Assembly: GCA_020444165.1 (NCBI GenBank)
Contig: JAHLLK010000057.1
Coordinates: forward strand, 1 to 39,930
DNA: 39,930 nt
Reading direction: 5' to 3'
Origin: Deltaproteobacteria bacterium
GTDB taxonomy: Bacteria; Desulfobacterota; Desulfarculia; Desulfarculales; Desulfarculaceae
The translations under genes were made by a program, and so were the position numbers. This document shows, in pieces, positions 1 to 39,930 of this stretch (positions are counted from its first letter, which is position 1; the number at the start of each line of letters is the position of its first letter). Below the pieces are notes generated by a model. That model was not told the origin of the DNA. It saw only the letters and a list, made by a program, of their open reading frames with translations, and did not search any database.

Positions 1-26
1 AAGCTACGGCTTGTTTGGGGACCCCG

Positions 27-103
27 GGGATGGCGCGCCAAATTGCGCGGCCTTGCAAAGGCAAGCAATTTGTCCATCTTGGCAAAACGACGCTTTTGTC
101 AAG
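27..103 (-). repeat. Diverged copy of the structured repeat, inverted relative to the two main copies
   Basis: Read on the minus strand, this stretch follows the same order of elements as the 248-bp repeats at 9594 and 30231. An AAATTGC arm (40-46) pairs with GCAATTT (65-71) around an inner CTTGC/GCAAG stem. A second hairpin follows, CTTGGCAAAA (78-87) with TTTTGTCAAG (94-103), where one G-C pair of the main copies has become a G-U wobble. The loop sequences differ from the main copies while the stems are kept, which suggests the structure matters. The left part may be cut by the window edge. Confidence 0.55.
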
Positions 104-108
104 TTTGG

Positions 109-138
109 TTGAAAAAGGCCATGGAGGGACTTTTTCAA
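109..138 (-). terminator. Hairpin just past the rubredoxin stop codon
   Basis: TTGAAAAAG (109-117) and CTTTTTCAA (130-138) form a perfect 9-bp inverted repeat immediately downstream, in the minus-strand sense, of the rubredoxin stop at 146. The T-run is inside the stem rather than after it, so it may stabilise the 3' end rather than act as a classical intrinsic terminator. Confidence 0.45.
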
Positions 139-145
139 CATCCTG

Positions 146-307
146 CTAGTCTTCCGGCTCAAACTGGTCCTTGCTGGCCCCGCAAACCGGACAGGTCCAA
201 TCGGCGGGCAGATCCTCGAAAGCGGTCCCCGGAGGAATGTTGCCTTCGGAATCGCCCTTGGCAGGATCGTAAACATAGCCACAAACCGAGCAAACATACT
301 TTTTCAT
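146..307 (-). CDS. Rubredoxin
   Basis: This 53-residue protein is a one-electron carrier with a single Fe(SCys)4 centre. The start is ATG at 307, with AAGGAG about nine bases upstream. The translation begins [19 protein letters not shown] and ends [15 protein letters not shown], so both CxxCG knuckles that bind the iron are present, together with the typical [15 protein letters not shown] core. The length is the family norm. The next minus-strand gene upstream is rubrerythrin, followed by a small regulator and a PerR/Fur protein. Rubredoxin is a known electron donor to rubrerythrin in peroxide reduction by anaerobes, so the cluster is functionally coherent. Confidence 0.97.
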
Positions 308-340
308 GAAATAGAACTCCTTGGCTGTGTGATCTTATCC

Positions 341-357
341 GAATCCCCAGAGGATTC
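341..357 (-). promoter_or_regulatory. Perfect inverted repeat in the rubredoxin leader
   Basis: GAATCC (341-346) and GGATTC (352-357) are separated by five bases, 34 bases upstream of the rubredoxin start. It could be an operator or a leader hairpin. It does not match the PerR/Fur box, so the binding protein is unknown. Confidence 0.3.
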
Positions 358-439
358 TGTAGTCTTTTATAAGCCTGGCCTGACTCAAACCCACCAGGCC
401 AAAACGGGAAGCCCGGGCGGGGCCGCCCCTTCCCCCGCG

Positions 440-585
440 TACCAGGGCAGCAGGTTGCAAAGACCAGCCTGCCCTTTGGCAAGCAGACTTGGCAAAAGCG
501 CGATTTCACCCAGTCTGGCAACTGGCTTGGCTTGGCCAAGCCGCGCCGCTTGGCGCGCCCGCCAGGGCGTCCCCTGCGCCCTAGT
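440..585 (+). repeat. Possible degenerate relative of the structured repeat
   Basis: The gap between rubredoxin and rubrerythrin contains a stretch near 487-515 resembling the CTTGGCAAAA...CG.GA.T..CACCC...AG portion of the 248-bp repeat. A short inverted repeat of AGGGCG and CGCCCT follows near 562-583. The resemblance is partial and judged by eye. Confidence 0.25.
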
Positions 586-593
586 AATATTTA

Positions 594-1169
594 TTACCAG
601 TTTTTGCTCAAAAGCTCGAAATATGCGCGGGGGTGCGCGCAGGCCGGGCAACTGGCGGGGGACTCCAGGCCCTCGTGCACGTAACCGCAGTTGCGGCAGC
701 GCCAGGTCACCGCGGTCTTGCGGCGGAACACCTGGTCGGCCTGGATGTTCTCGGCCAGGGCCCGGTAACGCTTCTCGTGGAATTTCTCGGCCACCGAGAT
801 GTTTTCCCAAATCTGGGCGATGTTCTCAAAGCCCTCCTGCCGGGCCACCTGGGCAAAGCCGGGATAAAGCTCGGAGTTCTCATAGTGCTCGCCCGCAGCC
901 GCGGCCAACAGGTTATCCACGGTGGAGCCCACCAGGCCGGCCGGGAAAGCGGCCATGATCTCCACGTCGCCGCCCTCCAGGAACTTGAAAAAGCGCTTGG
1001 CGTGCTCCTTCTCCTGGTTGGCCGTCTCGTCGAAGATGAAAGAAATCTGCTCGAAACCTTCCTTCTTGGCCTGCGAGGCAAAGTAGGTGTAGCGGTTGCG
1101 GGCCTGGGACTCGCCGGCAAAAGAAGCCAGCAGGTTTTTTTCGGTCTGACTACCCGGCAAACTGGGCAT
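594..1169 (-). CDS. Rubrerythrin
   Basis: This 191-residue rubrerythrin reduces hydrogen peroxide in anaerobes. It has an N-terminal ferritin-like four-helix domain, with metal ligands in FAGESQARNRY, ETANQEKEHAKR, GEHYE and ISVAEKFHEKRY (ExxH-type pairs). A C-terminal rubredoxin-like domain follows, with CRNCGYVHEG and CPACAHPRAYFEL supplying the four Cys ligands. The start is the ATG at 1169, preceded by GGAGG at good spacing; an upstream in-frame extension to 1451 lacks family character. It lies between rubredoxin and a PerR/Fur regulator on the same strand, a classic peroxide-defence arrangement. Length and domain order match canonical rubrerythrin. Confidence 0.97.
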   Translation of the reverse strand: MPSLPGSQTEKNLLASFAGESQARNRYTYFASQAKKEGFEQISFIFDETANQEKEHAKRFFKFLEGGDVEIMAAFPAGLVGSTVDNLLAAAAGEHYENSELYPGFAQVARQEGFENIAQIWENISVAEKFHEKRYRALAENIQADQVFRRKTAVTWRCRNCGYVHEGLESPASCPACAHPRAYFELLSKNW

Positions 1170-1544
1170 ACGAATATCCTCCGTGATCTGGCGATGGGGG
1201 CCGCCGGGGGAATGAGGCGGCCCAGGCAAAGTTGCAACAGGCTTGGAGCACCCACCAACGCCAGCGGCCGAACCGCGGCGCGCGGCCCGGCAACCCAGCG
1301 TTTCCCCGGCCCGGGGCCGGGGACAATTCTCCCCTGCGCTGCGAGGGTGCTTAAATGAAATTGTGCCGCACCTTGGGTCGTGGGAAAAGCAGATTTTCAC
1401 GGACCGGTGAGAACGAGGCCCGGATCCGGGCCGCAGACCAGTCCCCACCACGGGACCAGGGAGGGTACGCGCCGCTGGCCGGCCCCCGGTGGCTGCGCCG
1501 GAGCGCCGCCCCGCTCCGTGCGCCGGGGGCCGTCCGCCGGCCGG

Positions 1545-1769
1545 TTAAGCCAGGCTGGCTTTGCCCGCCTCGGTGGCGCCGTACTTGCAACGCACCGGGC
1601 TGTCCACCAGACCCTGCTTTTTCAATTTGCTGATAATCTTGGGAACTTCCTTGACATCCACCCCGGAGGTGGAGGCCACGTCCTTGCCGGAAAGGGGAGC
1701 GCTGCTCTCGGCAAGCGCCTTGAGCACCAACTGCGCCTCTTGGTCCATGCTTCCGCGGTCAGCCGCCAT
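1545..1769 (-). CDS. Small winged-helix DNA-binding protein
   Basis: A 74-residue protein whose body reads as one winged-helix domain. MDQEAQLVLKALAES forms the first helix, followed by KDVASTSGVDVKEVPKIISK (helix-turn-helix) and LKKQGLVDSPVRCKYGATE (wing). I chose ATG 1769 because GGGGAG lies eight bases upstream; GTG 1775 would sit too close to it. It lies 24 bases after the PerR/Fur stop on the same strand, so it is probably co-transcribed with it. Only one Cys is present, so there is no metal-binding cluster. It could be a second transcription regulator or an accessory factor of the stress cluster; the target is unknown. Confidence 0.8.
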   Translation of the reverse strand: MAADRGSMDQEAQLVLKALAESSAPLSGKDVASTSGVDVKEVPKIISKLKKQGLVDSPVRCKYGATEAGKASLA

Positions 1770-1793
1770 GTTCACTTCTCCCCGGAAATCAGC

Positions 1794-2204
1794 TTACATC
1801 GCTGCCCGCAGGCCGCCTTGGCAATCCCGGCAACGGCCCTCGAACTCCAGGCGGTGGCCCAGGACTTCGAAATCGGTCATCTTGGCGGCTTCGGCTTCCA
1901 GCCCACGCAAGGCCTTCAACTCCAGGTCCGCCACCCGGCCGCAGTCCACGCAACGGATATGATAGTGCGAGGAGATGTCCCCATCGAAACGCATCTCCTG
2001 GCCGGCTACGTTGAGTTTTTGGACCATCCCCGACTTGGAGAGGATCTCCAGGTTGCGATAGACCGTGCCCAGGCTGATGCGCGGCAAACGCCGCCGCACG
2101 ATCTGGCACAATTCCCCAGCCGTGGGGTGAGTCTTGAGCTTGGCCAGCTCCTCCAGAATCACCGTCCGCTGGGTGGTCATTCTTAGCTTGTGGTTGTTCT
2201 CCAT
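1794..2204 (-). CDS. PerR/Fur-family metal-dependent repressor
   Basis: A 136-residue Fur-superfamily repressor. The N-terminal winged helix (MTTQRTVILEELAK ... RISLGTVYRNLEILSKSGMV) contains the TVYRNLE recognition helix. The C-terminal dimerisation domain holds the regulatory metal ligands (the SSHYHIRC His pair, an upstream Asp, and an early THPTAGEL His). Two CxxC pairs (CVDC and CRDC) form the structural zinc site. Co-location with rubrerythrin and rubredoxin favours the PerR role (peroxide sensing) over Fur, but sequence alone cannot separate them. The start at ATG 2204 has AAGGGG upstream. An AT-rich Fur-box-like half site directly upstream suggests autoregulation. Confidence 0.93.
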   Translation of the reverse strand: MENNHKLRMTTQRTVILEELAKLKTHPTAGELCQIVRRRLPRISLGTVYRNLEILSKSGMVQKLNVAGQEMRFDGDISSHYHIRCVDCGRVADLELKALRGLEAEAAKMTDFEVLGHRLEFEGRCRDCQGGLRAAM

Positions 2205-2218
2205 GACCAGCCCCTTTT

Positions 2219-2240
2219 GGTAATGATTATTTAGTTAATG
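2219..2240 (-). promoter_or_regulatory. Fur/PerR-box-like operator half site
   Basis: The stretch GGTAATGATTATTTAGTTA matches the left half and centre of the classical Fur box (GATAATGATWATCATTATC) almost perfectly, while the right half is degenerate. It lies 15 bases upstream of the regulator start, where binding would repress the gene. Confidence 0.5.
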
Positions 2241-2780
2241 TAGCAAGGCCCGCCCACTTCGTCAACAATGCTTTGCCTCCAAAATCACAAAATAAGGCAC
2301 AATCCGAATTCCAGTACGAATAAAACTAAATTTTGCCGAGCCTCCGCCACACCCGTTATACCCTTATCATAAGCTATATATAAAATATCCAGCATTTACG
2401 GGGAGCACCAAACTATATACGTTTTTCAACGCCACAATACCTACTCGCGGGACGGTAGGCCGGGCGGAGCGGGCGTTCCGGGATACCGGTCTTAATCCAC
2501 AGCTCCCGGCGGCCCCTAACTGGCTTTGCGGTGGGGTTCCCCCGAGGGGACAATGAAAGTCAGTTGAGTAATTACTTGCAATTTTACTTGCACGCCGCGG
2601 CGACAGTGGTCCAACCCCGGTTTTCCGTTGGAGGGGGCCTCCGAGGCCGGCCCCTCGGGGCCTGGGTTGCAGCGCGGGCGGCGGCCGGTATGCTTGTCCC
2701 AGACGCCGCGCCCGGAACCCGGGAGGCCGCGTGCGGGCCGCGGCGCCTTTCCCTTTTCCCTTTTGCCAAGGAGGCAGGGC
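2241..2780. other. Intergenic region between the PerR/Fur gene and queC
   Basis: About 540 bases without a convincing gene. The first part (to about 2440) is AT-rich and probably carries the divergent promoters. The 2440-2560 part has stem-forming GC-rich segments (CCTAC/GTAGG near 2449-2469 and CCCC-GA-GGGG near 2549-2558) that could belong to a leader RNA. I found no match to known riboswitch consensus sequences, including preQ1, which would have fitted queC. Confidence 0.3.
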
Positions 2781-3491
2781 GTGGTGCGTGAATCCGCCGA
2801 AGCTCCCCCCGCCGTGGTGCTCCTCTCCGGCGGTCTGGACTCCACCACGGTGCTGGCCGAGGCCCAGCACCAGGGCTACGTGTGCCACGCCCTTACCGTG
2901 CAGTACGGCCAGCGCCACCAGGCCGAACTGGCCGCGGCCCGCCGGGTGGCCCAGGCTTATGGGGTGGCCCGGCACCTGGTCCTGGACCTGGATCTCCGCG
3001 CCGTGGGCGGCTCAGCCCTCACCGCCGACCTGGAAGTGCCCAAGGACCGCGATCCCCGGGAAATGGAGCAAGGCGTGCCGGTGACCTATGTGCCGGCCCG
3101 CAACACCGTGTTCCTCTCCCTGGCCTTGGCCTGGGCCGAAGCCCTGGACGCCACGGATTTGTTCATCGGGGTCAACGCCCTGGACTACTCGGGTTACCCC
3201 GATTGCCGGCCGGAGTTCATCCTGGCCTTTGAGAACCTGGCCAACCTGGCCACCCGGCTGGGCACGGAACAGGGCCGCCGCTTCCGGGTGCACACCCCTC
3301 TCATCCGCCTGACCAAGGCCGAGATCATCAAACGGGGCCTGGAGCTGGGGGTGGACTACGCCTTGACCCACTCCTGCTACGACCCCGCTGCGGACGAGCG
3401 GCCCTGCGGCCGTTGCGATTCCTGTCTCCTCAGGGAAAAAGGCTTCCGGGAGGCCGGGCTGGTGGATCCCGTGTTGGCGGCACCCCGCTGA
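2781..3491 (+). CDS. queC: 7-cyano-7-deazaguanine synthase QueC
   Basis: QueC converts 7-carboxy-7-deazaguanine to preQ0 using ATP and ammonia, in queuosine precursor synthesis. The 236-residue protein has the N-type ATP pyrophosphatase P-loop SGGLDSTT near residues 16-23, the QYGQRHQ segment, and the [15 protein letters not shown] and [18 protein letters not shown] signatures. The C-terminal zinc site is CYDP...CGRCDSC followed by LREKGF. The start is GTG 2781, with AAGGAGG at 2768-2774; the longer upstream frame is not conserved in character. No other queuosine gene is adjacent in the window. Confidence 0.96.
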
Positions 3492-3511
3492 ACGTCTTGG
3501 ACCGCCGGGGC

Positions 3512-3934
3512 TCAGGCCCGCTCGGAGAGCACCACCCCCTGGCCCGGCGCGCTGGACAGCCGCACCTGGTTGCCGGTCATCTCCCAGGTGGCGCTGGTGG
3601 CGGTGGAGGCCACCGGCGCCCCGTAACGGGCCGAAAGCTCCTGGCTGATATAGGCATAATCGGCCGTTTCCCGGCCGCCGCCAAAGGTGAGGGTGATGCT
3701 GGTGAGATTGTGGGTGGCGTTGAACCCGAAGTCCAGCCGCCAGGTGCGGGCCTGGGGCATGGGCGAGAAGCTGGTGAGCCGGGCGGGGGAGGTTTCTTGC
3801 AGGTCCGGGTAGTTGCGGCGCACCGTGGCCCAGTCGTCGCCCCAGGCGAGCCGGCCCCAGCCGCTGGGGCGGTAGGGCGGCGAGACGCCCTGAAACAGCT
3901 TGGCCAGGCCCGCGGCAAGATCGTTGGACGGCAT
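3512..3934 (-). CDS. Hypothetical protein, 140 aa
   Basis: I do not recognise this protein. It begins MPSNDLAAGLAKLFQGVS and contains WGDDWATVRRNYPDL, then alternating beta-like segments (WRLDFGFN, LTSITLTFGGG, ATWEMTGNQVRLSSA). The YISQELSARYGAPV segment resembles small proteins in which a helix packs on a beta sheet of the type used to follow a residual or transport stoichiometry. No signal peptide or membrane span is evident. ATG 3934 is chosen because GGGAGG lies at usable spacing; GTG 3943 is too close to it. It converges with queC and diverges from the HAD phosphatase gene. Confidence 0.75.
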   Translation of the reverse strand: MPSNDLAAGLAKLFQGVSPPYRPSGWGRLAWGDDWATVRRNYPDLQETSPARLTSFSPMPQARTWRLDFGFNATHNLTSITLTFGGGRETADYAYISQELSARYGAPVASTATSATWEMTGNQVRLSSAPGQGVVLSERA

Positions 3935-4045
3935 GGGGAACACTCCTCCCGTATGGTTTATCGGCCGGAGCGGCCCTGAACTTTAACCGAAAACGCCGGC
4001 CAAGGGGCCGGCCGCCCTTTGGCCTTGGCCGGCAAGAGGAAGCGC

Positions 4046-4681
4046 ATGCTCCGCGGAATTTTTCTGGACCTGGACGGGACCTTGGCCGACAGTCTGCCGC
4101 TCCTCAGGGGGGTGTACCAGGAGTTCATGACCGGTTTGGGGTTGACTCCCCGGGAGGATGAGTTCGGCTGGCTGGCCGGCTTGACTTTTCAGGGAGTGTT
4201 GGAGCACTTGCGGACCCGCTACCACCTGACCCAGACCAACGAGGAAATCGCGGCGGCCTTTCAGGAGATCATGCGGCGGAGCTACCACCGCCTGGTGCGT
4301 CTGGCCCCCGGGGGCCGGGAGCTTTGCCAGGCGGCCCGGGAGCATGGGCTGCACCTGGCCGTGGTGACCTCGGCCAGCCGCCGCATCACCGGCCGGTTCC
4401 TGGCCCTGCACGGCCTGGATCTCCTGGTGGATCAGGTGGTGGCCAGCGAGGACGTGGGCCGCAGCAAGCCCCATCCGGAGCCGTACTTGAAAGCCCTGGC
4501 CACGGCCGGGCTGTCCCCCGCGGAGGGCCTGGCCGTGGAGGACTCCCCGCCCGGGGTGATGTCCGCCTTGGCCGCCGGGCTGCCCACCTTTGTCATCGCC
4601 CATCCCGGGGCTCCGCCGACCCGCCAGGAGGGGGTGGCGGGCTATATTTCCCGCCTGGACGAGATCATCGACCGCCTATGA
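4046..4681 (+). CDS. HAD-superfamily phosphatase (phosphoglycolate-phosphatase-like)
   Basis: A 211-residue soluble HAD hydrolase of the beta-phosphoglucomutase / phosphoglycolate-phosphatase type. Motif I is FLDLDGTLADS (nucleophile Asp and the DxD pair), motif II is VVTSAS, motif III is the Lys in SKPHPEPYLKAL, and motif IV is AVEDSPPGVMSAL. The helical cap follows motif I. ATG 4046 is preceded by AGAGGA at short spacing. The substrate cannot be read from sequence. Its last codons overlap the stop of the convergent DUF1289 gene. Confidence 0.9.
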   Translation: MLRGIFLDLDGTLADSLPLLRGVYQEFMTGLGLTPREDEFGWLAGLTFQGVLEHLRTRYHLTQTNEEIAAAFQEIMRRSYHRLVRLAPGGRELCQAAREHGLHLAVVTSASRRITGRFLALHGLDLLVDQVVASEDVGRSKPHPEPYLKALATAGLSPAEGLAVEDSPPGVMSALAAGLPTFVIAHPGAPPTRQEGVAGYISRLDEIIDRL

Positions 4682-4852
4682 TTCGGCGGCCCCCGGGCCC
4701 ACCTCCCGGCGGTCCAGCTCGGCCATGATGGCCTCGCGCTGCGCCTCGGTGTACGAGGTCCAGTTGGCGATCTCCTCCAGGGTGCGGCGGCACACGGGGC
4801 ACAGGCCCCGCTCGCGGTCCAGGCTGCATTGCTTCACACAGGGCGTCTTCAT
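4676..4852 (-). CDS. DUF1289-family small Cys-rich protein
   Basis: A 58-residue protein starting MKTPCVKQCSLDRERGLC and continuing CPVCRRTLEEIANWTSY, the hallmark of the DUF1289 family. Four cysteines probably bind a metal. The start is ATG 4852, with GGGAGG directly upstream. Function is unknown across the family. The stop codons of this gene and the HAD gene interlock: TAG at 4678-4676 on the minus strand and TGA at 4679-4681 on the plus strand. Confidence 0.88.
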   Translation of the reverse strand: MKTPCVKQCSLDRERGLCPVCRRTLEEIANWTSYTEAQREAIMAELDRREVGPGAAES

Positions 4853-5104
4853 GATCCTCCCCAGGGCCACCCCCTATGGGGCGTGGGCCCCCTGCCGAGC
4901 CATCTTCCCACCGCCCGGCCACCAAGGCGGCGGGGGCGTCCTGGTGGGGCTTTCCCTCAGTGCCTGCGGCTCCGGTCCACGATCCCACAAGTGTACCGTT
5001 CCCTGGTACCTTTGGCTTGGCCACTCCCGCGGCCTGATGGTTGCAAGACATCCAACTCTCGTTCAGAACTCGGCGCTTGCCTTCACGGTTCCGGGTTTGC
5101 TTGT

Positions 5105-6595
5105 ATGGTGCAGGAAAAGCCAAGAATTCATATTCACGCAATAAAGTCCTTGCCCCGCATACTGATTATAGATGAAGACCCGGACTGGTGCGGCCTGCTC
5201 TGCCATATGGTTCGCCGTAAGGGATACCAGGCTTTGGCCGCCGCCAATTTAGCCGAGGGTTTGGCCTTGAATCACCAGCAGGCCGTAGACTTGGTCTGCC
5301 TGGGCCTATGCCTGCCCGATGGTAGCGGCTTGGACGCCCTTTCCGTGTTGCAGAAGCGGGAGCCGTCCCCTGAAGTCATCATCGTGACCGGCTCGGAAAA
5401 CCGGGAGGCAGCCGGTATCGCCGTGGAGCGGGGGGCCTGGGACTATATAGCCAAATCGTGTTCCCTCCAGCAAATCCTGGGATCCATCACCCGGGCGCTG
5501 CAATACCGCCAGGAGATGCGGGACGTCCGGCCGCCGGTGTTGCTGAACCGGGAGCGCATCGTGGGGCGCAGCCCGGCCTTGAAGCCGGTGTTGGAGCTGA
5601 CCGCCCAAGCGGCGGCCAGCGACGCCCCGGTCTTGATCACCGGGGAAACCGGCACCGGCAAGGAGGTTTTCGCCCGCACCATTCACGCCAACAGCGCCCG
5701 CCAAAAGGGCAATTTTGTGGTGTTGGATTGCACGGTCGTGCCCGCCAACCTTGCCGAAAGCCTTTTTTTCGGTCACGAAAGGGGATCTTTCACCGGGGCG
5801 AGCACCCGCCAAGTGGGGCTGTTCCAGCAGGCCGACGGCGGGACCCTGTTTCTGGACGAAGTGGGGGAGCTGCCCGCCCGTCTGCAAAAAACCTTTTTGC
5901 GCGTCCTCCAGGAGGGCAGCTTCCGCCCGGTGGGCGGCAAAAACGAACTGCGCAGCGACTTCCGACTGGTATCCGCCACCAACCGGGACCTGCCGCAAAT
6001 GGTGTCCGCAAGCCGTTTTCGCATGGATCTCTTTTTTCGTTTACGATCCTTGCACCTGCATCTGCCGCCCCTGCGGCAACGACGCCTTGATCTGACCGAG
6101 TTGGTGTTGGATTATCTCGCACAGCGCTCCCCCAGCCCCGACAGAACCGGCAAAGGTTTTTCTCCCGAATTTCTGGAAGCCTTACGGGCCTATCCCTGGC
6201 CCGGCAACATCCGGGAATTGCACCAAGCCTTGGAGCAGGCTCTGGCCGTGGCCGGCGATGCCCCCACCCTGCACGCCAAGCACCTGCCCTCCTATATACG
6301 GATCAATCTGGCCCAGTCAGTCCGGGGACAGTCTCATCGCCCGGCCCTACCCGTCCCTCTTGCGGCGGACATCCCCGCGGCCTCCCCTTCCCTCCCACCT
6401 GCCCCGCCGCCGCTCCCCCGGCTGCAAACCTTGCGGGAAGCCGCCATTGAAAAACTGGAACAGGAATATTTGTTGGAACTGATGGAGGCCACCGGGGGCC
6501 GCATCGAGGCAGCATGTAAAATATCCGGCCTTTCCCGCTCCCGGATTTACACGTTGCTCCGCAAGTACAAGATCGCCAAGCATTATCATCTCTGA
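5105..6595 (+). CDS. Sigma-54-dependent response regulator with an atypical receiver
   Basis: An NtrC-type activator of about 496 residues. The receiver (about 16-130) has the acidic pair in IIDEDPDW, the conserved Thr (IIVTGS) and Lys (YIAKS). The phospho-acceptor position, normally Asp in DLVxLDxxLPDG, is Gly67 (DLVCLGLCLPDG, codon GGC at 5303-5305). The AAA+ domain has Walker A GETGTGKE (about 180-187), GSFTGA (227-232, the sigma-54-contacting loop) and LDEVGELP. A proline-rich linker precedes a Fis-type helix-turn-helix (GGRIEAACKISGLSRSRIY). The start is uncertain: ATG 5105 is the last plausible Met before the receiver, but its ribosome site is weak. No partner kinase is adjacent; the nearest is at 25486. 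Confidence 0.9.
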   Translation: MVQEKPRIHIHAIKSLPRILIIDEDPDWCGLLCHMVRRKGYQALAAANLAEGLALNHQQAVDLVCLGLCLPDGSGLDALSVLQKREPSPEVIIVTGSENREAAGIAVERGAWDYIAKSCSLQQILGSITRALQYRQEMRDVRPPVLLNRERIVGRSPALKPVLELTAQAAASDAPVLITGETGTGKEVFARTIHANSARQKGNFVVLDCTVVPANLAESLFFGHERGSFTGASTRQVGLFQQADGGTLFLDEVGELPARLQKTFLRVLQEGSFRPVGGKNELRSDFRLVSATNRDLPQMVSASRFRMDLFFRLRSLHLHLPPLRQRRLDLTELVLDYLAQRSPSPDRTGKGFSPEFLEALRAYPWPGNIRELHQALEQALAVAGDAPTLHAKHLPSYIRINLAQSVRGQSHRPALPVPLAADIPAASPSLPPAPPPLPRLQTLREAAIEKLEQEYLLELMEATGGRIEAACKISGLSRSRIYTLLRKYKIAKHYHL

Positions 6596-7501
6596 CCGAG
6601 GCCGAGAAGCGGCTTTCCGGCCTGGAAAACCTCCATATTTCACCGGCAAACCCTCTCCGCAGGTGGGGACTCCCCCGAAAAACTCCAACCTGGTCAGAGG
6701 GTTATCTACGGCCACCCGGCCCGCTTAGATCCAATCTCCGCTGGCCAGGCACAAAGGCGGCAATCTCCCCGCGCAGGCTCCGCTGGCTCGTCCGCCGCCT
6801 CATCATGCTGCAATACAGCTCATTGTGCTGCGTGGCGGTACAGATCGACTCTCCCTTGACCCCTCCCTGGCTGGTGCTCTGGCCCAAGCCGGCCTTTTGG
6901 CACCGTTTTGTTTCAGCCCCCCTTCCCGGCATGTTTCATGGATAAGCGATTGGTGCGCCGGGGCGGTCCGGGTCGGAGCCGAGCGAATTCCGGCTCCGGG
7001 GCGGGTAAAGGAACTTGGTTCACCAGGGGGGCGGTTTTTCTGATGCTTCATGCCCGAGAGAAAAGGGAGAGCCCTTGGCTGGCAGTCCGACCACGGGCGT
7101 CTCCCTTCGGTTCTGACCATCTCCGCCAGCGGTTCTTTGGAAAAACCAGCCTGCCGCCGCGGCCAGGCACCAACCGCCCGGGCCTCGGCGCCTCCCCGGG
7201 TTGGCCGGGCCAGGTGAGCCGGCTTGGGCGCAGCCTCCCAGGGCTGCCCGGGAGAACCCAAGCCAGCTTCTCCCCCTATCGGTCCATGCTCCCACAACCT
7301 TAGACCGGCCCCAGACCTTGCCCCATGCCTGGACCGGCCGGCTCCTGCCGAACAGGTAGGCCTTCTGGCAGTGGCGGGGCAATTCATCACTGAAATCCTG
7401 CGGCACCTCGGACCTGAACGGGTCGCTTCGCAAGGCAGGCGTCCGGCCTGACTGCCCCAGCCCAGGTTTCTGGTCTGCCCGCGGGTAAAAGGAAAGCATC
7501 C
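6596..7501. other. Long intergenic region upstream of the chemoreceptor
   Basis: About 900 bases, GC-rich, with open frames on both strands but none with family-like sequence or a good ribosome site. The last 20 bases hold the AAGGAAAG ribosome site of the chemoreceptor gene. I see no tRNA, terminator with a T-run or repeat here. Confidence 0.4.
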
Positions 7502-9517
7502 ATGAAAAACCTAGCCATGAGCAGCAAGATTTACGGGCTTTTGGGAATCCTGGTCCTGGTGGCCGGCATAGTGGCCGGCTTGGGGGTCAAGGAAATGGCC
7601 AGCATCAACGACCAGTTGAACAACATCGTGGACAACAACGCCACCAGCGTGCGCTTGGCCGCGGGTATCAACACCAACCTGGTGACCATCTCCCGGGCCG
7701 AGAAGAACCTTATTCTCTCTGACGATCCCACCAAAATGAACCAGTTCATAGCCGTGATGCAGGAGCAGGCCAAGATCATGGCCGAACGGTTGGAAAAGCT
7801 CAGGGGCCTGTCCACCGAAACGGAAAAAGTTCAGTTGAACCAGTTCGGTGAGCTGTGGGGCGAGTACCAAAAGGCCAACCAGGAAGTGATGAGGCTTTCG
7901 CTCTTGAACTCCAACGTGCGGGCCAAGGAGCTTTCGGCCGGCCAAGGCAGAGCCGCCTTTGACAAGGCTGAGGCGGCCCTGGATCAACTGGTGAATTTTC
8001 AAGAGGCTGCGGACAAGGCCCTGGCGCAGGCGGGGCAGGACCAGATCGCCCGGACCCTCCTCGCCACCAACCTCCTGAACGACATGCTGGCCCTGCATCG
8101 GGCTGAGAAAAACGCCGTTCTGGCCACCGACGAGGAATCCATGAAACAGTTCGCCCAGAACGTGGCTCTCCACGGGGGGCGGGTGGACCAGCTTTTGAGC
8201 AAGCTGGAACAGGTGCTCTCGGCCGGGGACCGGAGCAAGCTGGCCCAGTTCAAGGAGGCCTGGCAAGAGTTCAACGGGATCAACCAAAAGGTCATGGCCG
8301 CCACCCTGGAGAACGGCAATCAGCTGGCCTTCCTGCTTTCCTCGGGCAAGGGCCGCGAGTTGTCCGACCAGGCCCAGGCCATCATCCGGGGGGTGATGAA
8401 GGGCAACGAGGAAGAGATGGTCCAGGCCAAGGAGCGAAGCGATGAAGTCTATGCTTCTTCCCGCCTGTTCATGATCCTGGTGGCTCTCATCGGCATCCTG
8501 GGCGCCCTGGGCTTGGCGGTCCTGATCCTCACCGGCATCAACCGGCGCATGGACGTCATCACCTCCACCCTCACGGAAGGGGCCAATCAAACCGCGGTGG
8601 CCTCGGGCGAGGTCTCCCAGTCCAGCCAGCAACTGGCCAGCGGCGCCAGCCAGCAGGCCGCCTCCCTGGAAGAAACCAGTTCCTCCCTGGAGGAGATCAC
8701 TTCCATGACCCGGCAGAACGCCGACAACGCCAATCAGGCCAAGGCCCTCACCGATGAGGCGGCCGCCGTGGTGGACAAGGCGGGCCGGTTCATGACCGAG
8801 TTGAGCCGGTCCATGGCCGAGATTTCCGAACAAGGCCGGGACATCGGCAAGATCATCAAGACTATCGATGAGATAGCCTTCCAAACCAATCTCCTGGCCT
8901 TGAATGCGGCGGTGGAGGCCGCCCGGGCCGGGGAGGCTGGGGCCGGTTTCGCGGTAGTGGCCGATGAGGTGCGGAACCTGGCCATGCGGGCGGCCAGCGC
9001 GGCCAAGAACACCGCGGAGTTGATCGAAGCCACCATCCAGAAGATAGGCCACGGCTCGGGCCTGGTGAGCGAGACCAGCACGGCCTTCAGCGAGGTGGCG
9101 ACCGGCTCGGCCAAGGTGGCGGGACTGATCGCCGAGATCGCGGCGGCCAGCAACGAACAGTCCCAGGGGATCGGTCAGATCAACACCGCCATGAGCGAGG
9201 TAGACAAGGTCACCCAGGCCATTGCCGCCAATGCCGAAGAGTCGGCTTCGGCCAGCGAGGAATTGTCGGCCCAGGCCGAGACCATGCGGGGCATCGTGGA
9301 GGAGTTGCTCCAGCTGGTCAAGGGCAGCCGCACGGGAAACGGCCACGATCCTGCCCACCACGCGCTGTCCGGCGGCTACGGGCGTTCCGGCTCCAAGGGC
9401 CAAAAGCGCCAGTCCCAGCCTCGTCTCCCCGCGCCTGCGGCCGGCCGGCGTCCCGCCCGGAGCTTGCCGACGAACCAGGCGGCCCAGGACGCGGAGCGGG
9501 ACTTCGAGAATTTCTAA
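7502..9517 (+). CDS. Methyl-accepting chemotaxis protein with a duplicated helical sensor
   Basis: A 671-residue transmembrane chemoreceptor that would signal through CheA/CheW. TM1 is about residues 9-29 and TM2 about 322-345. The periplasmic part between them is all-helical and internally repeated: RAEKN at residue 65 recurs at residue 200 in similar surroundings, like tandem four-helix-bundle or helical-bimodular sensors. The cytoplasmic part ends in the conserved hairpin tip ([19 protein letters not shown] ... [14 protein letters not shown]), with flanking Gln/Glu-rich methylation helices ([17 protein letters not shown]). There is no CheR/CheB pentapeptide at the C terminus; the tail is basic and disordered. 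ATG 7502 follows AAGGAAAG. No che genes lie in the window. A GC-rich hairpin follows. Confidence 0.95.
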
Positions 9518-9525
9518 ACCGCCAC

Positions 9526-9555
9526 CGGCGCCGGAGGGATTGTCCCCCGGCGCCG
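9526..9555 (+). terminator. Hairpin after the chemoreceptor gene
   Basis: CGGCGCCGG (9526-9534) pairs with CCGGCGCCG (9547-9555). The stem is extended by GGG/CCC after a one-base bulge and closed by a five-base loop. It starts nine bases after the stop codon. There is no T-run. Confidence 0.5.
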
Positions 9556-9593
9556 CTTCCGGCTGGCCGGCAAGAGCATGGTTTTGCCAGTTG

Positions 9594-9841
9594 GAGAGCA
9601 TTGCACGGGGCGTCCTGCCCCGTGCAATGTCGGCTTGGCAAAAACGTGACTCCACCCCAGCAAGCAGAGCTTGCCGGGGGCCCGGGTTTTGCCAAGCCTC
9701 ACAAATTGCAAGCTTTTTGAAGCCTGCAATTTGGCGGGCCATCCTTGGCCCGCATCGGCCATTGCCTGCCGTAATCATGTCTCACAGCCCTTTTTGACAT
9801 AATATCAACATGTTTTATGTGTTTCACCATGCAATGGCCTC
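9594..9841 (+). repeat. 248-bp structured dispersed repeat, copy A
   Basis: This matches 30231-30478 without gaps, with seven substitutions counted by eye, six of them in the last 65 bases. It folds as four successive hairpins: a 13-bp stem at 9599-9611/9617-9629; a 12-bp stem at 9632-9643/9687-9698 enclosing GCAAGC-AGA-GCTTGC; a 13-bp stem with one mismatch at 9703-9715/9720-9732; and an 8-bp stem at 9734-9741/9746-9753. An AT-rich tail of about 85 bases follows. No protein-coding potential or terminal inverted repeats of IS type are seen. It could be a MITE-like element or an RNA-encoding repeat. Confidence 0.9.
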
Positions 9842-10396
9842 AGTTGGTGACAACTGCGGCCATTTTGGCGAATCTCCGCAATTGGGCTGGCCATCCCTGG
9901 TCTGCGTCAGGCTGTTTGTCAACAGCCTGATCGCCTCCGACCACCTCCGTCCCCTCCAGAGCCCACCCGGCTGGCCAAGTTGCGCCCGAGTTCGCTGGCC
10001 AGGACCTGTTCGCCGAGCTTGCACCGCACCTCCCGGAATTGGGAGATGTCGCGGGGAACGGGCTGCGCTCACCAAGCCAGCGCACCCCCGCGTCCATGGT
10101 TGCCTGGGCCCGGCCCGGCCCGGGCTCCGCGGCCCAACCCAGGCCCTTTCGCCGCCTCCCGCCCCCCTGCCGTCCCTGGCAGGTCCTTTGGGATAATCTC
10201 CCGCCATAACGCCACCTTGTCCCCAGCAACCCCTGGCTGCCCGGCCGGGGGTCTGTTTTACTGGGCCCCAGGGATGGCCGGCAATTGTCCGGCCGCCGGC
10301 CCAAAAGGGCGGCAGGGGCTTGGCGGGCCAAGGGGTCCGCCGGGGCCCGGCGCAAAGACAGATCACCAGGCCCCGGGGGCCAGGGAGGCGCGAGTC
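9842..10396. other. Leader of the phage-like module
   Basis: No convincing gene. The segment near 9868-9912 (GCAATTGGGCTGGCCATCC and following) resembles the third and fourth hairpin region of the adjacent 248-bp repeat and looks like a decayed tandem fragment. The remainder is GC-rich and would hold the promoter of the capsid gene, whose ribosome site GGGAGG is at 10383-10388. Confidence 0.35.
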
Positions 10397-11338
10397 ATGA
10401 GCATCGAAGGAACGGCCACGGTTTGGAACTGCCTGAACTACGTGGGTGAGCTGTACAAGGTCTACGCGGACCACACCCCGTTTCTGTCCATGATCGGGGG
10501 GCTGTCGGGCGGGGGACGCACGGTGGGGGCCTGGGAGTTCGCGCTTTCCCAGTACTGGGCCCCGGACACGGCCGCCCAACCGGCCATCAGCGAGACCGCG
10601 GCGGCCGGGGGCGCCGCGGCCACCACCTATACCCGGGCCCAGGAGTACAACGTCTGCCAGATCTTTCAGCGGGGGGTGGAGGTCACCTATCCCAAGCTGA
10701 GCAACTGGGGCGGTTTGTCCGGCCTCAGCGTGCAGGGCGAGGCCCAGCCGGTGGCCAACGAGCTGGATTTCCAGGTCATGGCCAACCTGGAGCAGATCGC
10801 CCTGGACGTGGAATACACCTTCCTGAACGGGGCTTATCAAAATACGGCCAGCGCGGCCACGGCCTTTCAGACCCGGGGGATCATCGAGGCCTGCACCACC
10901 AACGCGGTGGACGCCTCTGGCGCGGCCCTGTCCAAGACCCTGGTGGACCAGCTCCTCAGGACCATGGCCACCTCCGGGTCCCGCTTCCGTAGCGCGGTGG
11001 TGTTCGTCAACGCCTTCCAGAAGCAGAAGTTCAGCGACATCTATGGCTACGCCCCGGCGGACCGCAACGTGGGCGGGGTGAACATCAAGCAGGTGGAGAC
11101 CGACTTCGCCATGCTGGGGGTGATCTGGACCCCGCAGATGCCGGCCGGCTCGCTTCTGGTGGCCGACGTGGCCTACTGCGCCCCGGTGTTCCTGCCGGTG
11201 CCCGGCAAGGGGCTGTTGTTCTACGAGCCCCTGTCCAAGACCGGAGCCAGCGAAAAGGGCCAGGTCTACGGCCAGGTGGGCCTGGACTACGCCAACCAGA
11301 AGTTCCACGGCGTCATCACCAATCTGGCCACCAGCTAG
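10397..11338 (+). CDS. Phage major capsid protein, SU10/DUF5309-like
   Basis: A 313-residue protein resembling the SU10-type (DUF5309) HK97-fold major head proteins. The N-terminal segment has DHTPFLSMIGGLS, followed by the WEFALSQYWAPD strand region, an arginine/threonine-rich YTRAQEYNVCQIFQRGVEVT segment, and LEQIALDVEYTFLNGAY leading to TRGIIEAC. The C-terminal half has the beta-rich pattern of capsid P and A domains. ATG 10397 is preceded by GGGAGG at eight bases; upstream in-frame sequence is not family-like. It heads the structural module, but no portal, protease or terminase gene precedes it. The family call is from pattern recognition. Confidence 0.8.
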   Translation: MSIEGTATVWNCLNYVGELYKVYADHTPFLSMIGGLSGGGRTVGAWEFALSQYWAPDTAAQPAISETAAAGGAAATTYTRAQEYNVCQIFQRGVEVTYPKLSNWGGLSGLSVQGEAQPVANELDFQVMANLEQIALDVEYTFLNGAYQNTASAATAFQTRGIIEACTTNAVDASGAALSKTLVDQLLRTMATSGSRFRSAVVFVNAFQKQKFSDIYGYAPADRNVGGVNIKQVETDFAMLGVIWTPQMPAGSLLVADVAYCAPVFLPVPGKGLLFYEPLSKTGASEKGQVYGQVGLDYANQKFHGVITNLATS

Positions 11339-11412
11339 GCTGTCGCCTGAACCGTATCCCCGGTGGGGGCCCCTGCTCCGCCGGCCGCTACCCCTTTGGC
11401 CCAAGGATGGTC

Positions 11413-12645
11413 ATGAACCCCGCACCCAAGCTCGCCAGGGCAGCCGAACCCTTGGTCTCCTGCGCCATGTTGGTGAAGAACGGCGGCCCCTTGTTTGTCC
11501 GGGCCCTGGCCTCGGTCAGGGATTACGTGGACGAGATCGTGGTGGTGGACACCAATGAGCGGCCGGACTCGCCGGACGCGGCCGCAGCCCGCGCTGCCGG
11601 CGCCCGGGTGAGGCACCGCCCCTGGCGGCGCCATTTCTCCCGCCACCGCAACCAGTCCCTCAAAGCCTGCCGCGGCGCCTGGGTCCTGGTGTTGGACGCA
11701 GACGAAGAGTTCGCCCCCGCGCCGGATTGCGGCCCGGCCGCCTGGCGCCGGCTCTTAGCCGAACAGCCGCCCGCGGCCGATGCCCTGGCCCTGGCCCTGG
11801 ACGACGTGCAGGCCGGCCAGGTGGTGATGACCATGCACACGGCCCGGGTGTTCCGGAGGGGCCGCGCCGCCTTCCGGGGGCGGGTGCACAACCAGGCCGT
11901 GTTCCCGGGCCGACTGGTCTCCCTGGGGCGGGAGGTGGTGCTCCGGCACTTTGGCTACGACCAGGCCCAGGTGGACCTAGCCGCCAAGTACCAGCGCACC
12001 AAGGGGCTGCTGGAGCAGGACCTGCTCCAGGAGCCGGCCCAGAACCCCCGGCGCTGGCAGGCCCACTTCTACCTGGCCCAGCTCCATCTGGCCCACGGCC
12101 ATTTGGCCGCGGGACTGGCCGCGGGCGAAAAATACCTGGCCCTTGCCGCGGAGCTGGGCCCGGAGTTCAACCCCACCATTTACTTCAGCCTGGTGGAGGG
12201 CTATCTGGCCGCCGGCAATCCCGAGCGGGCCGGGGAGATGTTGCGCCAGGGTCTGGCCCACAATCCCCAGGATCCGGACCTGGCCTGGGCGCTTTCCAAC
12301 GAGGGGGTGCGCCGCCGTGATCCGGGGCTCATTGCCGAGGGCGCCCGCCGCTACCTGGCCGCCTATCAGCGCTGGCAGGCCGACCCGGCCAGCCTGGGCG
12401 GCGCCTTCCACTTCAGCCTGCGGGAGGAGGTGGCCACCTTGTTGCTCCACCGCCTGGCCCTGGCTTCCCTGGCCGAAGGGCGGGCGGCCCTGGGCGCGCT
12501 CCTGCCCCGCCTGGCCGGCCAGCCCGCCCTGGCCCCGGGTCTCCGGGAGCAGCTCCGCAAATTGGGTCTGGGGGATTTGGCCGCCCAAGTTCCGGTGATG
12601 CCTGGTGATATAGCCTCGCCGGCTCTCGCCGGGGCAGCCATGTGA
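11413..12645 (+). CDS. Family 2 glycosyltransferase with TPR-like C-terminus
   Basis: A 410-residue cytoplasmic protein. The N-terminal half is a GT-A/GT2 fold: VSCAMLVKNGGPLF, the VDEIVVVDTNE strand, and WVLVLDADEEF with the DxD-like metal-binding acidic cluster. The acceptor-side RGRVHNQAVFPGR motif follows. The C-terminal half is helical and repeat-like (RRWQAHFYLAQLHLAHGHLA, IYFSLVEGYLAAGNPERA), consistent with TPRs. This architecture is common in GT2 proteins that modify proteins or surface glycans. It lies between capsid and tail-tube genes on the same strand, so virion glycosylation or surface alteration is possible, but it could be a passenger gene. ATG 11413 is chosen because AAGGA overlaps the alternative ATG 11407. 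Confidence 0.85.
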   Translation: MNPAPKLARAAEPLVSCAMLVKNGGPLFVRALASVRDYVDEIVVVDTNERPDSPDAAAARAAGARVRHRPWRRHFSRHRNQSLKACRGAWVLVLDADEEFAPAPDCGPAAWRRLLAEQPPAADALALALDDVQAGQVVMTMHTARVFRRGRAAFRGRVHNQAVFPGRLVSLGREVVLRHFGYDQAQVDLAAKYQRTKGLLEQDLLQEPAQNPRRWQAHFYLAQLHLAHGHLAAGLAAGEKYLALAAELGPEFNPTIYFSLVEGYLAAGNPERAGEMLRQGLAHNPQDPDLAWALSNEGVRRRDPGLIAEGARRYLAAYQRWQADPASLGGAFHFSLREEVATLLLHRLALASLAEGRAALGALLPRLAGQPALAPGLREQLRKLGLGDLAAQVPVMPGDIASPALAGAAM

Positions 12646-12767
12646 GTAAAAGCTGACAAGCACGCGCGGCAGGCGGCAAGACCCGGCTCCGTGCGTGCGA
12701 GCAATGACTTTAAACCAGCGTCAGGCCGGCTCAGCCAAGCGGGCGGGGCGGCCGGGGGGAGAATCCC

Positions 12768-13919
12768 ATGAGTTTTGCCAGAGGATCGCGTCACGAGGTG
12801 AGCTATGTGCCCGAGGTGGTCAAAGGGGTTACCCCCGCCACCCCCGTCATGAAGCTCCTCCGGGTCACCAGCGTGGGCCTGGAGATGACCAAGGGCGGTT
12901 TCCAGTCCAGCGAGTTGCGCTCCGACCGGCAGATCGCCGATTTTCGCCACGGCACCAAGCAGGTGGCCGGCGACCTGGGCCTGGAGCTGTCCTACGAGGC
13001 CTTTGACGACCTGCTGGCCGGGGCCCTGTTCAACTCCTGGTCCAGCCTGGCCACCGTGGTCAGTTCGGCCATCGCCGCCACCGGCGCCAATCAGCTCACC
13101 GGCAGCTTCTCCGGCTTCGCGGCCGGCGACCAGGTGAGCGTGGAGGGCTTCTCCACCGCGGCCAACAACGGCCTGTGGCAGCTCGCCGCGGCCACGGCGG
13201 CCACCCTGACCGTGGAGGGCGCCCTGGCGCCCGAGGCCGCGGGCAACGAGATCACCCTGACCCGGCACCCCCGCCTGGCCGGCGCGGCCGAGGAGAAGAC
13301 CTTCACCGTGGAGCGGCGCTTCACCGGCCTGGCCATCCCGCAGTACCACGTGTTCACCGGCTGCATGGTCAACAAGCTGGCCCTGTCGGTCAAGCCCGAC
13401 GGCATGGTCACCGGCACCCTGGGCCTCATGGGCATGGGCGCCGCCACCAGCGGGACCAGCCTGGGCGAGCCGGCCGCGGCCCAGGCCAACAGCCCCTTTG
13501 ACAGCTTCCGGGGCAGCCTCGCCGAGGGCGGCAGCACGGTGGGCGTGGTCACCGGCCTGGACCTCTCCCTGGAGAACGGCATCAACCCGGCCTACGTGGT
13601 GGGCTCGGACCAGGCCGCCGACCTGGTGGACGGCCGGGCCAACCTCACCGGCACCCTGACCGCCTTCTTCGAGGACTCCGAGCTGTTGGACAAGTTCATC
13701 AACGAGAGCGAGACCAGCCTGGTCTTGATGCTGGAAGACGTGCACATGGGGGCCAGCCGGGGCAACCGCTACTACTTCCACCTGCCCCGCCTGAAGTTCA
13801 CCGGCGGCAGCGTGCAGGTGAGCGAAGAGGGCGCGGTGCCCATCAGCCTGCCCTTCCAGGCCCTCTACGACGCCGACCACGGCTACACCCTGGCCATCAG
13901 CAAAGCGGCCCACGATTAA
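12768..13919 (+). CDS. Phage tail tube protein
   Basis: A 383-residue protein typical of siphovirus-type tube proteins (Phage_tube_2-like). The N-terminus VSYVPEVVKGVTPATPVMKLLRVTS and the segment following it are characteristic. An inserted Ig-like or beta domain spans about residues 90-165. The second half carries FTGCMVNKLALSVKPDGMV, then VTGLDLSLENGINPAYVVGS and LTGTLTAFFEDSELLDKF, the usual tube-barrel strands. GGGGGAG precedes ATG 12768. It lies between the glycosyltransferase and tape measure genes. The tail-assembly chaperone pair that often separates tube and tape measure genes is absent. Confidence 0.85.
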   Translation: MSFARGSRHEVSYVPEVVKGVTPATPVMKLLRVTSVGLEMTKGGFQSSELRSDRQIADFRHGTKQVAGDLGLELSYEAFDDLLAGALFNSWSSLATVVSSAIAATGANQLTGSFSGFAAGDQVSVEGFSTAANNGLWQLAAATAATLTVEGALAPEAAGNEITLTRHPRLAGAAEEKTFTVERRFTGLAIPQYHVFTGCMVNKLALSVKPDGMVTGTLGLMGMGAATSGTSLGEPAAAQANSPFDSFRGSLAEGGSTVGVVTGLDLSLENGINPAYVVGSDQAADLVDGRANLTGTLTAFFEDSELLDKFINESETSLVLMLEDVHMGASRGNRYYFHLPRLKFTGGSVQVSEEGAVPISLPFQALYDADHGYTLAISKAAHD

Positions 13920-14016
13920 CCACCTGGCCCAAGGCCCGGCGGCGCGGTTCGCCCCTGGAACCGCGCCGGAGCCCGGCGCCCTCCACTCCCCAACCGTCCA
14001 CCCCGCGGGGTAAGCC

Positions 14017-17000
14017 ATGAGAGATACAACTGAACTGGTCGTGACCGTAAGAGTGGACGGAGCGGACCAAGTGGCCGGCTCCCTGTCGGCCGTGAGCGGC
14101 CAACTGAACCGCCTCACCGTGCAAGCGGACGGCAACCAGGGAGCCTTGGACAAGCTGGGCCGGCAGTACCTCTCCCTGGCTCTCCTGAGCGCCCAGGCCA
14201 CCGGCAATCTCCAGCGGGATCAGGACCGGCTGCTCCGCAACCTCGCCGCCAACCGGGAATGGCTGGCCCGGGAGGAGGCCCGGCTCACCGGGGACACCAC
14301 CCGGCTGAAGATCCTGGACCTGGACCGCTATCTGGCCCAGGTGCGGCAGCACACCACCGACGAGGGCGAGGTCCGCCGCCGGGGCGCCCTCAGGTGGCAG
14401 GAGCTGAACCGCTCCTCCCTGGACAAGATGCTGGACCAGTGGCGGAACCACAACGCCAACCTGGCCAAGCTCACCGAGAACCTCTTGTCTTCCCTCCAGA
14501 GCACCTGGTCCGGCTGGCTGGAGAAGGCGCTCCTGGGCGAGTTCGAGAACGTGGAAGACGCCCTCTCCGGCCTGGGCGACGCCTTTGTCAAAATCCTGGC
14601 CCAGATGGCCGCGGCCTGGGTGGCCAACGAATCCCTGGCGGGCATGGCCAGTTTCTTCCAGGACCTGAAAAGTGGACTGTCCGGCGGCAACTGGAGCTTT
14701 GGCAAGCTGGGCTCGTGGTGGGACAGCTTGTGGTCGGGCGCCAATACGGCCACCGAGACCGCGGCCCTCCACCTGGACACCTCGGCCACGGCGCTGGACA
14801 CCGCGGCGGCGGGGCACAGCACCGCGGCCAGCGGCCTGAGCACCGCGGCCGGCGCCCTCTCGGCCGCAGCCCAAGCCCTGGCCGGCGCCGCGGCCGTCGG
14901 CGGCGGCGGCGGAGGCGGCATCAGCATCGGCCTCAAGCTGCCGGGTTGGGGGGGAGACGGCGAGAGCGGCGACGCCGCCTGGGGAGACATGGACTGGGGA
15001 GACTGGGACGGCTGGGAAGGCCTCTCCGCCAACTCCACCAACTTCAGGAGCCTGCAAAACGACTGGGAAGGCATCAACGCCGAGATCACCGCCGCCCAGA
15101 AGGAGGCCCGGCTCGGCCTCAAGGATTACCTGGGCGTCCTGACCAGCGCCTATGCCCTTTACGCCGGGCTCTCCGGCCTGGCCGACGAAAACCGCTCCAA
15201 GATCAGCAGCACGCTGCAGGCGGCTGGCGGCGCGGCCGGGCTCTACACCAATCAGGCTTTGCGGAGCTGGCTGGGCTTGGGCCAGATAGGCGCCGGCGGC
15301 CAAGCCGCCGTGGCCGGCATCGGGATGGCAGGCGCGGGTTATGGGCTGTACCAGAACTTCCAGTCCATCCGCGACCAGGGGCTCAACCTGGGCAACGGCC
15401 TGGGGGCGGCCAGCAACGCCTACAACCTCTACAACGCCGGCAAGGGACTCTACACCGCCTACCAGACTTGGCAGGGCGTGCAGGCCGGCGCCCAAGGGCT
15501 CAGCGGCGGGGTGCAGGTCGCCGGCAACGTCGGCGTCGGAACCGGGGTTGGCGCGAGCAGCCAGGGGGCGGCCCTCAGTCCGGGCTTCAGCTGGTCGAAC
15601 CTCGGCTCGGGCCTGACCACGGCCGGGGCGGGCATGGCCGGCGGCATCGCCGGCAACTACTTCATCAGCCAGACCATCGCCAAGGACCGGCCCCAGGCCA
15701 TGTACGGCGCGGCCGGCGGCGCCCTGGCCGGGGCCACCATCGGCTCCATCATCCCGGGCATCGGCACGGCCATCGGGGCGGGCCTGGGCGCCCTGTTCGG
15801 GGCCATCTTCGGCGGGGCCGGGGCGGGCCTGTTCGGCGGCTCGGTCAAGAAGCCGGCCAACGAGCGCCTGGGCAGCACCGAACGCCAATACAAGGCCTGG
15901 ACGAATCTCACCAACCTCGCCGGCGTGAACCCCGAGTATATGCGGGGCCTCGGGTCCGAGCGCCTGGACCTGGGGCGGAACACCGCCTTTTTGGAGATCG
16001 ACAAGAGCCTCAAACTGGGGGGCCTGAGCCAGGAACTGCGGGAGATGGCCCTGGAGACCGACACCGGCGCCGCCAGCCTCAAAAACATGCTGGAGAACCT
16101 GGACCCGGTGAAGCTCGCCATGGGCCGGGCCATGGAGGCCTACCACGATTTCAACCTGCAGGTGAAAGACACGGTTGCCAGCTCCACTCAGGGGGCCCTG
16201 GAGTTCGACGGCTACGCCTCCTCCGGCCAGCACCTCTCTGAGAAAATGAGCGAGCTGGCCCACAACCTCGGCCTGCCCGAGGAACAGACCCAGGCCCTCA
16301 CCGGCAAAGTGGACCAAGCCATCACCACCTGGCAGCAGTTCGGGGGCAGCACCGACGAGCTGACCCGGAAGCTCGAAAACGAGTTCGCGAACGCGCTATT
16401 GGACTCGGTCCAGGCCGGTGAGGAAGACCTGCAGATGACCCAAGCGGAGCAGGCGGCCAAAGAAGCCATGATCGCGGAACTGGACGCCATCATCGCTGCC
16501 CGCCAAGGGGCGGCGGCCGCCACCGAAGAGGAACAGGCGGCCAACGAAAAGGCCCAGGCCACCTGGGCCGAGCTGCAGGAGCTGGTCGCGGGCACCGGCG
16601 CGATGGGTCAGTTCGCCGCCCAGTCCCTGGGGGCGCTGTCCCTGGCTTTCGAAAGCGGGCAGCTCAACCTGGAGGAGTACCGGGCGGCCCAGGAAGACAT
16701 CGCGGAACATCTCCGGGACTACAACGAAATGCTCGCGGATCAGACTCGGCGGACCACCGAGGCGGCCACGGCCGAAGAGCTCCTCATCGCCGGCATGCAA
16801 AACGCGGCCATCGTGTCCCAGATCCAGGCCGACTACTACGCCCAGAACGGCCAGGCCCTGAGCCTTTTGGACGCCCAGACCCAGGCCCTTACCGGCAGCA
16901 TTGACCAACTCCTCACCGTGAACTCCCTGGACGCCCTCGAGCAGCGGGAGATGGTGAACCTGCTCCTGTTCCAGTCCGGCCGCACCGAGGAGTTGACCAA

Positions 17001-18957
17001 CCAATACAAGCGCTACCAGGAGATCAAGGAGCAGCTCACCAAGGCCCACACCATGGAGCGAGCCGAGGTGGAGAAGCTGGTGGCCGAGGGCCGGGAGCTG
17101 GCCAGGCAGCTGGGCTATACCCAGGAAGCCACCGAGGACCAGACCGACGCCGCCACCGGCAGCAAGCAGCCCAACGAAGATCTGGCCAAGGCGTTGGAGG
17201 GGGTGGCGGATGCGGTGGACGGGCTGAAGCAACTCCTGGAGGCCCTGCCGGCCAGTGGAACCACCTGGGACTGGTATATGAATGGCCACTTCAATCTTCC
17301 CTCCGGCGGGACCGGAGAGGGCGAAACCCCGCCCAGCCACCACACCGGAGCCTACATCTACCACCACGGCGGCCAGGCCGGCCTGCCCAGCTTCCACACC
17401 GGCGGCCTGGCCGCGGACGAGGTGCTGGCCATCCTGCAGAAGGGCGAGGGCGTCATCAACAAGCAGTCCACCGCGGCCCTGGGCGGCCCCGCGGCCATCG
17501 CGGCCCTGAACTCGGTCACGGCCTCCAGCCTGACCACCGCGGCCGACCAGACCGACGAGGAAACCCAGCGCCTGGCCGAGGCCTACGCCAAAGCCATCCA
17601 GGAAATGCAGAGTTGGGACGCGGCCTGGCTGCGGGAGCGCTTCACCGCCGAGCAGCAGGCGGGCGACCAGCTCATTCAGGAGCGCAACCGCCAGATGGAG
17701 CAGGTCAAGGCCTGGGAGGAAGAGGGCACCATCACCCACGAAGAGGCCGCGGCCCGCAGGGGGCTCATCGACCAGCAGTGGGCGGCTGACGTGGTGAAGC
17801 TGCGGGAGGAGGTGACCAAGGCCTTTGAGCAGACCATGGCCGACTTCTGGGAGGGCCAGAAGAGTCAGGCCGAGCAGGCCCACGACGCCATCATGCAGCA
17901 GAACCAGGACCTGCTGGACGAGTTGCAGCGGCAGTACGAGTCCGGGGCCATCGGCACCTGGGAAGAGTACCAGAAGCGGCGTCTGGAAGTGGAAGCCATG
18001 ACCGACAAGCAGCTCCAGACCCTGCGGAGCGAGGCCTACCAGAGCTTGCAAGCCATAGTGGACAACTCTCTCAAGGGCGAACTGAGCGCCACTGGGCAGC
18101 AGGTGCAAACCCTCAATGACACCTACCGGGACCATCTGCGGGAGCTGGAGGACTACTACCGGGCCGGCGCCATCTCCCAGCAGGACGCCCAGAAGTGGCG
18201 GCTGGCCCTCCAGGAGAACTACCAGCGGGAGCTGGAGCAGATCACCAAAAAGGGCTTGGACCAATTGGAGAGCCTGGAGACCAGCGCCTTGGGCCAGCGC
18301 AAGGATCGCCAGGAGGAACTCCTGAGTGAGCTCTTGGCCACCGAGGGCCTGACCCAGGAAGGCATCCAGAGCCGCATCGCCGAGCTGATGGGAGTCAACC
18401 AGGACCTCGCGGGGCTGGAGAAAGACCAGAAGGTGCTGGATAGCCTCCAGAATTGGCTGACCTCGCCCTTCACCAACGCCACCGAGGCCGCGGCTCTGGT
18501 GACCCAGGCCCGAGATCTGTACGAATCCCTGGGCTTCCAGCAGCTGGGCGCGGGCGGGGGGCTGGCCGGCTCCGCGGTGGGCGTGATTGGCGACCAGGAG
18601 TTCTTGCAGGGCTGGACCGTGTCCGATCCCATCACCGACCCCGGGGCCCTGGGCACCGGGGTCAAGGTGCCGGTAATCCGTGGGCTGGACCTGCCCGGCC
18701 CCATTGGCCCGGCCGGCGGGGGCAAGAGCCCGGACTCAGCCTACCAGGCGCGGCCGGCCTCTCCAGAGCAGCAGCCGGTGCAGGTGGTTATTAACGTAGG
18801 CCAGGTGGGCCAGCTCGCCGACGCGGTGATCGAGGCATCGGTCAAGGAGTTCCGGACCTTCCTCTACCAGGAGCAGGCGCGCCAGGCCCAGACCGGCGGC
18901 CCCAAGCCTTACACCACCAGCATCTCGCGGCCGGCCCTGGCCCCGGTGCGGAGGTAG
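14017..18957 (+). CDS. Phage tail tape measure protein
   Basis: At 1646 residues this is the largest gene in the window. It sets tail length and occupies the tail lumen before DNA ejection. The N-terminus TTELVVTVRVDGADQVAGS is typical. A lambda-like tape-measure segment, EKALLGEFENVEDALSGLGD followed by AFVKILAQMAAAWVANE, lies near residues 170-205. A glycine-rich hydrophobic stretch at about 541-608 is a candidate membrane-active segment. Long Gln/Glu-rich helices follow, especially residues 1180-1500. HTGGLAADEVLAILQKGEG near 1128 is a common tape-measure motif. The Shine-Dalgarno is weak (GGGG). The hub gene begins three bases after its stop. Confidence 0.92.
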   Translation: MRDTTELVVTVRVDGADQVAGSLSAVSGQLNRLTVQADGNQGALDKLGRQYLSLALLSAQATGNLQRDQDRLLRNLAANREWLAREEARLTGDTTRLKILDLDRYLAQVRQHTTDEGEVRRRGALRWQELNRSSLDKMLDQWRNHNANLAKLTENLLSSLQSTWSGWLEKALLGEFENVEDALSGLGDAFVKILAQMAAAWVANESLAGMASFFQDLKSGLSGGNWSFGKLGSWWDSLWSGANTATETAALHLDTSATALDTAAAGHSTAASGLSTAAGALSAAAQALAGAAAVGGGGGGGISIGLKLPGWGGDGESGDAAWGDMDWGDWDGWEGLSANSTNFRSLQNDWEGINAEITAAQKEARLGLKDYLGVLTSAYALYAGLSGLADENRSKISSTLQAAGGAAGLYTNQALRSWLGLGQIGAGGQAAVAGIGMAGAGYGLYQNFQSIRDQGLNLGNGLGAASNAYNLYNAGKGLYTAYQTWQGVQAGAQGLSGGVQVAGNVGVGTGVGASSQGAALSPGFSWSNLGSGLTTAGAGMAGGIAGNYFISQTIAKDRPQAMYGAAGGALAGATIGSIIPGIGTAIGAGLGALFGAIFGGAGAGLFGGSVKKPANERLGSTERQYKAWTNLTNLAGVNPEYMRGLGSERLDLGRNTAFLEIDKSLKLGGLSQELREMALETDTGAASLKNMLENLDPVKLAMGRAMEAYHDFNLQVKDTVASSTQGALEFDGYASSGQHLSEKMSELAHNLGLPEEQTQALTGKVDQAITTWQQFGGSTDELTRKLENEFANALLDSVQAGEEDLQMTQAEQAAKEAMIAELDAIIAARQGAAAATEEEQAANEKAQATWAELQELVAGTGAMGQFAAQSLGALSLAFESGQLNLEEYRAAQEDIAEHLRDYNEMLADQTRRTTEAATAEELLIAGMQNAAIVSQIQADYYAQNGQALSLLDAQTQALTGSIDQLLTVNSLDALEQREMVNLLLFQSGRTEELTNQYKRYQEIKEQLTKAHTMERAEVEKLVAEGRELARQLGYTQEATEDQTDAATGSKQPNEDLAKALEGVADAVDGLKQLLEALPASGTTWDWYMNGHFNLPSGGTGEGETPPSHHTGAYIYHHGGQAGLPSFHTGGLAADEVLAILQKGEGVINKQSTAALGGPAAIAALNSVTASSLTTAADQTDEETQRLAEAYAKAIQEMQSWDAAWLRERFTAEQQAGDQLIQERNRQMEQVKAWEEEGTITHEEAAARRGLIDQQWAADVVKLREEVTKAFEQTMADFWEGQKSQAEQAHDAIMQQNQDLLDELQRQYESGAIGTWEEYQKRRLEVEAMTDKQLQTLRSEAYQSLQAIVDNSLKGELSATGQQVQTLNDTYRDHLRELEDYYRAGAISQQDAQKWRLALQENYQRELEQITKKGLDQLESLETSALGQRKDRQEELLSELLATEGLTQEGIQSRIAELMGVNQDLAGLEKDQKVLDSLQNWLTSPFTNATEAAALVTQARDLYESLGFQQLGAGGGLAGSAVGVIGDQEFLQGWTVSDPITDPGALGTGVKVPVIRGLDLPGPIGPAGGGKSPDSAYQARPASPEQQPVQVVINVGQVGQLADAVIEASVKEFRTFLYQEQARQAQTGGPKPYTTSISRPALAPVRR

Positions 18958-18960
18958 GCC

Positions 18961-20700
18961 ATGGCCCCCGGTGCCAACTTTCTCGCCTGGATCACGGCCG
19001 GCTGCCAGCGGATCTACACGGCCGAGCTGAGCCTCGTCCGCCTGTCCGACGGCCAGGCCCTGAACGTGTATCTGGCCAGCGACGGCGGCTATTGGGACGG
19101 GGCGCACTACTACTTCCCGGCGATATCCAAGCTGCCCAGCGTGGAGCGCCAGGCCCAGCAGTTCGACAACGGCCATGCCATGATCTCCTACGGCAGCCTG
19201 GAATTCCTGATCGACGCCACGGCAGACGTGGCGGGCGGGCTCTCCCTGGACGACCTCCTGACGGACTACGCCTGGGCCGGGCACCACATCACCATCCGGA
19301 TCGGCGCCAAACGGCCGGACAGCGCGGTCCTGCCCTGGACCGACTGGGCCGTGGTGCTGGCCGGGGTCATGGAGGCCCCCGCCTGGGACGACCAGACCGT
19401 GACCCTGGGCATCAAGGGCCTGGACGACCTCCTGGCCAACACCCCCATGCCCGACTCCATCCTCACCGACGCGGAGTTCCCGGCCTGGGAGAGCGGCGCC
19501 TACTACTTTGCCGGCTCCCTGGTGCGGCCGACCACGGCCAATGGCTTCATCTACCGGGCCAGCCCCAGCTCTTTCATGATGACCGGCGGAGCCACGGAGC
19601 CCACCTGGCCCACGGCCCAAGGCTCCACCGTCACCGTGGCTGAGGGGGATTGGGTGTGTTGCAAAATCCCTTCCGTCACTGAGGGCAAGCCGCGGCCCAT
19701 CACCCTGGGCTACTGCCGGGACATCCCCCTGGTGCTGTTCGAGGATGTCCAGCGCTTCTACATGTTCCACGAGGGGCTGCGGCACCAGCACCCCCGGCTC
19801 ACCGGCACTTTCCGGATGGCCTTTGCGGAGGCCACCAGCGGCTGGCATTTCCGGCCGAGCGGCCGTGAGGGCGACGCGGTCAGTTATGTGGAGTTGGACG
19901 GCGACCCCATCGGCAACCCCACCCTGACCTTCACGCCCAGCGGCCTGCTCGGCCCGGGGGAAGGCTGCGCCCTGGAGGAGATCGTCCAGACCATCATCAC
20001 CGACTACGTGGAGAAGATGCACGGGGTCAGCATCGCGACCGACATCGAGGCCGGCCTGTTCACCGAGTATTTCGGCATCCACCTCGACTCTCAGTCCAAC
20101 GCCCTGGACGTCTTGTCCAGCCTGACCCACGGCATCCTGTGCCTGTTCGGCTTCGACCGGGAGGGGGTGTTCCACCTCCGGAAGCTTAGCCCGCCGGAAG
20201 ACGGCGCCCCGGTCATGGAGTTCGACGACGATCACGACACCTTCACGGTGAGCGCGGAGGTGGAGCCCCGGATCTACTCCCAAGCCCGCATCGGCTACGG
20301 CCTCAACTACTCCCACGGCGGAGAGATCGACTCCACGGTAGATGCCACCACCCGGGCCTACGGCGACCGGGACTACCTCTGGCAAGAGGTCAAGGACGAC
20401 ACCATCAAGGCCAAGTTCCCCCTGGCCACGGTGGCCGAGTTTGGGACCTGCCTGGCGGACACGCCCACGGCCTCCCCCAGCGGAGCGGAGACCCTGGCCC
20501 AGGAGTACCTGGATCTCTTCGGGGCGCGGCGGCTGATCCTGACCTTGGAGACCACCCTGCCGGCCATGCTTCTGGACCTGGGCAACGTGGTGAAGGTGAC
20601 GCGAAGTCGCTGGGGACTGGAGGCCGGCCGGAACTTGGTGGTGTTGGGCCTCAGCGAAGACCATGAAAAGGGTCACCTGACCCTGAAACTGTGGGGGTGA
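18961..20700 (+). CDS. Phage tail tip / hub-like protein
   Basis: A 579-residue protein immediately downstream of the tape measure gene, the usual place for distal-tail or hub proteins. It is rich in beta segments. The N-terminal part (VRLSDGQALNVYLASDGGYW ... YYFPAISKLPSVERQAQQFD) resembles tail components that recruit receptor-binding proteins. The C-terminal part ends in VVKVTRSRWGLEAGRNLVVL, similar to the ring-forming domains of hub proteins. LEEIVQTIITDYVEKMHGVS is a helical segment in the middle. No peptidase motif was found. The exact family is not certain. Only three bases separate it from the preceding stop, so coupling is likely. Confidence 0.7.
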   Translation: MAPGANFLAWITAGCQRIYTAELSLVRLSDGQALNVYLASDGGYWDGAHYYFPAISKLPSVERQAQQFDNGHAMISYGSLEFLIDATADVAGGLSLDDLLTDYAWAGHHITIRIGAKRPDSAVLPWTDWAVVLAGVMEAPAWDDQTVTLGIKGLDDLLANTPMPDSILTDAEFPAWESGAYYFAGSLVRPTTANGFIYRASPSSFMMTGGATEPTWPTAQGSTVTVAEGDWVCCKIPSVTEGKPRPITLGYCRDIPLVLFEDVQRFYMFHEGLRHQHPRLTGTFRMAFAEATSGWHFRPSGREGDAVSYVELDGDPIGNPTLTFTPSGLLGPGEGCALEEIVQTIITDYVEKMHGVSIATDIEAGLFTEYFGIHLDSQSNALDVLSSLTHGILCLFGFDREGVFHLRKLSPPEDGAPVMEFDDDHDTFTVSAEVEPRIYSQARIGYGLNYSHGGEIDSTVDATTRAYGDRDYLWQEVKDDTIKAKFPLATVAEFGTCLADTPTASPSGAETLAQEYLDLFGARRLILTLETTLPAMLLDLGNVVKVTRSRWGLEAGRNLVVLGLSEDHEKGHLTLKLWG

Positions 20701-20704
20701 GCAC

Positions 20705-21565
20705 ATGCCGGTAAGCCGATTTACTTTCTTTGAGCAGAGCGACGCGGCCATCCTGACCGCCTCCAGCGAGGCGCCCACCCGGCCGGCCGTGAACCTGCAG
20801 GACCGCTACCGCACCCGGGTCTGGCGCTCCACCGCCCTGGCCGGCCAATGGGTCCGCCTGGACTTCGGGGCCGCGGTGCCCTTGGACACCTTGGCCCTGG
20901 TGAGCCACAACCTCAGCGGCGGCTCCCAGGTGACGGTGCAGGCCGGCTCCAGCGCCGGGGCCGGCGACCTCTACCGCGGCGCCTTCGCCGGCGCTGACCC
21001 CATCTTCGGGGCCGACGATATCGGCAACGACGAAATGGGCGCCGACGGCTACCCGCTCCCGGGGTACGAGACGGACTGGTGGCCCAACGGCCCGGTGCAG
21101 GTGATCTACCTGCCCAGCGCGGTGGAGGCCCGCTACTGGCAGTTCAGCTTCGACGATCCGGACAACCCGGACGATTACCTCGAAATCGGCCGCCTGGGCC
21201 TGGGCTTCAAGATCGAGTATGACCGCACCTTTACCGAGATCAGTGAGTGCGGGGTGATCCACCCCGGGGGGGTCAACTACTCCCTGGGTGGCGCGGCCCA
21301 CTTGGATCCTCGCCAGCCCTACCGCCAAGTCAGCGTGGAGTACCAAGGAGTGCCCCAGGGAGCCATCTGGGCGGTCTGGCAGCGGCTCCGCCAGCGCATG
21401 ACCGTGGGCCGGGACTTCGTGACCGACCTCTATGCGGACGGCGATTTTTACCCCGCCCAGCACGAGGGCCGCCTTTATGGCCACCTGGCCGAAGCCCCTC
21501 CCGGCCTCAGCATCGCCACCCCGATCATCGCCAACCTCACCCTTACCATCCGGGAGTCGGTCTGA
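20705..21565 (+). CDS. Tail protein with discoidin-like carbohydrate-binding fold
   Basis: A 286-residue beta-rich protein. The first 180 residues follow a discoidin (F5/8 type C) pattern: SSEAPTRPAVNLQDRYRTRV, WRSTALAGQWVRLDFGAAV, PLDTLALVSHNLSGGS, and later ARYWQFSFDDPDNPDDYLEI. Such domains bind sugars or lipids and are found in phage tail tips. The rest (GGVNYSLGGAAHLDPRQPY ... WQRLRQRMTVGRDFVTDLY) looks like a separate beta domain. It starts four bases after the hub stop and overlaps the next gene by one base (TGATG). Role inferred: surface adhesion of the particle. Confidence 0.7.
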   Translation: MPVSRFTFFEQSDAAILTASSEAPTRPAVNLQDRYRTRVWRSTALAGQWVRLDFGAAVPLDTLALVSHNLSGGSQVTVQAGSSAGAGDLYRGAFAGADPIFGADDIGNDEMGADGYPLPGYETDWWPNGPVQVIYLPSAVEARYWQFSFDDPDNPDDYLEIGRLGLGFKIEYDRTFTEISECGVIHPGGVNYSLGGAAHLDPRQPYRQVSVEYQGVPQGAIWAVWQRLRQRMTVGRDFVTDLYADGDFYPAQHEGRLYGHLAEAPPGLSIATPIIANLTLTIRESV

Positions 21566-22791
21566 TGGGAACCTTCGACGGCTTCAAGTTTGATTACCAC
21601 GGCCGCAGCGTGGCCAAGTTCAACGCCTTCCTGACCCTGCTGGACACTATCCTGGCCGGCACGGCCGACCCGGCCAAGGTGCAGATCGGCACCAGGGCCG
21701 AGCGCGCGGCCTTTGCCACGCCCTATATGGGGCTGTTGTGGGTGGAGACCGACCACCCCGCCCTGTGGCGCTATGACGGCAGCGTGTGGCAGTACGCCGG
21801 CGGGGCCGAGGCCCTGGGCCGCAAGAACTACCTGATCAACGGCGGGTTCAACGTAGCCCAGCGGGGCACAACCTTCACCGGGGCCACCACGCCCGCCAAC
21901 AATGACGACACCTTCCTGACCGACCGCTGGTGCCTCTTGTCCAACGGCAACGACCGGTTGGACGTGTCCACCCCGGGCGTCAGCTTCGCCGGGCAGTCGG
22001 GCTACATGTCCTGGAATATGCAGGCCGCCTACCAATGCGCCGTGGTCCAGTTCCTGGAATACCGGGACACCCTGGAGCTGGTGGGGCAGTTGGCCGCTCT
22101 GTCCTTCTGGGCCAAGAAGCGCGCCACCAACGTCACGGCCGGGACCCTCCGGGCCGCGGTGCTGGCCTGGGCCGGGACCGCCGACGCCCTCACTAGCGAC
22201 GTAGTGGCCACCTGGGCCGGCAACGGGACCGAGCCCACCTGGGCGGCGGGCTGGACCCGGGCGGGCATAACCGACCCCATCAACCTCACTACCACCCTGA
22301 CCCGCTACAAGCTGGAGAACGTGAGCATCCCGTCCGGGACCAACAACGTGGCGGTGGTCATTTGGCTGGACGATACCAACGCCATCGTGGGCGACGTCAT
22401 CGACCTGTCGGACGTGCAGCTCGAGAAGGGCGGCGAGGTGACCACCTATGAGCACCGGCCCTATGCCCAGGAGCTGGCCTTGTGCCAGCGCTACTACCGG
22501 CGGTTGCATCGCGGCGCGGGATGGGCCTCTAACGCAACGACCATTACCTTCAACGCGGCCTTGTCGCCACCGATGCGAACCGCCCCCACCATGGGACTGC
22601 TTACCACCACCCTTTTGGCGGCAACAGGCGGCGGATGGGGCGATGCGACGGCTAGTCCGCTATCAATCAACGCCACCCAATTCACCCCGCATGCCATCAA
22701 GTATCGACTGACTGGATGGACCGGCCTCAGCACGACCATCGGATACAGCATCGTTGACGACAACTGGGGCGAACTGAGCGCCGAGCTTTAG
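21565..22791 (+). CDS. Tail fibre / carbohydrate-binding tail protein
   Basis: A 408-residue protein with an N-terminal segment found in short fibre proteins (GLLWVETDHPALWRYDGSVW). A jelly-roll carbohydrate-binding-like region follows (YLINGGFNVAQRGTTFTGA, FLTDRWCLLSNG, LSFWAKKRATNVTAGTLRAA, GDVIDLSDVQLEKGGEVTTY). The phrase LINGGFNVAQRG with VQLEKG is a recurring signature of phage tail and fibre proteins. The C-terminal 90 residues differ and may be the receptor-facing tip. It starts by overlapping the previous stop (TGATG). There is no chaperone-type autocleavage motif. Confidence 0.75.
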   Translation: MGTFDGFKFDYHGRSVAKFNAFLTLLDTILAGTADPAKVQIGTRAERAAFATPYMGLLWVETDHPALWRYDGSVWQYAGGAEALGRKNYLINGGFNVAQRGTTFTGATTPANNDDTFLTDRWCLLSNGNDRLDVSTPGVSFAGQSGYMSWNMQAAYQCAVVQFLEYRDTLELVGQLAALSFWAKKRATNVTAGTLRAAVLAWAGTADALTSDVVATWAGNGTEPTWAAGWTRAGITDPINLTTTLTRYKLENVSIPSGTNNVAVVIWLDDTNAIVGDVIDLSDVQLEKGGEVTTYEHRPYAQELALCQRYYRRLHRGAGWASNATTITFNAALSPPMRTAPTMGLLTTTLLAATGGGWGDATASPLSINATQFTPHAIKYRLTGWTGLSTTIGYSIVDDNWGELSAEL

Positions 22792-22799
22792 GAGGTTCC

Positions 22800-23324
22800 A
22801 TGGAAATCGCGAGCGTGACCCGCAACACCGAGGGTGGCTTCCTGGTCGCCCTGGCCGATAGCCGGCTTCTGGCCGTGCCCGATGATCCGGCCAACGCCGA
22901 CCGCCAGGCCGTGGCGGTCTGGGAGGCGGCCGGCGGAGTGATTGGAGAGGCGGGGGTGGACCTGGAGGCCCGGCGGGCCGAGCGCCAGGGGGAACTCCTG
23001 GCCGTGGTCAACCGGTTCATTGAGGCCAAGCCCGACGGCCGCACCCGCTACGACACCAACCTGAAGCTGAACGTCATCATGGCCGGCGTGAACGCCCTGG
23101 CGGCCGGCCAGGCCAAGCCCACCCCGGTGGCGGCGGTGGAAGCCTGGATCGCCGCGGTGCAGGCCGAATACTTCGGGCTCAAGGCCGCCCTGGCCGCAGC
23201 CGCCACCCCGGAGGAATTGGATGCCGTGGACCTGACCTATGACCGTCTGGAAGGGCTCTACGGCGTGGCCGGCAGCCAGGCCCCGGACCCGGACGTGACC
23301 ACCGCCGACCTGGCGGGGCAGTAG
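22800..23324 (+). CDS. Small protein downstream of the fibre gene (possible fibre-assembly factor)
   Basis: A 174-residue soluble, Ala-rich, largely helical protein. ATG 22800 follows GGAGG at close spacing. The N-terminal part (SVTRNTEGGFLVALADSRLL) reads as a small beta domain and the rest as helices (VDLEARRAERQGELLAVVNR). Position directly after the fibre gene is typical of tail-fibre assembly chaperones, and the pattern of a short beta part followed by helices fits those. I do not recognise a defined family, so the role is positional inference. Confidence 0.6.
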   Translation: MEIASVTRNTEGGFLVALADSRLLAVPDDPANADRQAVAVWEAAGGVIGEAGVDLEARRAERQGELLAVVNRFIEAKPDGRTRYDTNLKLNVIMAGVNALAAGQAKPTPVAAVEAWIAAVQAEYFGLKAALAAAATPEELDAVDLTYDRLEGLYGVAGSQAPDPDVTTADLAGQ

Positions 23325-23333
23325 GAGCGCGCC

Positions 23334-23612
23334 GTGACCGGCGTGGAGCTGTTGCAAGTCGCGGCCCTGGTGATCGGGGTGGGCGCGCCGGTGGTGAGCC
23401 TGGCCGTGTGGTACGGGGTCACCAACCAGCGGGTCAAGAATATCGAGACCATGTTGGCCTGCATGCAGGGCCGCGAGGACTCCTGCCGCACCGCGGTGGA
23501 CCTGGAGGTGGACAAGCTGCACACCCGGGTTACCCGCAACTCCGAGGAGATCGCCCGTATCGTGGGGCGCTTGAACGGCCACGTTTACCCGGGAGTGCGC
23601 GATGGGCTCTGA
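23334..23612 (+). CDS. Small membrane protein with coiled coil (lysis-cassette candidate)
   Basis: A 92-residue protein with one N-terminal membrane span (LLQVAALVIGVGAPVVSLAV, about residues 6-25) and a charged helical C-terminus (VDKLHTRVTRNSEEIARIV). Its start is GTG 23334 after AGGAG. It overlaps the lytic transglycosylase gene by 11 bases. Single-span proteins of this shape beside an endolysin are usually holin-accessory or spanin-type proteins. No gene in the cassette has clear multi-span holin character. Confidence 0.65.
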   Translation: MTGVELLQVAALVIGVGAPVVSLAVWYGVTNQRVKNIETMLACMQGREDSCRTAVDLEVDKLHTRVTRNSEEIARIVGRLNGHVYPGVRDGL

Positions 23613-24054
23613 TCCCCAACGGCAGCTGATCCGAGCCGCGGCCCTGGCCCACGGCCTGGCGCCGCACGTCCTGGCCGGCCTGGTCAGGGTGGAGAGCGGC
23701 GGCAACCCCTGGGCGGTGCGGGCCGAACCGGGTTACCGCTGGCTGGTGGGTGACGATCCGGGGGAGCCGCTTCTGGTCCCCCCGGGCTCCACCCGGGACA
23801 CCGAGTGGGCCTGCCAGCGCCTGAGCTGGGGACTCTGCCAGGTCATGGGCGCCACCGCCCGGGAGCTGGGCTATGCGGGCTGGCTGCCCCGGCTGGCCGA
23901 CCCGGCCCTTGGTTTGGAGTATGGAGCCCGCTACCTGGCCCGCTGCCTGGCCCGTTCCCAGGGCAACCTGGTGCTGGGGCTCCTCAAATACAACGGCGGC
24001 GGCGATCCCGGCTACCCCCGGCGGGTTTTGGACGCCGCGGAAAGTTGCCGCTGA
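23602..24054 (+). CDS. Lytic transglycosylase (SLT lysozyme-like endolysin)
   Basis: A 150-residue single-domain SLT-type transglycosylase that would cleave the glycan backbone of peptidoglycan. The catalytic Glu31 is in VRVESGGNPWAV. The supporting SWGLCQVMGATARELG motif and a late YNGGGDPGYPRRVLDAA motif are present. No signal peptide is seen, so export would need a holin or similar partner. It starts inside the 3' end of the small membrane protein gene. Confidence 0.85.
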   Translation: MGSDPQRQLIRAAALAHGLAPHVLAGLVRVESGGNPWAVRAEPGYRWLVGDDPGEPLLVPPGSTRDTEWACQRLSWGLCQVMGATARELGYAGWLPRLADPALGLEYGARYLARCLARSQGNLVLGLLKYNGGGDPGYPRRVLDAAESCR

Positions 24055-24105
24055 ACAAATCCCCTGCGGGAGCCTCCGGCCCCGCGCCAGAAAGGATTGG
24101 GACCT

Positions 24106-24321
24106 ATGAACGATTTCGTGCTGCGCATCCTCATGACCGTCCTGCCCGGTATGCTGGACAAGCTCACCCCGGCCATCAAGGATCTCTTGGAGGGCTTTCT
24201 GCGGGACATCTACCAGAAGGCCCTGGAAACCCCCAACCCCCTGGACGACTTCGCGGTGAAGCTGGTGGGCAGCCTCATCGGCCTGGACGTGACCCAGCCC
24301 AAGGTGGTGAAGACCGCCTGA
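24106..24321 (+). CDS. Small hypothetical protein, 71 aa
   Basis: A 71-residue helical, amphipathic protein beginning MNDFVLRILMTVLPGMLDKL. ATG 24106 has AAAGGA nine bases upstream, which decides against TTG 24097. It overlaps the next tiny ORF by one base (TGATG). The hydrophobic N-terminal helix could associate with membrane. Function is unknown; the position suggests a member of the lysis group. Confidence 0.6.
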   Translation: MNDFVLRILMTVLPGMLDKLTPAIKDLLEGFLRDIYQKALETPNPLDDFAVKLVGSLIGLDVTQPKVVKTA

Positions 24322-24440
24322 TGAACCGGCTGGGGGAATTCTTGCTGTGGCTCTGGCGGCTCCTGGGCCGGCGGGGACGGTCGGTGACCGCCCTGCCGGA
24401 CCAGGACGGCGCCGGGCCGCTCGGGAGGAAAGAGTTATGA
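24321..24440 (+). CDS. Tiny hydrophobic-helix protein, 39 aa
   Basis: This ORF encodes 39 residues starting MNRLGEFLLWLWRLLGRRGR, a Trp/Leu-rich helix followed by a basic segment and a short polar tail. It is linked to both neighbours by overlapping stop and start codons (TGATG at 24319 and ATGA at 24437). The shared GGAGG within its 3' end also serves the lipoprotein gene, so it may act mainly in translational coupling. The tight overlaps and amphipathic helix argue for a real peptide, but a chance reading frame is possible. Confidence 0.5.
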   Translation: MNRLGEFLLWLWRLLGRRGRSVTALPDQDGAGPLGRKEL

Positions 24441-25042
24441 GCAAGGGAATCGTTTGGCTGGTGGCAGTGCTCCTGGTCCTGGCGACCGGCTGTGGGGCCA
24501 ACAAGGTCATCACCCACTACGGCCCGGACGGCAAGGTCACCAGCGTGGAAAAGGAGCTGACGGACTACGGCATCATGGCCGACAGCGAACGGGCCATCCG
24601 GGAGACCCGGGCCAAGAACCCGCCGGTGTCCAAACTCAAGATCAAGCCCGAAGACCCGGACAAGCCCCTGATCGTGCAGAACGCGAGCATTCAGGCCGAC
24701 ATCTACCACGCCGAGGCCGACCGCTACACGCCTCTGCCCATGCCGATCAACGCCTTTGTGGAGACGGTGCGCGAGCTGAAGGACCTGACCAAGTTTGCGG
24801 CGCCGTACGCGGCTCTGGGCTGGATCACCACCAGCACCAGCGCCGACCGTCGGGAGGAGAACCTGGCGGCCCAGGCCCGGCCGACCAATTACACCAGTGT
24901 GGGTGGCGACTACTACACCGGCGACCGCTCCGGACCCACCGGCGGCAACCGGTACGACGGCACCGGCAATGGGGACCACCGGGACAACCCGGACAACTCG
25001 GATCGGAGCAACACGGAGAATCCGCCGGGCGGGGGAGAATGA
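24437..25042 (+). CDS. Lipoprotein at the end of the phage-like module
   Basis: A 201-residue protein with a lipoprotein signal peptide: MSKGIVWLVAVLLVLATGC, lipid-modified Cys at residue 19. The mature part is polar, and the C-terminal 60 residues are rich in Gly, Asn, Asp and Pro and probably disordered. GGAGG precedes ATG 24437, which overlaps the previous stop (ATGA). It might be an outer-membrane lysis partner or a lysogenic conversion protein. It is much longer than typical Rz1 spanins, so I do not assign that name. Confidence 0.75.
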   Translation: MSKGIVWLVAVLLVLATGCGANKVITHYGPDGKVTSVEKELTDYGIMADSERAIRETRAKNPPVSKLKIKPEDPDKPLIVQNASIQADIYHAEADRYTPLPMPINAFVETVRELKDLTKFAAPYAALGWITTSTSADRREENLAAQARPTNYTSVGGDYYTGDRSGPTGGNRYDGTGNGDHRDNPDNSDRSNTENPPGGGE

Positions 25043-25485
25043 GGTTCTGAGCCGGCTCGGCGGAGACCCGCCGGCCAGGGCCTCCTGGGGCCTTGTCCTT
25101 ACGCAAACCACAACTTAACGACCTAAACCGCCCAAGCCTGGGCCGGGAAGAACCCGTGGTTGGAGATCTGGCTCGTGGTCAGGCGTGAGGTGGGGCAAAG
25201 GCCGCGGCGCGTCCACCGCGCGGCTGCGGCGGAGCCTGGGCTGCGAACAACGCCGGAGTCGTCGTCCACTCCTGGTTTGCCTGAGCCTGCCTGCATCACC
25301 GGCTCCTCCATTCGCGGGAGCCTCGTCCTCCCCAAGCGCCCCCAACCGTCCCCTGAACCCTCCCCACCCCGCGCCAAGTTTCCCTTGGCAAACGGGCGGC
25401 CACCATCTACATTAGAACCGTTACTCGAAAACGCTTCAGTTTCATCATCAACCCCGGCCAACCACCCCCCGAGGAGCGTTGACAC
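25043..25485. other. Intergenic region between the phage-like module and the histidine kinase gene
   Basis: About 440 bases with no credible gene. The last 80 bases are less GC-rich and probably hold the kinase promoter; GAGGAG at 25471-25476 is its ribosome site. I saw no attachment-site-like duplication here. Confidence 0.35.
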
Positions 25486-26640
25486 GTGCCGCCCATCCCT
25501 GATCTCCCGACCCATTTCGCGCCGGCTTCTCGCTCCGAACCGCCGGAGGTTTCCCGGCAAGCCGCGGCCGTGGAGCGCCATCCCGAGTTGGGTCATCTGC
25601 TGGACCACATCCCCGATTTGCTTTTGGTTCTCAACCGCCATCGGCAGGCGGTGTTCAGCAACCAAAAGCTTTTGGAACTGCTGGAACTCGAGGATTTCAG
25701 TCCCCTGTTGGGCCAGAGGCCCGGCGAGATCCTGAACTGCATCCACAGCCGGGAAATGCCGGGCGGCTGCGGCACCAGCCAAGCCTGCCAGCACTGCGGC
25801 GCGGTGCTGGCCATCTTGGCCGGTCTGGAGGGCCAGCGGGCCGTGCAGGAGTGCCGCCTCACGGTGCGGCGCGCCGAGGGGATCCTGGACTGCCTGGATT
25901 TGCAGGTTTGGGCCTCGCCCCTGGAAGTGGGCGGAGAGCCCTACACCTTTCTGGCCATTTCCGACCTGAGCGACCAGAAACGCCGGCGGGCCCTGGAGCG
26001 CATCTTTTTCCATGACCTCCTGAACACCGCCGGCGGGCTGTTGAACCTGACGGAGTTGTTGCAGGAGCCGGACCGCCATGATGTGACCAAGCTCACCAGC
26101 AGCTTGCACTTGGCCGCCGAACGGCTGGTGCAGGAGATCCTGGCCCAGCGCGAGCTTTCCGCGGCGGAAAGCCACGAACTCCAGGTCTCCCCCCGGGCCT
26201 TTTTCGCCGGGGCGTTCCTGAACCGGCAATTGCAGATCGTGGCCTGCCATCCCATGGCCCGGCAAAGCCCCCTGGAGCTGAGGGCCCCCGCCTTGGAAGA
26301 GGAGCTGGTCACGGACCAGGCTCTCTTGGGCCGGGTTCTGCTCAATTTGCTGAAGAATTCCCTGGAGGCTTCCCTGCCGGGCCAGGGCGTGTCCGCCGGT
26401 TTTCAGGCCAAGGACGGCGGAGTGGAATTCTGGGTGCACAACCAAACCGACATGCCGCCGGAAGTGCAGTTGCAGGTCTTCAACCGCTCTTTCTCCACCA
26501 AAGGGCCCGGCCGGGGTCTGGGCACCTACAGCGTCAAACTCTTTACCGAGCGCTACCTGGAAGGCCGGGTCGGTTTCACCTCCAGCCCGGAGGAAGGCAC
26601 CACCTTTCGGGTCTGGGTGCCCCGCAGCCTGCCGGCCTGA
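25486..26640 (+). CDS. Soluble PAS histidine kinase with a Cys cluster
   Basis: A 384-residue cytoplasmic sensor kinase starting at GTG 25486 (GAGGAG nine bases upstream). A PAS-like domain spans about residues 35-165. Inside it lie Cys85, Cys95, Cys101 and Cys104 (CGTSQACQHCG), a cluster suited to iron-sulfur or other metal binding, so redox sensing is plausible. The H-box is FFHDLLNT with His176. The N-box is NLLKNSLEAS with Asn291. The ATP lid reads FSTKGPGRGLGTYS, and the D-x-G-x-G box is replaced by HNQTDMPPEV. No membrane span and no adjacent response regulator were seen. Confidence 0.88.
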   Translation: MPPIPDLPTHFAPASRSEPPEVSRQAAAVERHPELGHLLDHIPDLLLVLNRHRQAVFSNQKLLELLELEDFSPLLGQRPGEILNCIHSREMPGGCGTSQACQHCGAVLAILAGLEGQRAVQECRLTVRRAEGILDCLDLQVWASPLEVGGEPYTFLAISDLSDQKRRRALERIFFHDLLNTAGGLLNLTELLQEPDRHDVTKLTSSLHLAAERLVQEILAQRELSAAESHELQVSPRAFFAGAFLNRQLQIVACHPMARQSPLELRAPALEEELVTDQALLGRVLLNLLKNSLEASLPGQGVSAGFQAKDGGVEFWVHNQTDMPPEVQLQVFNRSFSTKGPGRGLGTYSVKLFTERYLEGRVGFTSSPEEGTTFRVWVPRSLPA

Positions 26641-26771
26641 ACCAGGGCCGCCGGGCCCGGCGCCGCTCTCTGCCCTACCCCCCGTTTGGCCCGGAACCTG
26701 CCCCCAGGCCGCCGGAGCGGGGCAGCTTTCCCCTTGGCTGAAATTTTCGCCCTCCCGGCCAACCTTAGCCC

Positions 26772-26794
26772 TTGACCTGTCTATGGCTTCATAG
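26772..26794 (+). promoter_or_regulatory. Candidate promoter with an internal palindrome upstream of the MerB-like gene
   Basis: TTGACC (26772-26777) resembles a -35 hexamer. It is followed by the inverted repeat CTATG (26781-26785) and CATAG (26790-26794). MerR-family regulators bind palindromes located between -35 and -10, and a MerR-family gene follows the selenoprotein gene. No good -10 is visible, so this is tentative. Confidence 0.3.
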
Positions 26795-26855
26795 CCGAAC
26801 CTCTCCCCCAGACACCCCGTCCGGGGCCCCAGCGCCCCCCAAGGAGAGGACAAGC

Positions 26856-27614
26856 ATGGCCATAAGCAATCACCTGGGCTGGCGCCGGAAATTCCTGCCC
26901 CTGCCCACCAGCCTTTTGCGCCGCCGCACCCAGAGCGCGGTCCGCAAGCTGGAAGCCTACCTGGGCTTCATGACCCCGGAGCACCACCAGGTGCGCAACT
27001 TCATAGTGCTGGAGCTGCCGCGGCGGGACACCCCCCTCCCCCCCGAGGAGATCGCCGCCCGGCTGGACCTGCCGCCCGCGCGGGTGGCGGCCATTCTGGA
27101 CGATCTGGCCTCGCACATGTTTTTTGTGGCGCGGGACGCGGCCGGGGCGGTGATTTGGGCCTATCCGGTCACCGTGGAGGAGACTCCGCACCGGGTCAGT
27201 TTTGCCAGCGGCGAGCAGACCTTCGCGGCTTGAGCCGTGGACGCCTTGGCGACGCCCTTCGTGCAAGGGCGCTTACGGTCGGAAAATCTGGCGGTGCTGG
27301 TCCAAAGCTCCTGCGCGGTGAGCGGGCGGCCGCTTACCCTGGAAATCGACAGCAACCTGCAGCACCGGGTGCAAGAGCCCGGGGCGCGGCCGATTATTTT
27401 CGCGCCGCTCCAGGTGGTGCAGCCCGGGGCCGCCAACATCATTGACGGGTTTTGACGCAAGTCCGTATTCTTCTGGTCAGAAGAAGAAGCCAAAGAGCAT
27501 TGCCGGCGGGGCGGACAGCCCATGGGCAGCTACCGGACCCTGGAGCAGGTGGCGGTCATGACCCCCCTGATCCAAGGCGCGCTTTTCCCCGTGTCCGGCG
27601 GGGCTGGAGTTTGA
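26856..27614 (+). CDS. MerB-like (organomercurial-lyase family) protein with two predicted selenocysteines
   Basis: Read with TGA 27231-27233 and TGA 27453-27455 as selenocysteine, this is a 252-residue protein in one frame ending at TGA 27612-27614. It has an N-terminal helix-turn-helix-like domain (PPEEIAARLDLPPARVAAIL), then AYPVTVEETPHRVSFASGE and FAA-U126-AVDALATPFVQGR. VQSSCAVSGRPLTLEI follows, then DGF-U200-RKSVFFWSEEEA. From memory of MerB, U126 aligns with catalytic Cys96 (CALD), the Asp three residues on with Asp99, and U200 with Cys159 (SFCCHVHFF, with the FF pair in register). Downstream family-like sequence continues to YRTLEQVAVMTPLIQGALF. AAGGAGAGG precedes ATG 26856. SECIS-like hairpins follow both TGAs. 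A MerR-family gene starts 19 bases later. A pseudogene with two nonsense mutations is the alternative. Confidence 0.85.
27231..27271 (+). promoter_or_regulatory. SECIS-like element after the first in-frame TGA
   Basis: CGCCCTT (27253-27259) and AAGGGCG (27265-27271) form a perfect 7-bp stem with the five-base loop CGTGC. The stem begins 20 bases after the last base of the TGA, and the loop lies about 27-31 bases after it. Bacterial SECIS elements typically have a short loop with an early G in this distance range. It lies inside the coding sequence, as expected for SelB-dependent insertion. Confidence 0.7.
27453..27485 (+). promoter_or_regulatory. SECIS-like element after the second in-frame TGA
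   Basis: TTCTTCT (27468-27474) and AGAAGAA (27479-27485) form a perfect 7-bp stem closed by the loop GGTC. The loop starts 20 bases after the TGA. As I remember it, the E. coli fdhF SECIS also presents GGUC in its apical loop at a similar distance. Confidence 0.75.
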
Positions 27615-27633
27615 CGGAAAGCAGGCAGGGGTC

Positions 27634-28197
27634 ATGTACACCGTGGGAAAATTGGCCAAGGAGTTCGGGCTCTCGCGCAGCACCCTCTTGTACTACGACT
27701 CCATCGGCCTCTTGCAGCCCGCAGGCCGGGCCAAGGGCGACTACCGCCGCTACTCCCCGGCGGACGCCCGCCGCCTGGGCCAAATCTGCCTCTACCGCCG
27801 GGCCGGCCTCAGCCTGGCCGACATCGCCCGGGTGCTGGACGCCCCCCACAGCAGCCTGGTGGCGGTGCTGACGGACCGGCTGGAGCAACTCAACCAGGAC
27901 ATCACCCGCCTGCGCGAGCAGCAACGCTTCATCATCGGCATCCTGAAGAACCGGGCCCTGGAGGGCCGCTTGGGGGTGATGAACCGCCAGAGGTGGGTGC
28001 AGCTTTTGGAGGCCTCGGGGTTCAACCAGGCGGACATGCTCCGCTGGCACGCGGAGTTCGAGCGGCTGGCGCCGGCCAAGCACCAGGAGTTCCTGGACTT
28101 CCTCTGCATCCCCCCGGAGGAGGCGGCCCGCATCCGCCGCTGGGCCCGGGAAAACCCGCCGGAGCCGGCGGCCGGGGCAGGAGCCGAGTCGGCCTGA
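27634..28197 (+). CDS. MerR-family transcriptional regulator
   Basis: A 187-residue regulator. The N-terminal winged helix MYTVGKLAKEFGLSRSTLLY and YYDSIGLLQP...YRRYSPADARRL is classic MerR. A long dimerisation helix follows (LEQLNQDITRLREQQRFIIG). The C-terminal part (RWVQLLEASGFNQADMLRWH) is an effector domain I do not recognise. The three Cys of the mercury sensor MerR are not present in the expected places; only two isolated Cys occur. It starts 19 bases after the MerB-like stop, probably in one operon, and may regulate that gene. A long hairpin terminator follows. Confidence 0.92.
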   Translation: MYTVGKLAKEFGLSRSTLLYYDSIGLLQPAGRAKGDYRRYSPADARRLGQICLYRRAGLSLADIARVLDAPHSSLVAVLTDRLEQLNQDITRLREQQRFIIGILKNRALEGRLGVMNRQRWVQLLEASGFNQADMLRWHAEFERLAPAKHQEFLDFLCIPPEEAARIRRWARENPPEPAAGAGAESA

Positions 28198-28290
28198 AAA
28201 CTACCCGGGCCGGAGCGGCACGCTCCGGCCCGCCCCCCTCTTACGAGCACCTACCAGCTGAAACTTTAAAGTTTTTTGGGGGGAGGGGGG

Positions 28291-28337
28291 TGTGGGGGGA
28301 GGGACCTTTTTTTCAAAAAAGGGTCCCTCCCCCCACA
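28291..28337. terminator. Strong bidirectional terminator between convergent genes
   Basis: A near-perfect stem of about 22 bp (28291-28313 with 28315-28337) has a GC-rich lower part and a T7/A6 upper part with almost no loop, with one base mismatched. It lies between the convergent MerR-family and acyl-CoA dehydrogenase genes and would serve both directions. The preceding run of T followed by G-rich sequence is also notable. Confidence 0.8.
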
Positions 28338-28361
28338 TCTTCCCCTATCCCCAACAACCTC

Positions 28362-30056
28362 TTAAGGATTCATCTCGTAGAGGCCTTCCAGTTCGTAGAC
28401 CTCGTTCCACACTCGTTCGAAGCGCGCGGGGTTGGGGGCGGGCCGGCGGAGCATGGCCAGGCAGAGTTCCATCTGTTGGGGGGTGCTGGAGGGTTTGTGG
28501 TAGAGCTGCAGGGCGTACTTGCTGAAATCGCGCACCATGAAGTCGAAGATCTGTTCCACCAAGTCATCGGAAATCCCGTAGATCTTGGCGTTTTCCAGGA
28601 TGAGCTGTCCATAGGGCACCAGGGTGAAGATCTCGCCCAGGCTCAGGAGGAAGTCGATGTCCTTTTGCTGTTCCGGGCTGGGCGGCGCCTTTTGCAGGAA
28701 CTTCTTCAGGGCCTTGATCTGCTCCTTGAAGGTGTTCACGTTGGGCAGGTCCACCGCGTCATAGGCCAGGCGGTAGTCGTGGAACTGGATCTTGCCCAGG
28801 CCCTTGGTGGGGCCCTGGTGGAACAGGAACTCGTCGTCGGCCGGGTCGTCGCGCTTGGGAATCTCCGGGAACTCGGCCGGGTTGAACAGGTAGTTGGCCA
28901 TGAACTTCACCACCAGGGCCATGTTCACGTGGGCCGTGCCCTCCAGCTTGGGCAGGGCCCGAATGTCCCGGGTGGCGGTCTCGAAGTACACTTCCTTCTC
29001 AAAACCCCGCGCGGCGATGATATCCCACAAGGCGTCGATGACCTCTTCGCCCTGCATGGTGACCTTCATCTTGACCATGGGGTTGTAGAGCAGGTAGCGC
29101 CGGTCGGCCAGGGAGGCCGAGCGCTGGTAATCCGAGGCGCGCAGGGAAAAGAGCTTCATGGCCACCAGGCGGGTGTAGGCGTCCACGAAGAGCTGGCGCA
29201 CGTGGGGGAAATCGGTGACGAACTTGTTGTAGAGCCGGCGGTTGGCCGCGTGGTTGATGGCCTCGTACAGGCAGTGGGTGCAGATGCCGATGGAGGCCCA
29301 GCCCAGGTTGAACTTGCCCACGTTGACCGTGTTCAGGGCCGCGTCCCAGGCTTCGGGGCCGCGGGAAAGGATCTCGGCCTCGGTGATGGGGTAGTCGTGC
29401 AGGGCGTATTCGGCCACGTAGGACTGCACGTTGACCAGGTTGCGGAGGCACTCGAACTTTTCGTGCTGGGAGTTGGTGGCGAAGAACACATACTCGCCGG
29501 TGCCGGCGAAGCGCCCGAAATTGGAGACCAGGGCGGCCACGTTGGCGTTGCCGATGTAGTACTTGCCGCCCCGGGCCCGCCAGGTGTTCTCCCCGGTGGG
29601 GAACAGGGTCATCTCGCTGGAGTAGACGTCGGCCCCGTGCTCCTTTTCCGAGAGGCCGAAGGCGAAGACCTCGCCCTGCTTCAAGAGCTCGGCGGTCTTC
29701 TGTTTGATGGCCTCGTTGCCGCTCATCCACAGGGGCCCCAGGCCCAGGATGGTCACCTGCCAGGTGTACCAGTAGTGCAGGCCGTAAAAGGCCAGGATCT
29801 CGCTGAACTCGCAGTTCCGCCAGGTGTCCCAGCGGGTCTCGCCGCCGCCGTAGGGGGCCGGGGTGAGGAGGGTGGAGAAGATGCCCTCTTTCTTGAGGAA
29901 CTCCAGGAGGTCCGCGTACCAGACGCGGTTGCGGTCGTCCTCCTTGAGTTTTACCTTGCCCTTGTGCTCGAAGAACTCGATGGTCTTGACCATGATCTCC
30001 CGCGAGCGCTCGTCGGGATAGGGCCGGGTGTGGTCATGGGGGTTCAATAACAGCAC
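28362..30056 (-). CDS. Acyl-CoA dehydrogenase family protein
   Basis: A 564-residue flavoprotein that would oxidise an acyl-CoA thioester and pass electrons to an electron-transfer flavoprotein. The GTG start at 30056 has AGGAG six bases upstream. The middle domain motif FGLSEKEHGADVYSSEMTL corresponds to the L-T-E-P-x-A-G-S flavin and substrate region. GGKYYIGNANVAALVSNFGR and VFFATNSQ follow. The C-terminal half is helical, containing RLYNKFVTDFPHVRQLFVDA and ALPKLEGTAHVNMALV, the region of the flavin-binding and catalytic-base helices. The extra C-terminal helices (beyond residue 470) make it longer than simple enzymes of about 380 residues. Substrate unknown. No ETF or ligase gene is adjacent. 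Confidence 0.88.
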   Translation of the reverse strand: MLLLNPHDHTRPYPDERSREIMVKTIEFFEHKGKVKLKEDDRNRVWYADLLEFLKKEGIFSTLLTPAPYGGGETRWDTWRNCEFSEILAFYGLHYWYTWQVTILGLGPLWMSGNEAIKQKTAELLKQGEVFAFGLSEKEHGADVYSSEMTLFPTGENTWRARGGKYYIGNANVAALVSNFGRFAGTGEYVFFATNSQHEKFECLRNLVNVQSYVAEYALHDYPITEAEILSRGPEAWDAALNTVNVGKFNLGWASIGICTHCLYEAINHAANRRLYNKFVTDFPHVRQLFVDAYTRLVAMKLFSLRASDYQRSASLADRRYLLYNPMVKMKVTMQGEEVIDALWDIIAARGFEKEVYFETATRDIRALPKLEGTAHVNMALVVKFMANYLFNPAEFPEIPKRDDPADDEFLFHQGPTKGLGKIQFHDYRLAYDAVDLPNVNTFKEQIKALKKFLQKAPPSPEQQKDIDFLLSLGEIFTLVPYGQLILENAKIYGISDDLVEQIFDFMVRDFSKYALQLYHKPSSTPQQMELCLAMLRRPAPNPARFERVWNEVYELEGLYEMNP

Positions 30057-30230
30057 GGCTTACTCCTGAAATCTTGGCGGGCGTCGGGTCAAGTGGTGGC
30101 CGGGACAACGGTTAGGGGGCCACGGGCATAGGCCATCATAATGATATGAATGCCGTTCGGCAAAGGAATATCCGGAGGGACGGCCCGGCCCAGCGGAAAG
30201 TGCGGGGCCGGACCGGAAGCCTCCCCACTT

Positions 30231-30478
30231 GAGAGCATTGCACGGGGCGTCCTGCCCCGTGCAATGTCGGCTTGGCAAAAACGTGACTCCACCCCAGCAA
30301 GCAGAGCTTGCCGGGGGCCCGGGTTTTGCCAAGCCTCACAAATTGCAAGCTTTTTGAAGCTTGCAATTTGGCGGGCCATCCTTGGCCCGCATCGGCCATT
30401 GCCTGCCGTAATCATGTTTCACAGCCAGTTTTGATATAATATCAACATGATTTATGTGTTTCAGCATGCAATGGCCTC
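30231..30478 (+). repeat. 248-bp structured dispersed repeat, copy B
   Basis: This is the partner of 9594-9841, in direct orientation 20637 bases away, without insertions or deletions. The third hairpin is perfect here (13 bp at 30340-30352/30357-30369), whereas copy A has one mismatch. It sits between the acyl-CoA dehydrogenase start and the acyltransferase gene. Differences between copies cluster in the AT-rich tail and spare the hairpins. Confidence 0.9.
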
Positions 30479-30791
30479 GCCACGTCAAGGGAGCTTACCG
30501 CGGCCCGCGGCGGGCGGCCGGGGCCGGAGCGTGCCCGTTTCGGCCCCGCCGGGTGGTAAGATTTTTTCCGAGTTTGCGTCACCAGAAAAGACTTCCCGGC
30601 GGGAATAACCTCTGGCGGAGGGACCCGCGAGGCCCGATCTTTCCCCACGGGCAGGTGGACTGCCGGCGGGCCCCGGGGTATAACCTAACCAACCTTGGCG
30701 CCCTGCTTGGCCTCGGCCAGGCGCCGCGGCCCTGGGGTTGGTTGCCCTCAGGCGGCCCTTTTTTTAGGGCGGTGAATTTAGGAGTACATTA
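30479..30791. other. Leader upstream of the acyltransferase gene
   Basis: About 310 bases without a gene. The last 20 bases contain TAGGAG (30779-30784), the ribosome site of the acyltransferase gene. Base composition begins to fall here relative to the left part of the window. Confidence 0.35.
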
Positions 30792-31799
30792 GTGCAAAAC
30801 CGGAATGTCGGCCTGGATTTTCTGCGTGGCTTGTGCATGCTCTACATCGTCGGTTTCTGGCATATGTTCAACTACACGGAGGCCTTCCGCGAGTACAACA
30901 ACGTGTTCACCCACGAATTCACGGCCGTGGTGCTCGGCACTTTCGTTTTTCTTTCCGGCTATTTCATCGGCGCGAAAGAGGTCGCCCTCACCAAAGCCAG
31001 CATCCTGAAATTCTACAAGGATCGGCTGCTCAGAATTTACCCGCTCTACTTGATTGCCGTGGTCTTGTTCGCCATCTTTCATTTGGCCAACCCCAGCATG
31101 TCCCTCCGGGCCGGGCTGTTGGTTTCCATGCTCATCAAGCCGGCCCCCCACACCCTCTGGTTCATCACCATGCTGATTTTGTTCTATGCCATTTCACCGT
31201 GGCTGATTTACGCCTCCCAAACCTTCAAGACCAGCCATTTGGCGTTATTTTATCTATTGCTCATCGCGGGTTTGGTGGGCTGTTCCCACTTTGTCACGGT
31301 GATTGATATCCGGCCGGCCATGTACTTCCCTTCTTTTGCCCTGGGAGTCTATTTGGCCAATAACAATTTCGCGCCCTTCAAGGGCATCAATAAATATTTC
31401 ACCCTGCCCTTGCTCGCGATCAGTATCGGGCTGGCCTTTTATGAAACCTCGAACTACATCGTGAACACCCTCTTGGATATTCCCATAATCTCGCTGGGGT
31501 CCTACCTCATTTTTTCCGCGGCCCAGGCCTTCCGGGTGACTTCGCGCAAAATCCGCCGGAGCATTGCCGTCCTGAGTTATTCCAGCTATTGCATGTACTT
31601 GTTCCACCGGCCCATCTACACCAGCCTGAAAGACCTCTATTTCCCGCACGCCCAACATTATCAACTGGCCTACCTGGTTCTTTTCTGCCTGCCGTGCATC
31701 TTGTTTTTGTCTTTTGCCATTCAAAAAATCTATGATCTACTCCTTGATGCATGGTCAAACCGGTCTGGAACCCCGGGAGGCGCCACGCTGCTGGTCTAA
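30792..31799 (+). CDS. Acyltransferase 3 family membrane protein
   Basis: A 335-residue multi-span membrane protein of the acyltransferase-3 family, which O-acylates surface glycans, lipids or small molecules. It has the family N-terminus (VGLDFLRGLCMLYIVGFWHM) with the conserved LDxLRG-type Arg, and FVFLSGYFIGAKE. About eight to ten hydrophobic helices follow, with SYSSYCMYLFHRPIY near the C-terminus. The usual early catalytic His is possibly the one in GFWHM. The start is GTG 30792 with AGGAG upstream. Its GC content is lower than that of neighbours to the left, consistent with transfer. It might be part of a glycan locus, but no other such genes are near except the GT2 at 11413. Confidence 0.85.
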   Translation: MQNRNVGLDFLRGLCMLYIVGFWHMFNYTEAFREYNNVFTHEFTAVVLGTFVFLSGYFIGAKEVALTKASILKFYKDRLLRIYPLYLIAVVLFAIFHLANPSMSLRAGLLVSMLIKPAPHTLWFITMLILFYAISPWLIYASQTFKTSHLALFYLLLIAGLVGCSHFVTVIDIRPAMYFPSFALGVYLANNNFAPFKGINKYFTLPLLAISIGLAFYETSNYIVNTLLDIPIISLGSYLIFSAAQAFRVTSRKIRRSIAVLSYSSYCMYLFHRPIYTSLKDLYFPHAQHYQLAYLVLFCLPCILFLSFAIQKIYDLLLDAWSNRSGTPGGATLLV

Positions 31800-32004
31800 G
31801 CGCGGCCCCCCGCCTCTTTGGCTCCTGCCCAGTCCGCCGTTTCCGAGCTTGGCCCCCCAACGCGCGGAGGAATTTCCGGGCGGGCGAAAGCTCCGCCTGG
31901 GGTCCGTCACTCAGGGCTTGCATCCCCCGCCGCGGCCGGCTTACCCTGTCCCTTGGCCCTGTTCATTCCGCCGCCGCCGTTGACCTCCGGGGGGAGTCTT
32001 GTCC

Positions 32005-35000
32005 ATGGCCTATGACCTGTTCGTTTCCTACGCCCGCAAAGACAACGCCAACAGCCGCATAGACGAGTTCGTGGCCCACCTGAAAGCCCGGGTCGAGGGC
32101 GTGGCTGGCCGGGAAATCCGCATTTTCTTTGATAAAAGCGAAATCCACGGCATGGAGGACTGGCGGCACCGCATCCTCCGGGGCCTGCGGGAATCCCGCC
32201 TGCTCCTGGCTTTTCTCTCGCCGGCTTATTTCGCCAGCGAGTGGTGCCAATGGGAGTTCGTCGAGTATCAGAAAGGCGAACTAGCCAGCCCCTTTTTCGG
32301 TGACGGGGTGGCTCCCATACTCTTTGTAGATGTGCCCGGGCTGGATGGCGATGGGTTCGCCAAGGAGCACGGGCCATGGCTCGCCGATTTGCGCCGCCGT
32401 AACCACTTCGACCTGCGCCCCTGGTATGCCGCCGGCGCGGCGGCCCTGGGGGAGCCCGCGGTGGCCCAGGCCATGGCCAGCCTCCAGGAGCAGTTGGGCA
32501 GCCGCCTCCGGCGGGTGAACCAGGCCGGCGCCAGCCCGGGCAACGTGCCGCGGCCCAACCCCCACTTCGTGGGCCGGCGGGCCGAGCTGCCTGGCCTGCG
32601 GGAGAGCCTGGCCCTGCGCCGGGTGGGGGTGCTGACCACGGCCCATGGCCTCGGCGGCATGGGCAAGACCACCCTGGCAGTCGCATATGCCCACGCCTTT
32701 GCCCACGAGTATGGCGGCGGCCGCTGGCTGATCCCTTGCGCGGGGCAAGATGACCTGCGCCTGGTCTTGGCCGGCCTGCACCACGCGCCGGGCCTGGCCT
32801 TCGAGTTCACCGAGGCGGAAAAACTCGACCTGGATAAGCAGTTCGCCCGGGTGCTGCGGAACCTGCAAGCCCGAGCCGCGGCTGGCGAGCCCCCCGCCTG
32901 CCTCGTCATCCTGGACAACGTGGACCAACCGGCCCTCCTGGCTCCGGCCCAGCTCGATCGCCTGCCGGCCGCGGACTGGCTCCAGGTGCTGGCCACCTCC
33001 CGCCTGGGGGAGGAGGATCTGCACGGGCTGGGGGGTGACCGGGAATTCGTGGACGTGGACAAACTGCCGCCGGACGACGCCCTGGACCTGCTCCGGTCCT
33101 TCCAGCCGGGAGAAAAATTCCAGGACGACCGGGAGGAGGAAGCCGCCCGGGACATCGTGCGCCTCCTGGACGGCTTCCCCCTGGCCGTGGAGAGCGCCGC
33201 GGTCTATCTGGGTGAGACGGCCAACCAAGGGGTTACCTGCGCCGGGTTCCTGGCGCTGCTGCGGGACCAGGGCATTACAGGCTTGGATGAGAAAGCCCGG
33301 GGTACCCAAACCGGGGTGCGGCACGTTGAAAAGCGCCTGCGGGCCACTCTGCTGCCCACCTTGGAGCTGCTCAGCCCCGTCGAGCGCTGTGTGCTGGATT
33401 ACGCCGCCCTCCTGCCCCCGGACGCCGTGGCCCTCCCCTGGCTGCGCAGCCTGGTGGTCCGGGAGCATCCCGAGCTGAACCAGGAGGTGAAACCCGGCTG
33501 CGCCGACCCCTGGCTGAGCGCGCTCCGCCGGCTGTTCAGCCTGCGGCTCTTGCAGCTCATGGAAATTGCCGAGGGAGAGAAGGCCCCGCGCCTGGCCCGC
33601 CAGCATCGCCTGATCCAGGACCTTTTGCGCCGGGAGATGGCGAGAGAAGTAGTCCTAGGTCGCTATGCAGCCGTAACCGAAGTAGTCGCGGATCGTGTGA
33701 AAGCATTAAGGGAAGAGACGAGGTGGGTGCAAGCACGCTGGGAGCTTAGGCCCCTGGAGGCCTTGGCCCGGGCAGATGATGAACAGGGACACGAGGGAGC
33801 AGCCTGGCTACTGAATGAAGTGGGTTATCACTATTACATTATGGCCGACTGGCCCACCGCCGAACCTCTCTTTCGCCGGGCCCTTGCCCTAGATGAGGCT
33901 AGTAAGGGTCCGAACCATCCTCATGTGGCCACCATGTGCAGCAATCTGGCTAAGCTTCTACAAGCCACTAACCGCCTTGCCGAGGCCGAGCATTTGCATC
34001 GCCGTGCCTTGGCCATAGACGAGGCCCGTTATGGTTCGGAGCATCCCGATGTTGCCCGGGACTGTAACAATCTGGCCGAGCTGCAACGCGTCACCAATCG
34101 CTATGCCGAAGCCGAACCCCTGTATCGTCGCGCCCTAGCCATAGACCAGGCCACCTATGGGCCGGAGCATCCCGAGGTGGCCACCTCATGCAACAATCTA
34201 GCTCTGCTGTTGTTCGCAACTAATCGCCTGGACGAGTCCGAACAGCTATTTCGCCATGCTTTGTCTATAGACGAGGCTCACTATGGGCCGGACCATCCCG
34301 ATGTAGCTCGTGATGCCAACAATTTGGCGCTACTACTGCAGGCCACCAGCCGCCATGCCGAAGCCGAGCAGCTATTTCGCCGTGTTTTGACCATTTTGAA
34401 GGCCAGCTATGGGCCGAAGCATCCCAAAACGGCCACCGCTTGCAACAACCTAGCCATGCTGCTGCAGGCCACCAACCGTCTGGGTGAGGCCGAGCAGCTA
34501 TTTCGCCGTGCGTTGGACATAGACGAGGCCAGTTACGGGCCGAAGCATCCCGACGTGGCCCGGGACTGCAATAATTTGGCCGAGTTGTTGCGCCTATCCA
34601 ACCGTCTGGGCGAGGCCGAGCCGCTCTATCGCCGCGCTTTGGCCATTTGGGAGACAAGCTACGGTCCGGAGCATCCAAACGTCGCAACCGCATGCAACAA
34701 TCTGGCCGGGCTGCTCTCTGCCACCAACCGCCTGGCCGAGGCCGAGCCGCCTTACCGCCGCGCCTTGGCCATAGACGAGGCCAGCTACGGACCGGACCAT
34801 CCCGCGGTGGCCACCGACTGCAACAACCTGGCCGAGTTGCTGCGCGCCACCAACCGCCTGGCCGAGGCCGAGCCGCTCTATCGCCGCGCCCTGGCCATAG
34901 ACGAGGCCAGTTATGGGCCGGATCATCCCGACGTGGCCACCGACTGCAATAACCTGGCCGTGCTCCTGGAAGACACCAACCGCCTGGCCGAAGCCGAGCC

Positions 35001-35166
35001 GCTTTACCGCCGCGCCCTGGCCATTTTTGAGGCTAGCTACGGGCCGGAGCATCCGAACGTTATAACTGTTTGCAACAACCTGGCCACTCTTCTTCGCGCT
35101 ACCAACCGCCACGCCGAAGCCGAGCAGCTCTTGCAGCGCTACTCGCCCGAAAGCAGCCGTAGCTGA
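32005..35166 (+). CDS. TIR-NB-ARC-TPR protein (bacterial STAND, NLR-like)
   Basis: A 1053-residue cytoplasmic protein. The TIR domain is about residues 2-140: YDLFVSYARKDN, IRIFFDKSEIHGMEDWRHRI, then ASEWCQWEF, whose Glu84 is the candidate NADase catalytic residue. An NB-ARC ATPase follows at about 185-580: P-loop GLGGMGKTT (215-223, Lys221), Walker B LVILDNVDQ (Asp304), LATSRLGEEDL and GFPLAVESAAVYL (GLPLA-like). From residue 619 there are ten 42-residue TPRs with the kinesin-light-chain pattern (YGPEHPxVATxCNNLAxLL). ATG 32005 is chosen, with GGGGAG eight bases upstream. The last codon overlaps the next start (TGATG). Family knowledge: STAND proteins detect invaders through the repeat domain and activate the effector domain. 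Confidence 0.93.
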   Translation: MAYDLFVSYARKDNANSRIDEFVAHLKARVEGVAGREIRIFFDKSEIHGMEDWRHRILRGLRESRLLLAFLSPAYFASEWCQWEFVEYQKGELASPFFGDGVAPILFVDVPGLDGDGFAKEHGPWLADLRRRNHFDLRPWYAAGAAALGEPAVAQAMASLQEQLGSRLRRVNQAGASPGNVPRPNPHFVGRRAELPGLRESLALRRVGVLTTAHGLGGMGKTTLAVAYAHAFAHEYGGGRWLIPCAGQDDLRLVLAGLHHAPGLAFEFTEAEKLDLDKQFARVLRNLQARAAAGEPPACLVILDNVDQPALLAPAQLDRLPAADWLQVLATSRLGEEDLHGLGGDREFVDVDKLPPDDALDLLRSFQPGEKFQDDREEEAARDIVRLLDGFPLAVESAAVYLGETANQGVTCAGFLALLRDQGITGLDEKARGTQTGVRHVEKRLRATLLPTLELLSPVERCVLDYAALLPPDAVALPWLRSLVVREHPELNQEVKPGCADPWLSALRRLFSLRLLQLMEIAEGEKAPRLARQHRLIQDLLRREMAREVVLGRYAAVTEVVADRVKALREETRWVQARWELRPLEALARADDEQGHEGAAWLLNEVGYHYYIMADWPTAEPLFRRALALDEASKGPNHPHVATMCSNLAKLLQATNRLAEAEHLHRRALAIDEARYGSEHPDVARDCNNLAELQRVTNRYAEAEPLYRRALAIDQATYGPEHPEVATSCNNLALLLFATNRLDESEQLFRHALSIDEAHYGPDHPDVARDANNLALLLQATSRHAEAEQLFRRVLTILKASYGPKHPKTATACNNLAMLLQATNRLGEAEQLFRRALDIDEASYGPKHPDVARDCNNLAELLRLSNRLGEAEPLYRRALAIWETSYGPEHPNVATACNNLAGLLSATNRLAEAEPPYRRALAIDEASYGPDHPAVATDCNNLAELLRATNRLAEAEPLYRRALAIDEASYGPDHPDVATDCNNLAVLLEDTNRLAEAEPLYRRALAIFEASYGPEHPNVITVCNNLATLLRATNRHAEAEQLLQRYSPESSRS
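33859..35118 (+). repeat. Ten tandem 126-bp coding repeats (TPR array)
   Basis: The TPR part of the TIR-NB-ARC gene consists of exactly ten in-phase 126-base units, each encoding A-E-x-L-x-R-R-A-L-x-I-D-E-A-x-Y-G-P-x-H-P and N-N-L-A-x-L-L-x-x-T-N-R. Units 8 and 9 are the most alike. A partial eleventh unit closes the protein. Arrays like this can change copy number by recombination. Confidence 0.9.
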
Positions 35167-36866
35167 TGGCGGAACCCGCCCAGCCAGCGCCCCCTGCCCT
35201 CCCCCCAGGCTCGCCCCTGCCCCCTCCTTCCTGCCTCATCCCCCTGGCCGTGGCGGTCACCGGCCACCGCGATCTGGCGCCCGCGGACGAGGACCAGGTG
35301 CGAGATTTGGTGCGGGAGGGGCTGGCGGCTCTCCGGGCGGAGCAGCCCGCCACCCCTCTGGTGGCCCTCTCCGGCCTGGCCGAGGGCGCGGACATGGTCT
35401 TTGCCGAGGCGGCCCTGGCGGCCGGGGCGGAGTTGGTGGCCGTGTTGCCGGCCCGGCCGGAGGTGTTCGCCCGGGACTTCGACCACCCGGCCCATGCCGA
35501 GCGGCAGCCCGCGGCGCTGCGGGAGCGCTTCTCCCGGCTGCTCTCGCGTTGCAGCCAGGTGGTGGTGGTGGCCGAGAACCTGCCGGCCACCGATCCCCGC
35601 CGCTACGCCCGGGTGGGAGCCTATCTGTTGCGCCACGCCCACCTGCTTTTGGCCCTGTGGGATGGCCGGGAATCCGACCAGGAGGGCGGCACCGCCCAAG
35701 TGGCGCACCTGGCCCGGACGGGGGCGCCTTCCGCTGATCCGCCCTCCCCCTGCCGCGCCCTGGACGCGCCCGCGCCCATCCCGGTGCACCACCTGCGCAC
35801 CCCCCGGCGGGGCGAGAGGTTGGCGGGGAGCTTCACTTGGCAGATTCTCCAGGCCGGCGCGCCCGCGGACACCCTGGCCGACCTGCACGCCTTCAACCAG
35901 AGCGCCCGCGAGTTTGCGGGCCGCAACCAGGCGGCCGTGGACCAAGCCTTGGCCGACCTCAACCTGCCGGACCACGAACTGACCTTCGCCGAACAACGCA
36001 TCCAGCAGGTTTACGGCGTGGCCGACGCCATGGCCGGAGCATTGCAACGCCGGAACCTCCGCCACCTGGGGATCATCCACGGCGTCAGCCTGGTCATGCT
36101 GGCCGCCTTTGCCATCCACTCCACCATCGTGGCCAACCTTTATCTTTACCTGCTCTATTTCCTGGCCTTCAGCCTGGGCCTGTTCTGGTACGGCCGGGGC
36201 AGGAAGCAGCGGGTTTACCCCCGTTTCGTGGATTACCGCGGCCTGGCCGAGGGCCTCAGGGTGCAGCTCTTTTTCCGCTTGGCCGGGGCGCCCGCCCGGG
36301 TTGCTGACCTGTACTTGCGCAAGCAGCAGAGCGAACTGGCCTGGCTGCGCCAGGCCCTGCGGGTGCTGGATATTGGCCCCCCGCGGCTGGAGCCCCGGCC
36401 GGAACTGGTGCGGGCATCCTGGATAGAGGCTCAGGCCGGCTACTATGCGAACGCCCAAAAGCGCGACGCCAAGGCGCTGGCCCTTTTCAAGCGCATCTCC
36501 TTTGCTGGGTTCGGGACGGGCTTGCTGGTCGGCGCGGCAGGGCTTTTGCTGGAAGGGGCCAAACCGGCCCTGCACGATTCCGACCTGCTGCACTGGCTGT
36601 TCCTGTTCACCGGGCTTCTCCCGGGCGCCGGCGCCCTGGCCAGCAGCTACGCCCAGCGCCGCGGCCTGGCCCAACACGTGCGGGAATACGCCCAGATGGG
36701 GGAGATATTCCGCCGGGCCGCGCGACAGGTCAGCGCGGGCGACCTGACCCAAGACCCCGGAGCCTTCCGGGAGCTGGTCCTGGAGCTGGGCCGGGAAGCC
36801 CTGGCCGAGCACGCCCAATGGGTGGTGCAACACCGCGAGCTGCCGCCCAACCTGCCCGGCAGTTAG
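35166..36866 (+). CDS. SLOG-domain protein with four membrane spans (SLATT-like effector)
   Basis: A 566-residue protein. After a proline-rich start, residues about 28-175 form a Rossmann-like SLOG/LOG domain: VAVTGHRDLAPAD, then VALSGLAEGADMVFAEAAL with the G-x-A-x-G-A-D nucleotide-binding signature, and LLALWDG. Two 2-TM units follow, near residues 302-345 and 445-495. Each is next to a conserved SLATT-like element (VDYRGLAEGLRVQLFF, YYANAQKRDAKALALFKRI). SLATT domains are predicted pore-forming effectors tied to nucleotide signalling. The start ATG 35166 overlaps the TIR gene stop by one base without a strong Shine-Dalgarno, so the pair is translationally coupled. I infer that it senses the product of the TIR domain. 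Confidence 0.8.
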   Translation: MAEPAQPAPPALPPGSPLPPPSCLIPLAVAVTGHRDLAPADEDQVRDLVREGLAALRAEQPATPLVALSGLAEGADMVFAEAALAAGAELVAVLPARPEVFARDFDHPAHAERQPAALRERFSRLLSRCSQVVVVAENLPATDPRRYARVGAYLLRHAHLLLALWDGRESDQEGGTAQVAHLARTGAPSADPPSPCRALDAPAPIPVHHLRTPRRGERLAGSFTWQILQAGAPADTLADLHAFNQSAREFAGRNQAAVDQALADLNLPDHELTFAEQRIQQVYGVADAMAGALQRRNLRHLGIIHGVSLVMLAAFAIHSTIVANLYLYLLYFLAFSLGLFWYGRGRKQRVYPRFVDYRGLAEGLRVQLFFRLAGAPARVADLYLRKQQSELAWLRQALRVLDIGPPRLEPRPELVRASWIEAQAGYYANAQKRDAKALALFKRISFAGFGTGLLVGAAGLLLEGAKPALHDSDLLHWLFLFTGLLPGAGALASSYAQRRGLAQHVREYAQMGEIFRRAARQVSAGDLTQDPGAFRELVLELGREALAEHAQWVVQHRELPPNLPGS

Positions 36867-36964
36867 CCCGGCCGCGAGTTCCCGGCCGCCTTGCCCGTGG
36901 AGGCAGGTGTGGGGCCAGCATCGGAAGAAAGCTCGGCCGGCGGGCAATCTCCAAGCAGAAAAGA

Positions 36965-36997
36965 CCAAGCCCCGTGGGCAGGACCCACGGGGCTTGG
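36965..36997. terminator. Perfect 14-bp hairpin after the SLOG gene
   Basis: CCAAGCCCCGTGGG (36965-36978) and its exact complement (36984-36997) enclose a five-base loop. It lies about 100 bases after the SLOG gene stop and 135 bases before the convergent primase-helicase stop. No T-run follows on either strand, so the termination mechanism is uncertain. Confidence 0.6.
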
Positions 36998-37132
36998 CGC
37001 TAACTGGCAGCCGCTTGTTATCACGGCGTTGTGTGCTTGGCTCCCGGATGTGAACCGTATATGTAATCATGCTTGTGGTTTGACAAAGGTTAATCCAGGA
37101 GTATGGAAAGAGCAAAGTATTTTTGTGAATAT

Positions 37133-39538
37133 CTACAGCAACTTTATGCTCAATGGTTGGGTGGAGCGGATTTTATACCCCATCGCTTTGTAGCCGTTCT
37201 GGCGCTTGTTCCACATTCTGGCGAGTTGAGGTTGATCAGTTTCGGCGTAATCGTATATCCGCACATCCTGCTTGTGGGCGTGCTCGCGGTGAAGGCGGCC
37301 TGCGTATTGCTGTAATGTCCCTTTCCAGGAAATAGGCATAGCAAGCACCATGGTGTCAAGCGGTGGATGGTCGAAGCCCTCACCGATCAGGCGGCCGGTA
37401 GCGAGGAGCACCCTGGGCGCCGACTCATCCAACGCATCCAGTTCTGCGAAAACTGTTGTTCGTTGTTTCTTCGACAAGCGTCCATGAAGGACATAGCAAT
37501 GCGCGACATCGTCCCCTAGCACTTCCCGCAACAGCGGCAGATGATCTGTCCGCTCTGTAAGCACCAGCACCTTTCGACCTTCCCTGTAAGCCGTCAGCAC
37601 ATCCTCTGCGATACGCCGGTTGCGGGTCGCATCGTTGGCGAGGATGCGGAACACATCCTGAATCGGCGAATCCGACGGAATCTCGGGCGCAGGTAGCACC
37701 TTCGGCCAGACCTCCAGTTGCGCCGGAGCGGTTTCCGGTCTGGAGGCACTTTGACGGATCGGCCCGCACTGCATGAAAATGATTGGCTGATGGCCGTCGC
37801 GGCGGATCGGTGTGGCGGTCAAACCTACCACAAATTTCGCTTTGGCCTGCTTGAGGATAGCCTCGAAGGAAAAGGCTGACAAGTGATGGCATTCGTCAAT
37901 GATGATCTGCCCGTATTGGTCGAGCAGTTCCCCCAAGTCTTCCCGTCGTGACATTGATTGCATAACGGCAATATCAATCTTGCCGGACGGCTTCTTCTTG
38001 CCGCCGCCGATGACGCCAAGCCCACCTTTGGGGATTTCCAGGAACCCGGTCAATCGCTCCTTCCATTGGCGCAGCAGTTCGGTACGGTGCACCAGCACCA
38101 ATGTGCTCACCTTGCGTCGTGCAATCAGGGCGGCTGCGGTAACGGTCTTGCCGAAGGCCGTCGGGGCACAGAGAACACCGATCTCGTGTTTGAGCATCTC
38201 CCGCACAGCTGCTTTCTGGTCCTTCCGCAAGGTGCCAGTGAATTTGGTAATGACTCTCCGTCCCGCCAAGCGCTCGTCCTGTAGCTCCGGCCGGATGTCG
38301 TTCTCCTGCAAGAAGTCGAGTGCCGCTTCGAGGCAGCCACGGGGCAGACCGATATGCTGCGGATAGTTCTCTGCGCAACCGATGATGCGCGGCTTGTTCC
38401 ACACCGGCAGGCGCATAGCTTGAGCCTTGTAAAACTCCGGATTCTGGAAAGCGGCGAGCCGGATCAGGCGGTTAGCCAATGGCTGCGGCAGGTCGGACTT
38501 GGCAATGAATATCTGATTGGCCAGCACCAGGGACAAGGATTCCGGCAGTGGACCGGCAATCCGGGTGGGTACAAATGCTGGTCGCTGCCATGGCTTGCCA
38601 TCCTCTTCCTCGATGGCAAAGGACACATCCAGGGGATGACGGCCACCGCTGGCCCGCAGAGTGACATTTTCCAGGTCCCGGTAGGAGATGGAACGGATGG
38701 ACGCCAGAAAGGCCCACTGGTCAGGGTAGGGCTTGAGGTGTTCATCGACGAACACACTGCGTCCCAGGCTCCTCGATTGCTTCTGCAAAGGCAGCGCAAT
38801 CAGATTCCCGAAGCCGCCTTTGGGCATGGTGTCCTGGTTGGGAAACAGGCGGTCATAGCTGGACAGGGACAGTTGTTGGGTATGGTCACAGGTATGACTG
38901 ATCAGCGCGGCCCCGAGTTGCCGGGCCTCGCGGGCTGGGACCGGTTCGGTGAAAAAGATCCAGGCATGAGCGCCGTTGCCGGAGCGGGAAACCTCCAGCG
39001 CCATCGGAATGCCCAGTTCCCGGCAGGATTGCATGAAAGCCTTGGCATCCTCCCGCCAGTCGGCCTCATCGAAGTCAGCCGCGAGAAAATAGCAGCTGTC
39101 ATCGCTCAGGAGCGGGTAGACGCCAATGGTCTGCTTCCCGGCCAAACGGTCGTAGATCACCTGGTCGGTGACTGGAAGCAAAAGACGCTGGTCACAGTTA
39201 CCACATTTGACTTGAGGCTTTTTGCAGAGACGAGGCTTCCACTCATTGCCGCAGGCTGGTGAATAGCCAGATGTGCCCTTGGCGGATTCCCACCGTTGGG
39301 GGTAGACATCCTCACGCCCACGGAACAAACGGCGGAATAAGGCGATCTTGTGGTCAGTGGTGAAATGGTTTTGGGCTGGTGCGGATTCCGTTGGGACGGA
39401 AAGATTTGCGGGCGCTGTCGGCTCCTCCCATGCGATACCGTGACGGGTCAGCAGGTCTTTAAGGCGGGTGTTCTCCTCGCGAAGCTGCCGCAGTTCATCT
39501 TGTTCGTTTCGCCCTTGGTCACTTTTTGGCAAATCCAT
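37133..39538 (-). CDS. TOTE-type archaeo-eukaryotic primase fused to SF2 helicase
   Basis: An 801-residue protein. A coiled coil (ELRQLREENTRLKDLL) is followed by an AEP primase of the TOTE conflict-system type. Its Zn-binding Cys cluster includes CGNC, its catalytic Asp pair is in AADFDEADW, and SRSGNGAHAWIFF carries the conserved His. An SF2 helicase follows: APTAFGKT (Walker A), LVLVHRTELLRQW, IIDECHH (DECH), VGLTATPIRRDG and QYAGRLHR (motif VI). It has no C-terminal PLD-type nuclease such as some relatives carry. The start at 39538 has GGAG just upstream. GC content is lower than in the left half of the window. Family role: a predicted nucleic-acid-directed conflict or defence system; the target is unknown. 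Confidence 0.9.
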   Translation of the reverse strand: MDLPKSDQGRNEQDELRQLREENTRLKDLLTRHGIAWEEPTAPANLSVPTESAPAQNHFTTDHKIALFRRLFRGREDVYPQRWESAKGTSGYSPACGNEWKPRLCKKPQVKCGNCDQRLLLPVTDQVIYDRLAGKQTIGVYPLLSDDSCYFLAADFDEADWREDAKAFMQSCRELGIPMALEVSRSGNGAHAWIFFTEPVPAREARQLGAALISHTCDHTQQLSLSSYDRLFPNQDTMPKGGFGNLIALPLQKQSRSLGRSVFVDEHLKPYPDQWAFLASIRSISYRDLENVTLRASGGRHPLDVSFAIEEEDGKPWQRPAFVPTRIAGPLPESLSLVLANQIFIAKSDLPQPLANRLIRLAAFQNPEFYKAQAMRLPVWNKPRIIGCAENYPQHIGLPRGCLEAALDFLQENDIRPELQDERLAGRRVITKFTGTLRKDQKAAVREMLKHEIGVLCAPTAFGKTVTAAALIARRKVSTLVLVHRTELLRQWKERLTGFLEIPKGGLGVIGGGKKKPSGKIDIAVMQSMSRREDLGELLDQYGQIIIDECHHLSAFSFEAILKQAKAKFVVGLTATPIRRDGHQPIIFMQCGPIRQSASRPETAPAQLEVWPKVLPAPEIPSDSPIQDVFRILANDATRNRRIAEDVLTAYREGRKVLVLTERTDHLPLLREVLGDDVAHCYVLHGRLSKKQRTTVFAELDALDESAPRVLLATGRLIGEGFDHPPLDTMVLAMPISWKGTLQQYAGRLHREHAHKQDVRIYDYAETDQPQLARMWNKRQNGYKAMGYKIRSTQPLSIKLL

Positions 39539-39565
39539 ACTCCGCCAACGGTAAACATCCCATCA

Positions 39566-39838
39566 TTAGAATATATCCCGCAATTTTCCTGCCGCCTCGG
39601 CGGGTTCGTGAGGCAACGCTACGAAAAGTACTTTTTTCCCATCCGCCAAGCTCCATGGACTATGAGATTCGGCAAATGATACAGCTGGCGTTGACGGATC
39701 ATGAGGGTATGCGAGCACGCCCAATGTCGATGTGGTGGTGCTTGGAGAATATCGTTCTAAGTAGGCAGCTATCTGGTAAAGGTCTTCGCGTTGTATCCCC
39801 TGTGGCGCATTGCCCGTAGGGTGAATTGATTTGTGAGC
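39566..39838 (-). pseudogene. C-terminal remnant of a McrC/Cas4-like PD-(D/E)XK nuclease
   Basis: A 90-codon minus-strand open segment lacks a start codon and lies between a TAG at 39841-39839 and its own TAA at 39568-39566. It reads GNAPQGIQREDLYQIAAYLE, then RYSPSTTTSTLGVLAYPHD and SPWSLADGKKVLFVALPHEP. The DLYQIAAYLERY...LGVLAYP pattern is the one that closes the nuclease core of McrC (McrBC restriction) and related Cas4-like proteins. No catalytic Asp/Glu core or upstream portion was found in the remaining window. It lies directly upstream of the TOTE gene, so the TOTE gene may have replaced or interrupted a restriction locus. Confidence 0.65.
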
Positions 39839-39871
39839 CTATCCGCATGGAACATGGCAACCGGGAGAATG

Positions 39872-39905
39872 TTATGCTATACTAGAGAATAGCATAATAT
39901 TCTCT
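39872..39905 (+). promoter_or_regulatory. Extended -10 promoter inside two overlapping palindromes
   Basis: TTATGCTAT (39872-39880) pairs with ATAGCATAA (39889-39897), and AGAGAATA (39884-39891) pairs with TATTCTCT (39898-39905). The two perfect inverted repeats interlock. TGCTATACT (39875-39883) is an extended -10. Such arrangements are typical operators of self-repressing small regulators, including antitoxins. Confidence 0.7.
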
Positions 39906-39917
39906 TGGAGGTCTGCC

Positions 39918-39930
39918 ATGGCCAAGCAAT
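39918..39930 (+). CDS. Start of a further gene, cut by the window end
   Basis: ATG 39918 has GGAGG (39907-39911) six bases upstream and the palindromic promoter just before that. Only MAKQ is visible. A small autoregulated DNA-binding protein such as an antitoxin is my guess from the promoter. Confidence 0.6.

What the first reader, a model, noticed from the sequence alone, without database searches (positions are those of the whole stretch)
26856..27614. Predicted double-selenocysteine MerB-family protein: both catalytic cysteines are TGA codons
One reading frame runs 253 codons with only two interruptions, TGA at 27231 and TGA at 27453. By alignment from memory, they replace exactly the two catalytic Cys of organomercurial lyase (Cys96 in CALD and Cys159 in SFCC). 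The catalytic Asp99 equivalent is kept (U-A-V-D), and family-like sequence continues to the end. Two random nonsense mutations hitting just these codons, both as TGA and with no frameshift, is unlikely. Selenium binds mercury very tightly and is a better nucleophile, so the protein could be a mercury or metalloid enzyme, a sink, or a redox enzyme on the MerB fold. I am not aware of a description of such a protein, but I cannot search.
Basis: partly seen in the sequence, partly recalled or inferred. Interest (0 to 1): 0.95.

Follow-up and report, generated by a model that had tools for sequence, protein, structure and literature searches.

The report
Double-selenocysteine MerB-family enzyme
A widespread family of bacterial genes related to the mercury-detoxifying enzyme MerB carries in-frame TGA codons, each followed by a conserved hairpin sequence, at both metal-gripping catalytic positions, so the protein is predicted to carry two seleniums in place of two sulfurs and would likely cut carbon-metal bonds, probably of organic mercury.

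The parts
26856..27614 (+). Double-selenocysteine MerB-family gene (252 residues, TGA stop at 27612-27614)
   Evidence: Shine-Dalgarno-like AAGGAGAGG at 26841-26849
27231..27233 (+). Predicted Sec codon 1 (residue 126 = MerB Cys96 column)
   Evidence: TGA in 94 of 96 genes, TGC in 2
27240..27242 (+). Codon of Asp129, equivalent of catalytic Asp99 of MerB
   Evidence: Asp in 80 of 80 loci at site 1 + 3
27253..27271 (+). Hairpin 1, predicted bacterial SECIS for Sec 1: CGCCCTT-CGTGC-AAGGGCG
   Evidence: all 7 pairs in 66 of 96 genes, inner 6 in 91 of 96, inner 5 in 95 of 96; synonymous shuffles z=21
27453..27455 (+). Predicted Sec codon 2 (residue 200 = MerB Cys159 column)
   Evidence: TGA in 97 of 97 genes
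27468..27485 (+). Hairpin 2, predicted bacterial SECIS for Sec 2: TTCTTCT-GGTC-AGAAGAA (codes for FFWSEE)
   Evidence: all 7 pairs in 94 of 97 genes, loop GGTC in 96 of 97; synonymous shuffles z=12.7
27634..28197 (+). MerR-family regulator starting 19 nt after the stop, likely the dedicated regulator
   Evidence: Pfam MerR_1 3.5e-16; same gene about 19 nt downstream in L001 at 75% identity, upstream in 8 further loci

Best explanation
The gene at 26856-27614 has in-frame TGA codons exactly where MerB has its two catalytic cysteines, each followed by a conserved hairpin, and is predicted to make a protein with selenocysteine at both sites that would likely cleave carbon-metal (most likely carbon-mercury) bonds. 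Shown by sequence: the TGA pair, its conservation, the selected hairpins, the kept Asp, selB in 40 and clear tRNA-Sec in 33 of 45 carrier genomes tested; the MerB fold is a confident prediction. Inferred: SelB and tRNA-Sec decode each UGA through its hairpin; the two selenolates then bind the metal of an organometal and Asp129 donates the proton that releases the hydrocarbon, as Cys96, Cys159 and Asp99 do in MerB; the metal leaves on cellular thiols, sulfide or selenide and not to a mercuric reductase. Untested: the substrate. A MerR-type regulator beside 10 of 81 genes probably controls them.
Against: No biochemical data. No mer operon: MerA over cut-off in 1 of 45 carriers, and in the Pfam tallies of nearest ORFs no family but MerR and MarR types recurs in more than 3 of 89 members. 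The adjacent MerR-type proteins show no Cys pattern like the mercury-binding triad of MerR (alignment; triad recalled). hgcAB was found near the gene in 1 of 80 loci (one query). Selenolates may hold Hg(II) too tightly for turnover. SelB missed the cut-off in 5 of 45 genomes and clear tRNA-Sec was lacking in 12 of 45, G001 among them. One database protein (P0003) has Gly and Leu, another (P0024) Arg, at Sec columns. The window's own genome is not held.
Confidence: 0.65

Rival explanations
1. Double-Sec protein on the MerB fold that acts on another organometal or metalloid compound (methyl-tin, -lead, -arsenic, -selenium or similar), not on mercury.
For: No mer operon and MerA in 1 of 45 carriers; regulator without canonical mercury cysteines; SaoL, a MerB-like selenoprotein, is filed under 'organometallic' (passage of PMC13188914).
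Against: No recurrent neighbour points to another element; closest solved folds are MerB2 and MerB; HgcA over cut-off in 17 of 45 carriers.
Confidence: 0.22
2. Metal sink or chaperone: the selenolate pair binds Hg(II) or another soft metal and does no catalysis.
For: Very high Se-Hg affinity (established chemistry); stand-alone gene.
Against: The catalytic Asp is kept in 80 of 80 loci, which a sink would not need.
Confidence: 0.08
3. Redox enzyme: the two Sec form a diselenide used in electron transfer or peroxide reduction.
For: Most prokaryotic selenoprotein families are thought to be redox proteins (start of the abstract of PMC9312934).
Against: MerB fold and Asp conserved; no recurrent redox partner in the neighbourhood tallies.
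Confidence: 0.04
4. Pseudogene, or TGA read as Trp or as stop.
For: 43 of 124 database proteins carry Trp at both columns, probably gene calls under code 4; two C-terminal fragments (L118, L138) are decayed remnants without site 2.
Against: No TGG at either site in the 96 genes read as DNA; TGA is the stop of neighbouring genes; the hairpins are under selection; SelB and tRNA-Sec present in most carriers tested.
Confidence: 0.01

Closest known systems
MerB organomercurial lyase (PF03243; PDB 3f0o, 1s6l; MerB2 5c17)
   Different: Both catalytic Cys are TGA codons; 17-23% identity over the fold; no mer operon seen; below the NCBIfam MerB cut-offs (54.3 of 193 and 50.6 of 200 bits); about 20 more residues at the N-terminus (model ranges).
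SaoL, MerB-like organometallic lyase of the SAO system (NF040728)
   Same: MerB-like selenoprotein; weak profile match.
   Different: One Sec (motif CU, 1 Sec in the table of PMC13188914); the one true SaoL found here, L119 (175.7 bits, cut-off 140), has Cys at site 1 and lies outside the double-Sec clade; the family scores 36-45 bits against SaoL in the six proteins scanned.
'Organic mercuric lyase MerB2' in a 2020 table of predicted selenoproteins (PMC7435645)
   Same: Names a MerB-type protein as a predicted selenoprotein (passage).
   Different: The passage gives no sequence or number of Sec, so identity with this family or with SaoL cannot be decided.
Double-Sec proteins such as MbdU or the UxxU metal-binding protein
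   Same: Listed with two Sec (passages of PMC13188914).
   Different: Listed under other families; the only MerB row of that table is SaoL.

Membership tests
MerB superfamily (PF03243) | Profile match above the curated cut-off | tested here: met
   57.9 bits against 27
MerB superfamily (PF03243) | MerB fold | tested here: met
Canonical MerB enzyme | Catalytic Cys96, Asp99, Cys159 | tested here: not met
   TGA, Asp, TGA in register
Canonical MerB enzyme | NCBIfam MerB models above cut-off | tested here: not met
   54.3 of 193 and 50.6 of 200 bits; five relatives also below
Canonical MerB enzyme | Place in a mer operon or company of MerA | tested here: not met
   MerA over cut-off in 1 of 45 carriers; no mer partner recurs in neighbour tallies except MerR-type regulators
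Canonical MerB enzyme | Organomercurial protonolysis activity | not testable with these tools
   needs protein
SaoL (NF040728) | Profile above cut-off 140 bits | tested here: not met
   42.8 bits; 36-45 in five relatives; positive control L119 scores 175.7
SaoL (NF040728) | SAO operon partners | not tested
   no search for the other Sao families was run; the tallies of nearest ORFs show no recurrent transporter
Bacterial selenoprotein | In-frame TGA at a Cys column, conserved as TGA or Cys | tested here: met
Bacterial selenoprotein | SECIS hairpin close downstream with G early in the apical loop (rule recalled) | tested here: met
   stems begin 20 and 13 nt after the last base of each TGA, loops CGTGC and GGTC, pairing selected; no bench proof
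Bacterial selenoprotein | Sec machinery in the genome | tested here: met
   in carriers: SelB 40 of 45, 5 of 5 strong carriers in the class of G001; the window's own genome is not held
Bacterial selenoprotein | Selenium in the protein | not testable with these tools
   needs 75Se or mass spectrometry

The most novel reading that the evidence does not exclude
A MerB-fold enzyme with a double-selenolate active site that demethylates methylmercury in anaerobic sediment bacteria without a mer operon, in some cases inside mercury methylators: a selenium-dependent demethylation route that has gone unseen because gene callers truncate it at the first TGA.
Probability: 0.35. Interest if true: 0.95.

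Novelty: new variant of a known kind. Interest (0 to 1): 0.87.

Why it matters
Selenium and mercury bind each other exceptionally tightly, yet I know of no described lyase that grips a metal between two selenocysteines. If the activity is confirmed, a widespread family missed by annotation (truncated at TGA, or called with Trp) could take part in methylmercury turnover in sediments. It also makes a mechanistic question testable: how does a selenolate pair release its metal? Site 2 (TGA in every gene read) against site 1 (TGA or, rarely, Cys) is a ready-made natural experiment.

Tried and rejected
Pseudogene, and TGA as Trp: rejected. SaoL membership: rejected by score and tree. Viral contigs: no relative; plasmids: two distant matches only. 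The first genome-contig scan with the single sequence found nothing; the alignment scan found 121, of which 80 were kept, so 41 were not examined. Rfam search of 26800-27700: three chance-level matches (miRNA, lncRNA) and no SECIS family. A conserved operon partner: none beyond MerR or MarR types; a first ORF choice by greatest length was flawed by long antisense ORFs (the window's own MerR was lost), so it was redone with tblastn and Pfam tallies. Link with mercury methylation: HgcA at E<=1e-60 in 9 of 15 strong carriers against 107 of 380 other genomes of the phylum of G008 (Fisher p=0.017); over the curated cut-off 8 of 15 against 105 of 380 (p=0.04); without the six carriers known before the survey 5 of 9 (p=0.13). 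Kinship is not corrected for: weak, not used as proof. Neighbour tallies used 89 of 117 upstream ORFs, and 88 of 117 downstream ORFs plus the window's MerR; the rest, nested or antisense ORFs, were dropped by eye. SelB, tRNA-Sec, HgcA and MerA were tested in 45 of the 80 carrier genomes; the other 35 were not tested. HgcAB near the gene was sought with one query per protein, taken from L073. No coordinates of the model were seen, so the geometry of residues 126, 129 and 200 was not measured. A twin-arginine-like pattern search hit 7 of 80 loci; by eye only L012 looks like a Tat signal. Two papers by Haft and colleagues on SAO and on selenoprotein neighbourhoods are not held: known here through passages of a review only.

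Full report
What was claimed and what is there. The frame starting at ATG 26856 runs to a TGA stop at 27612-27614 and is interrupted only by TGA 27231 and TGA 27453, residues 126 and 200 of 252. Pfam MerB matches above its cut-off (57.9 against 27 bits). Aligned to solved MerB, residue 126 falls on Cys96, Asp129 on Asp99 and residue 200 on Cys159 (these residue roles are established knowledge of MerB). TGA also ends neighbouring genes (27634-28197, 25486-26640), so the genome does not read TGA as an ordinary sense codon.

Relatives at DNA level. A scan of genome contigs with a family alignment gave 121 relatives, of which 80 loci were kept. At the two columns the codons are TGA/TGA in 78 of 80 and TGC/TGA in 2 of 80 (L063, L077); no other stop lies inside, the TAA counted in L049 being its terminal stop. 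The patterns of that scan overlap the motifs after each TGA, so it favours conserved motifs. I therefore repeated the search with a profile HMM on genomes drawn by taxonomy: class of G001 (63 genomes, 5 strong hits), phylum of G005 (350 genomes, 3 strong), phylum of G008 (395, 15 strong), phylum of G038 (396, 8 strong genes in 7 genomes plus 2 partial). The draws overlap in part. Strong matches score 212-395 bits and the two partial ones 107-140; the remaining matches, Cys-MerB proteins among them, score 64 or less. Of the 31 distinct strong or partial loci, 30 were located by script: 29 of 29 with both sites are TGA/TGA and the partial L134 has TGA at site 2. The script missed the partial L135, which has TGA at site 2. 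Two weak C-terminal matches, L118 and L138 (50 and 34 bits), keep family sequence only beyond site 2 and read as decayed remnants. Taking both sets without duplicates and with the window (L135 left out), site 1 is TGA in 94 of 96 and TGC in 2, site 2 is TGA in 97 of 97. By record title the 80 loci include Chloroflexota 26, Thermodesulfobacteriota 14, Acidobacteriota 8, old 'Deltaproteobacteria' titles that the lookup partly files under Myxococcota (13), and single records of Nitrospirota, Gemmatimonadota, Rokubacteria, Binatota, Zixibacteria and others; nearly all are metagenome-assembled, so single assignments may be binning errors.

Relatives at protein level. Two searches of 5.8 billion sequences listed 124 proteins (28 hits; the best 120 of 2587). 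Of the 124, 60 end at site 1, 20 end at or before site 2 (17 with Cys, 2 with Trp, 1 with Arg at site 1), 43 carry Trp at both columns and one (P0003) carries Gly and Leu. So 44 reach past site 2 and none has Cys there. The Trp forms sit mostly on short contigs and are probably gene calls under code 4, in which TGA is Trp; their DNA could not be read here, but no TGG occurs at either site in the 96 genes whose DNA was read.

The hairpins. Hairpin 1 (27253-27271) and hairpin 2 (27468-27485) begin 20 and 13 nt after the last base of their TGA. In 96 and 97 genes all seven pairs form in 66 and 94; the failures in hairpin 1 are mostly at the outermost pair (inner six pairs in 91 of 96). Loops are CGTGC in 91 of 96 and GGTC in 96 of 97. 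Shuffling synonymous codons within each of 81 genes 500 times never reached the observed pairing (z 21.4 and 12.7). Inside the elements Pro is CCC in 78 of 79 and Gly is GGG in 78 of 81, against 29% and 24% elsewhere in the genes. Paired changes preserve the stem: T-A to C-G at the innermost pair of hairpin 2 in 8 genes (Trp to Arg), T-A to C-G at its fourth pair in 2 (Phe to Leu), C-G to T-A at the third pair of hairpin 1 in 3 (Pro to Ser), G-C to T-A or C-G at its second pair in 4. Of the two genes with Cys at site 1, L077 has lost hairpin 1 while L063 keeps it. So the conserved PFVQG and FFWSEE motifs are at least partly RNA motifs. Rfam has no matching family at this place.

Sec machinery. 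SelB is over cut-off in 40 of 45 carrier genomes, and in 2 of 14 control genomes. tRNA-Sec scores above 60 bits in 33 of 45; 35 reach the lower Rfam cut-off, which 5 of 14 control genomes also reach. No genome is held for the window. Its acyl-CoA dehydrogenase is 89% identical to that of G001, where the nearest double-Sec gene (L001) has the same MerR-type gene downstream at the same spacing (75% identity). G001 has SelB (380 bits); its best tRNA-Sec match is below cut-off (43.9 bits). All 5 strong carriers in that class have SelB, against 43 of 63 genomes in the class.

Neighbourhood. A related MerR-type regulator is adjacent in the window and in 9 of 80 loci, and a MarR-type one lies within 1 kb upstream in 5 of 80. 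In Pfam tallies of nearest ORFs no other family recurs in more than 3 of 89 members (the 25 commonest families shown). The MerR-type proteins share no Cys pattern like that of mercury-sensing MerR (alignment; the mercury triad is recalled). MerA passes its cut-off in 1 of 45 carriers, G033, which holds L063, one of the two genes with Cys at site 1 (weaker matches in 44 of 45 are to related flavoproteins, as in 13 of 14 controls). HgcA passes in 17 of 45. In the phylum of G008 it is commoner among carriers, but weakly and without correction for kinship. In one locus, L073, an HgcA ORF (the family hit of G039, placed on L073 by coordinates) and an HgcB-like ORF (ferredoxin motifs, by eye) lie 2-3 kb upstream of the gene on the same strand.

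How it most likely works. Predicted: each UGA is decoded as Sec through its hairpin. Inferred from MerB chemistry: two selenolates hold the metal, Asp129 protonates the carbon, the hydrocarbon leaves. Model chemistry supports selenium here: selones cleave organomercurials faster than sulfur analogues (passage of PMC11639659). The substrate is untested; mercury is favoured by the family, other organometals are not excluded, and the lack of MerA and of a mer operon speaks against classical mercury resistance.

Novelty. Full-text searches for selenoprotein or selenocysteine with alkylmercury lyase, MerB, MerB2, organic mercuric lyase, organomercurial lyase and organomercur- gave no description of a double-Sec MerB in the listings; of the listed papers I opened passages of four (PMC9312934, PMC13188914, PMC7435645, PMC11639659). 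In the 2026 review both mentions of MerB are in the row for SaoL, one Sec; the 2022 review has one MerB-like row with the same accession; a 2020 table names 'organic mercuric lyase MerB2' as a predicted selenoprotein without detail. Term searches in three further papers (PMC2398784, PMC5029168, PMC12013277) found no MerB. No NCBIfam model of June 2026 passes its cut-off for the window protein or five relatives. Most subscription papers and preprints are not in the library.

Noticed in passing
L086:1486-2067 and L123:1486-2067: A second, divergent MerB-like lineage with TGA at both sites (UxxE in place of UxxD, then YAUSTM with an FRSEE-type hairpin after site 2), its own branch in the tree (100/100) and below the NCBIfam cut-offs.
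   Followed up: partly
L098, L100, L137, L140, L144 (and L121): MerB-like proteins with Cys at site 1 and TGA at site 2, several with a TCTTCCGGTCGGAAG-type hairpin; the two scanned (L098, L121) are below the SaoL cut-off.
   Followed up: partly
43 of P0002-P0125: Database proteins with Trp at both Sec columns, mostly from short metagenome contigs: probably annotation under genetic code 4, a possible way to find hidden selenoproteins.
   Followed up: partly
L118 and L138: C-terminal remnants of the family joined to unrelated upstream sequence: decayed copies or assembly joins.
   Followed up: partly
L073:6198-9582: HgcA- and HgcB-like ORFs, a hemerythrin-like and an unknown ORF directly upstream of the double-Sec gene on the same strand; one case in 80 loci.
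   Followed up: partly
L012, and P0026-P0028: Family members with an N-terminal extension that looks like a twin-arginine signal by eye, so some may be exported.
   Followed up: no
window 9594-9841 and 30231-30478: A 248-nt dispersed repeat, 97% identical between copies.
   Followed up: no
window 31999-36866: Large protein whose 3' part is built of 126-nt tandem repeats (TPR-like by eye), N-terminus TIR-like by eye, weak PADLOC matches; followed by a 566-aa protein with one weak PADLOC match.
   Followed up: partly
window 37136-39538 (-): PrimPol-like protein with helicase-like matches in its second half (PADLOC PrimPol 2e-110).
   Followed up: partly
window about 9980-24054: Phage-like structural genes by eye (capsid-like, long tape-measure-like protein 14017-18957); not searched.
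   Followed up: no
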